The translations under genes were made by a program, and so were the position numbers. DNA of 64,000 nt, from positions 186,001-250,000 of the forward strand of contig JAHDVF020001222.1 of assembly GCA_022606425.2 (NCBI GenBank). Direction: 5' to 3'. Source of the DNA: Lepidostoma basale (Eukaryota; Arthropoda; Insecta; Trichoptera; Lepidostomatidae). Every line of letters starts with the position of its first letter. Within the stretch, counting starts at the first letter, position 1. The notes beneath the pieces were generated by a model that was not told the DNA's origin, made no database searches, and saw only the letters and a list, made by a program, of their open reading frames with translations. Below, one piece after another: positions 1-64,000 of the stretch.

Positions 1-1130
1 CTAATAGGTACAACGCCACCATTTTGTCACCTCGTCCTGCATTAGCAGGTTTTGGCAACTGGTGCTCCCAGTATCGGACAATCTTGTTGTATTTTATTAA
101 AATCAATATTAAACTATTAACCTCCCGTCGGGCTCAACCTGATGATACAACGGCACATTTTGTCACCTCATCCTGCATTAGCCGGCTTTGGCAACTGGTG
201 CTCCCAGTATCTGCCTAACTTGACGTGTTTTATTAAAATCTAAATTAATCTATTAACCTTCCGTCGGGCGCATCATACCTAATAGGTACAACGCCACCAT
301 TTTGTCACCTAGTCATGCATCAACCGGCGTTGGTAACTGGCGCTCCCAATATCTACCTAACTTTACGTGTTTTATTAAAATCAAATTTGATCTATTAACC
401 TCCCGTCGGGCGCATCATACCTAATAGGCACAACGCCACCATTTTGTCACCTCGTCCAGCATTAGCTGGCGTTGGTAGCTGATGCTCCCAGTATCCGCCT
501 ATCTTGACATGTTTTATTAAAATCAAAATTAATCTATTAACCTTCCGTCAGGCGCATCATACCTAATAGGTACAACGCCTCCATTTTGTCACCTCGTCCT
601 GCATTAACCGGCGTTGGCAACTGGTGCTCCCAGTATCGGACTATCTTGACGTATTTTATTAAAATCAAAATTAATTTATTAACCTCCCGTCGGGCGCATC
701 ATATCTGATAGGCACAGCGCCACCATTTTGTCACCTCATCCTGCATTAGCTGGCTTTGGCAACTGGTACTCCCAATATAGGACTATTTTGACGTGTCTTA
801 TTAAAATCAAAATTAATCGCATCATGCCTGAAAGGTACAGCGCCACCATTGTGTCACATCGTCCTGCATTAGCCGGCGTTGGACCAGTGTCCTCCTAGTA
901 ACTGCCTATCTTGACATGGTTTATTAAAATCAAAATTAATATATTAACCTCCCGTCGGGCGTATCATACCTGACAGGTACAGCGCCACCATTTTGTCACC
1001 TCGGCATACAAAAGCTAGCTTTGTAAAATGGTGGTCCCAGTATCTGACCAATAAGATGTGTTTTTATTAAAAGCGAAATTATTCTGTTAACCTCCCGTTG
1101 GAGACATCCTATCTGACAACGCGCCAGCAT
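1..1130. repeat. Satellite-like array, about 141-bp unit, eight copies
   Basis: The landmark CTAATAGGTACAACGCCACC and its variants recur near 1, 139, 280, 420, 562, 704, 827, 970 and 1111. Each is followed by TTTTGTCACCTCGTCCTGCA, a CTCCCAGTATC box and a CTCCCGTCGGGCGCATCATA box. Copies diverge toward the right end, and the array continues off the left edge. Short open frames in it are repeat artefacts. Confidence 0.92.
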
Positions 1131-1401
1131 TTTGTTTCGCTCTGTGTTTGCCAACGTTGTTAACTAGTGCCTGTCTAGCTCTATGCAATCCTCTCACTTG
1201 ATTTGTTCTAAACCTTTATTACGAGAAGTTATTCAGGGAAGCTCGTTGCGCTCAAAGTAGTCTTATTTTTTTAAATACATTTTTTACTACCGCTCAATTT
1301 TAAATCATCAAAAACATTTGTAAATGTCTTTTTTTGAGACCCTTCACCAGATATTCATCACTTTGTAGTATTAATGAACTAAATTGATTATATATTTTAA
1401 T

Positions 1402-1490
1402 ATATCCTCATCAAGCAAAACGTCAAAATCAACTGTGCTTGATGAGGATACAACTGTGCTTGATGAGGATTTTAGGGCCCGACGGAGGGT
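1402..1490. repeat. Short direct and inverted repeat of a TGCTTGATGAGGAT box
   Basis: ACTGTGCTTGATGAGGAT occurs twice in tandem, and an inverted copy (ATCCTCATCAAGCA) sits about 20 bp upstream, so the segment can fold back. The flank GGCCCGACGGAGGGTTAA resembles the CCGTCGGGC box of the neighbouring satellite. Confidence 0.6.
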
Positions 1491-2075
1491 TAAGTAACTT
1501 TTAGAAAAAAGTTTCACAAAAAAACATGAAAATATTTTTTCATTTAAATAAACAGACAGTCGTTTCATAATAATCACGAACTGATATTTCGGAAATTTAA
1601 AATATATTCACCGAAACCAACAACACTAATGTTGATGTCATGCAAACCAATGTTGAAGTAAATATGTCTAATTATTGAATCTAATACTATTGACTGGTTC
1701 TATGGTGGTTCAATGCAAAAAATCATTTTGGTAATATATAAAATAGTGTCATAAATACAAAATAATAATAAAAATATCTTTTTGACGCTTCAGAACTATT
1801 AGATTCGGAATAATAATTTGAAAATGGTGGTTACTTAACAAAAAACATTTTTTTCATTCGCATAAACATGTATTTGCTTTCTGAAATGTTTGCTAAAATC
1901 GAAACAAATATAGTAAAATTATTTACGTGTAGTTAAAATCTGAACCAAACACCTTTATACCCATAGACTAATTTAAACCTAACGTAGGTACTAATCTACT
2001 AAGTGATGTGATTCATTATTTTTGGATGACTGTTGTTTCTACTGTTGTATGCTACGTAATTGGACGAAAAGTAAA
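1490..2075. other. AT-rich spacer, nothing recognised
   Basis: No open frame above about 40 codons with a recognisable product, no splice pair and no inverted ends were seen. Confidence 0.5.
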
Positions 2076-2103
2076 CGAGGTCTGTTCAACAAGTATTTTT
2101 TAT

Positions 2104-2943
2104 TATACTAGAGCCGTTTAGAATTGAGTCTTGGGGCCATAAATGTCAATAGAGATAAGGATGGGAAGCGCGCCGGGACCGTTTTTTCATCGATCGATAT
2201 ACGATACAATCGACTATAATGATTTTATAATGATCTGTACGTTATGATATGTACGATGAGGCACTAATGATTGGTCTTTACCAAATGCAATTGCAGTGCG
2301 TGTTTTTTGCTGTAGATGTGTTTACAGCAATTAAATAAATATATTCGTGTGTCACCACTCGTTGCACACTATGGATAGTTTATTTTCTAACGTTGATTTG
2401 AAGAAATTACATGGCGATATTAGCCCTCAAACTCGAACAGTGATTCATAACGTATTCCCGTTTGTCAATGAATCGAAAAGTGATCCGAATAAAATGGTTT
2501 CTCTTAATTTCAACAAACCACGTGAAATGGCCGCGTTTATTTGTGGTGTGAGTAGAGCGACAGTGGACTTTTAAGGGCCACAATATGATCTACTTTGTTT
2601 CTTATACTTTACTTTCTTTCTGTGTTTATAGACATACGGTACACAATTTTTAAAATTTAACAATTTTTCGGTTTATACTGGTATTTAATTTAGTATCTTG
2701 TAGTCACAAATTTCATACGAATTTAAACGCACATAAAACCAGTAAATAAAGTTTATTATCAAAACTTTGTTAACTCGTTAAAGTTTATGAACAAGATACG
2801 ATAATAAACGTTACTTATCGATATATTTATTTTATTGTTACGCCCATCCCTAAACCGCTCCATAAGGCCCGTAAGTGCAAGCGAGATAGAAATAGGGAAA
2901 TGATTTATGGCCCCAAGACTCAATTCTAAACGGCTCTAGTATA
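2104..2943 (+). mobile_element. Nested DNA transposon with about 37-bp inverted repeats, inserted in the mariner
   Basis: The left end CTAGAGCCGTTTAGAATTGA continues identically, as its complement, at the right end up to a GGGGCCATAAAT box. Both ends abut TATA, consistent with a TA target duplication. It sits about 28 bp inside the left mariner repeat, so it is younger than the mariner. It holds a short HTH-like frame (2371-2574) and no catalytic domain. Confidence 0.88.
2371..2574 (+). pseudogene. Transposase N-terminal (HTH) remnant
   Basis: A 67-codon frame starts MDSLFSNVDLKKLHGDISP. It contains TRTVIHNVFPFVNES and AAFICGVSRATVDF, then stops. The pairing of a 'VI.NV..F' helix with a 'GVSRATV' turn is seen at the N-terminus of some DDE_3-type transposases, from family memory only. 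No DDE region follows, so this is a truncated or non-autonomous leftover. The upstream in-frame ATG at 2347 is possible but not preferred. Confidence 0.6.
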
Positions 2944-3148
2944 GCAAAACAAATAACGCTTTGAGGGCGGAGCTTAGATGACCGTTTGTAGGTATACCTA
3001 GTGCGCATGCTAAATTTTTTTCACGACCACAGCGCCACTCAGTCGCTGCCACGCCGTTGAAGAGTGAAGATATTGTCGTCGGATTTTAGTTTTAACGAGA
3101 AAAAGTTGAACAACGTCACTGGATCAAATTTTGATTAAAGCTTGGAGA

Positions 3149-3761
3149 TTCTCAAGTGGAAACTATCCGCAAAATTAAAAAAGAGTTTGGGGACGAAGCA
3201 ATGGGCACCACACAGATAAAGTAATGGTATAACCGCTTCAAAGATGGCCGCTCATCAGTGGAGAGTGAAGTACGATCCGGTAGGCCCTCAACATCCAAAA
3301 ATGATGTTGTCATTGATCAAGTAAGGACCCTGGTGATGCAGGATCGTGAAATAACGATCAGAGAACTTGTTGATGAAGTGAGCATTAGTGTTAGATCCAT
3401 TTATTCCATTTTAACTGAAGATTTGGCCCTCAGAAGGGTCTTAGCAAAATTTGTGCCAAGACAATTGAGCAGAAGCAACTTCGTATGGAGATCGCACAGG
3501 ACATGCTGGAGACTGTGATCAATGATCCCAATCGCTCCCTGTGATTTCTGGCTATTTCCCCAGCTGAAAATGCCTTTGAAAGGGACCAGATTTCAGACCA
3601 GGGAAGAGATCAGGAACATTGCGACGGACCACCTGCGCGCCATACCAAAAGAGTCTTTCCAGCGTTGCTTCCGACAGTGGCAGAACCGTTGGGAGAAGTG
3701 TGTAGCAACTCAAGGGGATTACATTGAAGGGGATTATTGTCATTTAATTGTATCTCAATAA
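3149..3761 (+). pseudogene. Mariner transposase, dead
   Basis: The N-terminal part reads ETIRKIKKEFGDEA, an in-frame stop, then WYNRFKDGRSSVESE and the second HTH (REITIRELVDEVSISVRSIY). The C-terminal part resumes near 3530 with APCDFWLFPQLKMPLKG and ends in a 'RWEKCVATQGDYIEGD' block typical of mariner. The stretch holding the first two catalytic aspartates is missing between about 3518 and 3530, and the frame changes there. It cannot be active. Confidence 0.9.
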
Positions 3762-4044
3762 ATGTTGTTTTTATGAATAAAAGTCGGATACTTTTTGAAC
3801 AGACCTCGTATATTATATTTTATGATGCAGTGTTTATTAAATATGAACTTGAGTTTGTAATAATATTAATATCCAAATAGTATTTTATCAGATTGAAAAA
3901 ACCTCCAGGTTACAGAGCGGTACAGATCAATAGTAAACACGCGATCTTCACAAGAGTAAACTGAGTTAATTTCGTGATATGTGCTAATGCCGTGATATTT
4001 TGTTTTATCTATAATGTATTCACATTAAGCTACGGTCAAACACT

Positions 4045-4225
4045 AAAATTTGTGGATTAATTGTATCTCAATAGAGACGAAGATGCAAATTGGAAACATA
4101 ATATGGTGATCGAGGTGTTTACAGGACTTATGACCTGTCATTGGTTGGGTTAAGCGCGCGCTTTATGTAATACAACATTCCCCATTCCACCTTTCTTACG
4201 ACCACCATGTCTGACTAAAATTTGT
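4045..4225 (+). mobile_element. MITE-M half copy
   Basis: It begins TTAATTGTATCTCAATAGAG and carries CAGGACTTATGACCTGTCAT and CATTCCCCATTCCACCTT. The same text appears at 35105-35300, 35795-36170, 43471-43729, 43960-44165 and 51745-51820. The second inverted end is absent here. Confidence 0.8.
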
Positions 4226-4242
4226 GTACATATAATTTTATA

Positions 4243-4593
4243 TTTATTTCTCTTTTTCTTTTTTATGTATTTTGTATATACAACACTTAAGTTTAAAAAA
4301 ATTAAAATTACATAGACATGTTTCGGACAACCAGTCTTTCTTCAGTGATACTTATTTAAAATATTATAAAATTGTTTATATGATCTGACAGATCTCCCCA
4401 AAAGGGTAGGCGGAAAGAATGGACTATCACATTTGAACCGATTCAGCACTCCAACAATTTTATAATATTTTAAATATGTATATTTATAATATGTATCACT
4501 GAAGAAGAACTGATTGTCATTTTTTTCAATTTTTTCAATGTAAGTGTTGTATATATTACAAAGTATGTATATAAAAAAGAAAAAGAGAAATAA
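4243..4593. mobile_element. Foldback element with long AT-rich inverted ends
   Basis: The left arm TTTATTTCTCTTTTTCTTTT and TATATACAACACTTAAG are mirrored at the right as complements. Inner arms carry a GACATGTTTCGGACAACCAG / CACTGAAGAAGAACTGATTG pair. A scrap of LINE-A (4386-4432, minus strand, 'CTCCCCAAAAGGGTAGG') interrupts the middle. Confidence 0.75.
4386..4432 (-). mobile_element. LINE-A 3'-end scrap
   Basis: ATCTCCCCAAAAGGGTAGGC and AAAGAATGGACTATCACA match the complement of the last codons of LINE-A. It lies inside the foldback element. Confidence 0.65.
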
Positions 4594-4694
4594 AGCATCT
4601 ACAACACAAAGTATGGCGAATATAGAATAAATTAATCTTATTTATTGTTTCTTGAACAATAATGTAACTCAACATTAATATATTAATTGAAACG

Positions 4695-4845
4695 TATGAA
4701 AATGTATGTTTTCAAGAAGTTTTATTATATTTTATGGGAGTTGCATGTTTCGTCTTTCTAAGGCATAATCAAATGTTTGTTTATAAAAAAGCGACACATG
4801 TAATTTCCATAAAATGTAATAAAACTACTAGAAAATATTTTTTTC
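4695..4845. mobile_element. Foldback MITE of the TTCTAGAAGTTTTATTA family
   Basis: GTTTTATTATATTTTATGGG and the complement of a right-hand GTTTTATTACATTTTATGG pair across a short loop. The element also carries TTTCGTCTTTCTAAGGCATA. Single arms of the same family recur at about 8695, 15570, 30425, 40235, 51405, 56550 and 57230. Confidence 0.75.
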
Positions 4846-5046
4846 TTTATTACTAATAAATCTATGTACATTTGCTTTCATAGCACACTTTAAATTTCAG
4901 AAAAGAGCATGAATTAGTCTTGATAGGTAAAAAAAATCAACAGATAAGCATTTGATAATAATGCCCATATGAAAAAATTAACCAATGTCTGTAAGAAAAA
5001 ATATCTTGAAATATTATCATCTACAACATGGAATCAAACATTTTAT

Positions 5047-5298
5047 TACTCCCCATTGTGCGGCTGACTTTATTTGCAGTAAAAAAAGGTGTCTCTAACT
5101 GCAGCAGACTGCATTTGCAGCTCAGACAGATGGTTCCAGTTCATAATAATGTTACGTACATTTTAATATTAAAAAAACTAAAGAATTTTTTTTATAAGGT
5201 ATATTCAAATATGAGCTGCAAATGTAGTATGGCGCAATTTAAAACAATTTTTTGAACTGCAAATGTAGCCCCCAGCACTATAGAGGTTAATAACGCAA
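5047..5298. mobile_element. TTAA-type MITE (piggyBac-like ends), copy 1
   Basis: The inverted boxes TTTATTTGCAGT at the left and ACTGCAAATGTAG at the right flank an AT-rich centre that repeats CTGCAAATGTAG. The right end runs CACTATAGAGGTTAA. Related copies are at 9335-9486 and 10765-10978. Confidence 0.75.
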
Positions 5299-5778
5299 CC
5301 AATAGAATGTTTTATACATATCATTTGTATCATTTTTCGTTTACTTGTATTCAGAATGTGTTAAAATAAACTAATTGAAATCGTAATATCACGTAATTAA
5401 CTCAGTCTAACCTATATTCGATAGATATCATATCAAAATAGTATTTCTAAAATGGCAAAATCATAAATGTGTTTTTGACTAGTGTCACTTCAAAAATTAT
5501 TATATGATACATTAATTGATTTTTCATTACCTATTTTAAAATGATTTTTTTAAATGGCAACATATGTGTTGTAAAATACGTAATATATAAAAAGATTAAT
5601 ATATCATATAAGTATTATATTTATAAAGTGACTCTAGTCATAAACTTAATTTGGACTGTCACATTAGAAATACTAGTGGGACGTATTATTTTATATGTTT
5701 ATAGTCCATTGTTTTGGCCGAAACACTATGATACTTCAACATTATTACTGTTATAATATCATAATTTCTTTTTATTCA

Positions 5779-5933
5779 CTGAGAGTGTCGCGACAACTGT
5801 TTTACCAACCGACGTTGGCATCATCAGTTGTTACAATAAACTCTTACACAATAAACTTACAGGAGTTAATTGTAACACCTGATGATGCCAACATCGGTTG
5901 GCAAAACAGCTGTCGCGACACTCTCAGTGTATA
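5779..5933. mobile_element. Foldback element, about 65-bp arms, just beyond TM6 exon 7b
   Basis: CACTGAGAGTGTCGCGACAA, then CAACCGACGTTGGCATCATC and a GTTACAAT box, are mirrored at the right with few mismatches. The right edge is about 110 bp downstream (gene sense) of the exon 7b donor. Related arms occur at 52715-52765 and at both ends of 56644-57205. Confidence 0.85.
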
Positions 5934-6044
5934 AAATTTTAACAGTAATTTTATCGTAATGTTTCTGTAGAGTATCATTGAGTTTGTAGCAAGTGTACTA
6001 TCTCTCTGTCCATCCACACACCCGGAGAACTCCCTTCCACTCAC

Positions 6045-6148
6045 CTGTAAACCTTGTGCGAGAAATCATTATAGGAGGTAAACATAACGATAGCTCCACA
6101 ACAGACAGATAGGGAGAAAAACACCTGAGTAGTCGCGGCATACCACAC
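6045..6148 (-). CDS. NAAT-like transporter, alternative TM6 exon, version 7b
   Basis: This exon is 104 bp, phase 0 to 2. The acceptor is GTTATAG and the donor CAG|GTGAGT, nearer to consensus than that of 7a. It encodes [14 protein letters not shown], then [15 protein letters not shown] and SHKVY. It shares 21 of 34 residues with 7a and has no stop. Serine follows FFSL, as I recall for other NAATs. Since 104 is not a multiple of three, including both exons or neither would shift the frame. Mutually exclusive use is therefore expected. No other transporter exon lies between the two copies, which argues against a second full gene. Alternative reading: 7b could be an unused relic. Confidence 0.9.
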
Positions 6149-9100
6149 CTATAACACAATCCGAACAAAAAATTAAACACTGTGGGGAGTTCCAAGTTGA
6201 ATGTTGACTGTGTTATAAATCAAGATTTAATAAATGTAATAAAATGCATGCAAGTAAAATGTTATTCGTGTATTATTTAAGAATAAAATAAATATTTATG
6301 AAGAGTGTGCATTTTGTTATTGTATTTTAAGCATATTTTCATGTTGGAAACTAGAATCCGACCAATTATTTGATATTTTCAATTGGAACAATTTAAGTTG
6401 GAAAAATAGACGAGCGTGCATGTAACGAAGTATGAATAAAGCTCGAGAGGTGTGTCGGGACAGAGTTAGTTAACAACTTACCATAACTAGAAAAAATGAC
6501 GTACTATTTTATATTTCACCGAAATCTTAATCGTTTATTTTTATATTCTTAAATATATGTGAAGTACGGACGGCTTTCATCCATATGTTGCCAACTCCAT
6601 GCTTCACTTCCATACATAATGACAGGTACAAGAACACCATTGTGCATTGTCATTTTAGCTTTTTTGGAAAGGCTTATGTTTATTAATATAATATATTTGA
6701 ACTGTTATTATATTATATATTTCATTACCTTACAAAATGAGTAAGTATTCGAAAACAATGCAATGCAATTTTGCAATTACAATGTAATTTTAAATGTTTT
6801 CAATCTTAATAAATTTTTTGTTCGGTCTCATTACGATATACCTCATAATTTATTTATTTATTATTATTCTACGTGCATGACACGATGTATGAATATTGAG
6901 GAAGCGAGAGACGTATGTCAGAAAAGAAGTGTGTCTGTTCATTATTTCTGCCTACCACTTCACCTACCACTTCTGCCTACCATTATTTCTGCCTACCACT
7001 TGATGGTGAGTTAGTTAGTTTTAGTTAATAAACATATCATAATATTAATAAGCAAAACCGAATGTCGCCGAAGAAAGAATACGAGAATATTTTGAATACT
7101 CGATCGAGAGAGAAATACTTATTTGAATTTAGTTCTGATTCTGAATCTAATTTTGTTCTGCTTATTGTTGTATTATATGGCAAAAGTGTAGAAAACAAAA
7201 GTAGAACAATTTAACTAACTAACTGACTAATCATCACGCCGTCTCCTCGAAGGGGTAGGCAGAAAGAATGGACTGCCACACTTTTCTTTCCTGACATATT
7301 TCTCTCGCTTCCTCAACATTCATACATCGTGTCATGCACGCGCGTCGATTTCTCTGACTCCTCACATGGCCGACATTCAATATTTGATTTATTTGATCGT
7401 GCCACGTTTTCCTCGGTCTTCCTCTATTTCTGATTCCATTTACATAAACATATAATTTTTTTACCATTCTTTCTTCATTCATTCTTTCCATATGTCCAAA
7501 CCATCTTAATGATCCTTTCATTATTTTGTTCATGACACTATCATTCGCAACGCATTCACTTCTTATATTTTCATTCGACACTCTATAATACACAGAGTAT
7601 CCACACATTCGTCTAAGAGATCTCATTACTACTGCATTTATTCTACTTTCATCCTTCTTTTGCCAGTTCCATGATTCGCTTCCATACATAAGGGTCGGTA
7701 GAAGAACACCATTGTGCACTAATATTAATAAGCAAAAACCGAATGTCGTCGAAGAAAGAGTACGAAAATATTTTGAATACTCGATCGAGAGAGGAATACT
7801 TCTTTGAATTTCATTCTGATTCTGAATCTAATTTTGAATTTTGTTCTAATCATTATTGTATTATATGACAAAAGTGTAGAAAACAAAAGTAGAACAATTC
7901 GGTATTGTTAATAGTGAAATGTTAACGTGTGTGTGAAAAAAAGGTACAACTTATTACTGATAACGATCGTAGAGTTAACCATGTTTCATATTATAAAATC
8001 TTTATTTCTATGAATATTTCACGGGTTGCAACTATAGTGTTTTATTAGTGGCCTTCTAAATATAAAGATATCCTATCTATCCGTACTAAAACAAACAGAG
8101 ACATTTGTATTAATACGTAATATTCGTAATACATTTCCCAAGGTGTTTGGAACAATTTGCCTGTCTCGAGTGTTGTAAATTGTCGCATTGTTTCAGATAG
8201 TAAAATTATAAATAATTTGGTCAACAATGGCTTGTTTTAGTGACATTTTTAGTGTGGCCAACTAGCCATATCAGCGTTGGTGAATATTTTAAAATTCCGA
8301 CTCGTTACGTTATGTTCTTTTTGCAATTCGCAAAAGGAAAAAAGCTAACGATTATAATGACACTACTCAACAAATGATAGATTATATACACTTCATTTAT
8401 TGCTAATTGTGGTATTGTATATTCATGGAAGATTCAAAAGACATGCATATAATAAAGAAAAGAGAGAAATTTTTTATGTACAATTTTAAGTAAGTCGTTT
8501 GTAGTGTTGAGTCTTGAGTGTTTAGATGTCAATTGTTAAAAAAGTCTCGAAGCATGTCCAGAAATTAAAATATTTCAGAAATTGAAACATTTCAAAATGT
8601 CACATATCAATAATATTAAATCTAACATTTAAATTATAAGCTACTACTTGTATAATATGTGTCTACATGATTTTCAACTAAATGACATGATTCTAGAAGT
8701 TTTATTGTATAATTTATGCGAATGATTTGTTTCGCCCGTCTAAGGTCCATTTACACTGAACAGTCATCAGCCGATACCGACACGTCACAATATAAATAGC
8801 CTTGAATCTCACCGACTCGTTATCTCAAATGCTATAATCAAATCCCCGTCGGGGGTTGCCGAAGAAAGCACCTACCTAAATAAAATTGACACTTAATAAA
8901 AATTATCAATAATTTTCATGAGAAAAGTATATTAGTGATCATATTTTGAAAAACGTGTTTTAAGAACTACTTATAAATTATTATATAAAAAAAATGTATT
9001 GGATCACGTCAATTACCCTAATTACAATATTCTACTCCTTTAACTCGTGTATATAAACAGCAGCGCGTTTGAATTTCGCTACATTTGGCAATGTCATTCA

Positions 9101-12100
9101 CAAACTTCTATTCGTATTTATAACATAATTTAGAATGGATTCCAATTTGTTGATGTCTCGGTATGTAGAATTATGCAAATTTTATTATTATTATTATTAT
9201 TTTAAATTTATTTAGTTATAAAAAAATTACACATTTCTTACAACTAGTATTATAAATGACATTTTTAATATAAGCATATGACACAATTGTTTGTCTCAAT
9301 GTTTATCAATGTTCATTAACCACAATTATTTGCAGTGAAAATTTGTCTAGAATTTTGATAGTCCCACTTCGTCGTAATATTACGTACAATTTAGTCGTTA
9401 ATATGTATAAACTGTAAATGTAGTCTACCACAGTTCCAACAATTTTTTTGGACTGCAAATGAAGTCAGTCGCACTATAGGGGTTAAGCGTCAAGTCAGTT
9501 TTGATGTTTGGAAGTAAGTAAGTACGAATATTAAGTCGACATAAACGTGTGCATAATTCATAAAAATTCGTACACATTACATTTATATTGTATAATACGC
9601 AATAAAAGCAGGCATTTGAAAAGCGAATAATCTTACTAGACGGCTCTAATCTTCCTTTACCGGTACTGTATACCAAATACACATTGCTATATTTTTTTTA
9701 ATACAACAAATTATTGGTTAAGATTTTCACTATTTTTTTTATGTGTATACATTCTCTGATTGGTGAAAATAATTCATTATTACATAATAATGAATTCTAA
9801 TTTGTCAATTTGAATTCTAATTTGTTGTCACAGAATAAGTATTTTTTATTGAAAATTGGAGACAATGCACCAATACAAACAAATTATACAGTGTGCGACT
9901 CACTAGTGGCACAATGTCGCGTATTAATGTGTGAAGAGTTAATAATTTTATACACAACACAAATTGCGTTCTTGTATTAAAATATCGCACCTTCGGTAAG
10001 ACAAGGGCATAATTGTTAAAAATTCCCAAAATGAGTTAAGTATGCCAATGTATTTTAAAAACATCCCTTTATCTGGAGGAACAAAGTCGCTCATTAAGAT
10101 CAGTCTCATTTTGCCAGAGGGCGATGGTGTATAATCAATATAGCCAGAATAACACAATATTATTCTTCAAAAATTTTAAAATGTCTCTAATGAAAAATTA
10201 CAAAACGTGCAATTGTGCCTTTGTCTTACGATATGTAATCATGTATTCGTGATCGCGAGAGAGACAAATTATTAGTCATTTCGAATATTCAAATCAAATC
10301 AAATCAGTTTATTTAATCAACAGACATTACAACATTTATTTTTAAGACATCTGTTGAGAACAGGTAAAATAATATATTGTGTATACTCGTAGTATACTAC
10401 CAGAAACGCATGAGAGATGGTTCAACATTAGGAAGACAGGATACTCTCCAGAATTGAATATGAAAGACGTCGATCTCCGAGGAGACCGCGTTCAGTAGAT
10501 TAATTGCTCTTCCCACCGGTGTCACCAGAGGCAGGTTGGTTCGGGTGGCCGGTAGGTAAAAAAATCTATGCTGTCGCTGTCGGAGATATCTATCAGCGTA
10601 TATATTGCGTCCGTCTGAACGCTCTCTTTTTGTTTGCCGAAAATTTTCGTGTTTTTTAGCAAATAAACTATTTTTAATGGTTGTGAATTGAAGCAATATG
10701 TTAAGAACAAGTGTAGTCAATAAACAGCACCGTTATACGCGGATTTTTTCAGCATAGTAATATATAGGTTAACAACCCTCTTTGTACTGATGCCTTCATT
10801 TGCAGTAAATAAAATGGTCTCAAACTGCAGCTAACTACATTTGCAGCTCATAAAAATAACTCCAACAAGGAACTAATGTAAAAAGGTGTATTAAAATGTA
10901 AGCTGCAAATGTAGTCTGCCGCAGTTCGAAACCATTTTTTATGAACTGCTAATGTAGGCAGCCGCAGTATAGGGGTTAAACAGCCCGCAAGGCGGAATAC
11001 ACGCCCAACTAACCTGTAAGTGTTGGCCGAAAAATTGCTGTAACTCGCAAACATCAGAACCGAGCCGAGAAATACACCCAAAGAGAAGAATACTTGGGTG
11101 ATCGCAGCGTACCACACCTGAACAATTTGCATCGGTTAATTATTTACATGCATACAGCAACACATATAGGATGTTTTTTTTAGAGGTTTGGTTTTTAAAC
11201 TGGCAACATTGTTTCTACAGACTGTCAATTTGACAATTGACAGTTGAATTGTAGTCAGTACGTTTTGCCATTTTACCATAAATAGACTGACGTCAGAACA
11301 GCGCTTGTAAATTGTGCAAATTTATTTTGAAAATCATGGTTCGGTTCGACGTCCAGTTTACGGTCGACATAATCGTCCATCCGAGCAAGTTATTCGGAAG
11401 ACCGTGAATCGTTTTTACACCACGTACACACTAGAGTTAGTGGATAATCCACAAAGACGACAATTGTCGAAAATTGGATTTCACGATTGCGCTTCATTCG
11501 AGCTAGCCGTGGCGCTCATATGCCCGAAATCATATTTAAACAATAATGGCAGAAAATTATCTATTAAATAAAGCCAATATCATAGACATTAACAGTGTGT
11601 TTTTTTTTTCATTTTGAATATGTATTGTATACCTCCAAAAAAACACCCTATAATTGTGCCATGAAACGTGAGTTTGCAGCAAGCAGAATATGTTTTAATA
11701 TGTTAATATTAATATTAGTTTTTACAAATGACGCGTGTATTACAGTTATTAGTAAATAAAATAATATATATATTTTGTTAGTGGTTAAAATAAAGTTGTT
11801 ATTAGAATTTTGTGAAAAGTAAACCAACTTATATAAGTCATCCAAAGAGAGTTAAGCATAATAGACTCCACACTATTCTATCCTGACACACATCTCGAGC
11901 ATTCTCTAAATTCATGCATCGTTACACGCATTTTTCAAAGTAGGCAGCCTTTATAGTAACTGATTATTTTGACCTTCTTCTTCTTTTATGAATAGATCTG
12001 ACGATCTGTGACACAGAAATCATGTCTCGTCGGATAATGAGGTCCAGCTGTCCTTCCATCTCTTAAGCGGTCTTCTAGGTGGGCGGCGTCCGGAGGGAAT

Positions 12101-15100
12101 TTCATAAGCGGCTGTATATCCAAGTCTGTCACCATCCATTCGGGCTACATGGTATCTTCTTCTGGATCTACTCCACTGAACGATATCCTCTATTTCGCAA
12201 GCCTTTCCCATGTCTACGTTGCGGACACGATCTCGGAGAGTTCCTCCAGTAATTGATATTAGGACCTTCATCTCCGATGTTCCTAATAATTCCCTGTTTC
12301 GCACAGCGTCGGCCCACGTCTCAACAGCAAACGTCATGACATTGTTTTGACCGTGCCTTCTTTTTTCCAGCTTACCTCTAATTCTTTTTCCATTCACAAA
12401 CTTCTTTGAGTATCATGCCAAATCGTCACAATGTTGACTATCATTTTACAGTAAGTGTCTCTGTCCTTGGCAGTTCGAAACAGCGTCTCAATGCTTCTCA
12501 ATGCGTCTCAATGCAGCGACTGCGCTTATTTTGAGAAGCCAGGATATTTGCCTCCTGCCAACACCTCGTCGAAACGGTATTTTACTTTCAATGACCAGGT
12601 GACGAAATTATTACTTTCTATTTTTAAATATAAATTCTTCTTCTGTTATTTCCATTTGTACAAACTATTTTAATGACATATTTATCTGCCTTTCATTATA
12701 ACAGTATCATTTTTTCATCCAGTTTCCATTTAATTATTATATTTTTAATTGTCTTCCACCGTATTAGTGTTACTGGTACATTTTAGTAGTTCGAAGATAT
12801 GTTAAGTACACCTACTACATTTTAGTAGTTCGAAGATATGTTAAGGAAGACGTATTTGAAAATTTACTCTACAAACACTTCGTGGCGATTGGAAACGATA
12901 TGTGGTCAAAAATGTACACAGAGTTAAAATGATTGTTAGTAGATGTTTAGATGTTTAATAATAAAAATTAAGAGAGTGGTAAAGTTATCAAAAGTGTTAA
13001 TTTTTCATTTATTTTGTCTCAATATAATAACTTAAGTGAAATAACATACCTTTGGATTGTATAGTTCCTCCCATTGCGGTTTAATGAAGAAAATAATGCC
13101 ATCGACAGCCCCTTCTAATGTTGAAGCTCTGTAGAAAAAATATTATCAGTGTATTGTCGATTAGAAGTTTAAACATATTTATATTTTATAAATAAATTGT
13201 TAATAATAAAGATTCATTTAATGTTTTACAGCACAAATAACAAATAAACACACTGCTTTTATATTATTTATTTTCTGCAGTTCAAAGAACAAATTAACAC
13301 ACTGCAATTATATTCTTTATTTTCTGCAGTACAAAAGACGAGTAAAATCAATGCAATTATATTATTCATTTTCTGCATTTTAAACAACAAATAAACTCAC
13401 TGGAATTATATTATTTATTTTCGGCAGTTCAAACAATGAATAAACTCACTGAATTTATATTGTTTATTCTCTGCAGTTCAAACAATAAATAAACTCACTG
13501 CAATTATACTATTTATTTTCTGCAGTTCAAACAATGAATAAACTCACAATTATATTGTTTATTTTCTGCAGTTCAAACAATGAATAAACTCACTTCAATT
13601 ATATTGTTTATTCTCTGCAGTTCAAATAATGAATAAACTCACTGCAATTATACTATTTATTTTCTGCAGTTCAAACAATGAATAAACTCACTGCAATTAT
13701 ATTGTTTATTCTCTGCAGTTCAAACAATGAATACACTCACTGCAATTATATTGTTTATTCTCTGCAGTTCAAACAATGAATAAACTCACAATTATATTAT
13801 TTATTTCTGCAGTACAAACAACGCATAAATACACTACGATTATACACACGTTTTCATTTGAATTAATTAATAAATCCAAAGTGTGAAAGATTCGATTACT
13901 TATTAAGTAATCGAATCTTTCACACTTTGGAAACAGTAATAGTTTTTTAATACTAGAGTATTAACTTAGAAGTTATCGAAAACAATCCAAATATTCACCT
14001 GATGAGAAGAGCAATCATGACAACATAGGGAAATATGGCCAGGAAATAGGCCGCCTTGCCAGAGCTTTGCACTCCCTTGATCATGACCAGGAAAATCACC
14101 ACCCAGGAGGACAGAAGACACAGCATCAAGCGCCAATCAGGGATACCTACAAATGTTTATATGTCGAATAACTATACATATTTACCATATTTTTTCTTAC
14201 ACACGTGCTTTGAAAGTTATAAGGAATATCTCATATGTTGAGTTAAAGAGGACTGTAGAAGACTGAGCGTAGTGAAGACGATAAGGGGCGGTGGCCTGCT
14301 TTTGTTTGTTTGCTACGTTCAGCAGTGGAATCGAACCCGAGATCTTCGGTGTGGTAGTCATAGCTGTTCATAGCTGGCCTAGATTCATACCACGAAGGCC
14401 ATCTATTTAAAAGTCGAAAAAGGTTTAAAAAATGCGTTCTATTTTGCACCTTGTTTCACTCTCAAATTTCAATCAGGGCAAATACCAAAACCAACCGTTA
14501 GCGCCTTAAGAGAAACTAATTCCAAATACGTCAAAAATATACTGGATGAATTCAAAAATATTAATATAAGTTTAAAACCAATGTAAAATAATAAATATAA
14601 TTTAATTGTCGGCCATGTGAGGAGTCAGAGAAATCGACGCGCGTGCATGACACGATGTATGAATGTTGAGGAAGCGAGAGAAATATGTCAGGAAAGAAAA
14701 GTGTGACAGTCCATTCATTCTGCCTACCCCTTTGGGGAGACGGCGTGATGATTAGTTAGTTAGTTAGTTTAATTTAATTTTAAGTTAACTGTCGCCAAGA
14801 TTTTCACTTCACTTACCGATGCCGTTGTCAATATTTGGAATCTGCCTTAGAACTTCAATTCTGTAAAATAAATATAAAAAAACAAATTGAGATTTTATTT
14901 TAATATTTTTAATACATTTGTAAACAGAGATAAGGAAGCATCAAGTTAATTTTTCTGCTAAATTTATTAATTTTTTATTTAACATTGAGGATTTTTTTAT
15001 ATCTAAAACAATGTTCCAATCTCACAAATCAGAAAATAACATGATACATGATTACTAGTTTGAATAATATGAGTTTACACGAGTAATAATGAAAGAATCA

Positions 15101-18100
15101 GGTAAAAACTATGCTGGACGGTTTTTAAAGTAGGTAACTTCTCAGAATGGCACCAGCCATATTATTATGTAATCTCTGTATTGCTGCTAGCCCTAATTTG
15201 AAGCAATCTACGCTTCGATCAGCATACTCCTCAGCAATAGGCAGATTAGTTAAGCCAAAACGCAGCCCCTGGAAAAATTTCGGAGATCTGGCTTTTGCGA
15301 TGGCAGTTCCATCCTGGAATATCTATGCTTCCTGCACGCCTCAGATGCATTGATAATTCGACTGATTTTAAATCTAGCTCAAAAACTCACCCTTTCAAAA
15401 TATCACATAAAATATAAACAACTATTATCTGATTGCTGGTGTTAGATGCAGCTCCCATGACTAAAAAACATTGTCAAACCTCCCACCCAATCACGAAAAC
15501 AGTGCTAGGTATACAAATAAGCCTAATTATTATTTATTGTTTCTTGAACAATGATGTAAAACTCCGTATTAAATAATTAATATACATATACAAAATATTT
15601 GATAATGCCTTAGAAGGGCGAAACATGTCATTCCCATAAATATAATAAAACTTCTAGAAAACTGACGTTTTCATTCGTATTAAATACCTAATTATTATTA
15701 TTCTCTGGATGCCCGAGGGATACTGTCTGGGACAATAAGCATATGCTAGTGAAAGGCAAACATAGGATGTATAAAACATGTTTCAGTCTCATAATGACTT
15801 ACGGAATCGAAGCAAGAGCAGACACTGTCAGAACAGAACATCTCCAAAGAGTAGCAGAAATGAAAACATTGCGACCCATCGTGAGTAGAACCCTTAGAGA
15901 TAGGATACCCAACGAAGAGACTCGCAGATCTTGCAAAATTGATGAGATGGTGAGATGGAGTAGGCAAAGAAGACGATTCTGGAGAGACCACATCAAGAGG
16001 ATGAATCCAGCGAGGATTCCTAAGATCGAGAGAGAGAGAGAGAGAGAGAAAGCTGGACGTTTACATCACAGGAAGAAAATTGATATCCTGTTTAAACATA
16101 TCGCAAGATCTACAATAAGAAAAAGAAGAAGAAGAAGAAACTAAACAATCATTACGCTTTCTCGTACGAGGAGGCAAACAGGGTAGAGCGACACACATTG
16201 TTCTATCTCTGTCCTGATATAATGATAATAATTTTAAAAAATGTATACAATACCAGGAACGAATGAGAGATGGTTCGACATTAGAAATACAAGATACTCT
16301 CCAAAGTCAAGAGTATTTGTCTTCTGAACGTACGATCATGTTCAGGAGTTTGATTGCTCTCCCCACCGGCATCACCAGAGGCAGGTTGGTTCTGCATACT
16401 GGGAGATAAAACAGTCTGTGCTGACGCTGTCGAAGATAACCATTCGGAACTTAAAGATACATAGCCTCCAAGATGACGGAATTCTCAAAAAATCTGAAGA
16501 TCTGGGCAAGTGTGCACCCATCCTTCTTATCTGTAAGCTATTGGTCCCCAGCATACCCAAGAGGAATGCAGTGGCATTTTATAGCTTCGACCGGTTCCTT
16601 CTAGGCTGGTTCGACCCTTAGAGATAAGGACCAGGAAGACAAACAAAGAGATGGAGGGAAGGTTGGACATCTTCATCACAGGAAGAAATTTGATATCCCA
16701 TATAAACAGATGGAAAGATCTACAGTAAGGTGAAGCCGAAGAGTAGGTATAAAACATAGAGTGCGAACATAGAGTGCGTGAATCATGCAATGGAAGAGAA
16801 CTCACATAAAAAAGAGCTCCGAGCTACTGGTTGTGTTGGCGCTATTGGAAGCGTTGCTCTTGTCGGAGGCTGAGAAGCAGTCCGGGCCCCACTCAGGGCG
16901 GCAGTAGGACCACGGCAGCGTCTCGCTGCAGGACATGGCGAGGTAGAAGAGCGTCAGGCCCATCAAGGACACGTAATATGACACGATGGACGCGTTGGCG
17001 ATCAGCTGACCGACACCGATACCTAGTAACAAGCAGGCGATATTATTGTACATAATAATAAATAGGTTTCTATTATTATATTACATTATTAAGGCAGGCA
17101 CACTGAAGCACAGCGCAGAGACGACGCCGCTGAGAGGAGGAGGAGAAAGGAGAGACCACTGGGAGACGGTGACGGCTCCACTACAGGCGCCTTCCCCTGC
17201 CCCAGATGCCCCAGAATATGTGGGTCCAGGATCGGGCTCTTCAGTCACATGCGGACCCACAACCGTGAAGGACAGTCTTCCTCGGACACGAGGGACAGCC
17301 GATGATGATGATGACATTATTATAATATAAGAAGTGAATGCGGTGCGAATGATGGTGTTGTGAACAAAAGAATGAAAGTATCATTAAGATGGTTTGGACA
17401 TATGGAAAGAATGAATGAAGAAAGAATTGTAAAAAAGAAAATATGTTAACGATGTAAATGGAACCAGAAATAGAGGTAGACCGAGGAAAACGTGGCACGA
17501 TTAAATAAATCAAATATTGAATGTCGGCCATGTGAGGAGTCAGAGAAATCGACGCGCGGGCATGACACGATGTATGAATGTTGAGGAATCGAGAGAAATA
17601 TGTCAGGAAATAAAAGTGTGGCAGTCCATTCTTTCTGCCTACCCCTTCGGAGAGACGGCGTGATGCTTAGTTAGTTAGTTAGTTATATTTATCAATGAAA
17701 GCGAAAACAGCCGTTCACAACGGAGTTCTGTTCCTATCCCTAATGTATGGAAGCGAAGCATGGAACTGGCAGAAGAAGGATGAAAGCAGAATAAATGCGG
17801 CAGAGATGAAGTCCCTAAGACGTATGTGTGGTAGTACGATATACGACAGAATCTCAAATGTTGATATAAGAAAGGAATCTAGAGCGGAAGAAGATATTAT
17901 AAACAAAATTATGAAAGGATCGTTGCGATGGTTCGGACATATGGAACGCATGGATGGAGAAAGAATAGTTAAGAAAGTATACGTTAATGATGTAAATGGT
18001 GTACGGAGTCGAGGCAGACCGAAGAAAACATGGCATGACCAAATTAATCAAATTTTAATGGTTGGTCATGTGAGAAGTTGGAGGAATCGACGTGCGTGTA

Positions 18101-21100
18101 TGACTCGTTGTATGAATGTGGAGGAAGCTAGAGAGGTTTGCCAGTGTGGCGGTCCATTCTCTCTGCCTACCTCTGCGGGGAAACGGCGTGATGGTTTGTT
18201 TGTTTATAAATAGGTTTTATTCTACGAGTATATAAATTCTCCTTTCAGTTTTTGATAATTAACTTTGTAATAACAAATCATAAGTGCCCATTACTTTAAG
18301 GGATTAATTCAGTTACAACCAGTGAAATATTACCTGTTAAACTTCATTGATAAGCATCGCGCCTTTGGAAATACTCGATGCTGAATGTATTCGATTGAAT
18401 TGCAAAAGCAAAGCTCTAAAAGAAGAAGAAGAAACTTGATTCCACGTTAGTTACAATCATTTTAATATTATTATTTGATTTTTGCAGAGAGATGCGGACT
18501 CTAAGGATAATAGCAGGAAAGACTCTTTGAGATAGGGTGAGGAACACGGCTATCCGCGAAATCTGCAAGGTGGAAGATGTCGTGAGATGGGGCACACAAC
18601 GCAGAAGATACTGGCATGCGCATGTGCAGAGGATGGATCCCACACCTCGATATGTGCGTATCGCAAGACAGATTGTTATCTTTATGAACTAATTTGCTTT
18701 ATGAACGCTCTCCTATTTGCCCCCTTGTGATTTATTTCTGTAAGTATACCTAAAATCCTTGATTTATAATGATCGTTTCTGGATCTTGCAAGCCTACAAA
18801 AACAACATTCGAGCCCAAATCTGCGCAATTTCTGTGGCAATATTTCAAAGAGTTCACGAAAACGTCAGAAAAAGGCTTATTCAGTGTTTTGAGTGTAAGG
18901 GGCGCTATTTGGACGATACTTGGTTTTAAACTATGTAAACATAAATTTTCCTTTATTAGTAAATAGGAATAAATAAATAAAAAGGTTGCTTTTGAACAAT
19001 TTGCGTTTTACTCTATTTTTTAATTCATGCGTCTGCCGCGCGCCACTCTGTATATTACGAGTATCATAGCCTTCCGATGGCCGATACAAACTTCATCTTA
19101 ACAATGTTTTTTTCCAAATTTATGTGCTAATTAATATCGACACGTTTCATACCTGTCGTATAACTGTAAGTAATATACCCTTATCATGTGGAAAACCACA
19201 TTGAAATATCCAATTAACTGATTTGTAAGACGTCGTTTTTATGAATTTATCACCTCAATGAAGCAATAAACTATTAATAGTATGGTTCAAGTTTACGGCT
19301 ACATTGTTAACTTCAAGATCTGTAAAAAGTTTTACGTATCGATAGACAAACCTTAGATAATAATAAATTGAATCATCTTGTGCTTGAGATAATGTAAACT
19401 GTTTAGTAAAGAATATCCACACTTATACAATAAATCAAAAAACTAACTAACTAACCATCACGCCATTTCCCCGGAGGGGTAGGCAGAGAGGATGGATCGC
19501 CACAATAGCCTGTCCTGGCATACCTCTCGGGCTTCATCTACATTCATACATCGTACCATGCACGCACGTCGATTATTCCGACTTCGAATGTGGCCTTGAC
19601 AAGAATAATATCAGTATTGTTTATTTAGATAATGTCAGTATTGTACTATATATAATGTCAATATTGTTAATAGATAATGTCAGTTTTTTTTCGACATGTT
19701 TTGAATCATCGGGAGAACGATATAAACTGAGTTTATATCGTTCTCCCGACCCAACTCAGTTTATATCGTTCTCCCGATGATGAAGGTGAAGGTTCGAAAC
19801 ATGTCGAAACATGTTGAAAAAAAAACTGACATTATATATAATATATAAACAATACTGTCATTATTCTTGTAAATGAATAGTGATTGCATGAGTCAAGTAA
19901 AACGAATGCACATATATAATATTAAAGATATAAGTGGCAGGTCTTACCTTTCATTGCTGGAGATACAACCCACATCCTGACGTTGTTTCTCCCGGTGAAC
20001 TGTCCAACTGCCATTTCCATGTAGTACATCGGCTTTCCGATGAGGAATAGCACAATGATGTAAGGAATCAGAAAGGCGCCGCCGCCATTCTCGTAAGCCG
20101 TGAAGGGGAACCTCCAGATGTTGCCAAGTCCAACGGAGAGCGAGATGCAAGACATGAGCAGATCCAGGCTGTTGGACCATTGCGGCCTCTCTGCTGTGGC
20201 AGCCTGTCGAGTACAATTATTTATTTGTATTGTTTCTACTACTATATGGCTGCGAAACCTGGACTCTGAAAGTGAATGTAATGAATCGGTTGGAAGCGTT
20301 CGAGATGTGGATATACCGCAGAATGCTCCGTATGGACTGATAGGGTCAGTAATGCAGACGTACTGCAGAGCCAATAAAAAGTTGTTGTCAAGTGTGAAAA
20401 TTAGAAAGGTCTCATATTTAGGTCAAGGGGAGAAAAATACCACCTCCTTTGACTGATATTAATTGGTAAAGTGGAGGGACGTCGGGGAGTTGGTAGAAGG
20501 CAGCTGTCCTGGCTGCAGAACATCAAAGAGTGGACAGGAATAACAAGAGTTCAGAACCTGTTCCAAATGGCGCAGGATAGAAATGCCTTTGCTGTAGTGA
20601 TCGCCAACGTTAGGGGGCCCTGACACGCCACCGAAAGAAGAAGAAGAATTGTTACTTAAACAGGATGAAAGTACAATAAATACAATAGAAACGAGATCTC
20701 TTAGACGCATGTGTGAAATAACAACCTTCGTGGTAGAGTGGTAAGAGTCAGGAAGTCCATACTGAAGGTCCCTGCCTTACACTGCCTTTAGTCTGGTGTA
20801 GAATTCATGTGACAATAAAATGCCGATAGATTGGCTACCTATATAAATAATATAATAGCTTAAATAAATTGTATACAGTAATTGGGTTCAAACGACCTGC
20901 TGTAAACAAGAGAAAAAAAATCTGTGTGTGATAGAGTGTCGAATGTAAATATAAGAAGTAAATGCGGTGCGTATGATAGTGTTATGAACAAAATAATGAA
21001 AGGATCATGAAGCCATTAAGAGTAAGATGAGAATCTATAAATCATGCGTAAGACCAATAATAACATATGGCGTCGAAGCAAGGGCAGACACAATAAGGAC

Positions 21101-21759
21101 CAAAAAAGTTTTGAGGACTTCCGAAATGAAGACACTGAGGACGATAGCAGGCAAGATACTGAGAGATCGCGTGAGGGACATCAGAATAAGAGAGATATTT
21201 GAGGTTGAGGATATTATAAGATAGAGCAGACAGCGAAAAAGGGACTGGTACGGTCATGTTCAAAGAATGGACACCACCAGACTCCCCTATATTGCACTAC
21301 ATAATCAGCCTCATGGAACTCGTCCTCGTCGAAGACCTCCTAAAAGATGGAAGGACACCTGGGAGTCTATCTCACAGGAGGAGCAAGACTCTGGAGAACA
21401 GACCGCATAGGTCTACAACAAGGAAGAAGAATAAGAAGAAGATTATTATTGATAAGTTTTTAAAACATTTTGTTTGTATTAGTTTAATTTCAATTTCGTT
21501 TCACACTGTCGTTTGTTACTTATTATATTCATTTATATTTTTTGTATCATGTAATTGGCCTTGCTTTATTGTTTCTACGTGTTTTTTTATAAATGTATTA
21601 CAATCGCTGTTTGTTACTCTAAATAAATTAATTAATTACCTCTGCGATTTCCCCATTATTGCTTGTAGTTTCCGAAGAAGGTAGGTCGAACTTTTCACCA
21701 GGGAGGCCATTTTGTTTTTCCTCCGTGGCTATATAACCCTTATTCACTTGGCCATTTTT
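6045..21759 (-). CDS. SLC6 sodium-coupled nutrient amino-acid transporter (NAAT/KAAT-like), partial, eight exons
   Basis: This is the only host gene recognised. It should be a plasma-membrane symporter that uses the sodium (in some insects potassium) gradient to take up neutral or aromatic amino acids. The exons, in gene order, are 21640-21759, 19948-20203, 16806-17022, 14817-14860, 13999-14146, 13050-13128, then 11014-11117 or 6045-6148. All introns are GT-AG and every phase agrees. The family assignment rests on the TM1 box GLGNIWRFP, the block [12 protein letters not shown], a loop-2 cysteine pair, [13 protein letters not shown] in TM5 and TQVFFSL in TM6. The order and wording fit insect NAATs better than GABA or monoamine carriers. 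The start-codon exon upstream and TM7-TM12 downstream are not seen; the gene probably runs off the left edge. Two TM6 exons are present. A close paralogue such as KAAT1 or CAATCH1 cannot be excluded. Confidence 0.9.
6560..6680 (-). mobile_element. LINE-A fragment (coding middle)
   Basis: Read on the minus strand it contains the codons for [17 protein letters not shown] seen in the longer LINE-A copies. Only this segment is present. Confidence 0.7.
6865..7020 (+). mobile_element. LINE-A 3' end
   Basis: It starts at the [16 protein letters not shown] codons and ends in TGATGGTGAGTTAGTTAGTT. A CTGCCTACCACTT stretch is locally repeated three times, so the copy is also internally expanded. Confidence 0.8.
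7041..7212. repeat. Interspersed repeat R1, left copy
   Basis: ATATTAATAAGCAAAACCGA through GTAGAACAATTT matches 7721-7897 and, more weakly, 29618-29830. The element type is unknown. Confidence 0.75.
7205..7720 (-). mobile_element. LINE-A, 5'-truncated, with a 161-codon frame
   Basis: A non-LTR retrotransposon end: the open frame 7719-7234 encodes [71 protein letters not shown] and [16 protein letters not shown]. This is the region C-terminal to the RT domain in endonuclease/RT ORFs. The tail is TTAG repeats on the minus strand. No RT catalytic part is present. It lies between the two direct repeats R1. Confidence 0.88.
7721..8035. repeat. Interspersed repeat R1, right copy with extended 3' part
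   Basis: The first 175 bp repeat 7041-7212 (ACTCGATCGAGAG box, GTGTAGAAAACAAAAGTAGA). The following part, up to TGAATATTTCACGGGTTGCA, is shared with 29940-30045. Confidence 0.7.
8040..9330. other. Intron 7a-7b interior, mostly unrecognised
   Basis: AT-rich, without coding potential on either strand. One arm of the TTCTAGAAGTTTTATT foldback family sits near 8693-8760. Nothing else could be supported. Confidence 0.5.
9335..9486. mobile_element. TTAA-type MITE, partial copy
   Basis: It shows TTATTTGCAGTG, ACTGTAAATGTAGTCTACCA and a right end GCACTATAGGGGTTAAGC, as in the two fuller copies. Confidence 0.65.
9490..10285. other. Intronic spacer, nothing recognised
   Basis: Several minus-strand frames of 70-85 codons occur but lack any known motif and are AT-biased. 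The text around 10070-10160 (ACATCCCTTTATCTGGAGGA) is not matched elsewhere in the window. Confidence 0.45.
10285..10600 (-). mobile_element. LINE-J 3' end, copy 1
   Basis: Read on the minus strand it ends with AAATAAACTGATTTGATTTG, preceded by TTTACCTGTTCTCAACAGAT. Upstream are codons for an [16 protein letters not shown] motif, then a [15 protein letters not shown] tail. It is the C-terminus and 3' UTR of a Jockey/CR1-like non-LTR element. Other copies are at 16235, 21785, 55165 and 57475. Confidence 0.82.
10765..10978. mobile_element. TTAA-type MITE, copy 2, adjoining TM6 exon 7a
   Basis: Flanked by TTAA on both sides (GGTTAACAACCC / GGGGTTAAAC). Long imperfect inverted arms carry TTCATTTGCAGT, ATGGTCTCAAACTGCAGC and CTACATTTGCAGCT. 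About 215 bp. It ends 36 bp from the exon 7a donor. Confidence 0.85.
11014..11117 (-). CDS. NAAT-like transporter, TM6 exon, version 7a
   Basis: This exon is 104 bp, phase 0 to 2. The acceptor is TTGTTCAG and the donor CAG|GTTAGT. It encodes [14 protein letters not shown], then [15 protein letters not shown] and SANTY. This is TM6, whose central FFSL stretch is unwound in SLC6 structures and contacts substrate and sodium. The second exon 4.9 kb downstream (6045-6148) encodes the same segment with the same length and phases. In 7a a glycine follows FFSL, as in GABA and amine carriers. A TTAA-flanked MITE ends 36 bp beyond the donor. Confidence 0.93.
11164..11653 (+). mobile_element. Non-autonomous mariner-like (ITm) element, copy 1
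   Basis: The left end TATAGGATGTTTTTTTTAGA and right end AAAAAAACACCCTATAA are inverted, with TA flanks. About 490 bp with one frame for a DNA-binding domain and no catalytic domain. A second copy in reverse orientation lies at 50643-51150. It lies in the intron just upstream (gene sense) of exon 7a. Confidence 0.88.
11314..11571 (+). pseudogene. Transposase DNA-binding domain, 85 codons
   Basis: The frame contains [20 protein letters not shown] and [20 protein letters not shown]. The '[13 protein letters not shown]' block resembles the DUF4817-type N-terminus of insect mariner-like transposases. It stops after SIK, long before any DDE motif. Its twin is at 50728-51000. Confidence 0.7.
12000..12400 (-). 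mobile_element. LINE-D 3' end
   Basis: The minus-strand frame 12397-12020 reads [53 protein letters not shown] and [16 protein letters not shown]. This is the end of an endonuclease/RT ORF of a non-LTR family distinct from LINE-A. Confidence 0.82.
12776..12845. repeat. Direct duplication of a 32-bp block
   Basis: ACATTTTAGTAGTTCGAAGA plus TATGTTAAG occurs twice, 48 bp apart. Confidence 0.75.
13050..13128 (-). CDS. NAAT-like transporter, exon for extracellular loop 3
   Basis: This exon is 79 bp, phase 2 to 0. The acceptor is TTTCTACAG and the donor AAG|GTATGT. It encodes [20 protein letters not shown] followed by ELYNPK, the typical loop between TM5 and TM6. It ends in phase 0, exactly what both downstream TM6 exons need. 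Confidence 0.94.
13215..13820. repeat. Intronic minisatellite, 49-bp unit, about twelve copies
   Basis: The consensus unit runs TTCAAACAATGAATAAACTC, ACTGCAATTATATTGTTTAT, TCTCTGCAG. Nearly every unit ends in CTGCAG. Outer units are most diverged. It fills most of the 870-bp intron between the loop-3 and TM4-TM5 exons. Confidence 0.93.
13875..13931. repeat. 57-nt near-perfect palindrome
   Basis: Arms of 28 nt (TCCAAAGTGTGAAAGATTCG then ATTACTTA) pair around a single T. In the pre-mRNA this would be a very stable hairpin 67 nt after the TM4-TM5 exon donor. Confidence 0.93.
13999..14146 (-). CDS. NAAT-like transporter, exon with TM4 and TM5
   Basis: This exon is 148 bp, phase 1 to 2. The acceptor is TTTGTAG and the donor AG|GTGAAT. 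It encodes [14 protein letters not shown] and TM4, then [13 protein letters not shown] and TM5 ([12 protein letters not shown]). The block [16 protein letters not shown] is one of the most conserved stretches in SLC6 carriers. No stop or frameshift is seen. A 57-nt near-perfect palindrome ends 67 bp beyond the donor. Confidence 0.95.
14300..14415 (-). repeat. tRNA-derived SINE, copy 1
   Basis: The minus strand reads GGCCTTCGTGGTATGAATCT, later CACACCGAAGATCTCGGGTT and CGATTCCACTGCTG. GGGTTCGATTCC is a Pol III B-box match. The head resembles copies at 20725, 28140, 30145, 36935 and 48920. Confidence 0.65.
14600..14768 (+). mobile_element. LINE-A 3' end
   Basis: Codons for [20 protein letters not shown] and a tail GATGATTAGTTAGTTAGTTA. 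It is 49 bp from the microexon donor and antisense to the host gene. Confidence 0.85.
14817..14860 (-). CDS. NAAT-like transporter, 44-bp microexon (end of loop 2)
   Basis: This small exon has an acceptor TTTTACAG and a donor G|GTAAGT, phase 2 to 1. It encodes [14 protein letters not shown]. It joins the preceding ...SSSELFF through an Ile codon split across the junction (AT|A), and the following ...IPDWRL through a split Gly codon. The result matches the wording of insect NAATs between loop 2 and TM4. It was identified from the two flanking exons, the phase constraint and the splice sites. Confidence 0.88.
14870..15560. other. Intronic spacer with one weak frame
   Basis: A plus-strand frame at 15147-15353 ([19 protein letters not shown] and further) is antisense to the host gene and unrecognised; it may be a scrap of a retroelement. 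Nothing else was seen. Confidence 0.4.
15565..15672 (+). repeat. Arm of the TTCTAGAAGTTTTATTA foldback family
   Basis: GATAATGCCTTAGAAGGGCG, AAACATGTCATTCCCATAAA and ATAATAAAACTTCTAGAAAA match other arms in the window. Confidence 0.7.
15700..16142 (+). mobile_element. LINE-D 3' end, 133-codon frame
   Basis: The frame 15743-16144 shows [40 protein letters not shown] and [23 protein letters not shown] microsatellite at 16027-16049 replaces the expected proline/arginine-rich end. Confidence 0.85.
16235..16620 (-). mobile_element. LINE-J 3' end, copy 2
   Basis: The minus strand encodes [19 protein letters not shown] and a [16 protein letters not shown] stretch, followed by the family 3' UTR. 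The frame is broken. Confidence 0.75.
16600..16745 (+). mobile_element. LINE-D tail scrap
   Basis: AAGGTTGGACATCTTCATCA, CAGGAAGAAATTTGATATCC and GAAAGATCTACAGTAAG match the end of the copy at 15.7-16.1 kb. It ends about 60 bp before the TM3 exon donor. Confidence 0.65.
16806..17022 (-). CDS. NAAT-like transporter, exon with TM3 and extracellular loop 2
   Basis: This exon is 217 bp, phase 1 to 2. The acceptor is TTACTAG and the donor GTGAGT. It encodes [20 protein letters not shown] and the rest of TM3, then [14 protein letters not shown] and an Asn/Ser-rich loop ending SSSELFF. The two cysteines in [10 protein letters not shown] match the conserved disulfide of SLC6 loop 2. NAS and NTT are plausible N-glycosylation sites. 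A reading frame on the other strand over the same bases is a shadow. Confidence 0.95.
17060..17330. other. GC-rich patch, unrecognised
   Basis: ORFs of 78-96 codons exist on both strands (for example [15 protein letters not shown] on the minus strand), rich in Pro, Gly and Thr. GC content is well above the neighbourhood. It may be a scrap of a transposon coding region; no motif is recognised. Confidence 0.4.
17333..17692 (+). mobile_element. LINE-A 3' end with TTAG tail
   Basis: Starts near the GAATGCGGTGCGAATGATGG codons and ends GATGCTTAGTTAGTTAGTTA. One frameshift occurs at GAAAATATG. The next LINE-A copy begins at once. Confidence 0.85.
17693..18213 (+). mobile_element. LINE-A, TTTG-tail subfamily, 172-codon frame
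   Basis: The frame 17695-18213 reads [60 protein letters not shown] and [19 protein letters not shown]. It is open to the end. The tail is GGTTTGTTTGTTTATA, unlike the TTAG tail of other copies. Confidence 0.88.
18412..18660 (+). mobile_element. LINE-D fragment
   Basis: Codons for [12 protein letters not shown], a stop, [20 protein letters not shown] and [15 protein letters not shown]. The same region is seen inverted at 24272-24560. Confidence 0.8.
18765..18930 (+). pseudogene. C-terminus of a mariner-like transposase
   Basis: One frame gives [20 protein letters not shown], then [20 protein letters not shown] and DTWF followed by a stop. This is the usual end of DUF4817-associated mariner-like transposases. 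The upstream catalytic part is absent. An AT-rich stretch to about 19060 may be its 3' UTR. Confidence 0.7.
19060..19435. other. Intronic spacer, nothing recognised
   Basis: No coding signature, inverted ends or known tail. Confidence 0.45.
19440..19600 (-). mobile_element. LINE-A 3' end
   Basis: It begins with the inverted TTAG tail (ACTAACTAACTAACCATCAC), then the complement of the terminal codons (YPSGE..., [16 protein letters not shown]). Confidence 0.8.
19595..19875. mobile_element. Long foldback element
   Basis: Outer arms carry AAGAATAATATCAGTATTGT and GATAATGTCAGTTTTTTTTC; inner arms carry CGACATGTTT and ATCATCGGGAGAACGATATA. GTTTATATCGTTCTCCCGA is also repeated in tandem at the centre. 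The TM1-TM2 exon donor lies 73 bp to the right. Confidence 0.85.
19948..20203 (-). CDS. NAAT-like transporter, exon with TM1 and TM2
   Basis: This exon is 256 bp, phase 0 to 1. The acceptor ends CTCGACAG and the donor reads AAAG|GTAAGA. It encodes [20 protein letters not shown], the TM1 signature [10 protein letters not shown], then [12 protein letters not shown] and TM2 up to VGQFTGRNN, ending SPAMK. In the SLC6 family the TM1 GNIWRFP stretch is unwound and supplies sodium and substrate ligands, so this is a functional-looking, uninterrupted core exon. A LINE-B fragment begins only about 15-40 bp upstream of the acceptor, so the polypyrimidine tract is partly transposon-derived. An ATG far upstream in the same open frame is intronic and should not be taken as the start. 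Confidence 0.95.
20215..20645 (+). mobile_element. LINE-B 3' end
   Basis: Frame pieces [31 protein letters not shown] and [10 protein letters not shown], then an [23 protein letters not shown] stretch. It is antisense to the transporter and begins beside the TM1 exon acceptor. Confidence 0.82.
20648..21012 (+). mobile_element. LINE-A fragment split by a SINE
   Basis: Left part 20648-20720 (codons for [15 protein letters not shown]), right part 20925-21012 ([20 protein letters not shown]). The two halves are contiguous in intact copies; the SINE at 20725-20850 plus its AT tail lies between. Confidence 0.75.
20725..20925 (+). repeat. tRNA-derived SINE, copy 2
   Basis: CAACCTTCGTGGTAGAGTGG (A-box-like) and the body TTTAGTCTGGTGTAGAATTC followed by ATGTGACAATAAAATGCCGA. 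The B box is degenerate (GAAGGTCCCTGCC). Confidence 0.7.
21012..21440 (+). mobile_element. LINE-D 3' end
   Basis: Codons for [40 protein letters not shown] and IFEVEDIIR, then a [24 protein letters not shown] C-terminus in another frame. It stops about 200 bp before the N-terminal transporter exon. Confidence 0.85.
21640..21759 (-). CDS. NAAT-like transporter, exon encoding the cytoplasmic N-terminus
   Basis: This exon is 120 bp (40 codons, phase 0 to 0). A good acceptor (TTTTTCAG) precedes it and the donor is GTAATT. The peptide begins [18 protein letters not shown] and ends NNGEIAE. It is hydrophilic and acidic, as expected of the cytoplasmic tail before TM1 in insect NAATs. It joins in frame to the next exon, which begins [11 protein letters not shown]. 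The ATG inside it is out of frame, so the true start lies in an upstream exon I could not find. Recognition rests on splice sites, frame and composition rather than on a conserved domain. Confidence 0.75.
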
Positions 21760-21784
21760 CTGAAAAACAAAAAAACATATTGCT

Positions 21785-22310
21785 TAATCAAATCAAAACA
21801 GTTTTTATGTCAAAAGATATTACAAACAAAATCAAGGTTTACGGCATCTTTTGAGAACAGGTAAAATATAATATTTAATATCAGTAAAGCATGAAATATG
21901 GTTCGACTTTAGGAAGACAAGACTACAGTCAAGAGTATTTGTCATCTGAACGTACTTTCACTAATATAAAAGTCGTTGATTTTCGAGGTGATCGTGTTCA
22001 GCAGACTGATTGCTCTTCAATTACCAAAGGCAAATTGATTCTTGAGGCCGGCACATTCTCTTTCGATCTCAAAATATTCCATGATTAGTCTAAATAAATG
22101 GGTTATGAGAAACTTCAAAGTATTGGTTCCCAACATTCTAAAAAGAAATGTCGTGGGATAGAACCATGGATAGCTACCATACTCTCTCGTGTAGAGATAC
22201 CTCAGAAACTTTTTCCGAACCCTCTCCAGAATAAGGGAATATTTCGCCTCGTGCGGACTTCATATCACGGAACCACTTTCAAGTCTGCTCCGAACCAATG
22301 AATTATATTA
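21785..22310 (-). mobile_element. LINE-J 3' end, copy 3
   Basis: TTTACCTGTTCTCAAAAGAT on the minus strand, a degenerate coding end, and codons for an NVGNQYFEVSHNPF-like stretch. Confidence 0.72.
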
Positions 22311-22760
22311 TTCTGAGCACATTGCATTAAATGCATTGCAACAATTAAATGTATATTAAAGATCGTGTAACAATCAGGAATAACCTTAGGAAGATGAAAA
22401 AAATACAACGTCTGAATTATTTTCGGTCGTTTGATTGAAAAAGAAGACAGACAAAATGTTGATATTGCTCATTAGTTAATTTTAACCTGAGATTTAAAAA
22501 AAAACTGCCTTTACGCTTCTGCAATCGAACGGAATAAAATATATATGCTAATACAAAACTACGATTTACTTAAATAATTTCTACAAATTTTCTTAATGTT
22601 TCGCCTACCGATCAGCTGTTCACAGCTGTTGCATTAATTTCATACAAAATATAAATAATAAATGTTAATATAATAACAGTGTTGATGTATCACAGTGTTC
22701 GCGTCAAAACAATCAATTTTCTAACACAAAACCACACATTTTAATCGTGTTTTCTGAAGA
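22311..22760. other. AT-rich spacer upstream of the known transporter exons
   Basis: A start-codon exon and promoter should lie upstream of 21759. I looked here and found no convincing short exon. A CTTACCGATCAGCTGTTCACAGCTGTTGC-like pair of CAGCTGTT boxes is present (about 22608-22635). Confidence 0.4.
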
Positions 22761-23340
22761 TGGAATCTGCAACGATTTCCAAAACGTTGATCAAAGAGGA
22801 CACCACGAGACACGGATATAACCAAGATCTCAAAAAATATAATTCCATCAACCGTCACCATAGCCGTAATAATCGTAGAGCTGGACGTCCCGCTGCCTTT
22901 GGGCCAACGATGTTACAAGGATTGCTGGAAGTGGATAGAAGAGGTATATTGTACGGATGTGAAACGTGGGCCTTGAAAGTTAACTTAATGAACAGACTGG
23001 AAGCATTTGAAATGTGGCTCCATCGCCGAATGCTCAGAGTTCCCTGGACAGACATAGTTACCAATACCGAAGTCCTGAGGCGAGCTAGAGTTGACAGGGA
23101 ACTGTTATCAACTATCAAGGTTCGAAAGATTTCACATCCGGGTCATATACTGCGTGGAGAAAAGTACCACCTTCATTGGAGGGGAAAGTTGAGGGTCGCC
23201 GAGGGCCCGGTAGGAGACAAATGTCCTGGCTGCGAAACGTGAGGGAGTGGACCGGTATCCGAAGTGTGCAGGAGCTGTTCCGAGCGGCGCTGGACAGGGA
23301 CAGGTTCGCCGAGGTGATCGCCAACGTTGGGGGGACCTGA
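22760..23340 (+). mobile_element. LINE-B 3' part, 160-codon frame
   Basis: The frame 22760-23242 includes [60 protein letters not shown]. After a frameshift near 23170 it continues as PGRRQMSWLRNVREWTGI and FRAALDRDRFAEVIANVGGT. The first 55 codons are not recognised and may be unrelated. Confidence 0.82.
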
Positions 23341-23479
23341 CAGGGCACTTGAGGAAGAAGGATAGAAGAGAGTGGCATTTGGGTGTTTTGAAAGAGGGCC
23401 TGCGTTCAGCAGTGGACGACAAAGAACTGATAAGTTACCTCACAATATCTGCGCAGATATTTCAATCACTTAGCCAAAC

Positions 23480-23775
23480 TAACTAATCATCGCGTCGTAT
23501 CTCTGAAGGGGAATGCAGAAAGAATGGACCGCCACACAGTTATTTCATTTCTCAACATTCATATATCGTGTCACGCATCCAGATTTATTTCTCCTTCTCC
23601 TCACTTGAACGAAATTTAATATGTTTTGATTGATTTGATCGTGCAACGTTTTGCTTGGTCTTTCCATGTGTCCAAACCATCTTAGTTTCCTTTTCATCAT
23701 GTTGTACATAACGCTTTCATTGGCACTCCAATCACTTCTTATAAATATTTGCATTTGACACGTATGAAACAATTA
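23480..23775 (-). mobile_element. LINE-A 3' end, degenerate
   Basis: The minus frame 23772-23545 shows [20 protein letters not shown] and TLHDQINQNILNFVQVRRRR. The inverted tail starts AACTAACTAATCATCGCG. Confidence 0.8.
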
Positions 23776-24270
23776 ATGTATCAGAATTGATTAGCCATTC
23801 TGGCATAACGGCGTATTGGTTATATAGTTAGCAAAACGGCGTTGTATTATTGGATAAATATCCAAGTTCACTTAATAACAATTTAATTTTATAATCTTCA
23901 AATTCCATAATAACAATAATTAATTGTTGTAGTTTTTTTAATTATAAATAAACACATTTGTTTCCGGCTTTTCTTTTGACCGATAACAAATATTTCCAAA
24001 ATGATAATCCAACCAATCCGCATATAAACTTATTTATATGCGATAAATGAATGACAAAGATTAAAAAAATCATCTTCCTATTGTTCTGTTTCTATGGAAG
24101 TCAACAATAGGATTATAAGTACATAGATTAATCATGTTGGAAATTTTCAATTATCATCATAATTTTTCAAATTAGTATTTTCTTTATATTGTTACAGGAT
24201 TAACTTGTTTGGTGACGTGTGAAATTGGCATTCAAAGTAGACAACCCTTTAATATTGAGCATGGAAATGA
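23776..24270. other. AT-rich spacer, nothing recognised
   Basis: No frame, tail or inverted repeat of note. Confidence 0.45.
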
Positions 24271-24271
24271 C

Positions 24272-24560
24272 AATTTCTTTTTCTTCTTCTTTTAGACCTT
24301 TGGTCTGTTCCTATAGTCAGGCTGGCCTCTCTTGGGAGGTTGACTCCCAGCTATCCCCTCCATCTCTTTGGCGGTCTTCCGGGGGGACGGTAGCCTACAG
24401 GAATCTGATGCATCACAACGTGTGGGATTCTTGAGGGATTCATCCTCTGCACGTGCGCATTCCAGTATCATCTGCGTTGTCTACCCCATCTTACGATATC
24501 TTCCACCTTGCAGGTTTCGCAGATAGCCGTGTTCCTCACCCTATCTCGCAGAGTCTTTGT
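24272..24560 (-). mobile_element. LINE-D fragment
   Basis: The minus strand has codons for [39 protein letters not shown] and a PPGRPPKRWRG end. It is nearly the same segment as 18412-18660. Confidence 0.8.
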
Positions 24561-24561
24561 G

Positions 24562-24605
24562 TTTGAAATGTCTTTTGAGTTAATAAACTGATTTGATTTG
24601 ATTAT
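24562..24605 (+). mobile_element. LINE-J terminal scrap
   Basis: TTGAGTTAATAAACTGATTT GATTTGATT is the 3' terminus of LINE-J, joined directly to the LINE-D piece. Confidence 0.65.
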
Positions 24606-25290
24606 TAAATATTCGATAATACGTTTTAATTCGTATATAAAATTTAATGTGGAGTTTTACATTATTGTTAAGAAACAATACATATTTAAATGTGTTGTTC
24701 GTTTGGTTTTATTATGCCAAAAAAACTTACTTATATTCTTTCATTTTTAAGTTCTACTTCAAATAATTATTGGTTTTACTGAGCCATCAAAAATGAAGAG
24801 ACAAAATGTTTAAATATTTAAAGACAATTAAGCTTGATATACGATGTTGTGTGGTTTTATAGCTCGTTACACATTGTCTACAACCAATAATCCATTGAGA
24901 TAGTGTTATGCAAATAGATCAAATGGGCACTTCTTGTCATAAAATCGTGTACTTGTTTCCAACACATGGATATTTTTGGTGTTGCACAATACGTTATTTG
25001 TTGAACATGGAGCTCCACAAATTGTACAACTAAAACCTTATCGAAGTTAAACCTTGCAGTACAATAGTATGATCATAAAATGACGTGTTTCAAAAATTAA
25101 TAAACAATAAACGTGAAATGACAATAAACGTGAAATATTATCAATTGTATGGAATCATAATATTAATAGCCAAAACAATAGGCATCAAGAAGGAGTACTA
25201 CAATATTATTAATACAAGAGATCGAGACTTAGTGACTCACGAGCTAATACTTAAAACAAATTATGTACAAATTTTACCCACCTAACACTC
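24606..25290. other. AT-rich spacer, nothing recognised
   Basis: One 66-codon frame (25085) has no similarity I can name; its start region repeats AAACGTGAAATGACAATA. Confidence 0.45.
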
Positions 25291-25294
25291 AAAA

Positions 25295-25525
25295 AGGTTC
25301 GCAATGTAAATGGAACTATAAATAGAGGAAAACGTGGCGCGATCAAATAGTAAATAAAATATTGAATGTCGGCCACGTGAAGAGTCAGAGAAATCGACGC
25401 GCGTGCATGGCACGATGTATGAATGTTTAGGAAGAGAGAGAAACACGCCAGGAAAGAAATATACGGTAGTCCATTCTTTCTGCCTACTCCTTTGGCAAGA
25501 CGGCGTGATGGTTAGTTAGCTAGTT
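25295..25525 (+). mobile_element. LINE-A 3' end
   Basis: Begins at codons for NVNGTINRGKRG, continues through RNRRACMARCMNV and ends GATGGTTAGTTAGCTAGTTT. Confidence 0.82.
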
Positions 25526-25534
25526 TTTTTTTAT

Positions 25535-25600
25535 ATTGCCCTGATGAAGCTTGGGAACAAGCGAAACTTATTAGCATTAATACAATTTGGTGTTTTTTTT
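25535..25600 (+). repeat. Hairpin module, CTGATGAAGC-stem-GCGAAAC
   Basis: CCCTGATGAAGCTTGGGAAC then AAGCGAAACTTATT: GCTTG pairs with CAAGC. The module recurs at 55085-55140, 56065-56115 and twice in 63218-63371. Confidence 0.7.
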
Positions 25601-25619
25601 AATTTACAAAGGGTTATTC

Positions 25620-26470
25620 TACGTATATAAGAAGAGGGGAAAATCTAAAAATATGTGTTATAATTAGTTTCAAATGTGAATTTTGAATTTTTTAAACATT
25701 ACGTTTTGATGAACGCTGACGGATGAGAGGGATATTGAACGCCATTATACTTCAATATTACACAAAGAAATATCACTAATTTCTTACAATATTATCTATA
25801 ATTTTAATGGTGTTATTGGTAATCCAAAAACAAAAAAACAAAAAAAACACAAAACACAAGCATGTCCTAATTTTGATATATCGCACACACCGCCTACTAA
25901 AACCTAGGAACCAATCAGATAGCGTTCTATAACCAATTAAGGAGATGTTACCAACACTATTGCTTATAATCTCTCTGAAATTATTAAACTACTGGCTCAA
26001 CTGATTAAGCTAGGCGAAAGGTAATGCTGGGAGCATCTAGGAGATTGAAATAGTAACACAATAACAAATGGTAAAATTTTCAGTGAAATCGGATGTGCAG
26101 TTTTTGAGTCTATAAGATACATACGAACGAACATGCATTTTTATTTATATAGATATGATTGTGTTGAATATAAAAGCTAAATTGCTAAAACCAAAAATGT
26201 TTATACCTTCAAATAAGCAATATTATATAATACAATAAATAATGCCTTGAGTTTTCTATCGTAATTTTACTCATCAACTGTGGCTATACGATTGTCTTAT
26301 CGGGCATTCGTTTAAGGGCATACCTATTGGAAAATTATGCTAACTCTATTGCAATATCATTAGACGTTTCATAGACTTAATCATTCCAGTATACCAGTAT
26401 CGATAACATAATAACTGTAAATGATTATTTGGAATTGGGTCTAGGTCCAAGATACAAGTATATATTAGTG
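25620..26470. other. AT-rich spacer, nothing recognised
   Basis: No coding signature; an A-rich run at 25825-25860 (AAACAAAAAAAC). Confidence 0.45.
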
Positions 26471-26474
26471 GTAC

Positions 26475-26880
26475 TATATTTGTGATACGCGTACTCCTAG
26501 GGGTACGCGAAGTTACATCAAGGGGTACGCGCGGCAATCTCTTGACTAAGATAATTAAATCAGTAAAAAACAATTACGCAAACAACCATTGCCGAAATAT
26601 AAACGTACGACGTACCTTTGCGAGACTTAAAACTAAACTTCGTCACAGGCTTCAAATCAAAGACGACTTGAGACTGAAGCTGACCAAACAGCAACCAGAT
26701 ATTTCAGAGTTGTGCATAGAAAAACGTGCACGTTTGTCACATTTAACTGATTTTAACCGTCATTAGAACTATACTTTATGGTAATTAATGTAAGAATAAA
26801 TAAGTAATAAATGTAAGAAAAAACTTATTTCATTTTTTATTTATCATTCCAGCAATAAAGGGATACGCGAGTTTGAAGTC
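26475..26880 (+). mobile_element. hAT (ZBED5/FAM200-like) element, 3' remnant
   Basis: The frame 26482-26766 ends LRHRLQIKDDLRLKLTKQQP then DISELCIEKRARLSH, the usual C-terminus of ZBED5/FAM200-like hAT transposases. The upstream 40 codons look like transposon terminal sequence (GTACTCCTAGGGGTACGCGA) read in frame, suggesting an internal deletion joining the left end to the ORF end. A GGGATACGCGAG box follows at about 26860. Confidence 0.75.
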
Positions 26881-26884
26881 TTTC

Positions 26885-27590
26885 TTGTTGAAATAGTACG
26901 CAGGAATAACTAATTGGGAACAACTGCCTTAGACCATAGGTTCCCGTAGACTCCTAGCTGTTTTTTTTTTCAGTTTTATGTAGACCCTCTGCCTTCCAAA
27001 GATTGATTGTTTTTTTACAAATTCATTATAAGTTTGTTTTTGAAGCTGACACAGAGCTCACTTTGATAGGGTTTACTGTAGAAAAGAAATCTTTATAATA
27101 AATTATGTGTCAATAAAATAAATTATTGTTATAATATATTGTGTAGAAATCTTTATAACATATTTAAAAATAGCCCCATTTTTAATGTTTCCACTTTCTC
27201 TTAACCACCCAGGAGATGTCATTAAGCTTTCCCTTTTCCCTCCCTCAACTACAATTAATATTAAATATTTAATTATTTATATATCCGTCTCTTTCCCTTT
27301 CTCTTTCTATTTTGTACACCTCCCCGTTAATCCATCTTAACTTCTATCTATGTATTTAATGTTTAGTTTATGTATAGCCCTGAGGAAGCTCGCTACAGAC
27401 TGTAACCTGTTGGCGCTACTTACTCATAATAAAGTGATTTTTCTACAAAGTATTTAAAAAATAATTAATTAAAAAAATTATATATATTACCCTTTTTCTA
27501 AAAAAATTATTCTATAATATAATATATGGAGCCACTGATAAATCGAAAAATATATATATTTAATTTGTGCGGGAGATATGCCTACAGGTG
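26885..27590. other. Spacer with one hairpin-like module
   Basis: CCCTGAGGAAGCTCGCTACA near 27382 and GTTGGCGCTACTTAC resemble the CTGATGAAGC module. The rest is AT-rich, with pyrimidine-rich runs at 27180-27360. Confidence 0.4.
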
Positions 27591-27594
27591 TCGA

Positions 27595-27752
27595 TGAGGT
27601 CCGCAACCCATCACGCCGCGTCTCCCGCGGAGGCGAACAGAGGAGAGTGGAATGCCGCATTGGATGTCAGGACAGAACAGTGTGGCGTTCCATTCTTTCT
27701 GCGTACCCCTCCGGGGAGACGGCGTGATGGTAAGTTAGTTAGTTAGTTTACA
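27595..27752 (+). mobile_element. LINE-A 3' end
   Basis: Terminal codons ([20 protein letters not shown] in concept) and the tail GATGGTAAGTTAGTTAGTTA. Confidence 0.8.
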
Positions 27753-28027
27753 TTGCATTATTTTTCTCGGCATATCTCATACACGATTTGACAGTATACC
27801 TTCATCATAGCAACACCAATAAAAACAATATATATCTTACACACGACAGTTGGAATTTACGACCATCATAACATGTAAATAATAAATAAACAAAGCCATA
27901 TAAATAAATAAAAATATGCTTAGGTCTATTATGAATCTGACTGTTAAAAACAAACTAGCTGTACCCTGCCACGCGTTGCTGTGGCTTAGTCTGGTTAAAT
28001 GGAAAATGGTATATTCAATCCAATGGA

Positions 28028-28138
28028 CTATGGTATTATATATTTATTATATTTTACCTGTTCTCAATAGATGTCTTAAACTATAATTGTTGTTTGTTCT
28101 TTTGCGAAAATAAACTGATTTGATTTGATTTGATTAAT
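28028..28138 (+). mobile_element. LINE-J 3' terminus
   Basis: TTTTACCTGTTCTCAATAGA, TGTCTTAAACTATAATTG and AAATAAACTGATTTGATTTG. It ends in a GATTT repeat. Confidence 0.8.
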
Positions 28139-28265
28139 CGACGACTGAGTGCCAAAAGCTATAGCTGCCACACCGCAAGCCCTGGGTTCGATTCCCGCGA
28201 GTTCGGTGTGATTGTTACACTTTCGTTGATCTGGTGTATAACTTACATAACAAAAAAATGGTAAT
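28138..28265 (+). repeat. tRNA-derived SINE, copy 3
   Basis: GAGTGCCAAAAGCTATAG, B box GGGTTCGATTCCC, and body TTCGGTGTGATTGTTACACT with TTGATCTGGTGTATAACTT. Confidence 0.78.
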
Positions 28266-28349
28266 ATATTAGCTTCCTAGAGAATCAATAACTAAAAATA
28301 ATAATTAAAGGGCGAAAATAATATAATCGAATAATATAGACCTAAAACT

Positions 28350-28800
28350 TAGAATACTCCTCATCAAGACCTATGTATGGGGTATCTTGATGTACGGCTG
28401 CGAGACATGGTGCCTATCCGAAAGAGATTAACGGAGATTAGAGGCTTTTGAGATGTGGTCCTATAGAAGACTATTAGGAATTTCCTGGAGAGACCACATT
28501 ACAAATGAGGTGGTTTTCCAAAGAATCGAAGGAGGAAGGCACCTGCTCAGGACCTTGTCCGAAAGGCGTGCAAGATGGATCGGCCATGTAATACGACAAG
28601 AAGGCATCTTGCATGCCATAATGGAGGGTATGACCGAGGGGACAAACTCTAGGGGACGCCCACGCCGAGATCACCTGGAGGACCTGTTGGTGGACGTGCG
28701 CTGCTCATCATATGCAGATTTCAAAAGAGCCGCACAAGACAGGGAAGAATGGAAGAGAAGAATAGAGGAAATTGCTGCAAACCAATCCCAGGATTGAAAC
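28350..28800 (+). mobile_element. LINE-C 3' end, copy 1
   Basis: A non-LTR ORF end: MYGCETWCLSERD, an in-frame TAA where copy 2 has Lys, then MWSYRRLLGISWRDHITNEV, LSERRARWIGHVIRQEGI and ADFKRAAQDREEWKRRIEEI. It is very close to 42790-43275 and begins at the same text, AATACTCCTCATCAAGACCT. Confidence 0.88.
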
Positions 28801-28804
28801 CAGA

Positions 28805-29210
28805 GAGAGAACCTGCTGTATACTAATACATTACACTAATATACACTAATTAGGTTTAACAAAAAACCTGCAGTATTCAAAAAAATATCAAAGTACAGAC
28901 TCAATAGCAATAGAAATGTCAATCAAATGAACACTAGTATAAATACTTGCATGTCCGTCTTTATGCGATCGCTCAATATTATCTGTAAAGATTAGTTTCG
29001 GTATTTTTTTGATCCACGGAATGTTTATGTATTTACAATTATATTGTTGTTTTAGAGATAAGAGACGGTCTTCGATTTTCCGATTCGATTATTTTGTTGC
29101 TTCGAGGAGTAACCAAATTTATGATTTGAATATACCTTTATAGACCAAATACAAAAATTCAATGTCATACTTCTACAAATGTTTTTTTAATCATAATATA
29201 AATAGACTTG
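28805..29210. other. Spacer, nothing recognised
   Basis: TACTAATACATTACACTAATATACACTAAT is a loose short repeat at the start; the remainder is AT-rich. Confidence 0.45.
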
Positions 29211-29615
29211 GACTTGGACTTGGATCTTCTGGCTTACAGAGGTTCAGCTCATGTGGCTATTCCTCTTACATCTGATGGGAACATTGTTGGAAGGTGATTT
29301 GGTGGGTTGTTAGTTTATTCGGGGGCATGATTTATGTGGCCCGGAGTGTTCCTCTGAAGGAGAATCGATTTTGGGCGCTTGTGGCGGCTGGAAGTGTTTG
29401 GGTCGTAATTAGAGAGGTCTTTTATTGTGGGGTTGGGATGTGAAGGGAGTCCTTTGTAAAAACGTTCGGCAAGTTTCAGAATGAATTCATCTATCATCGG
29501 GATTGCCGATTCTAGGTGCAGTTGTGTAATCCTGGTCCATGAAGGCGCACCAAGCGATAAACGAATAGCCTTATTTTGCAGGATTAGGAGTTTTTGTATG
29601 TGACTCGACAATATA
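29205..29615 (-). mobile_element. Jockey-like LINE 3' end, copy 1
   Basis: The minus frame 29611-29315 reads MSSHIQKLLILQNKAIRLSL, GAPSWTRITQLHLESAIPMI and DEFILKLAERFYKGLPSHPN. 'LQNK..R...GAPW..R...LH' is the familiar C-terminal block of Jockey-clade RT ORFs. The 3' end is a GGACTT repeat. Confidence 0.85.
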
Positions 29616-29617
29616 AA

Positions 29618-30045
29618 TAGGCAAAAATCCGAATGTCGTCAAAAAAAATAATGAGATTATTTTGAATACAGGAGGAGAAGAATACGTCGATTATAAATGC
29701 ACACGAATGCGCATGTCCACGAACGATTCTGGATTATTTTGAATTTTGTTCTGATTGGTGACAGTAGTGTAGAAAACAAAGGAAAACAATTTGGTGTTGT
29801 TTTGTTTTCGCAACGCTTTCACGCGATTGTGCAAGTTTTAACGTTATTATTCCTATACATAACTAACTAACTAACTAACAGGCAGAAAGAATGGACTGTC
29901 ACACTTTTACTGATGCGGCACTCCATCCTTCCCTTTTCTTAAAAGTTAAAACTTATTACTTCTTACGATTGAACAGTGAATCAAGTTTATAAAAGGTAGA
30001 AAATCTTTACTTCCGTGAATATTTCACGGGTTGCAATTAGTTTAG
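29618..30045. repeat. Interspersed repeat R1, third copy, split by LINE-A
   Basis: 29618-29830 and 29940-30045 match 7721-8035 (TGAATATTTCACGGGTTGCA at the end). Between them, 29860-29940 is a LINE-A 3' scrap (minus) with ACTAACTAACTAACAGGCAG. Confidence 0.65.
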
Positions 30046-30144
30046 GTATATATAACCGTAGTTGGCGCAAGTTATCCAGTATATTACATATCAGAACCGG
30101 ATTGTTCTAAAAAACTTTGTGTATTTTTATAATAACTATATTGA

Positions 30145-30300
30145 CAACCAGAGTGGCAAGACACACCGAAGGTCCCAAGTTCGATCCCCGGCGATGGCAG
30201 TATGATTGTCATACTGTCTTTGATCTGGTGTAGAATTCAGAATCGGCGTGATGGTTAGTTAGCTAGTTACAATTCACGTGACAATAAAATGGCCATAGAT
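30145..30300 (+). repeat. tRNA-derived SINE, copy 4, holding a 31-bp LINE-A insertion
   Basis: GAGTGGCAAGACACACCGAA, B box AAGTTCGATCCCC, body TTTGATCTGGTGTAGAATTC. At 30240-30270 the last 31 bp of LINE-A (CGGCGTGATGGTTAGTTAGC) interrupt it, flanked by AATTCA on both sides. Confidence 0.82.
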
Positions 30301-30424
30301 TCTTTATCAGGACCCAAATCGGAGTTTAAGTATATACTTATACTAGCACCAAATATATGGTACATACTCGTACATAAAAGCATAATAAAACATCATTAAA
30401 CTAAACATAAATGAGAATGAAAAT

Positions 30425-30500
30425 GAAATATGATAATTTAATCGCAGGACAAAACCTGTCAATTCCATAAAATATCATAAAATCATTCGTTTTCCTCAAA
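30425..30500 (+). repeat. Arm of the foldback family, diverged
   Basis: GACAAAACCTGTCAATTCCA TAAAATATCATAAAAT resembles the ATGTCATTCCCATAAA arm. Confidence 0.5.
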
Positions 30501-30647
30501 ATTAAATAGTAAATATCATTATTCAAGCAAAAATCAATAAATAGGAACATTTCTTTATTTCAGTAAGAACCCTTCGATCGATTCAAAAGTAAAAGGCTCT
30601 GGATTTTCTTGTATAGTCGCCTACACTTTGTGTTGTGGATTCATATT

Positions 30648-30797
30648 TTATTAATAAATATAACCGCATTTAGTATTTTTAAAACACTTTATTACACTTT
30701 TCGTAAAAAAATGTAAATTGAAAATTGTTGTCATAACGGAAACATGTCTGTGAAAAGTGTAATAAAGTGTTGTAAAAATACTAAGTGCATTTATATT
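30648..30797. mobile_element. Foldback element, about 55-bp arms
   Basis: TTAGTATTTTTAAAACACTT and TATTACACTTTTC at the left are mirrored at the right by GAAAAGTGTAATAAAGTGTT and GTAAAAATACTAAGTGCA. Confidence 0.85.
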
Positions 30798-30849
30798 AAT
30801 TCAAATAGGTTTGGACACTCAAAACATTATAAAAATCTGACATGACTAT

Positions 30850-31320
30850 CATAAATCTTGGACTTGGATCTTCTGGCTTACAGAGGAGCTCATGTTGCTA
30901 TTCCTCTTACGTCTGACATTTGTTACATTTGGTCTGGATTTGGTGGGTTGTTGGTTTATGCGGGGGCATGATTTGTGTGGCCCGGAGTGTTCCTCTGAAT
31001 GAGGATCGATTTTCTGGCGGCTGGATGTATTTGGGTCGTAATTTGAGAGGTATTTTACTGTGGGGTTAGGATGAAAAAGGAGTCCTTTGTAAAAACGTTC
31101 GGCAAGTTTCAGAATGAATTCATCTATCATCGAGATTCCTGATTCTAGGTGCAGTTGTGTGATCCTGGTCCATAAAGGCGCACCAAGCGATAAACGGATA
31201 GCCTAATTTTGCAGGATTTGGAGTTTTCGTTTGTGACTCGAAGCTGCATAGCCCCAGATTGGGGCTGCGTAAGTGAAGATCGACCTTATGACCGTTTTGT
31301 ATAATATATCAGGAGTTTAT
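30850..31320 (-). mobile_element. Jockey-like LINE 3' end, copy 2
   Basis: The minus strand carries TVIRSIFTYAAPIWGYAASS in a broken frame, then MIDEFILKLAERFYKGLLFH. It shares the GACTTGGATCTTCTGGCTTA start with copy 1 but reaches further upstream. Confidence 0.85.
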
Positions 31321-31985
31321 TGGCTGTGCTTAGTTTACTGTTTCTAGCTAACATTGGATAGAGGGCTGAGATTGCTCTTGACGCGGCTTTGACTTTATTT
31401 GTAATTTATAACAACTTATTTTGGCTAAAAAATCACGTTAGACTTTATGGCTTTCTGCTACAGATATACAGATATCTCGTCATATGCGAAGTTTTTCCTT
31501 TTGAACAAACTTTACTATCTTTCTATGCAGCTATGAGTCAGTAGATATCTAATGATTGTATTCGAAATCTCGATATTGTGTTTTTTTAAACGACTGAATT
31601 TCAATTTTTAAAAGTAAAGTGATTCGGTTGACAACGAGATATTATCGAAACTTAACGCCATTTGCAACTTACATAATAGCATAGTCTGCTTTATGGTGTG
31701 AAACTCCGATTCATAAGTCTGCTTTATTTGATGTTTGAGCTTTATAACCCGCAGTAAAAGGTGTTAAACATTATTACTGTTTAAAGTAACATTATCAATT
31801 AGTAGTAAATCATTTTTTTGTACTTTATACGCGACGAGCTTGAACATTTACCTAAGCATTGCTAATTATGTTTGAGTTACAATAATCACGAAGTTTGTTC
31901 ATATTTTTTATGATCTTAATCCATATTAGGTTCTGAAATGTTAACTGAGTGCTTGATCGCTGATTATAACTACAGTCACGAGCGC
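31321..31985. other. AT-rich spacer, nothing recognised
   Basis: No frame or repeat could be supported; the satellite begins soon after. Confidence 0.45.
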
Positions 31986-31989
31986 TATA

Positions 31990-34005
31990 TGAAATCCGTT
32001 AGGGATTGGACTGAAAAAGTTGTTCGGAACGAGCCCTTTGTTTAACACTCGGTTTACGGTGTTAAATTCATCTTTTACCTACTGTACTGGACTCGAATAT
32101 CAAGTATCGAGTTTACAATAAGTGTTTTGAATTGATGTAAAACAAAACATGGTTATTTATTTTAATTATAAAAAATAAAAATAAATGGTTATTTATTAAA
32201 ATTTGCTACCAAAGTAATTTCACTATAAATTAATTGTTGCATATTATTTATCAAATACCAGAATGTTCAGAAGTACTCTCGCGAGCCCCTAGTTAAAATT
32301 GATTCACGAGCCCATTGTTTAACACTCAATTTTCGGTGTTACATTCATCATTTCCCTACTGTGCTAGACTTAAGTATCGAGTTAACAATAAATGTTTTGA
32401 ATTGGTAAAAATATATTATTTAATTTCATTATAAATAATAGAAATATATAGTTATCTATATAATTTCCCACAAAAATGGTTTCATCATCAACTAGGTGCT
32501 GCATATTATCTACCGATTGCGGAATCGCGTCTTTGCTCAACAGTGCTCTAGTGAGCCCCTGGCTATATTAGATTTGCAAGTTCTTTGTTTAACTCTCGAT
32601 TTACGGTGTTAAATTCATCATTTACCTACTGTGATGGACTCAAATATCAAGTATCTAGTTGACAATGAGTGTTTAGAATTGGTATATCATCATCATCATC
32701 ATCCTAAGCTCGACAGCCCTGGGTGGGCCTTGGCTGAATCCAGGAGCTTCCTCCATTCTTGTCTGTTTGATGCCCTTATTCTCCAATTTCTCACTTGCAA
32801 CACCGATGCATCCGTGTTGACACTGTCCATCCATCGCATTTTGGGCCTTCCTGGTCTTCTACGTCCCTGTGGTACTGAGAGCGTGAGGCGTTTTGTAGGG
32901 TTGTCGTCGTCCATTCTGATTATGTGACCAGCCCATCTCAAGCGCCCTACTTTGATGGATCTGATCACATCGGGCTCTTTATAGATATCATATAGCTCTC
33001 GGTTATATCGACGACGCCAACCATTGTGGTCTCTCACTGGGCCATATATTGTCCTAAGAACCCTTCTTTCAAATGCTGCGATGGACCTTTCAGTGTGTTT
33101 TGTCATCACCCAGGTTTCAGAGGCATATGTGAGAATTGGTATATAGCAATTTATTATTATTTAATTTCATTACAAATAACATTAATGTAAAGTTATTTAT
33201 CATAATTTCCCACAAAAATGGTTTTATTATCAATTAGGTGCTGCATATTTTCTACCGATTGCCGGAATCGCGTCTTTGCTCAAAAGTGCTAAATTTGATT
33301 TGCAAATTCTTTGTTTAACACTCGATTTACGGTGTTAAATTCATCATTTACCTACTGTGATGGACTCAAGTATCTAGTTGACAATGAGTGTTTAGAATTG
33401 GTATATAGCAATTTATTATTATTTAATTTCATTACAAATAACATTCTTTCCTGCTATCATCTTGAGCATAATTATAACCTAAAAGTACATGCAAGATGAC
33501 ACGTAAGTAAAATATATAGTTATTTATCATAATTTCCCACAAAAATGGTTTTATTATCAATTAGGTGCTGCATATTTTCTACCGATTGCCGGAATCGCGT
33601 CTTTGCTCAAAAGTGCTAAATTTGATTTGCAAATTCTTTGTTTAACACTCGATTTACGGTGTTAAATTCATCATTTACCTACTGTGATGGACTCAAGTAT
33701 CTAGTTGACAATGAGTGTTTGTAATTGGTATTATAGCAATTTATTATTATTTCATTTAATTACAAATAATAGAAATACATGATTATTTATTAAAATTTGC
33801 TACAATAGTGGTTTCATCGTCAATTTATTGTTGCATATTATCTATCGATTGGCGGAATCGCGTCTTTGCTGCTAAATTTGATTTGTAAGTTTTTTGTTTA
33901 ACACTCGATTTACGGTGTTAAATTCGTCATTTACCTACAAGATTCGAGTTAACAATAAATGTTTTGAATTGGTATAAAGCAATTTATTATTAGAAATAAT
34001 ATAAG
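31990..34005. repeat. Satellite-like array, unit about 270-330 bp, six copies
   Basis: TTTGTTTAACACTCGATTTA CGGTGTTAAATTCATCATTT recurs near 32038, 32308, 32585, 33312, 33640 and 33893. Each is followed by a TGACAATGAGTGTTTAGAAT box and by TGGTTTCATCATCAA, GCTGCATATT and CGGAATCGCGTCTTTGCTCA boxes. Units differ by indels. One unit is split by a LINE insertion (32688-33131). Confidence 0.9.
32688..33131 (-). mobile_element. 5'-truncated non-LTR element with 13-bp target duplication
   Basis: Flanked by AGAATTGGTATAT on both sides (32675-32687 and 33132-33144). The minus strand encodes MMTKHTERSIAAFERRVLRT, WRRRYNRELYDIYKEPDVI, GRLRWAGHIIRMDDDN and GRRRPGRPKMRWMDSV. It ends in a GAT repeat tail. 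Borders are exact. Confidence 0.93.
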
Positions 34006-34385
34006 TACTTGGTTAATTATTAAAGTTTGCTACAAAAATGGTTTCATCGTCGATTAATTATTGCATTAATATTATATGCAAAGACGCAATTCAGGGAATC
34101 GATAGATAATTCTATAGATTGCCTGAATAGTGTATTTACTTATCAATTCGCAATCAGTGTTATTATTTGAATTTTCATGGCAGAAGTTCATTGCAAATCA
34201 AGAAGAATTTTTTTATACATTTAATAAAATTACTTTTTTTTATTTTCATTTACTCTCAATGAAATATTTCTGACAAAACTTAACCGAATTAGGTATAGGC
34301 ATACCTTATGCTAATTAAATATTGTAATTGCTTATTAACGCCATATAATAAGTCGCAAATCTTAGATTAATTAATTTAGTTTTAG
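34005..34385. other. AT-rich spacer after the satellite
   Basis: Faint satellite text up to about 34110 (TGGTTTCATCGTCGATTAAT), then nothing recognised. Confidence 0.45.
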
Positions 34386-34389
34386 ATAT

Positions 34390-34497
34390 ATTATGGAAAG
34401 GAAGCAAGAGAACTACGTCAGGAAAGGACAGTGAGGCTGTTCATTTTTTCTGCCTACCACCTAAGAGAGATTGCGTGATGTTTAGTCAGTTAGTTGA
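34390..34497 (+). mobile_element. LINE-A 3' scrap, diverged
   Basis: GGAAGCAAGAGAACTACGTC, TTTCTGCCTACCACC and a tail TGTTTAGTCAGTTAGTTG. Confidence 0.7.
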
Positions 34498-34682
34498 TAT
34501 ATAAAATTTTGATTCAGGAAAATAGTTTCATATTATTAATTTTTTTTACGCCACTTCCGTTCTCCTCGTCTGCCTTAAGATCTCCCATTTGCCTCTAAAC
34601 CAGTTACCACCCCCGATGGGAGGAAAGAATCCAGCCCCCACTGGGGAGGCGATCCGACCCCGCTGGGAATCGATGCTCTAGA

Positions 34683-34968
34683 GCCTAGGTTCTCAAAGTT
34701 GGCGATAACGCCCCCGTGTGGGCGTTTGATACTTTCAGGGGGGCAGTAGAAGACCCAGAAAAAATAGAGAGCGTGGACAGATAAAAAAATATAGTCTAAA
34801 AAGACAAAAAAACACGCTAATCACGTAGGTACTAATAAAGAAAATTAAACTTAAATATTGATTTATTTTTTTATTGTAATCATTTTCCCATATTTCGGTA
34901 GTTCGGGGCGTTGAACGTTTATTTTTCTTGTGAAGGGCGCGGTGGCCCAGAAAAGATTGGAAACCTAT
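34683..34968. mobile_element. Short hAT-type MITE, copy 1
   Basis: It starts GCCTAGGTTCTCAAAG and ends GATTGGAAACCTAT, imperfect inverted ends, flanked by an exact 8-bp duplication GCTCTAGA (34675-34682, 34969-34976). A related copy is at 47458-47740. Confidence 0.9.
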
Positions 34969-35104
34969 GCTCTAGAACATGGCTCTAGCCTTAGAGCCAT
35001 GCAAGCAAGTTAATAAAACCGAGCTACTATCATTATGTGTTTTTATCCAACTTGTAACAAAAATAAGCTATTAGCTGTGACGGACCTGATTGATTTCAAT
35101 TCAA

Positions 35105-35300
35105 TTCAATTCAATTTTTAATTGTATCTCAATAGAGACAAAGACGTAAACTGGAAACTGAACATGGATGATCAAGGTGTTTACAGGACTTATGACCTAT
35201 CATTGGTTGGGTTAAGCGCACGCTTTATGTAAATTACAACATTCCCCATTCCACCTTTGTTATTTGTGATCATGCATGACAAATTTTTGGAAGATGTATA
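35105..35300 (+). mobile_element. MITE-M half copy
   Basis: TTAATTGTATCTCAATAGAG, GATCAAGGTGTTTACAGGAC and ACATTCCCCATTCCACC. It continues into an arm that recurs inverted at 35920-36020 (CTACATAGATGGC). Confidence 0.78.
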
Positions 35301-35790
35301 TATACTTCAAAATCCATATTTATCTTCACGTGGCAGTTTCAGTCAGCCATCTATGTAGATTTGGTTGCACTAGTAAATTTTTTCAAGAATTAACCTATAC
35401 AACCGACCCACTAACGCCATCTATGGAGAACGATTTTCGGCATTTAGCAAACTACCTTATTAACACAATGTGAAGGCTGTTGACCAACATATTGTTAGAA
35501 GCCGCTAGGAGTATTATTCCATTCTATATGCCAAAAAAAAATTATAAACATTACGGAATAACAAATCCAAATCGTTTATAATCACAATATACAAAAGTAA
35601 AATTAACAATTTTTTAAAAAAATAATTACAATTAATATAATAAGAAAACAAATGAGAGCAAGTAAGAAAAAAAGGTAAACAGAAGACAATTAAAAATTAA
35701 AAAAAAAAAACATATTCGAGAACAGTTTGGTAAAGATAACCATTTTTGTAGAATAAGAAGAGAAGCAAATAACAATTTAATATAAATTTT
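35300..35790. other. AT-rich spacer
   Basis: CATCTATGTAGATTTG near 35348 belongs to the preceding element. After that only A/T runs. Confidence 0.45.
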
Positions 35791-35794
35791 TAAA

Positions 35795-36170
35795 TTGTAT
35801 CTCAATAGAGACGAAGAAACAAACTGGAAACTGAATATGGATGATCAAGTATAGATTAATCTTAAAAAAATAATGAGTACATGGTGGATTGTATAGATTA
35901 ATCTTAAAAAATTAATTAGTACAATCAAATCTACATAGATGGCTAACTGGAACTGACATGTGAAGATAGGTATGGATTTGGAGTATATATACAACTTCCA
36001 AAAATGTATCATGCATGATCATAATAACAATGGTGGAATGGGGAATGTTGTAATTACATAAAGCGTGCGCTTAACCCAACCAATGACAGGTCATAGGTCC
36101 TGTAAACACCTTGATCATCCATATTCAGTTTCCAGTTTGTTTCTTCGTCTCTATTGAGATACAATTTAAA
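35795..36170. mobile_element. MITE-M with both inverted ends
   Basis: AAATTGTATCTCAATAGAGA, CGAAGAAACAAACTGGAAAC at the left is mirrored at 36115-36165. The interior carries the complement of the 4.1-kb copy. Near-identity of the ends suggests recent movement. Confidence 0.88.
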
Positions 36171-36264
36171 AATTTAAATTAACCACACACAGGTGAAAAT
36201 CCAGGATTCGTATACAGATACAAGTATACATTTCACAAATATTTAACAATTTAATACATAAGAG

Positions 36265-36500
36265 ATAGATGCTTTCTGAGGGTAACCTCACTATCGTGGA
36301 AGATGTCCACATCCGAAGAGATGCGGTTTAGAAGGATTATTGCCCTGCCCACGCGTATTACCTTAGGTAGATTGGTTCTACACAGTGGCAGGTGAAATAA
36401 TCTATGTTGCCTTTGTCAGGGACAAACAAAGTCAAGTCATTCAAAATATCAGAGTTATATACCACGAATCAGTTGAAAAAAGTGAACACCCAGGTGGATA
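36265..36500 (-). mobile_element. LINE-J-related 3' piece
   Basis: The minus strand has codons for LTLFVPDKGN and a DYFTCHCVEPIYLR-like stretch. The layout matches LINE-J ([10 protein letters not shown]...[10 protein letters not shown]) but the wording differs, so it is a sister family. Confidence 0.6.
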
Positions 36501-36534
36501 GTTCGTCTTATTTCCAATGATTGGTAGTCCACTG

Positions 36535-36620
36535 GTAGACACTGGTCATTAGATTGATGACACTGGCGGGCCAGATAAGGCTCGCCGCCGTAGTTTGGAG
36601 ACCCCTGATCTAGAACCTAT
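36535..36620. mobile_element. hAT-like terminus
   Basis: GTAGTTTGGAGACCCCTGAT CTAGA resembles the GATTGGAAACCTATGCTCTAGA end of the hAT MITEs. Confidence 0.4.
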
Positions 36621-36934
36621 TGATTCTAACCGTACATAAGAAATGTCTGCCTCGCATACAAATTCAAAAGTTGGCGATTTCCGTACGCATTGCAAACGCT
36701 CCAGTTCGGCTGGATGAACATCAACCATTTCGTTAACGGCCTTGAACGCAAGGCAAATTGTCCGAAGTCTTGCAAATGAATCATTTTACAATGTTAATTA
36801 AAATTGCATACATAATATCAGAATAACATCATTACTCGTTGCAAGTAAAAAACGCATCGAATTTTTACAAAAAAATGGATTTACATTAATTTTGCCTGAT
36901 AAATTCATACGTAAATAATCTTTCGTTGACGACC

Positions 36935-37090
36935 TTCGTGCCAGAGTGGCAAGAACTTTGTCTGACACACCGAAGGCAATGGATTCGATTCCCGGCGATG
37001 GCAGTGTTATTGTCGCACTGTCTTTGGTCTGATGTAGAATTCATATGACAACCAAATGTCGATTTATTAGCTGCTTATCACATGTCATGA
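36935..37090 (+). repeat. tRNA-derived SINE, copy 5 (best preserved)
   Basis: GACCTTCGTGCCAGAGTGGC (A box), CACACCGAAGGCAATGGATT CGATTCCC (B box), body CGATGGCAGTGTTATTGTCG and GTCTGATGTAGAATTCATAT. Confidence 0.85.
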
Positions 37091-37204
37091 AAATCAATAG
37101 CCAAAAAAGTTATATGCAGTTTACAAATGTCTAAAGCAACGGAAAACTACCACTTTAAAGGTCAAAGTGACAATTCTAGAACCAGCCAAAATTTGTACAT
37201 GCTG

Positions 37205-37850
37205 CCGCAAACTAATTAACTAACCAACTAACCATCACGCCATCTCCCCGAAGGGGTAGGCAGAAATAATGGGCTGCCACACTTTTCTTTCCTGATATAT
37301 TTCTCTCGCTTCCTCAACATTCATAATCGTGTCATGCACGCGCGTCGATTTCTCTGACTCCTCACTTGGGCGATATTCAATATTTGACTTATTTGATCGT
37401 GCCACGTTTTCCTCGGTCTTCCTCTATTTCTGGTTCCATTTACATTGTTAAAATATAATTTTTTTACCATTCTTTCTTCATTCATTCTTTCCATATGTCC
37501 AAACCATCTTAATGATCCTTTCATTATTTTGTTCATAACACCATCATTCGCACCGCATTCACTTCTTATATTTTCATTCGACACTCTATCATACACATAG
37601 TATCCACACATTCGTCTAAGCGATCTCATTTCTACTGCAATTATTCTACTTTCATTCTTCTTTTGCCAGTTCCATGCTTCACTTCCATACATAAGGGTCG
37701 GTAGAAGAACACCATTGTGCACTGCATTCTAGCTTTTTTGGATAGGTTTTTGTTTGCGATGACAACTTTAAGTGCACCATTCACTTTGATTCCTCACATG
37801 GCCGACATTCCATATTTGATTTATTTTATCGTGCCACGTTTTCCTCGGTC
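37205..37850 (-). mobile_element. LINE-A, 133-codon frame, with a rearranged end
   Basis: The minus frame 37722-37321 matches 7719-7234 closely. Upstream at 37790-37850 a second piece of the same 3' region (GATTCCTCACATGGCCGACA) is fused in the same orientation, so two copies are joined. Confidence 0.86.
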
Positions 37851-37854
37851 TTCC

Positions 37855-38960
37855 AAACCGAAAACTAATTATTTGGATTAAAACTAGCGAAGCTAAATAA
37901 AACTCGTCATACGAGTATAAAATATTTGAATAAATGTTCAAAGAGTAAATTGTTTTTTCGACCAGTCAGCAATATATATATTTTTAATACAATTTATGTT
38001 TTCTAAAGCACTTTGTCCCTAGATAATAAAGGGAACTTTTTCGAATATAATTGTGATTTGTTTGCCCACTATTTTTAATTAAATGTTTTGACAGAATAAA
38101 AAATATTAATCTCAACATGTTTCGGAAGTGATTTCCTCTATCCTCACGTGTAAATATAACTAAACTTTACCCAAAGAAAGAATTATTATAAATTATTATA
38201 ACTAATCCTAAAAAGTACCAATTACAGTGGGGAAAAACATACATTTACAATTATAATATGGAAAAATACATTTGAATTTAAATATTTTACCTGTGTACTA
38301 ATTGATTTATGAACTAATAATTGATTTTAAACACACATTTTCACAGAAATAAAATACACAAACATAAATTGGAAAAAAACATACATTTAAGTAGAAATAT
38401 TTTACCTTGTAAAATTATTAATGGTACTTTTAAGAATTAGTTATAATATTTTGCTATATCTTTATACGTATAATAAGTCTTTCTTTGGTTTAAGTTTAGT
38501 TGTATATATTAGGTATTTATACAACTAAACTTAAATTACCTAAAATTTACAAACTGTTAGGGATACGCGCGTGTGCCAACAACACTTGAGTACAAGTCTT
38601 CACAAATATGATAAGTTTTACAAGGGGCAAGCGAAGTGTGCGGTCGAGTCTTTGATATTTCGTAATTTAAAAAAATAAAATTAATATGTAATTAAATTTT
38701 ATTAATAAAAACCTGCTTTTTTGCATGTTTCTCGGAAAATAATCTGAAGGTAGGGCGGTTAACCTTCAATAGAGTGAGAATAATTGTGTTATGATAGCCT
38801 GGACATAACCAGATTCCTTCTTCGTAATAATGACATATGTTTTATACAATTGGAGATTGTATAAAAAAATGCAAATACAGTTTATTTAAATCCTTGGTGT
38901 TAGTCTTAAAAAACCAGCACTAGTGTTTACCTGATCTTCCTCCATTGTCACTATAACTAT
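37855..38960. other. AT-rich spacer with one hairpin
   Basis: Perfect 18-bp arms TTTAAGTTTAGTTGTATA at 38489-38506 and complement at 38518-38535. A CATGTTTCGGAAGTGATTTC box (38117) resembles the foldback family. No coding region recognised. Confidence 0.5.
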
Positions 38961-38964
38961 TCAC

Positions 38965-39335
38965 AGGCAATTGATTAGACGAGTTCACAAAATATGTTGC
39001 GGGTATCACAGAGCTGCGTCTCCTTGCACGGGCCTAGGACAACTCGCGAATGACTTGGGCTCTTCGCGAACGCAACTCGCGACCTCTTATCATTTCTGCG
39101 TTCTGCGAAACTGCGCTCAGGACGGCCCTGTCAGTAAAAGCCATCAGAAGACCTCGCCTGGCCTTATATGCGATTGCCTGCGCAGAGTCCATCGCATGGA
39201 CCCCTGGGAAAAACGGACTTAATTCTGTCATCCATCAAACTAATCCAGTGCTAGGGTTAGAAACGCAGCTTCTTGCATTAAACATACATACACCGAGCTG
39301 GCTTTATCTGGGAAACAATAACAATGAATTATAAT
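38965..39335 (+). other. GC-rich island with open frames, unrecognised
   Basis: GC is clearly higher than in the surroundings from 39000 to 39235. A plus frame 39050-39334 (MTWALRERNSRPLIISAFCE and on) and a minus frame 39231-39034 (MTELSPFFPGVHAMDSAQAI) overlap. I recognise neither. It could be a coding scrap of a retroelement or a host exon. No splice-site pair clearly bounds it. Confidence 0.35.
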
Positions 39336-39544
39336 CATTTGTATAGATAGAGACTAATCACTTCATTTCAGATGATATAATAAAGATACTTAATAGTTCT
39401 ATATAGTGTAGGGGAAAAACGCATAATCGTAAAACTCGTAAAACACTGTAAGATCCAAGTAATCGGAAAATAAAGTTCCGTGCATTTTTTATATGGAAAT
39501 CGCATTTATTTGAAAGGTAAAATAAATAAAAACACATCAATCAA

Positions 39545-39935
39545 TGTATTGTCCATCATTAGCCACTATTTTTCGCATCTTTCTGGTGTAGTGGCTGCCC
39601 TCTCGTAGACCTTAGTTAGGTACTCATGAACACCTCAGTCAATAAATGCACTAGCTACAGAACTGACGTGTCTTTAATATCACTCCTATAATAGTATTTC
39701 CCACACACACATAGTATACCTTACGTACCTAAACTGGCAAAAGATCAATCCATCGTCGAAAAAATGCCTCGTCTTTTGCGGTAATTCAGACAACGACCCA
39801 ATTCTTGACATCTGCATATGAATGGAAGTGCTGCTCTTCTAAAACATGCGTTATGGATCCAAACAAGTAATAATCCGATGGTGCCGTCTGGTGAATAAGG
39901 CGGGTGCGGTATAATCTCCCAACCCATTCTGTGTG
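39545..39935 (-). pseudogene. Mariner transposase C-terminal remnant
   Basis: The minus strand encodes MGWEIIPHPPYSPDG, the block that carries the third catalytic Asp in mariners. Further on, in another frame, it reads LTKVYERAATTPERCEKIVA and NDGQYID, a mariner-type C-terminus. Frameshifts and loss of the N-terminal two thirds make it dead. Confidence 0.8.
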
Positions 39936-39949
39936 TAGTTTTTGACCGT

Positions 39950-40215
39950 GATTGAGATTTGAGGTCGAGCGTTGTTGTGTTAAAGAATCAACTTGCTGTG
40001 CATGTTGTCCATCCGATATTATAAGATGGAGTAGACAGGGATGGAGGTACGATCATGTCAAAAGAATGGACCCCACCAGAATCCCCTTTATGCCCTACAT
40101 AATCAGCCTCACTGGACTCGTCCTCGTGGAAGAACTCCAAAAAGATGGAAGGCTTGGAATCCACCTCACGGGTGGAGGAATCCTATGAAGAACAGATCAT
40201 ATAAGCAAGTAAGAA
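39950..40215 (+). mobile_element. LINE-D 3' scrap
   Basis: SDIIRWSRQGWRYDHVKRMD in one frame and PHWTRPRGRTPKRWK in another. Similar to 21012-21440. Confidence 0.78.
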
Positions 40216-40234
40216 GAACATTGTAAGATTATGT

Positions 40235-40330
40235 TTTATTTATTATTTCTTGAACAAAGATATAAAACTCCATATTAAATTTTTAATATGAATGAAAACG
40301 TCTAGACGTTTTATTTTATTTTATGGAATC
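40235..40330. repeat. Arm of the foldback family, diverged
   Basis: TTTCTTGAACAAAGATATAA, AACTCCATATTAAAT and ATGAAAACGTCTAGACGTTT match the text before the arm at 15540-15670. Confidence 0.6.
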
Positions 40331-40654
40331 GACTTTTTTCACCTTGCTTAGACTTAGGGATTATGATGTTTTCGTCCATTTATTTAAATATTATGTTTTC
40401 CTATTTGAGAGGCACATAACGCTCTCTTGCAATATAAAAAAATAATACAATTGCCTAAGCTTATACATAATAATAAATAAAAAAACTCATTAATTACACG
40501 ATACTCACCGAATTAATTAAGGATAATAAAATTAGAAAAATACATTTGATTTGTATTAATTAGTGTATGGAAAATAAAAGAAACAGAATAATTTTAACGT
40601 ACACAGAATTAATGTACATTGTACATATTATAATAAATGCAGTTAAAATAAGAT

Positions 40655-40895
40655 CTTTTAGACGAATAGGTGGTAAATCTGTATATATTAGAGTGTCAAA
40701 TATAAATATAATGTGAATGCAGCGTGAATGGAAGTGTTAAGAACAAAATAATGGAAAGATCATTAAGGTGGTGTGGAAAGAATGAATGAAGAAATAATGG
40801 CAAAGAAAAGTTTATGTAAAAGGAACTAGAAATAACAGAAGACCGAGAAAAAAATGGCACAATTAGGAAAATATATCAATTTTAACAGCGGAAGG
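40655..40895 (+). mobile_element. LINE-A, degenerate
   Basis: AGATCTTTTAGACGAATAGG, AGAGTGTCAAATATAAATAT and AGGAACTAGAAATAACAGAA. Several frameshifts. Confidence 0.7.
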
Positions 40896-40898
40896 ACA

Positions 40899-41156
40899 TG
40901 TCGCACGCTTATTAGAACACTGGCTTAATCAAAAAAGCAAATTTTGCTCAATCTGACATGAGTCGGTGTTTTACCAAAAACCGTCGAAAAACACGTACGA
41001 ATGGATAGCGTTAACATTGTGAACGATTATCGTACTACAAATGGATAGCGTTAACATTGTGAAAAATAGATGGATAGCGTTAACACAAGCCTCTGTCTAA
41101 TGTTAACTCAATTATGACCTAAACCATAATCGGTCAGTTAACTATTAAGCGTGCGA
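40899..41156. mobile_element. Short inverted-repeat element with internal 3x repeat
   Basis: The ends TCGCACGCTTATTAG and CTATTAAGCGTGCGA are inverted. Three copies of ATGGATAGCGTTAACA lie inside, at about 41000, 41041 and 41070. The superfamily is unknown. Confidence 0.75.
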
Positions 41157-41299
41157 TGTTTGTGTTTGTGGTTTTGTTTTTAAATTTCATAATAATAATA
41201 ACAACACAAAAAAGTGGAATTTCCAGACACCATTAGTCGGGACACAAGACATTTGAAATAATTAAAAAATATATAATTAATTCCTTTTAATTTTAACAT

Positions 41300-41850
41300 A
41301 CTAAATAACTAACTAACTAACCATCACGCCGTCTCCCCGAAGGGGTAGGCAGAAAGAATGGACTGCCACACTTTTCTTTCCTGACATATTTCTCTCGCTT
41401 CCTCAACATTCATACATCGTGTCATGCACGCGCGTCGATTTCTCTGACTCCTCACATGGCCGACATTCAATATTTGATTTATTTGATCGTGCCACGTTTT
41501 CCTCGGTCTACCTCTGTTTCTGGTTCCATTTACATCATTAACATAAAAAAAATTTACCATTCTTTCTTCATTCATTCATTCCATATGTCCAAACCATCTT
41601 AATGATCCTTTCATTATTTTGTTCATGACACCATCATTCGCACCGCATTCACCTTTTATATTTTCATTCGACACTCTATCATACTTTCATCCTTATTTTG
41701 CCAGTTCCAAGCTTCGCTTCCATACATAAGGGTCGGTAGAAGAACACCATTGTGCACTGCCATTCTAGCTTTTTTGGATAGGTTTTTGTTTGCGATGACA
41801 ACTTTAAGTGCACCATTCACTTTGTTGCCTGCCCCAACCCTTCTTTCAAT
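41300..41850 (-). mobile_element. LINE-A with TTAG tail
   Basis: The minus strand ends with [20 protein letters not shown] and [16 protein letters not shown], and upstream [17 protein letters not shown] in a broken frame. It extends past the Met to AGTGCACTTAAAGTTGTCAT-type text on the minus strand, the longest 5' reach of this subfamily here. Confidence 0.87.
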
Positions 41851-42054
41851 AGTACAATAATAATACGTTGTACAGTATTATTAATATCAATCACATTCTT
41901 TATTGTTTTAAATGAAAATCAATAAACAACAAAAAAAACATTTGATTTTATTTTTCTGATTATTATAATTTATTTATTTATTGATCATTTACCAAATACA
42001 TGGTTTTAATACCTCCCAACGGGGGTAACCCGTTCTAGGGAGGCAAGTTTTTAG

Positions 42055-42330
42055 AGATTATTACATGGAAACAAAGAATGAAGAAAGAATGGTAAAAAAA
42101 AGTATATGTTAACTAGAAATAGAGAAAGACCGAGAGGAAAACGTGGCACGATCAAATAAATCAAATATTTAATGTCGGCTACATGAGGAGTTGGAGAAAT
42201 CTACGTGGGTGCATGACGCGTTGAAGAATCGATAAAACATATGTCAGGAAAGAACAGTGTGGCAGTCTATTATTTCTGCGTACCCTTTCGGAGAGACTTC
42301 TTGATTGTTAGTTAATTAATTAGTTACACA
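42055..42330 (+). mobile_element. LINE-A, degenerate
   Basis: GGAAACAAAGAATGAAGAAA, CACGATCAAATAAATCAAAT and a tail TTGATTGTTAGTTAATTAAT. Confidence 0.75.
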
Positions 42331-42785
42331 AAAGGAGTATGCATTTTGCGAAATATTGGCGTAATTGTGTTTCATTTTTCTTTGTTCAACTTTAATGAAA
42401 ATTACAGTGATTTTCATATAGCAAACTCGAAGAATTTTCCCTATTCATTTGCATCTGAAATACCCATTCGCTTGTACGTCATGTTGAAAGCATTTCTAGC
42501 TTATCTCAGAAATTAATTTGTCTGACAGGTGCTTGCCTTTGGATGCATCATGCACCGTTGTTTTATACAGGCACCGGTGCTGTCATCGTGTTGAATTATG
42601 GGCATTACATTATAACTTTATTAATCAGCAGACAAATGCGGAATTGAGACAAATGACAGATCACACCAACGATACTTTTTAAATTTTGCCGAATCCAATC
42701 TGATTGAAACAAATATGATAAAAATCTAGTAGAAGCAACATGTAAACCAGAATTAAAGTTGTGATATTTTTTTTCTTACCCATAG
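42331..42785. other. Spacer, nothing recognised
   Basis: No frame; moderately higher GC near 42535-42600 without a motif. Confidence 0.45.
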
Positions 42786-42789
42786 AATA

Positions 42790-43275
42790 CTCCTTATACT
42801 AATACTAATACTAATACTCCTCATCAAGACCTATGTATGGAGTATCTTGATGTACGGCTGCGAGACATGGTGCCTATCCGAAAGAGATAAACGGAGACTA
42901 GAGGCTTTTGAGATGTGGTCCTATAGAAGACTATTAGGAATTTCCTGGAGAGACCACATTGCAAATGAGGAGGTTCTCCAAAGAATCGAGGGAGGAAGGC
43001 ACCTGCTCAGGACCTTGTCCGAAAGGCGTGCAAGATGGATCGGCCATGTAACACGACAAGAAAGCCTCTTGCATGCCATAATGGAGGGTATGACCGAGGG
43101 GACAAACCCTAGGGGACGCCCACGCCGAGAGTACCTGGAGGACCTGTTGGTGGACGTGCGCTGCTCATCATATGCAGATTTCAAAAGAGCCGCTCAAGAC
43201 AGGGAAGAATGGAAGAGAAGAATAGAGGAAATTGCTGCAAACCAATCCCAGGATTGAAACCAGAGAGATAGAGAG
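42790..43275 (+). mobile_element. LINE-C 3' end, copy 2, 136-codon frame
   Basis: The frame 42847-43257 reads MMYGCETWCLSERDKRRLEA, RRLLGISWRDHIANEEVLQR and DLLVDVRCSSYADFKRAAQD. A TACTAA repeat precedes it (42796-42818). It lacks the stop of copy 1. Confidence 0.9.
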
Positions 43276-43294
43276 AAGAAGGAAAAAAAACGAT

Positions 43295-43450
43295 TTAAGA
43301 ATATTTATTAATTTATTTATTGGATTACATACAGCGATTTTAATACATATAAATAATAAATAAAAACACATAGAAATAATAAAAAAGGCCAATTACATGC
43401 TACCACAAATATAAACTAATAGAAAAATTAACAAACTAATAACAACAAAA
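43295..43450 (-). mobile_element. Jockey/CR1-like LINE 3' UTR
   Basis: TTATTGGATTACATACAGCG, ATAAAAAAGGCCAATTACAT GCTACCACAAATATAAA matches 55625-55745, where the coding end follows. Confidence 0.7.
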
Positions 43451-43467
43451 CAAAAAATATATATAAG

Positions 43468-43732
43468 GATTAATTGTATCTCAATAGAGACGAAGATGTA
43501 AATTGTTTTCTGGGAACAGAATATGGTGGCCAAGACGCTTACAGGACTTATGAGCTGTCATTGGTTGGGTTGAGCGATCGCTTTATTCCATTCCCCATTC
43601 CTCCCTTCTTACGACAATTTTTTTGGAAGTTGTATACGAGTATATGCTAAAATACTGCGCCTATCTTCCACTCTTCATTTTATTCCCAGAAAACAATTAA
43701 CATCTTCGTCTCTATTGAGATACAATTAATCC
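43468..43732. mobile_element. MITE-M, both ends, copy with ATAAGGATTAATTG borders
   Basis: Inverted ends of almost 60 bp: AAGGATTAATTGTATCTCAA, AGACGAAGATGTAAATTGTT and TTCTGGGAA. The interior carries CAGGACTTATGAGCTGTCAT and CCATTCCCCATTCCTCCC. Confidence 0.9.
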
Positions 43733-43830
43733 TTATAAAAAATAATTTATCCGCAATGGGTAAAATCCAGTATTTGTCTACAAGAATTTGTATACATTCA
43801 AAATGTTGTGTAAAATAACTGGTCCAAGTT
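43733..43830. repeat. Flank repeat that accompanies MITE-M
   Basis: ATGGGTAAAATCCAGTATTT GTCTACAAGAATTTG is repeated at 44165-44262, inverted at 51680-51740, and diverged at 36180-36230, always beside a MITE-M end. Confidence 0.8.
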
Positions 43831-43959
43831 AATGGCATAAAAACTGGAGAGACATCTCCAGGCGTAATCTAGTACTGTATGATTTGCAGAGCCTTTCACA
43901 GTGCATTAATAAAGATTTTCTGCTTAATGCTTCCCAATCTTAATAGATGACGCTAGTGT

Positions 43960-44165
43960 ATTCTAGCATTCTAGCATATATACAACTTCCAAAAAAATTA
44001 TCAGACGTGGTGGTCGTAAGAAGTGCGGAATGGGGTATGTTGTTAAACATAAAACGATCGCTCAACCCAACCAATGACAGGTCATAAGTCCTATAAGCGC
44101 CTCGGTCACCATATTCTGTTCCCAGAAAACAATTTACATCTTCGTCTCTATTGAGATACAATTAA
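43960..44165 (-). mobile_element. MITE-M, right half
   Basis: AGTGCGGAATGGGGTATGTT, CAATGACAGGTCATAAGTCC and the inverted end GATACAATTAATCCTTAT. The left end is lost. Confidence 0.85.
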
Positions 44166-44329
44166 TCCTTATAATAAATCGATTATCCGCGATGGGTAAA
44201 ATCCAGTATTTGTTCACAAGAATTTGTATACATTCAAAATGTTGTGTAAAGTAAAATTTGTTTATCTGGCAAGCATGTTTGCAAGAGATGAAAGAATGGA
44301 GAAAGATATCGGAAGAAGGGTTGGAGCTG

Positions 44330-44890
44330 GAAACAAAATAAATGGTACACTCAGTCATTACGGCAAATAGAAATATATCGACTGAAGCAAAGATGGCAGT
44401 GCACAATGGAGTTCTAGTCCCGACCCTTGTGTATGGAAGTGAAACTTGGAGTTGGCAGAAAAAGGGTGAAAGTAGGATAAATGCCGTAGAAATGAGGTCA
44501 CTAAGAAGAATGTGCAGAAAAACAATTTATGATAGAATATCTAATGATGACGTAAGAAAGGAATGTAAGGCGGATGAATGCTTAATAAATAAAATTAAGA
44601 AAAGGTAACTAAGATGGTTTGGACATATGAAACGAATGGATAAGGAAGAATGGTTAAAAAATATATATACAAGTAGTGTGAACATGAAAAGAAGTCGAGG
44701 AAGGCCAAAGAAGACATTTACTGAAAACCAGCCATGTTCGAAGTAGGTAGGAACAATCGACGAGCGTGCATGTCACAATGTGTGAATTTAGAAGAGGCGC
44801 GAGAATTATGTCAGGATAGAACAATGTGGCGATCCATCCTTTCTGCCTACCCCTCCGGGGAAACGGCGTAATGGTTAGTTAGTTAGTTAG
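44330..44890 (+). mobile_element. LINE-A, TTAG tail, early frame intact
   Basis: MAVHNGVLVPTLVYGSETWS, WQKKGESRINAVEMRSLRRM up to a stop at 44606, then broken frames to CMSQCVNLEEARELCQDRTM and GGTTAGTTAGTTAGTTAG. Confidence 0.87.
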
Positions 44891-44939
44891 ATAGTGTTAC
44901 CAACAAAATATTTAAAAGAGTTCAAAATAGTAATTATAA

Positions 44940-45395
44940 TCTTCTTCTTAAAGTGCCCTGTCAGGTCCTCCCGACGTTGGCGATCACTCTGATAAACTCT
45001 TCCCTATCCTGCGCTGTCCGGAATAGCTCCTCCACAGTTCCGATTCCCGTCAATTCCCTCACACTGCGCAGCCAAGAGATCTGCCTTCTCCCTGCCCCCC
45101 TGCGGCCCTCTATTTTTCCCTTCAGTATTAGATACAGCAAGCGATATTTCTCTCCTCGCAAAACGTGACCCAGATATGAAATCTTGCGGACTTTGATTAA
45201 TGTCAGCAGCTCTCTATTTACTCCTGCACGATTCAGGACTTCTGTGTTCGTCACTCTGTCTGTCCATGGGATCCTGAACATTCTTCGGTGAAGCCACATT
45301 TCAAATGCCTCTAACCGGTTCATTGTATTTACTTTTAATGTCCATAGCTCACACCCATATAACAGAACAGATCACACATAGCACGATAGCATCCT
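44940..45395 (-). mobile_element. LINE-B 3' end, 120-codon frame
   Basis: The minus frame 45323-44961 reads [40 protein letters not shown] and RRQISWLRSVRELTGIGTVE. It is the cleanest LINE-B end here. Confidence 0.9.
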
Positions 45396-45479
45396 TATAA
45401 TAACATAATTATAATAATAATAATGGAATAAATAACATAATTATAATAATGGAATTAAAAAAAAACATTATGGTCTCAT

Positions 45480-45860
45480 CTACGCCGAGAGGTTGGCCCG
45501 ATGACTGAAAAAAATGTTTGGACCCACACTAGATGGGACTTACAGAATCAAAATTAATATTGAGCTTGAAGTACTAATTAACCAGGAAACAGTGATGAAA
45601 TTCTATAGGTATCAACGCCTACGGTGGGCTGGCCATGTAGAAATAATACCAGAGGGAAGACCAACAAAGATTATGTCCAGATTGATGCCACGCGAAAAGA
45701 AACCAAAAGGCAGACGAATTAAAAGATTGGCGGTCTGCGTGGAAGAGGACTGAGAGAAATTAGAAAGGTTTGAAGAATGGAGAGAGATGGCCAGGGATAG
45801 AAACCAGCGGAGGACTGTTGTGGAGGAGGCCAAATCCCACACCGGGACATAGCGCCAGAA
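45480..45860 (+). mobile_element. LINE-F 3' end
   Basis: MKFYRYQRLRWAGHVEIIPE, GRPTKIMSRLMPREKKPKGR, then after a stop a frame like EEWREMARDRNQRRTVVEEA. It is another non-LTR ORF end, related to the scrap at 50555-50640. Confidence 0.8.
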
Positions 45861-45864
45861 GAAG

Positions 45865-46920
45865 ACAAAGAAAATAATTTATGCCCGGGTTTCGCTTTTG
45901 AGTTCTAAGATTATTATTATTTTCAATGAAACGTGCATGAAAGCATCAAGCTAATGGCGGTTCATATCATGTTAGCATATTGGTCAGAATACGTTTTACA
46001 CGTTCCATTGATGAATTGCACTAATGATGGATTAAGCGCAATAATCTCAGAACAATCAATCAAGCAATATTTCGATTCATTCGAATTCGTCACTTGTCTG
46101 GACAAAGATAATCCGCCATCTTAACTGGAACTTAACCACGTGTCTAATTTCATGGCGATAAACTCGAAGGTCTCGAGGTCTGATATATTTTTTGTGCAAT
46201 TGAATTGAAACATCTCGCTTTGTTAAGGTATTATCAAATGTAATGATAAAAATGCTACAGTTCAACGAAACATGTCACTCTGTATAATCAAGTGCATGTA
46301 CCTTGGGGGATAGCCACTGTGGTTGCTTGAAATTTGTTTTAATTTAAGGTATGTACATTCGAAAATATGCGTATACAATTTCAGATAAAAATTCCGAAAA
46401 TTGATTTAAGTTAGTCATTTTAGTGAGAGTAGGTAGACCGACTGTCCTTGCGCCGACCGCTACGCTAACCGGGTGAAAGATGCTGAGAATCGCAAGGAAA
46501 GAGTCAATAAAATAAAAAAAGTCAAGGACACCACTGGAGATATTAGAAGAACCAGGATTCGATATATTGATGATAGTATAAATACTCGTATTTTAGAAGA
46601 TACATGATTTTATAGTAAGAAAAATGGACTAAAAACTTTAAACGCGTTTTTCACAAAACTATTTTTAACTGGTCGCATCGGTAAATAGAGCAATTATTAA
46701 CTGATTTTCAACTGTTTTGTTATGCTCTCTTTGCAATACCTATCGTCAAGCGTTACCGATTTTGAAATTTTTTTTTTTACTATTTTTTAATATGCTGGAA
46801 TACAAAAAAGGGCAAAACAATTTGAAAATTTTCGAATCGGTCGCCATTTTGTGAAAAATCAAAAAAAAATCGGCTACGTACAACGATAACTACATTCATA
46901 CAGATTATAATGAACTTTGA
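45865..46920. other. AT-rich spacer, nothing recognised
   Basis: A slightly GC-richer patch at 46430-46560 (CCTTGCGCCGACCGCTACGC) has no frame. The rest shows no coding signal. Confidence 0.45.
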
Positions 46921-46924
46921 TTTT

Positions 46925-47406
46925 TTACCTAACTAACTAACTAACCATCACGCCGTCTCCCCGAAGGGGTAGGCAGAAAGAATGGACTGCCACACCTTTC
47001 TTTCCTGACATATTTCTCTCGCTTCCTCAACATTCATACATCGTGTCATGCACGCGCGTCGATTTCTCTGACTCCTCACATGGCCGACATTCAATATTTG
47101 ATTTATTTGATCGTGCCACGTTTTCCTCGGTCTTCCTCTATTTCTGGTTCCATTTACATCATTAACATATAATTTTTTTACCATTCTTTCTTCATTCATT
47201 CTTTCCATATGTCCAAACCATCTTAATGATCCTTTCATTATTTTGTTCATGACACCATCATTCGCACCGCATTAACTTCTTATATTTTCATTCGACACTC
47301 TATCATACACAGAATATCCACACATTCGTCTAAGAGATCTCATTTCTACTGCATTTATTCTACTTTCATCCTTCCTTTGCCAGTTCCATGCTTCGCTTCC
47401 ATACAC
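46925..47406 (-). mobile_element. LINE-A with TTAG tail
   Basis: The minus frame 47250-46948 reads [20 protein letters not shown] and [20 protein letters not shown]. Upstream coding continues to about 47406 with a frame break. It is very close to 41300-41850 and 37205-37722. Confidence 0.88.
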
Positions 47407-47457
47407 TTTTTGAGATATCGATGCGACTGTGGCGATTTTTTTTTAAAGACCTACAGC

Positions 47458-47740
47458 CTAGGTTCTCAAAGTGGGCGATATGATGAGACTTTCAGGGGGG
47501 CAGTAGAATACCCAGAAAAAATATAGAGCGTGGGCAGATAAAAAAAAAAGTCTAAAAAGACAAAAAAAAAACACGCTAATCACGTAGGTACTAATAAAGC
47601 AAATTAAACTTAAATATTGGTTTATTTTTTTATAGTATGTATTGTAATCATTTTCCCATATTTCGAATAACTTTTATGGGAGGGAGCGTTGAACGTTTAT
47701 TTTTCTTTAAGGGGGGCCCAGAAATGATTGGAAACCTATG
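47458..47740. mobile_element. Short hAT-type MITE, copy 2
   Basis: GCCTAGGTTCTCAAAGTGGG, TTTCAGGGGGGCAGTAGAAT and end GATTGGAAACCTAT. Flanks GACCTACA and GCTCTACA agree at 6 of 8 positions, so the target duplication is worn. Confidence 0.85.
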
Positions 47741-47959
47741 CTCTACAGTATCACTGATAACTTCGTTACTATTTAATATTATTCGTTAAAAATTTTAATA
47801 AACTTTATTGAATATACACTTAATATAATTTTAAAAAACGCGATCCCCATATTCCTTAATTATCCCGGTCAAAGAAATTCCCTAAAATCACTTATTTTTT
47901 CGGCCGTCACAGTGGCTATTCCCCTTAACGCACGTATTAAATGTTTAATTATAGAGTTT

Positions 47960-48110
47960 TAAATCTATATTGACAGAGTACAGCATAGAATCCAGAGCCG
48001 CCACTGTCAGAACCATCTCATTAGAAGACACTCAAAGCATTGCTGGCTAAACCCTTCGTGACAAAAAAGAAACACGGATATCCGATGATTGTAAAATGAA
48101 GACGGGAGAT
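47960..48110 (+). mobile_element. LINE-D scrap, heavily worn
   Basis: AATCCAGAGCCGCCACTGTC AGAACCATCTC and AACCCTTCGTGACAAAAAAG follow the EARADTVRT...TLRD codons. Confidence 0.6.
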
Positions 48111-48224
48111 AAGAAGGTTTTGGAATTAAGATGTCACCAAAATGGCAGAATCAAGTATCTACTATAAGAGTAGAGTCGAGTCGTAGAGACTCGTAGAGGA
48201 GCAGTCCGTTGAAGCCGGAAGTCC

Positions 48225-48808
48225 AATATATAAAAATAGGTTTAAAATAAATCAAAACTTTTTTTTTAATATGTACACTGTGTTTAGATATAAATAAACA
48301 ATACAAAACACAAACAAAATAAATTTATTGTCTTCGGACACTCGTCGTGAAGTAACGTTGCTGTTTGATACCGACGCGCTTGCTTTCGGTAATCCTGCTT
48401 TGAAAAAATAATCAAGTTATGTTTGCACTTTTGAAGTTGCCTGTTTTTTTATAATCATTTCTATAAAAGTACGAAAATGCGTATAATATAGCTAAATAGT
48501 CAATAAATGTTATTAGATCGTCGAGATGTGATCTTAACACTGATAACTTCATTTTTAGCAGTGTTGTTTCTTCTTCTTCGCTATCTTCACTTCCATCCTC
48601 GGCATTATGTCTCAAATTCTAGTGCTAGACGAATGATGTGATCACGGCCTCTAAATTTTTTTTACATGCGGCAACACTTGAATTTAAGCATGTATAATAA
48701 TATTAACAGGACGTTTTTAATTTTTTTACATTTGACCTAATTTTTGTCGGTTATATCCGAAGTTCGTTAAATAGAGGTCCGTTATATCAAGGTTTTACTG
48801 TACTGCGT
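48225..48808 (-). mobile_element. pogo/Tigger-like element, copy 1
   Basis: The right end is the complement of CAGTAAAACCTTGATATAAC and GGACCTCTATTTAACGAACT. The minus frame 48615-48412 (MRHNAEDGSEDSEEEETTLL) equals that of 61858-62452. The left inverted end is missing. Confidence 0.85.
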
Positions 48809-48919
48809 TATTTTTATTCATTTTTTATTATTATTATATTTTGTTTTATCGCTCTTTACAGCATTACAGAGCTAGCCAAATCGATGTAAAGGGTACATTA
48901 TCGTGACATGTGATGGGTA

Positions 48920-49048
48920 GTTAATCTATAGCCATTTTATTGTCACGGGAATTCTGGACCAGACCAAAGGCAGTGTGACAATCACACTGCCATCACACTG
49001 GAATCGAACCCGGGACCCGGGATGTAATAACTCGGACACGAAAGTCTT
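48920..49048 (-). repeat. tRNA-derived SINE, copy 6
   Basis: The minus strand reads CGTGTCCGAGTTATTACATC, CGGGTTCGATTCC (B box), GATGGCAGTGTGATTGTCAC, and GTGACAATAAAATGGC. Confidence 0.82.
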
Positions 49049-49780
49049 CATTTGATTCTTTTGGTTAATAAGCAATAGACAAAACATAATCCTCAATAAT
49101 GAGATTAGCACCAAATTCATATTTTACTGAATACGAAGTAAATTTTAAAAATATGTATTCGTAATTCGATTTGGAAATTGTGTAAAAACCTTGTAGGCAA
49201 TTAGAAGAAAGATAAAACTAATTTGGAAAAGTTTTCGGATGTCATTTGTAACAATACTTTAATCCATAGATGATGGGTTTTGCCCCGTTGGCGGAATTCA
49301 TACATCGCAAAACCGTTTTTCATGCACTCACCGGTCTGAAATAAAACGTAATTAATTCAGATGGCTTAAACAATGATACCATCTTGATGGTATTTAATTT
49401 AAGATAAGGATTAAAGATTTACAATCCATTATCTTCCGAGAATGTAATGTCCTATCATAAACCTTGTTTGTGGGATTTATCTTGCATTAGATTTAATCTT
49501 ATCTCCACTAAAGAAGTCGAGGAGTAATTTATTGGGTTACTTTTCCAACAATGCCGATCTTCTTGTCCATTTTTATTAGTAATCCTCGGCGGTCTGTTGG
49601 AGATACTCAAGGTCACTTTTCACGAATGAGATTTCAAGATGGCCTCCGTAGGTAAGCTGTCATTTTAAATTAAACAAAAATTGTTCCAGATTTTCACCAT
49701 TCACGCTATGTTGCAAACTGCCGCGTCATTATTTTTCGACTGTAAATGTAGAATAAGTGGAATAAAACTAAATTAATAGA
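49049..49780. other. Spacer with a possible splice-like signal
   Basis: CAAGATGGCCTCCGTAGGTA AGC at 49636 reads as a start codon, four codons and a donor, but no partner exon is found. CTGTAAATGTAG at 49740 resembles the TTAA MITE. The rest is unrecognised. Confidence 0.4.
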
Positions 49781-49784
49781 CAGG

Positions 49785-50120
49785 GTTAATAGTTTGAGCC
49801 CCTTTCTGTTCAATCTTTTTGGACGAAATCATAGAAGAGGTAGCTAGCTTGGGACTAGGTTATAAAATGGGCAGTAAAACTGTGAACGTCATTTCCTATG
49901 CAGACGATGCCGCATTAATAGCAGAGTCTGAAGATGACTTGCAAAGAATGTTGTACAAATTCGGCACAGTATCACAAAGGTTATATGGCTATATCAGTCA
50001 ACAAAACAAAAAATCTCACTATATCTAGGCAACCTACAAGATGTAAGCTGACTGTTAATGATATACCTGTGGAACAAGTAATGAGTTTCAGATATTTGGG
50101 AGTAGAGATCTGTTGGCGCC
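49785..50120 (+). pseudogene. Reverse transcriptase core fragment (YADD)
   Basis: SPFLFNLF-type text, then DEIIEEVASLGLGYKMGSKT, VNVISYADDAALIAESEDDL, QRMLYKF. After a +1 shift it continues VNKTKNLTISRQPTRCKLTV and PVEQVMSFRYLGVEI. YADD is the RT catalytic box. This is the only polymerase-domain fragment seen; it is frameshifted and truncated on both sides. Confidence 0.9.
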
Positions 50121-50550
50121 TACTCGTATATATATATATAAATAAATATCCTGAAAATTCTGTCTAGAAAACAATGGTTCAGTTGCAACACAACATCCCA
50201 GTTTAAGAGTTGCTGTATCAAGAGTAGAAAAAGCCGTGATGTTGTCCAACCTTCCATAGTAGAGGAACAAAAACAAGAAGAACTATATGAAAAGGTCACC
50301 GCGGTAAAAATTAATATTGCTTTTGTTGTGGTGAGAAGATTATTATTCACACATAACAATAAATAATTTGATATAAATGAAAGAGCGTAGGATAATGGTG
50401 GAATCACAACCATTATTTCATTAAACTGTTGTCACGAGAACACAGATTATTATTGGATTGATTTCCGCAGTCACGAAACCTAATCGTAGGTAAATATAAT
50501 TATAAATAATTCTTAAAACGTGGCTTTTCAATCATTATACTTGCATCTTA
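50120..50550. other. Spacer after the RT fragment
   Basis: Up to about 50230 a VRVAVSRVEKAVMLSNLP-like frame may continue the retroelement. Beyond that nothing is recognised. Confidence 0.4.
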
Positions 50551-50554
50551 AATT

Positions 50555-50640
50555 ATTTCAAATGAACGGGCGATGAGATTACTCAGATTGAGATGGGCTG
50601 AGCATGTACGGAAGATGGCAGACTCGCAAGTCCCTAAAAT
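50555..50640 (+). mobile_element. LINE-F-like scrap
   Basis: NERAMRLLRLRWAEHVRKMA codons (MKLLRLRWAGHV type), ending against the next element. Confidence 0.7.
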
Positions 50641-50642
50641 AT

Positions 50643-51150
50643 AGGGTGTTTTTTAGAGGTATACAATACATATTCAAAATGAAAAAAAAAACACATTAAA
50701 ATAATGTTAATATCTATGATATTGGCTTTATTGAAGAGATAATTTTATGTCATTATTGTTTAAATATGATTTCGCGCATGTGAGCGCCACGGCTAGCTCG
50801 AATGAAGCGCAATCGTGAATTCCAATTTTCGACAATTGTCGTCTTTGTGGATGCGTATTATCTACTAGAGTGAACGTGGTGTAAAAACGATCCATGGTCT
50901 TCCGAATAACTTGCTTGGATGGACGATTACGTCGACCGTAAAATGGGCGTAGTGCACGATAAGTTTGAAAAATCATGATTTTCAAAATAAATTTGCACAA
51001 TTTGTAAGCGCTGTTCTGACGTCAATCTATTCATGGTAAAGTGGCAAAACATACAAACTACAAATCAACCGTCAACTGTCAAATTGACAGTCTGTAGAAA
51101 CAATGTTGCCGGTTTAAAAACCAAACCTCTGAAAAAAACACTCTATACAA
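50643..51150 (-). mobile_element. Non-autonomous mariner-like (ITm) element, copy 2
   Basis: Ends TATAGGGTGTTTTTTAGAGG and AAAAACACTCTATA with TA flanks. Same layout as 11164-11653 but inverted, and slightly longer. Confidence 0.9.
50728..51000 (-). pseudogene. Transposase DNA-binding domain, 90 codons
   Basis: Contains YRALRPFYGRRNRPSKQVIR and [20 protein letters not shown]. The 'YRALR.FYGR.NRPS' block is the DUF4817-type N-terminus, and this copy keeps the YRALR part that is lost at 11314. Confidence 0.75.
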
Positions 51151-51154
51151 TGGA

Positions 51155-51400
51155 ACCTCTCATAACGAGTAATTCGCATAACAAGAAATACAGATTGTGA
51201 AAAAAATGCTCCCTTAACGAGTGACGCAGAAACTGTTGCATCGTACATTGAGAAGCATCACCCTAATAAGGAGGTGGCTATGAGTTTTACAAATTTATTC
51301 AATGATAATGCTATGTCACATTTTCACCAAATTTGGAAGGGTGGGCAAAATCAAATGTCTCTAGGCAGCTTTCTAGTAAAAAATAATACAATTCATTTGA
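51155..51400 (+). pseudogene. pogo/Tigger-like (jerky-type) remnant
   Basis: A TIR-like start (ATGGAACCTCTCATAACGAG) is fused to a C-terminal frame: SDAETVASYIEKHHPNKEVA, TNLFNDNAMSHFHQIWKGGQ, NQMSLGSFLVKN. The middle of the element has been deleted. Confidence 0.82.
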
Positions 51401-51404
51401 ATGA

Positions 51405-51490
51405 AAACTTCTGTTTTCTAGAAGTTTTATTATACTCGTATTTTATGGGAATGACATGTTTCGCTCTTCTAAGGCATTATCAAATGTGAC
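51405..51490 (+). repeat. Arm of the TTCTAGAAGTTTTATTA foldback family
   Basis: TGTTTTCTAGAAGTTTTATT, TTTTATGGGAATGACATGTT and TCGCTCTTCTAAGGCATTAT. Confidence 0.75.
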
Positions 51491-51679
51491 GAAATTTCAG
51501 CACGTTGCTGTTTATATACACTAGTAAATGGAGCAGAATATGGTAATTAACGAAAAATTATGTGACTTTATACATTTTTAACAAAGAATTATTTGGGTAG
51601 GTCCAGAAATATTGGAAAGTGTTTCTTGGAAATCGTTAAGAAATTTTATGACAATGATTACATAATGTTACCAATATTT

Positions 51680-51825
51680 GTAGACAAATACTGAATTTTA
51701 CCCATTGCTGGTTAATCATTTTTAAGGATTGATTGTTTTTCAATAGAGACGAAGATGTAAATTGTTTTATGGAAACAGAATATGGTGGTCGAGGTGTTTA
51801 CAGGACTTATGACCTGAAACAAAAA
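51680..51825 (+). mobile_element. MITE-M end with its flank repeat
   Basis: AAGGATTGATTGTTTTTCAA, AGACGAAGATGTAAATTGTT and GTGTTTACAGGACTTATGAC, preceded by the inverted flank repeat (ACAAATACTGAATTTTACCC). Confidence 0.8.
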
Positions 51826-52455
51826 ATTATTTGTCATAAATTCATAAATAATAAACTAGTTATTTAGATTTTTTTATTGCTTTTTGCAAATCGAATTGCT
51901 GACTCAATGGTTTATAGCGTTGCTGCCGTCCGGAAGACGTTCTCTGGCTCAAAAGATATTACTCGTTTCCTGTTAACAGAGGCCTCATCACCCGAGCCAA
52001 ACGACCAATGAAGTTCTCGCATCTCGTATTCTATGTTTTCTGCATAGCTCCATAACAAACACACAAGTCCAAAGACCTTATTCCACATACTCGTATATTA
52101 GCCTGCAACTATTTCCTTGGCCCGGGATTAGTGCTGTGTTGACGCTTTTACAACTCTGACTAATCATCTTAATGATATTGTCAACGAAAACGATGTAAAT
52201 CCTCTGCTTCTTTAGCACGTAGTAAGATCCAAATGCACCCGACTCAAAGGATAGTTAATAGAAAATGGAATAAAAAAACAACTTCATTTTTACATACTTT
52301 TTAGAATAACTGATTAACCTGAACAGGGTGGTGGGCTAGGGCAACGGTTCTCGAGTACTCCGCGAAGCCCTGGGGCTCCGCAAAGCCTCTTTTTACTTTA
52401 GTAATACTTCTGCTTGATACATCAACAATATTGACTGTTTAATTTAGAACAATCT
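51826..52455. other. Spacer with a hAT-like terminus
   Basis: CAACGGTTCTCGAGTACTCC GCGAAGCCCTGGGGCTCCGC at 52342-52381 resembles a hAT end. Otherwise nothing recognised. Confidence 0.45.
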
Positions 52456-52461
52456 TTTTTT

Positions 52462-52632
52462 TATATCACAATTTAAATAATAATTAAACAAAACGATGTT
52501 TTTAACTACATCCGCTTTTGTCTTTATTTCGACAGCGACCAGTTTCGCCAGACTCGCTGGCATCTACAGACTGGTCGTCGTTTTATTTAATTATGATTAA
52601 AAACATCGTTTTATTTCATTATTATTTAAAAT
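52462..52632. mobile_element. Foldback element, AT-rich arms
   Basis: TTTAAATAATAATTAAACAA and AACGATGTTTTTAA at the left; TTAAAAACATCGTTTTATTT and CATTATTATTTAAA at the right. CAGCGACCAGTTTCGCCAGA at the centre pairs with TCTACAGACTGGTCGTCG. Confidence 0.82.
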
Positions 52633-52714
52633 GAACTTCCATCAAGAGATTTCAGTAAAATCATTTGATTATCTTAAAAAATATCTCTTTTTTTTCTCTG
52701 TGAATTTGTCGCGA

Positions 52715-52765
52715 TAGCTGATTCGCCAAACAATATTGGCATCATCAAGTGTTACAATCAAATGA
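52715..52765 (+). repeat. Single arm of the GTCGCGACAGCTG foldback family
   Basis: TTGTCGCGATAGCTGATTCG, ATATTGGCATCATCAAGTGT TACAATC. Compare 5779-5933. Confidence 0.7.
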
Positions 52766-52769
52766 TTAG

Positions 52770-52795
52770 TATCTATCTATCTATCTATCTATAAT
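52770..52795. repeat. Microsatellite (ATCT)n
   Basis: Five units of ATCT beside the preceding arm. Confidence 0.9.
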
Positions 52796-53267
52796 ATATA
52801 AATAAAAGCCAATGTGTGTTATTGTGAATCCCTATAATTCCCTTAAAACTTAATAATTTTGGTTTATATTTTCAAAAAATAACGTGTAAAATTCCGTTAC
52901 TTTTTAAATACCCTTAGACCGGAGACTTTTAGACCTTTATACGTATACGCCAATAAAAATAATAAACTCTGATAAACGACACGTGTAAATACATACAGCA
53001 TGTACCTGCCTGCCATTGCGCTGCGATGATGGATTTATAAAAATATTATGATGTAAAAGTGAAAACTATAATGGGATTTAATTAAAAATTAGTAATAAAA
53101 GCTAATATGTACATTGACACATATGAAAACTTGTTGATAATGAAATATTGAAGACTCGTATCTGAAACTTGACTAACAAATGGGTATTTAATGATAGGCT
53201 TTTTTCTTTGATTTTTTGTTCGGTGTCCAAGTTAGCTTGCCATTTAAACAGTATATGTTTTATATTA

Positions 53268-53345
53268 CAGTAGAACCTCGTTTATCCAGACTAATTGGGA
53301 CCGGAGGTGTTCCGGATAATCGATGGCTAAACAGGCGCTAATTCA
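53268..53345 (+). mobile_element. pogo/Tigger terminal repeat, solo
   Basis: CAGTAGAACCTCGTTTATCC, GGGACCGGAGGTGTTCCGGA TAATCG is a Tigger-type terminus. No matching right end found. Confidence 0.75.
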
Positions 53346-53689
53346 TTTAGCAAAATAAGGTGTTAATCGATTTTTTTTCTTGGCTCATTTATTATGATGG
53401 CTGTTCCATTGAGCTGCCCCGTGTCGGCTATATAATAAAGTTGTGCGTACTCACGCCATTCCACATTTACCTCCTCTATCCCTCCTTTCATTTCCCCCTG
53501 TCATGTGTCCATGAGTCCACTTCCCATATAATCCTGTGTCTCTTTATTTTATCTTTTGTTTAGGAATATTTTACGTGTTTTTAAGTGTAAACTGCATGTA
53601 TGGCGGGACGTAGAGGAAAATAGAGGAAGATTAAATGTGGCCTGGTCCCTCTTGATTTCTTACATATATTTTTTTCTAGCGTAAGTTAG

Positions 53690-53790
53690 GGCCTAGATAT
53701 TGAATGAGCGAAGCTGACGAAAGGCGCCGTTCGCCTATAACAGCTTCGGGTAAGCGGTGGAAATTCTCTATGCTCTAATACTTTATTATT
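53690..53790 (+). mobile_element. Non-LTR retroposon 3' end
   Basis: GGCGCCGTTCGCCTATAACA GCTTCGGGTAAGCGGTGG is close to the inserted retroposon at 57993-58188 in the opposite orientation. Confidence 0.6.
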
Positions 53791-54230
53791 ACAATTATAA
53801 GATAAATTTTGATTTTGAAGAATCTGTAATTTATTATTTAATATTTGTGGAATATACTGTAATAAATAGAGATTAATATTTGAAAATGACCTATCGGCGA
53901 ACATCTTATCAATGTGAGTTTGGCCACAGTTTTTTATGTTACTTAAATAAAACGTACATCGCTTTGGAATCCTTAATAGTTTTTTAAACTCTGGTCGTCT
54001 TTATCATCTACGTATGAAGGAAAACAATACAATTTGCCCATTTGTTTAAATATGAGATAAGAATTTTGCTGTGAACTTTTATTGTTAAACTAATAGCGCT
54101 CACCTCAAAGTAGTCATTTTGTTAGCATCGCATTTCCGACGGGACAATCGTGGAATTACTTGATTCAATCTTAATGACAGAATGATAATGTTATTATTTC
54201 AGTCCGCTGTTTTAACCTATTCAAACGGAT
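53791..54230. other. AT-rich spacer, nothing recognised
   Basis: A minus frame overlaps 53904-53686 but is not a recognisable protein. Confidence 0.4.
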
Positions 54231-54234
54231 AACG

Positions 54235-54430
54235 AGTCTGACTCGTGGTACATACCTATTCGGATAATGTCGTCAGTCCATCTTTTAGGTGGCCTCCCGA
54301 CACTCCTTTTATTTGTGCAAGGACTCCATTGAAGTATTCGAATGTCAACCTACCTTGTTATATGTCCAGCCTACTGCCACTTCAATTTAACTGTACGATT
54401 CATGATGTAGGCAACTTTGGTTCGGCAACT
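54235..54430 (-). mobile_element. Non-LTR ORF end (another LINE family)
   Basis: The minus strand has MNRTVKLKWQ, a stop, AGHITR and later VGRPPKRWTDDIIRI, the 'W.GH..R ... GRP..RW.D' block of endonuclease/RT ORFs. Degenerate. Confidence 0.72.
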
Positions 54431-55060
54431 TATTTCTTCATTCTTCACGACTCAATGCAAAAATGTGGGCATTTTGGCACATCACACCGACTAACAAAAT
54501 ATTGCACCCTAAAAAAACTTGTAAATTGTGAACAAAACTCAATTGAATTTAAACAACTGTAAGAAGGTTCCAACTGACAAAAGTAAAAAGCTGAGAAAAA
54601 TTAAGTCAAAGTTTTGTTGGTTTCGGGTGTGTATCTTGGAATAAAAGAGTTTTATTCCAATTTCCAGAGATTATTTTACCGAGAAACGTGTAAATTTTGT
54701 CTGACAACAGTTGGAATAATAAAGTTCTAAGTTTTAATAAATCCTTCTTCAGTGAATCGTGTGTTTTGAATGATCAGATGAAACGATACTATTACATGTT
54801 TTTTTTAATTGTACGTATACGAGTAGATAAGGTTAGTAAGGACTCTTTTCACGAAAAAAAGCCAAATGTGAAATTTTGTTAGTTGGAACCCTCTAACTCT
54901 CAGGTGACGATATTTTGAGTATTTTAAAATATTCACAAGATGAGGATATTTTATTATTTCTTCGCAAAGCAAAAGTGTAGAAATTAATGATTGGGCTTCT
55001 AAACTAACCCCTATACTCGATGTAAGATATGTATATATTTTTTAAGCTTATAGATATAAA
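54431..55060. other. AT-rich spacer, nothing recognised
   Basis: No coding signature, no clear repeat. Confidence 0.45.
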
Positions 55061-55164
55061 AAAATAAAACACTTTGTATGGTTATTATAATTGTTGCCAA
55101 CTAGTTTCGCTTGAACCCAGGCTTTATCAGGGCAATAAAATAACTAGATAAATAATTATTATCA

Positions 55165-55620
55165 ATCAAATCAGTTTATTTCATCAATAGACATTACAAA
55201 TTTGAGGTTTAAGGCATCTATTAAGAACAGGTAAAATAATATATTGTATATAGTATACTACCAGAAAAGCATGAGAGGTGGTTCGACATTAGGAAGACAA
55301 GATACTCTCAAAAATCAAGAGTATTTGCCTTCTGAACGTACTTTTACTAATATTAAAGACGTCGATCTCCGAGGAGACCCCATTCAGCAGATTAATTGCT
55401 CTTCCCACCGGTGTCACCAGTGGCCGGTAGGTAAAACAATATATGCTGTCGCTGTCGGAGATATCTATCAGGAACAAAAAGCCGTACATCATGCAGCACG
55501 GCCGAGTTCTCGAAATATCGCCTGATTAATCTAAATAAATGGGCTATGAGATGCCCATCTCTTCGAAGCTGCAGAGTGTTGGTCCCTAGCATTCCCAAAA
55601 GAAATGCCATGAGATAGAGC
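55165..55620 (-). mobile_element. LINE-J 3' end, copy 4
   Basis: The minus frame 55610-55392 reads [51 protein letters not shown]. Best view of the coding end of this family. Confidence 0.85.
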
Positions 55621-55621
55621 C

Positions 55622-56045
55622 AGCTATTAACTATTTATTTATTAATGGTAACATACAGCGATATCAATAACATATATATAATAAAACATTTAGAAGAATT
55701 AGAGTAAGGCCAATTACATGTTACCACAAATATAAAATAATAGTTAACAGTTAACAAATGACAGTGTGAAACGATATTGAAGTTAAACTAAGACAAAATG
55801 AGTGAAATGACTCTGAGCGTAGTTAGTGCGATAAACAGGAAGATGGAAAACTTGGCTGGCGGTGTGTCTCGTGCGAGACATGGGGGTATTGAGTGACAAT
55901 TTGCTGAGAAGCTCAGAATTATCAATTTTGAAGTGAATTATTTTATGAAGCAACATCATATCATGAAGAGTACGTCTATTTTCAAGAGAGTCCAAGGAGT
56001 TAAAAATTAGTGCAGATTTGTAATAAAAAAACGACTTGCACATTT
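55622..56045 (-). mobile_element. Jockey/CR1-like LINE 3' end
   Basis: The minus frame 56043-55783: FNSLDSLENRRTLHDMMLLH, KIIHFKIDNSELLSKLSLNT, FHLPVYRTNYAQSH. 'L..LE.RR...D...L.K...' and 'RTNY..S' are C-terminal marks of Jockey/CR1 RT ORFs. Confidence 0.85.
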
Positions 56046-56159
56046 TAAATACTAGATAGATAGTTATTATATTGCCCTGATGAAGCTAAGGTCCAAGCGA
56101 AACTAGTGGTCATCAATTATAATAAACATATCGTGGTTAAATACAAAGTGTTTTTATTA

Positions 56160-56640
56160 TTTTATATTTATAATATAAATTTTAAATGTCCATCCACAAA
56201 GTGAGTTATATATTTTTTTCTATATTGAAATTGCTGAAGTAATGTGTATGTATCGCTATTTAGGTATGAAAAGATTCATATTAATTATTTTTCACTCTTA
56301 CAGCTGAAAAAATAAATGCTGCTGCAAATCCAATATTTTGTTTGAAAAAAAAGAACATAGTCTGAATAGGTTATATGGTAGTCAACAAACTATTCCAGGA
56401 ACGGATTCCACTAACACCAAGTTGCTTGTATTATTTTTTCTATGAATCATTCTTAAATGTAAAACATTGTTGTATTTACCATATATATAATACAATATAA
56501 TATGTATGTTTGCTGCATCAAATGTCTGAAGTACATAATTAATACGAATGAAAAAGTCTGTTTTCTAGAAGTTTTATTATAAATAGTCCATTTTTTTTAC
56601 CGAAACACTCTGATACCATAACATTTTAAACTGTTAAATT
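56160..56640. other. AT-rich spacer
   Basis: A single TTCTAGAAGTTTTATTAT arm near 56562-56590; nothing else. Confidence 0.45.
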
Positions 56641-56643
56641 AAA

Positions 56644-57205
56644 TAATTTTGTTTTCGTATCACAGTTGTATTTTATTTAACGCGACAGCTGTTTCATCAA
56701 CCTATGTTGACATCATCAGATGTTACAATAATATATCAAATGTAAAAATTTCTTATTCCCCATTAGTATATAGTACATTAAAAACTTTTCCCCTGTAAAA
56801 TCTAGCTAAAAAATAATAATACTACCTTCAACTTTTGTCAACTTTCCTATTAATGTAATCTACCTCCTGTTATTGTTTATCGTTTTTGACTCTAAACTAT
56901 GTGTAATTGTTCCTTCTAATTACTGTTTTTTTATTATTATATTTCCACCTTTAATATTTTCTCCTATAAATAGTAACTAACAGTTCTTTTAATTAAAATA
57001 TTTAGGTACCTAACTCGATTTCAGCAAGAACTTCAAAATTGTATCAATGAAATTATTCAAATTGACATAGGAACAAATACACATAAAGATTCGAAAAATC
57101 ACGAAAATTTGGTATTTGATAGATTATTGTAACACCTGATGATGTTAACATAGGTTGATGAAACAGCTGTCGCGAAAAATAAAATACAATTTTTATACAA
57201 AAACA
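56644..57205. mobile_element. Inverted-repeat element, about 80-bp ends
   Basis: GTTGTATTTTATTTAACGCG, ACAGCTGTTTCATCAACCTA and TGTTGACATCATCAGATGTT on the left; the complement of TAACACCTGATGATGTTAAC, ATAGGTTGATGAAACAGCTG, TCGCGAAAAATAAAATACAA on the right. The interior is AT-rich and noncoding. Confidence 0.85.
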
Positions 57206-57229
57206 AAGTTAGTTAATTTAACAGTTCAA

Positions 57230-57400
57230 ATTTTATAATAATTTATAGGAATGACATGTTTCACCTTTCTAAGTCATTCTCAAATGTCATTTGAGAATAA
57301 TGCCTTAGCGAGGCCATCTTCCTTTTTATAATGCCTGAGAAAGCCGAAACACGTCATTTCCATAAATAATAAAACTTCTAGAAAACACATGTTTTCAGAT
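57230..57400. mobile_element. Foldback MITE of the TTCTAGAAGTTTTATTA family, complete
   Basis: TTTATAGGAATGACATGTTT, CACCTTTCTAAGTCATTCTC and right GAAACACGTCATTTCCATAA, AATAAAACTTCTAGAAAACA. Confidence 0.78.
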
Positions 57401-57474
57401 GGTCACACTGCACCTTTTGCGCCAGGCTACGTGACTATGGTGAAAAAACTTGCTTGCCACTAGACAAGGCACAT

Positions 57475-57740
57475 CAAATCAAAATCAAATCAAATCAAAT
57501 CAATTTATTTTCTCAAACGACAATTTTAATTTAAGGCATCTATTGAGAACAGGTAAAACATAAAAATATATAATACCAGGAACGCATGAGAGATGGTTCG
57601 ACATTAGGAATACAAGATATTCTCCAAAGTCAAGAGTATTTGTCTTCTGAATGTACTTTCACGAATATGAAAGACGTCGATCTCCGAAGCGATCGTGTTC
57701 AGCAGTTTGATTGCTCTCCCCACCGGTATCACTTCAGCGT
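57475..57740 (-). mobile_element. LINE-J 3' end, copy 5
   Basis: Starts with an AAATCAAATCAAATC repeat (the inverted GATTT tail), then TTTAAGGCATCTATTGAGAA and CAAGAGTATTTGTCTTCTGA. Confidence 0.82.
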
Positions 57741-57904
57741 GGCTTTAGCCTTAAAACAGCGCAAGTGACAAAATGCTGGCGCTATGCCCGTCAGGTCGGT
57801 TGCGCCCGACAGAATGTTAACAAGGGATTACTTATCCCCCTTTTCCTCAAGCGTTTCAAATGATTGATGTGTGATTTTAGTTAAATCGTATTTTTCTGAA
57901 AAAT

Positions 57905-58412
57905 TATTTAATATGGTTTGGACATATGGAAAGAATGAATGAAGAAAGAATGGTAAAAAAGTTATGTTAACGATGTATTGTAAATGGAACCAGATTTTTT
58001 TTTTAAAGGAACATAGAAGTTTCCGCCACATACCCGAGGCTGTTATAGGGCGTAGCGGCGCCCTTTTATCAGCCTCGCTCGTACACTCCCTGGGCCTGTC
58101 CCCGGTCCATCCGGGACTTACATTTAAAGACGGAAAACTATCACTTGAAAGTAATAGTCTTACATTTAAAGGAAGACTTGCATTTAAAGATGGAACCAGA
58201 AATAGAGGAAGACCGAGGAAAAGGTGGCACGATCAAATAAATCAAATATTGAATTTCGGCCATGCGAGGAGTCAGAGAAATCGACGCGCGTGCATGACAC
58301 GATGTATGAATGTTGAGGAAGCGAGAGGAATATGTCAGGAAAGAAAAGTGTGGCAGTCCATTCTTTCTGCCTACCCCTTCGGAGAGACGGCGTGATGGTT
58401 AGATAGACAGAT
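57905..58412 (+). mobile_element. LINE-A split by a poly(A) retroposon
   Basis: Left part 57905-57992 (TGGTTTGGACATATGGAAAG), right part 58189-58412 (CCAGAAATAGAGGAAGACCG, ending GATGGTTAGATAGACAG). The long frame 57964-58395 is a chimera of both and the insert, not a gene. Confidence 0.87.
57993..58188 (-). mobile_element. 5'-truncated poly(A) retroposon
   Basis: ATGGAACCAGA flanks it on both sides. On the minus strand it ends TATGTTCCTTTAAAAAAAAA and carries GTCCCGGATGGACCGGGGAC and TATAACAGCCTCGGGTATGT. Related text is at 53690-53790. Confidence 0.8.
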
Positions 58413-59250
58413 AGATGTATTTAATATTAAGTTTTAACTCAATTATTTGATGTGAATATATTATAGATAATTTAAATACAGCATGTGATTCATTATTAAT
58501 AAAAGACAAGGCTTTGAATCAATGGCATTAGAATTTATTTTAAAATATAATAACAATATGAGCAGAAAATAGCTAATTTTTATGGAGAAGGAATCTGGTC
58601 GTGTCCAGACCTGAATTCAAGTCCCCTGGATCAGGAGCCAAGCGTTCTGTCTCCTAAACCACCACCTGATCATAAAGCATTTATACATATGTGCAATTGC
58701 AGTAAATGTTAATTTTTCGTCATTTAAACCAAAAAATCATGACTTCAATACATGGATATAAATATGTTAATTCTTCCGTTGATATTTAAGTATGGAATAT
58801 TGCAATATTTTGAAGTTCTTAAATAATAATTAAATTTTAAAAAAAATAATAAAATATAATAAAAACTTGTGCGCCTGGTTATACGCAAACTTATGAGCAA
58901 TTATGTAATGCGGGCTGATAGCTATTTGATAATCAGGTGTAACCGCGTACTCCTTGGTGTTGCACACACACTCAATGCTTGCAAATTAGACAGCATACGA
59001 TTACTAATACAGGTCTTCCCAGAGCTATCTCGAGATAAGTCCAATTTCATTTCATTTATTTATATCAGAAGCGTCACAGAACTACTTTTCGATACACTAA
59101 AGATACATAATCTTATTTATAAAAAGTTTACGACACTTAATAAAAAATAATCTATATAAATGTTTGTGTTACTAATCTAAGATCTCCGAAAGTTATTTAC
59201 CGATAGCTTTGAAAATTTGACACAACGTTGAATTCGAATACGCGCATGCT
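58413..59250. other. Spacer with one tRNA-like segment
   Basis: 58600-58685 on the minus strand reads GGTGGTTTAGGAGACAGAAC and CCAGGGGACTTGAATTCAGG, like a tRNA or SINE head. It does not fold into a convincing cloverleaf by eye. The rest is unrecognised. Confidence 0.4.
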
Positions 59251-59255
59251 GTACT

Positions 59256-60104
59256 CAGTGGCGGTACTTCCATACAAGCCGAAAAGCCGGGCTTGCCTGA
59301 AAAAATCTATAATAAAACGATGTTTTTTTAGCGTTTGAGCCGTCTAAGAATAAAATAATATTTTGAATTTTCGCGCGAGTTAATTCGTTGCGTAAATGAC
59401 TCCGCTGACATGCGCAGAAATGACCTAAGTGTATGTTTTGTTCCACTCATACGCACCGTATTTTATTCACTCATACGTACCGTAGGTGAGATGCCCAAGA
59501 AATCGCCTACATTCACATGTTTTGTTTCATGTTTTCGATGGGCTTCATATTGGGCTTGCAAAATGTAAAAGGGTCTCTGTCGCACTTATGTATTTTTGGT
59601 TTGTAATCATATAGCTAGGTGCATACAGATCAGAAGATATCTACAGTTTTTTGTATGGATTTGAAGCCGGGCTTTATCACTCTGAAGTATGTTACTATTC
59701 GATGTGTCACGAACTTCATTTATATTGTCAGAATGTTATCTGTCATTTACGTTATGTGTAGAAATGTTATGAAAAGAAAGATTATATCATTTCTTTGCGA
59801 ACATTTATTTATAATTCGTGTTTCGGTGTTAACAAATTTATTATTATTGTATATTTATAGCTTATTTCTTATTGTATTTGTAAATACATTATTATTTTAT
59901 GCAAGTACATGAGTTTGGTGACGCAGAATTTTTTTTTTTTGTATAGATTTAATATGCGCCTAAAATGGGATTTAAAATGAACTAATTTAGAAAGATAAAA
60001 CTCTTTTAATCCGGAAAAATACATTATCGTGACCCTCTACTAATATTATAACACAAAAAAGTCGGACGGGCTTGCCTTACTGGTTGACATTAGGCACGCC
60101 ACTG
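59256..60104. mobile_element. Non-autonomous hAT element with perfect 8-bp duplication
   Basis: Ends CAGTGGCGGTACTTCC and CACGCCACTG, subterminal GCCGGGCTTGCCTG and CGGGCTTGCCTTAC in inverted orientation. Flanked by GCTGTACT on both sides (59248-59255, 60105-60112). 849 bp, no transposase; short frames inside lack motifs. Confidence 0.93.
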
Positions 60105-60364
60105 GCTGTACTTCTTCTTTTAGAAAAAAACGATTATTTGAAATTTTGAAACAGCGTTGCATTCGAATTGTGGCGGTCATAGATCTTGCCACTCTGAAAC
60201 AAAGGTCGTTAATGTGGAATTTAAGAGACTACTGAATACTGCACTGTTTGGTAAATATTTTCTTAGTTGAGGTAATACTTACTTGAGGTAAATGATTTTG
60301 AAATACGGCGCACTTCAAAATAAATTAATAAATAAAAACAAAATAAGGTGTTGAAAAAATCATC

Positions 60365-60525
60365 TTCTTGTGGCATATCAGGTTTCCACAATGTTGGCTG
60401 TCACTTCTGAAAAGGCTTCTGTCTTGCGCGGCCTGGAAAAACTCCACGCTCTTTATTCCAGTCCAATTCTTAATGATACGCAAACAAGATGTTTGCTTTC
60501 AGCCAGAACCACGTAGTCCTTGAAT
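60365..60525 (-). mobile_element. LINE-B-like 3' scrap
   Basis: The minus strand encodes IIKNWTGIKSVEFFQAAQDR SLFR, the end block of LINE-B (WTGI..V.ELF..AQDR). Confidence 0.72.
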
Positions 60526-61030
60526 AAATAAATAAATAAAATGACAAATATTAAGTTATCACCCTTTATTAAATATCCACCATTCATTTATGTATATGTA
60601 CAAAAATGTAGATAGCATTATAATTATATAATCAATAGGTTATTATTTACATGCAAGCTTCACCAGTCGACTTCATATACAAATATTAATGCAGTAGCTA
60701 TTTCGATTCCCTTGAGTCAGGACAAACTGCTCCAAACTTAATAGTGTCCTGGTCAAGCTAAAGCATCTGAGCTTTGCTTTCATCTCATAATACATGCATA
60801 CAAAAAATATATTAATAATTTATTTTACATATATTTTTGGCCATCTTTGTGGCCTACATGACCACAATATAAGAAAAATATTATGTAGCAAAAAACAACA
60901 TTTTTTTTTAACCTTTTGGTTGCCGGCACTTTTAAGATTACTATGCCCAAATAGACGCAATTTTAGAGAAAGTAATGCAATAGTAAAATGTATTATATAA
61001 TTTACCATTATATACATTAATTTTACATAT
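60526..61030. other. AT-rich spacer, nothing recognised
   Basis: Frames of 65-68 codons on both strands overlap one another and lack motifs. Confidence 0.4.
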
Positions 61031-61034
61031 ACAT

Positions 61035-61482
61035 TAATTTACGAAGCATGGAACTGGCAGAAGAAATATGAGAGATGAGGTCCCTAAGACGTATGAGTGG
61101 TAGAAAGATATACGGTAGAATCTCAAATGCTGATATAAGAAAAGAATTTAGAGCGAAAGAAGGTATTATGAACAAAATTATGAAAGAATCGCTGCGTTGG
61201 TTCGGACATATGGAGCGAATGGATGGAGAAAGAATGATTAAGAAAATATACATTAATGATGTAAAAAAAACGAGGCAGACCAAGGAAAACATGGCATGAC
61301 CAAATTAATCAAATTTTAAAGGTTGGTCATGTTAGAAGTCGGAAGAATCGATGTGCGTGTATGACTCGCAGTATGAATGTGGAGGAATCTAGAGAGGTGT
61401 GTAAGGATAGAGTAGTGTGGCGGTAGATTCTCTATACCTACCCCTGCGGGGAAACGGCGTGATGGCTTGTTTGTTTTATAAA
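61035..61482 (+). mobile_element. LINE-A, TTTG-tail subfamily
   Basis: [40 protein letters not shown] and, after a break, [23 protein letters not shown] codons. The tail GGCTTGTTTGTTTTATA matches that of 17693-18213. Confidence 0.85.
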
Positions 61483-61546
61483 CAGTCTGTAAAATAAATC
61501 TTTTAATTTATTGCAATCTATTTTATATTTTGACGTCTTCTTTGAC

Positions 61547-61592
61547 ATGAACACCTGCACCTATTATAGGAGGTGTTCATACATTTCTGGGT
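61547..61592. repeat. Short hairpin
   Basis: ATGAACACCT and AGGTGTTCAT pair around about 14 nt. Confidence 0.7.
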
Positions 61593-61857
61593 CAAGAGCG
61601 ACACAAAAACTCACTACTGTAAATTCGTACGCATGGCGTAAAAAAATTATCATTCTTACGACCACCGTCTAATTTGTAAGCAGTGCCATTAATTTAGCTT
61701 CTTGTCGAGCAAAACATATTCCCAGCCGAGTCCAGACAATACAAGTAATGTATAATAAATGTATGTGATCTAAACAAAACTGATAGACATAAGAACCTTA
61801 TTGGCTGGTTATACACTGTTCTTTTTTATGCCGTCCCCATTAACTACAAAATAACAC

Positions 61858-62452
61858 TGCAGTAAAACCTCGATATAACGGGCCTCTGTTTAACGTACTT
61901 CGGATATAACGGACAAACGGACATGCTTAAATTCAAATGTCGCCACATGTAAACAATTTTTAGCGACCATGATAATCCCGTCATACATCTAGCACTAGAA
62001 TTTGCGACATAATGCTGAGGATGAAAGTGAAGACAGCGAAGAAGAAGAAACAATACTGATAAAAATGGTAAGATTACATCTCGACGATCTATTCGATCTT
62101 GACTATTCAGCAGATAACGAAGTTCAACTATATTATACGCATTTTTGTAATTTTAGAGAGTTGATTATAAAAAAAACAGCAAACTTCAAAGGTGATTTAA
62201 AACTTGATTCCTTTTTCAAAGCAGGAGTACTGAAAGCAAGCGCGTCAATATCAAACAGCAATGTCACTTCACGACGAGTGTCCGAAGACAATAAATGTAT
62301 TTTGTATTGTTTATTTATATCTAAATACAGTGTATATATTTTTAAAAAAGTTTGATTTATTTTATATCTATTTTTATATAACGGATTTTCGGCTTTAACG
62401 GACACTCCCTGCCCCTAATTAGTCCGTTATATCGAGGTTTTACTGTACTTTT
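61858..62452 (+). mobile_element. pogo/Tigger-like element, copy 2, both ends
   Basis: Left CAGTAAAACCTCGATATAAC, right the complement of CAGTAAAACCTCGATATAAC; TA flanks. About 595 bp. Confidence 0.92.
62002..62355 (+). pseudogene. pogo-type transposase C-terminal remnant, 117 codons
   Basis: MRHNAEDESEDSEEEETILI, HLDDLFDLDYSADNEV, FKGDLKLDSFFKAGVLKASA. The acidic stretch and final 'L..FF' are usual in pogo/jerky-type proteins. The DDE core is missing. The first Met may not be a real start. Confidence 0.65.
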
Positions 62453-63215
62453 CTTTTACATTTAATGAAATCTTTTAATTTCATGTTTTTTATTTATTTA
62501 AAATATTTACAAATGTAGCACTGACTCACTCCCTTACACTCTGTCTAAAATATATATGATTCTTTCAAAAATCATGGCTTCAATCCGTCTAAATAGGCAC
62601 TTCTCCCTAGTGTGTAGCGAAAATTGATATATCAGATTTCGGCAACCAAAGGTTAATGGAGAGAGATTTCGGCAACCAAGAGTAAATAATATTATTTAAA
62701 AATAATAATAGGTCAAAACAATCAGTTTTTAAATGTGTTCAAAATATCCAAGTTGAGATGCATTTGTCCATTGATAGACATAAAAACTAACTCCATACAA
62801 ATATAATTAATTGCCTAAAAAAATATTTGATTATGTTACGTGGTGTAACGCTCTTTTATGCAATTTAATTATTTTTCGTAAAGATGACCAAACGCAGCTT
62901 ACTTGTAAATTTAATTCATGCCACTTAAGTTTATAATAAACTGGAAAAAAATAATTAAAAGAGATTATCTTTGCGCTGAAGAAACCGCCATAGTTAAATC
63001 AGGTCTTACTTTGAAATAAACAGAATTTTCAAAATTCAAAAATACAATGAAATTATGAAACAGGGTTATTTTGTCATTTTCCAAACAATAATAATTAACT
63101 GCAGTTGATATATCACTAAAGTATCATTATTTTAACATATGAACACTTCAAATAATTTTCTAAACTTTCGTAAGAAGCACTTCATTTGTGGTGTGACATT
63201 ATTAAATAATAATAA
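62453..63215. other. AT-rich spacer, nothing recognised
   Basis: TTTCGGCAACCAA occurs twice about 35 bp apart (62638, 62669). No coding signal. Confidence 0.45.
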
Positions 63216-63217
63216 AC

Positions 63218-63371
63218 ATTTGATATTTGTATCAAACCACTTTATTTGTTAACACCAAACGGTTTCGCTCCCACCGGAGCTTCATCAGGGTGAGAGAATG
63301 GTTTACTCTCTCACCCTGACGAAGCTCCGGCGGGGGCGAAACTGGTTGGTGTGAACAAATAAATATCAAAA
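63218..63371. mobile_element. Foldback element with two GAAGCTCCGG modules
   Basis: TTTGATATTTGTATCAAACC, GTTTCGCTCCCACCGGAGCT TCATCAGGGTGAGAGAA is mirrored by CTCTCACCCTGACGAAGCTC CGGCGGGGGCGAAAC. The two modules face each other. Confidence 0.88.
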
Positions 63372-63379
63372 GTATATTA

Positions 63380-63945
63380 TTATTAAAGTCATTACTGCAA
63401 ATAGAAATATATCCACAGAAGCAAAGATGGCAGTACACAATGGAGTTCTAGTGCCAACCCTCATGTATGGAAGGGAAGCTTGGAGCTGGCAAAAGAAGGA
63501 TGAAAGCAGGATAAACGCCGTAAGAATGAGATCACTAAGAAGAATGCCCGGGAAAATGTTGTATGATTGAATACGGAACAATGAAATAAGAGAGAAATGT
63601 AAGGCAGATGACTGCATCATGGATAAAATTAAAAATGGATCCTTAAGATGGTTTGGACATATTGAACGAATGGATGAGAGAAGAATGGTTAAAATGTTGT
63701 ACACAAGCAGCGTGAGTGGAAAAAGAAGCCGAGGACGACCGAGGAAAACATGGCATGACCAAATTAATCAATTACTAAAAGGCGGCCACATTCGAAGTCG
63801 GAATAATCGACGTGCGTGCATGGTACGATGTATGAATGTAGAGGAAGCCCGAGAGGTATGCCAGGACAGAGCATTGTGGCGATCCATCCTCTCTACCTAC
63901 CCCTCCGGCGAAATGGTGTGATGGTTAGTTAGTTAGTTTTTATTA
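63380..63945 (+). mobile_element. LINE-A, TTAG tail, long copy
   Basis: MAVHNGVLVPTLMYGREAWS, one stop (TGA at about 63568), then the open frame 63619-63921: [60 protein letters not shown]. The tail GGTTAGTTAGTTAGTT follows. Confidence 0.9.
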
Positions 63946-64000
63946 TTATTTTATTTAAATAATGTTCTCACTGTTTAAGAACTGTAGATTCTTTTCACAA

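Follow-up and report, generated by a model that had tools for sequence, protein, structure and literature searches.

The window analysed here, a stretch of 64,000 nucleotides (C317:186001-250000; no N bases), carries on its minus strand the exons listed in Table 1 of an SLC6 amino-acid transporter gene (sodium:neurotransmitter symporter family, PF00209), which we call gene A. The encoded protein exhibits a full-length SNF domain: isoform a matches the PF00209 profile with 505 bits and isoform b with 509 bits, in both cases over profile positions 1-522 of 524. Exon 3 is further supported by a PF00209 match from the profile search (C317:205856-206188), whilst the first coding exon, bearing the ATG, was not found. 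The exons downstream of TM6 lie to the left of the window (C317:185766-180634). The exon numbering counts in the one unfound first coding exon, and the two TM6 exons, 8a and 8b, correspond to exons 7 and 7b of an earlier note on this DNA.

Table 1. Coding exons of gene A in the window (positions counted from the first letter of the window).
Feature	Position	Strand	Description
Exon 2	21640..21759	-	120 bp; N-terminal tail; AG/GT bounds, open frame into exon 3
Exon 3	19948..20203	-	TM1-TM2; GKP lysine at the KAAT1 Lys102 position; splice model
Exon 4	16806..17022	-	TM3 and beginning of the large outer loop; PF00209 match, splice model
Exon 5	14817..14860	-	44 bp; length equal to gene B exon 5
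Exon 6	13999..14146	-	148 bp; length equal in gene B
Exon 7	13050..13128	-	79 bp; phase 0 end; donor common to 8a or 8b
Exon 8a (proximal TM6 exon)	11014..11117	-	104 bp; phase 0 to 2; pocket FFSL-G-V-F-L-G; diverged copy
Exon 8b (distal TM6 exon)	6045..6148	-	104 bp; phase 0 to 2; pocket FFSL-S-V-C-C-G

Judged by its hallmark residues, gene A is an insect nutrient amino-acid transporter resembling KAAT1 and CAATCH1 from Manduca sexta, for which uptake of neutral amino acids driven by K+ or Na+ would be predicted. Like these two SLC6 carriers of the nutrient type, gene A possesses a Lys in the TM2 GKP motif, at what we take from LeuT numbering to be the 102 position, and an Asp at the 338 position (TTLD); the same holds for gene B (VTLD), a second SLC6 gene that lies convergent to gene A on the same contig. 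The position of KAAT1 Thr67 in TM1 is occupied by Leu in gene A and by Met in gene B, and no transporter other than KAAT1 and CAATCH1 has this Thr according to the available text of PMC8310414: its absence makes gene A KAAT1-like, not KAAT1 itself.

The earlier note had described the TM6 exons as two equally long, open copies with identical phases and AG/GT bounds, either of which could follow the same upstream exon, and this description was confirmed exactly. Exon 8a is preceded by ttcag and followed by gttagt, exon 8b by tatag and gtgagt, and each encodes 34 residues and a split R in an open frame. Inclusion of 8a alone or 8b alone yields an open frame of 572 residues that is kept into the downstream exons, whilst both or neither leads to a stop in exon 9, as had been predicted. 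The proteins of gene A (in its 8a form) and of gene B served as tblastn queries (E up to 1e-3) against C317:150001-250000: no further SLC6 exon lies between 8a and 8b, and no duplicate of the remaining gene A exons was found in these 100 kb. The likeness of the two exons is more than chance, with 8a and 8b matching each other at E 4e-12 (100 kb searched) and having best E values of 4.3e-6 (8a) and 9.7e-6 (8b) to TM6 in SLC6 chains of solved structure. They share 21 of 34 residues; among 8a, 8b and gene B there is no change in W, Q, FFSL, the Gly at position 260, the SY-motif Ser or YR. Similar length, the same phase, conserved splice sites, homology and the same structural part (TM6) are all found in this pair, and these are among the features by which mutually exclusive tandem exons are recognised in the available part of PMC3228551.

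Exon duplication within one intact gene, which the earlier note had preferred over a second gene, is supported by the gene model, the frame, the lone duplicated exon and the presence of a single TM6 exon elsewhere in this genome. Our survey scanned 32 SLC6 loci (20 stretches around PF00209 matches and 12 other loci; C50 and C413 were left out, and the 8 kb taken from C1200 gave no TM6 match). Besides gene A, the sequence analysed from this one genome included a TM6 exon at 13 SLC6 loci, and each contained exactly one, a count that could miss a second copy in distant paralogues if it were strongly diverged. The PF00209 locus list is incomplete, with 82 of 113 candidates scored and neither 8a nor 8b among the matches listed. 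The scan covered the complete interval between exons 7 and 9 in three nutrient-type sister genes, each of which had a single TM6 exon. A tblastn match at a further locus (L029) that seemed to run exon 7 into TM6 proved to be chance read-through of an intron containing a stop. It is very improbable that one of the two exons derives from another transporter gene through partial duplication or assembly error: SLC6 genes are indeed clustered here, but gene B has a separate TM6 exon and stays open across exons 3-13, no other exon of gene A is duplicated within the 100 kb searched, and the divergence of 8a from 8b goes far beyond that of haplotypes.

Comparison of 8a and 8b reveals differences at 21.0 of 22.8 synonymous sites, which are therefore saturated, and at only 19.0 of 79.2 nonsynonymous sites, a combination indicating that both exons have long been maintained as protein. 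In neutral simulations, 21 of 34 residues were kept in 0 of 20000 runs at d = 1.16, and at d = 0.5 an open frame, AG/GT and 21 of 34 residues occurred jointly in 5e-05 of cases. These comparisons support the view that both exons have been kept as coding sequence over a long time, with purifying selection acting on each. Measured against C1512 gene 1, dN is highest for 8a (0.34), followed by 8b (0.22) and gene B (0.19), and 8a alone amongst 15 TM6 exons replaces the Asn of the SYN motif with Ser; the faster change of 8a would fit adaptation and also some relaxation. In an unconstrained TM6 tree, 8a falls outside the other four nutrient-type sequences (support 67). The AU test, applied to 12 TM6 sequences each 35 residues long, accepted all four topologies (p 0.18 to 0.88), and so we make no claim on duplication before or after the split of genes A and B.

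Splice sites were scored with a matrix from 22 exons of genes A and B, in which gene B exon 3 is apparently one base off and slightly blurs the acceptor matrix: 8a reached 3.2 for the acceptor (7 of 16 pyrimidines) and 8.1 for the donor (GTTAGT), and 8b 6.3 and 10.8. As neither 8a score falls outside the range seen for constitutive exons here, the two do not demonstrate regulation, and the 4.9 kb separating 8a from 8b offer no steric reason for exclusivity. We also considered RNA pairing as exon selector, using inverted repeats of at least 20 bases in window positions 1-13049 (25 of 29 listed). The longest-armed repeats linking the introns behind 8a and 8b are copies of a foldback element also present at C317:176 kb and at a second locus (L013); since this element is dispersed and contributes at least part of the linking repeats, these are not taken as evidence for regulated pairing.

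The earlier note had described TM6 as forming half of the substrate site in SLC6 carriers, and alignment to published mutants supports the presence of residues governing substrate selectivity in the swapped helix. The residues at LeuT positions 256, 258 and 259 are Gly, Phe and Leu in 8a and Ser, Cys and Cys in 8b; the pocket of 8b resembles that of the single TM6 exon in the three sister genes, and Gly at 256, found in 10 of 15 TM6 exons compared, is unusual only among nutrient-type genes. Position 256 aligns with KAAT1 Ser308/CAATCH1 Thr308 and with GlyT1 Gly373/GlyT2 Ser479, and the alignment register is fixed by an Asp that follows 30 residues later in gene A, as D338 follows S308 in KAAT1. 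In the available text of PMC8310414, Ser308 versus Thr308 is reported as a determinant of selectivity. Similarly, the Gly/Ser difference is reported to separate the substrate ranges of GlyT1 and GlyT2, with GlyT2 S479G admitting sarcosine and the reverse change, Gly373Ser, blocking transport by GlyT1 (available parts of PMC8602798 and PMC9317360); position 256 can thus decide function, not selectivity alone. Pocket volume is reportedly set at the 259 position (GlyT2 W482/LeuT F259).

Our favoured explanation, which we consider probable, is that 8a and 8b are mutually exclusive exons that switch substrate choice. The TM6 exon would have been duplicated long ago, with exon 7 being spliced to one of the two copies, 8a or 8b, and that copy in turn to exon 9; exclusivity would be enforced at least by the reading frame and the decay of mis-spliced RNA. 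The outcome would be two carriers that are the same outside one helix, and as positions 256, 258 and 259 change between the exons, the swap may retune substrate choice through them. If GlyT1/GlyT2 and KAAT1/CAATCH1 are a guide, the Gly form (8a) should accept substrates barred by the Ser form (8b). Given its ancestral-like pocket and better-scoring splice sites, 8b is the likelier default and 8a would be the regulated exon.

That only one exon is really used, with the other (8a being the likelier) silent, recently dead or a source of non-coding transcripts lowering expression, appears unlikely: the weaker splice sites, faster change and lost Asn of 8a all point in this direction, but the retention of 21 residues despite saturated synonymous sites, the open frame, the intact AG/GT and the rarity of this combination in the neutral runs argue against it. 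Rather unlikely, too, is that the exons are mutually exclusive but tune ion coupling (Na+/K+), chloride dependence, leak current or transport rate. The ion sites are also built partly by TM6: GlyT2 S479 is reported to contact both substrate and ions, A481 (the 258 position) to join the third sodium site through its backbone, and the substrate preference of KAAT1 to shift with the driving ion. The best-characterised changed positions (256 and 259) are, however, described in the available sources mainly as substrate determinants.

Exchange of a carrier segment through mutually exclusive exons, as we propose for gene A, is known from families other than SLC6, namely for SLC25A3 and SLC39A14 (available text of PMC5740500) and SLC12A1 (available text of PMC9741552). 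No SLC6 case was found among the matches listed in the literature searched; in PMC5942844, which was checked as well, the available text applies "mutually exclusive" to ligand binding and not to exons. Within SLC6, KAAT1 and CAATCH1 differ at the same TM6 position as 8a and 8b, but are described as products of gene duplication and not splice forms, whilst both pockets of gene A reside in one gene; moreover, one pocket choice in gene A is Gly, unlike the Ser and Thr of KAAT1 and CAATCH1. GlyT1 (SLC6A9) and GlyT2 (SLC6A5) exhibit the same Gly/Ser pair as 8a and 8b, but are two vertebrate genes in which the residue is fixed per gene and is not exchanged via splicing.

More tentatively, one SLC6 gene may encode two different S1 substrate sites, with regulated splicing determining which of two nutrient ranges an epithelial or neural cell takes up, such as proline or N-substituted amino acids (8a) and other neutral amino acids (8b). 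If true, the kind of difference that separates GlyT1 from GlyT2 and KAAT1 from CAATCH1 would here exist inside a single gene. Should both forms be produced, gene A would provide a natural pair of transporters differing in TM6 only, at positions where published SLC6 mutants shifted substrate range, making the role of TM6 in substrate choice directly testable without designed mutants; splicing would then do in gene A what gene duplication does elsewhere in SLC6.

Gene A, the minus-strand SLC6 amino-acid transporter gene, was modelled from exon 2 to exon 13, its first coding exon and last exon not being found, and offers two candidates for exon 8: the proximal 8a and the distal 8b, each of 104 bp with entry phase 0 and exit phase 2, and each matching TM6 of solved SLC6 transporters over its whole length. 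With either one the frame stays open for 572 residues and the protein matches PF00209 at profile positions 1 to 522 of 524. The earlier note had held that taking both exons or neither breaks the frame, and this is borne out: a stop arises in exon 9 either way and, judged from frame, a working protein would need exactly one of the two. The exons are identical at 64 of 104 bases and, once translated, at 21 of 34 residues. In tblastn searches of the surrounding 100 kb with three TM6 queries, 8a, 8b and the TM6 exon of the convergent SLC6 paralogue gene B matched with E < 1e-11 and no further TM6 match reached E < 0.3; a second copy of any other gene A exon was likewise not found there by tblastn. 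The pair is thus an exon duplication within a single gene, as proposed earlier, and not a gene duplication.

Modelled exons of gene A and associated features (C317, the contig of this 768.8 Mb genome on which the window spans 186001-250000)
Feature	Location	Strand	Remark
Gene A exon 2	window 21759-21640	minus	modelled
Gene A exon 3	window 20203-19948	minus	modelled
Gene A exon 4	window 17022-16806	minus	modelled
Gene A exon 5	window 14860-14817	minus	modelled
Gene A exon 6	window 14146-13999	minus	modelled
Gene A exon 7	window 13128-13050	minus	modelled
Gene A exon 8 candidate 8a	window 11117-11014	minus	modelled
Gene A exon 8 candidate 8b	window 6148-6045	minus	modelled
Gene A exon 9	C317:185766-185574, left of window	minus	modelled
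Gene A exon 10	C317:184821-184645, left of window	minus	modelled
Gene A exon 11	C317:183353-183254, left of window	minus	modelled
Gene A exon 12	C317:182144-181968, left of window	minus	modelled
Gene A exon 13	C317:180734-180634, left of window	minus	modelled
Gene B	C317:161343-172417, left of window (stretches L010, L011)		model covers exons 3 to 13
Palindromic foldback element (three copies)	window 5020-5310, 9400-9500, 10740-10990		introns around 8a and 8b

The gene B protein is 64 to 65% identical to that of gene A over 523 residues. Exons 5 to 12 of the two genes agree in length, and the one TM6 exon of gene B encodes the CAATCH1 residue, Thr, at the position of KAAT1 residue 308. Among 32 loci of this genome scanned for TM6 exons, 13 SLC6 loci besides gene A have one in the stretches examined, always a single exon. 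The 8b pocket (FFSL-S-V-C-C-G) fits those of the three nutrient-type relatives, namely gene B (FFSL-T-V-C-I-G) and genes 1 and 2 of C1512 (both FFSL-S-V-C-F-G), with 8a (FFSL-G-V-F-L-G) the diverged copy. Towards gene B and C1512 genes 1 and 2 the contrast is small by overall identity (22, 23 and 22 of 34 residues for 8b; 19, 21 and 22 for 8a) but clearer by dN (0.22, 0.22 and 0.28 for 8b; 0.33, 0.34 and 0.36 for 8a); dN between gene B and C1512 gene 1 is 0.19, and 8a is the faster-changing copy. Trees from 35 TM6 residues do not place the duplication before or after the A/B split.

Between 8a and 8b, 21.0 of 22.8 synonymous and 19.0 of 79.2 nonsynonymous sites differ, with 23, 26 and 13 of 34 bases identical at codon positions 1, 2 and 3. 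When neutral decay was simulated from 8b, 21 of 34 residues were retained in 0 of 20000 runs when the per-site distance was 1.16, and when it was 0.5 an open frame, splice dinucleotides and 21/34 identity occurred jointly in a fraction of 5e-05 of the runs; both copies have therefore, to judge from these site counts and simulations, been read as protein for most of their history. In a comparison of 15 TM6 exons, 8a is the only one in which Ser takes the place of the SYN-motif Asn; this makes a silent exon, though still improbable, slightly likelier and the switching of exons slightly less likely.

Scored with a small matrix built on 22 exons, the acceptor and donor of 8a reach 3.2 and 8.1 and those of 8b 6.3 and 10.8, which would fit a regulated proximal 8a and a default distal 8b; this is only a hint, because several constitutive exons score equally low or lower (e.g. 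the acceptors of exons 4, 6, 12 and 13). The 4.9 kb spacing of the two exons rules out steric exclusion. The longest-armed inverted repeats linking the introns behind 8a and 8b fall within dispersed copies of a foldback element, which is also present in L013, another stretch of this genome, and around 176 kb on C317; a 19-base motif of the element was not found in the window outside these copies. The intron ahead of exon 7 holds a 49-bp minisatellite (~12 copies, window 13243-13844), six units of which carry an acceptor-like gtttgaactgcag on the minus strand, and the intron that runs from 8b to exon 9 a 142-bp tandem array (window 1-1116). Five open frames (window 7234-7827 and 17683-18213, both inside gene A introns, 37321-37728, 42757-43257 and 44961-45371) presumably resemble ends of non-LTR retroelement proteins; the three scanned had no Pfam match.

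Tandem exons used in a mutually exclusive way are already known, transporters included: SLC12A1 (PMC9741552), SLC25A3 and SLC39A14 (both PMC5740500) have them. For KAAT1/CAATCH1, splice forms were once suspected and the two are described as gene-duplication products (PMC8310414). The matches listed from the open-access literature include no SLC6 gene whose TM6 exons are mutually exclusive; such isoforms may be on record in subscription papers, preprints or database annotations. One SLC6 paper among them, PMC5942844, does not concern such exons.

In the non-helical stretch of TM6 the swap changes the residues that we take to be 256 (Gly in 8a, Ser in 8b), 258 (Phe, Cys) and 259 (Leu, Cys) in LeuT numbering, a register checked against the Asp that lies 30 residues further on (KAAT1 D338, LeuT N286). 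Position 256 corresponds to Ser308 of KAAT1 and Thr308 of CAATCH1, a determinant of selectivity (PMC8310414). Gly at 256 occurs in 10 of the 15 TM6 exons of this genome that were compared, 8a included, and is common outside nutrient-type genes; Phe at 258 is found in 8a only. In GlyT2, Ser479 (Gly373 in GlyT1) keeps sarcosine out and S479G admits it, with W482, equivalent to LeuT F259, limiting pocket volume (PMC8602798, PMC9317360); as a caution, the reverse change in GlyT1, Gly373Ser, abolished transport (PMC9317360). Against solved transporters, 8a gives its second-best score with a proline transporter, just behind a dopamine transporter chain, and shares SLGV with TM6 of the former: by itself weak evidence, this likeness makes proline a candidate substrate. 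On balance, 8a and 8b are probably mutually exclusive exons, through which gene A would switch its choice of substrate.
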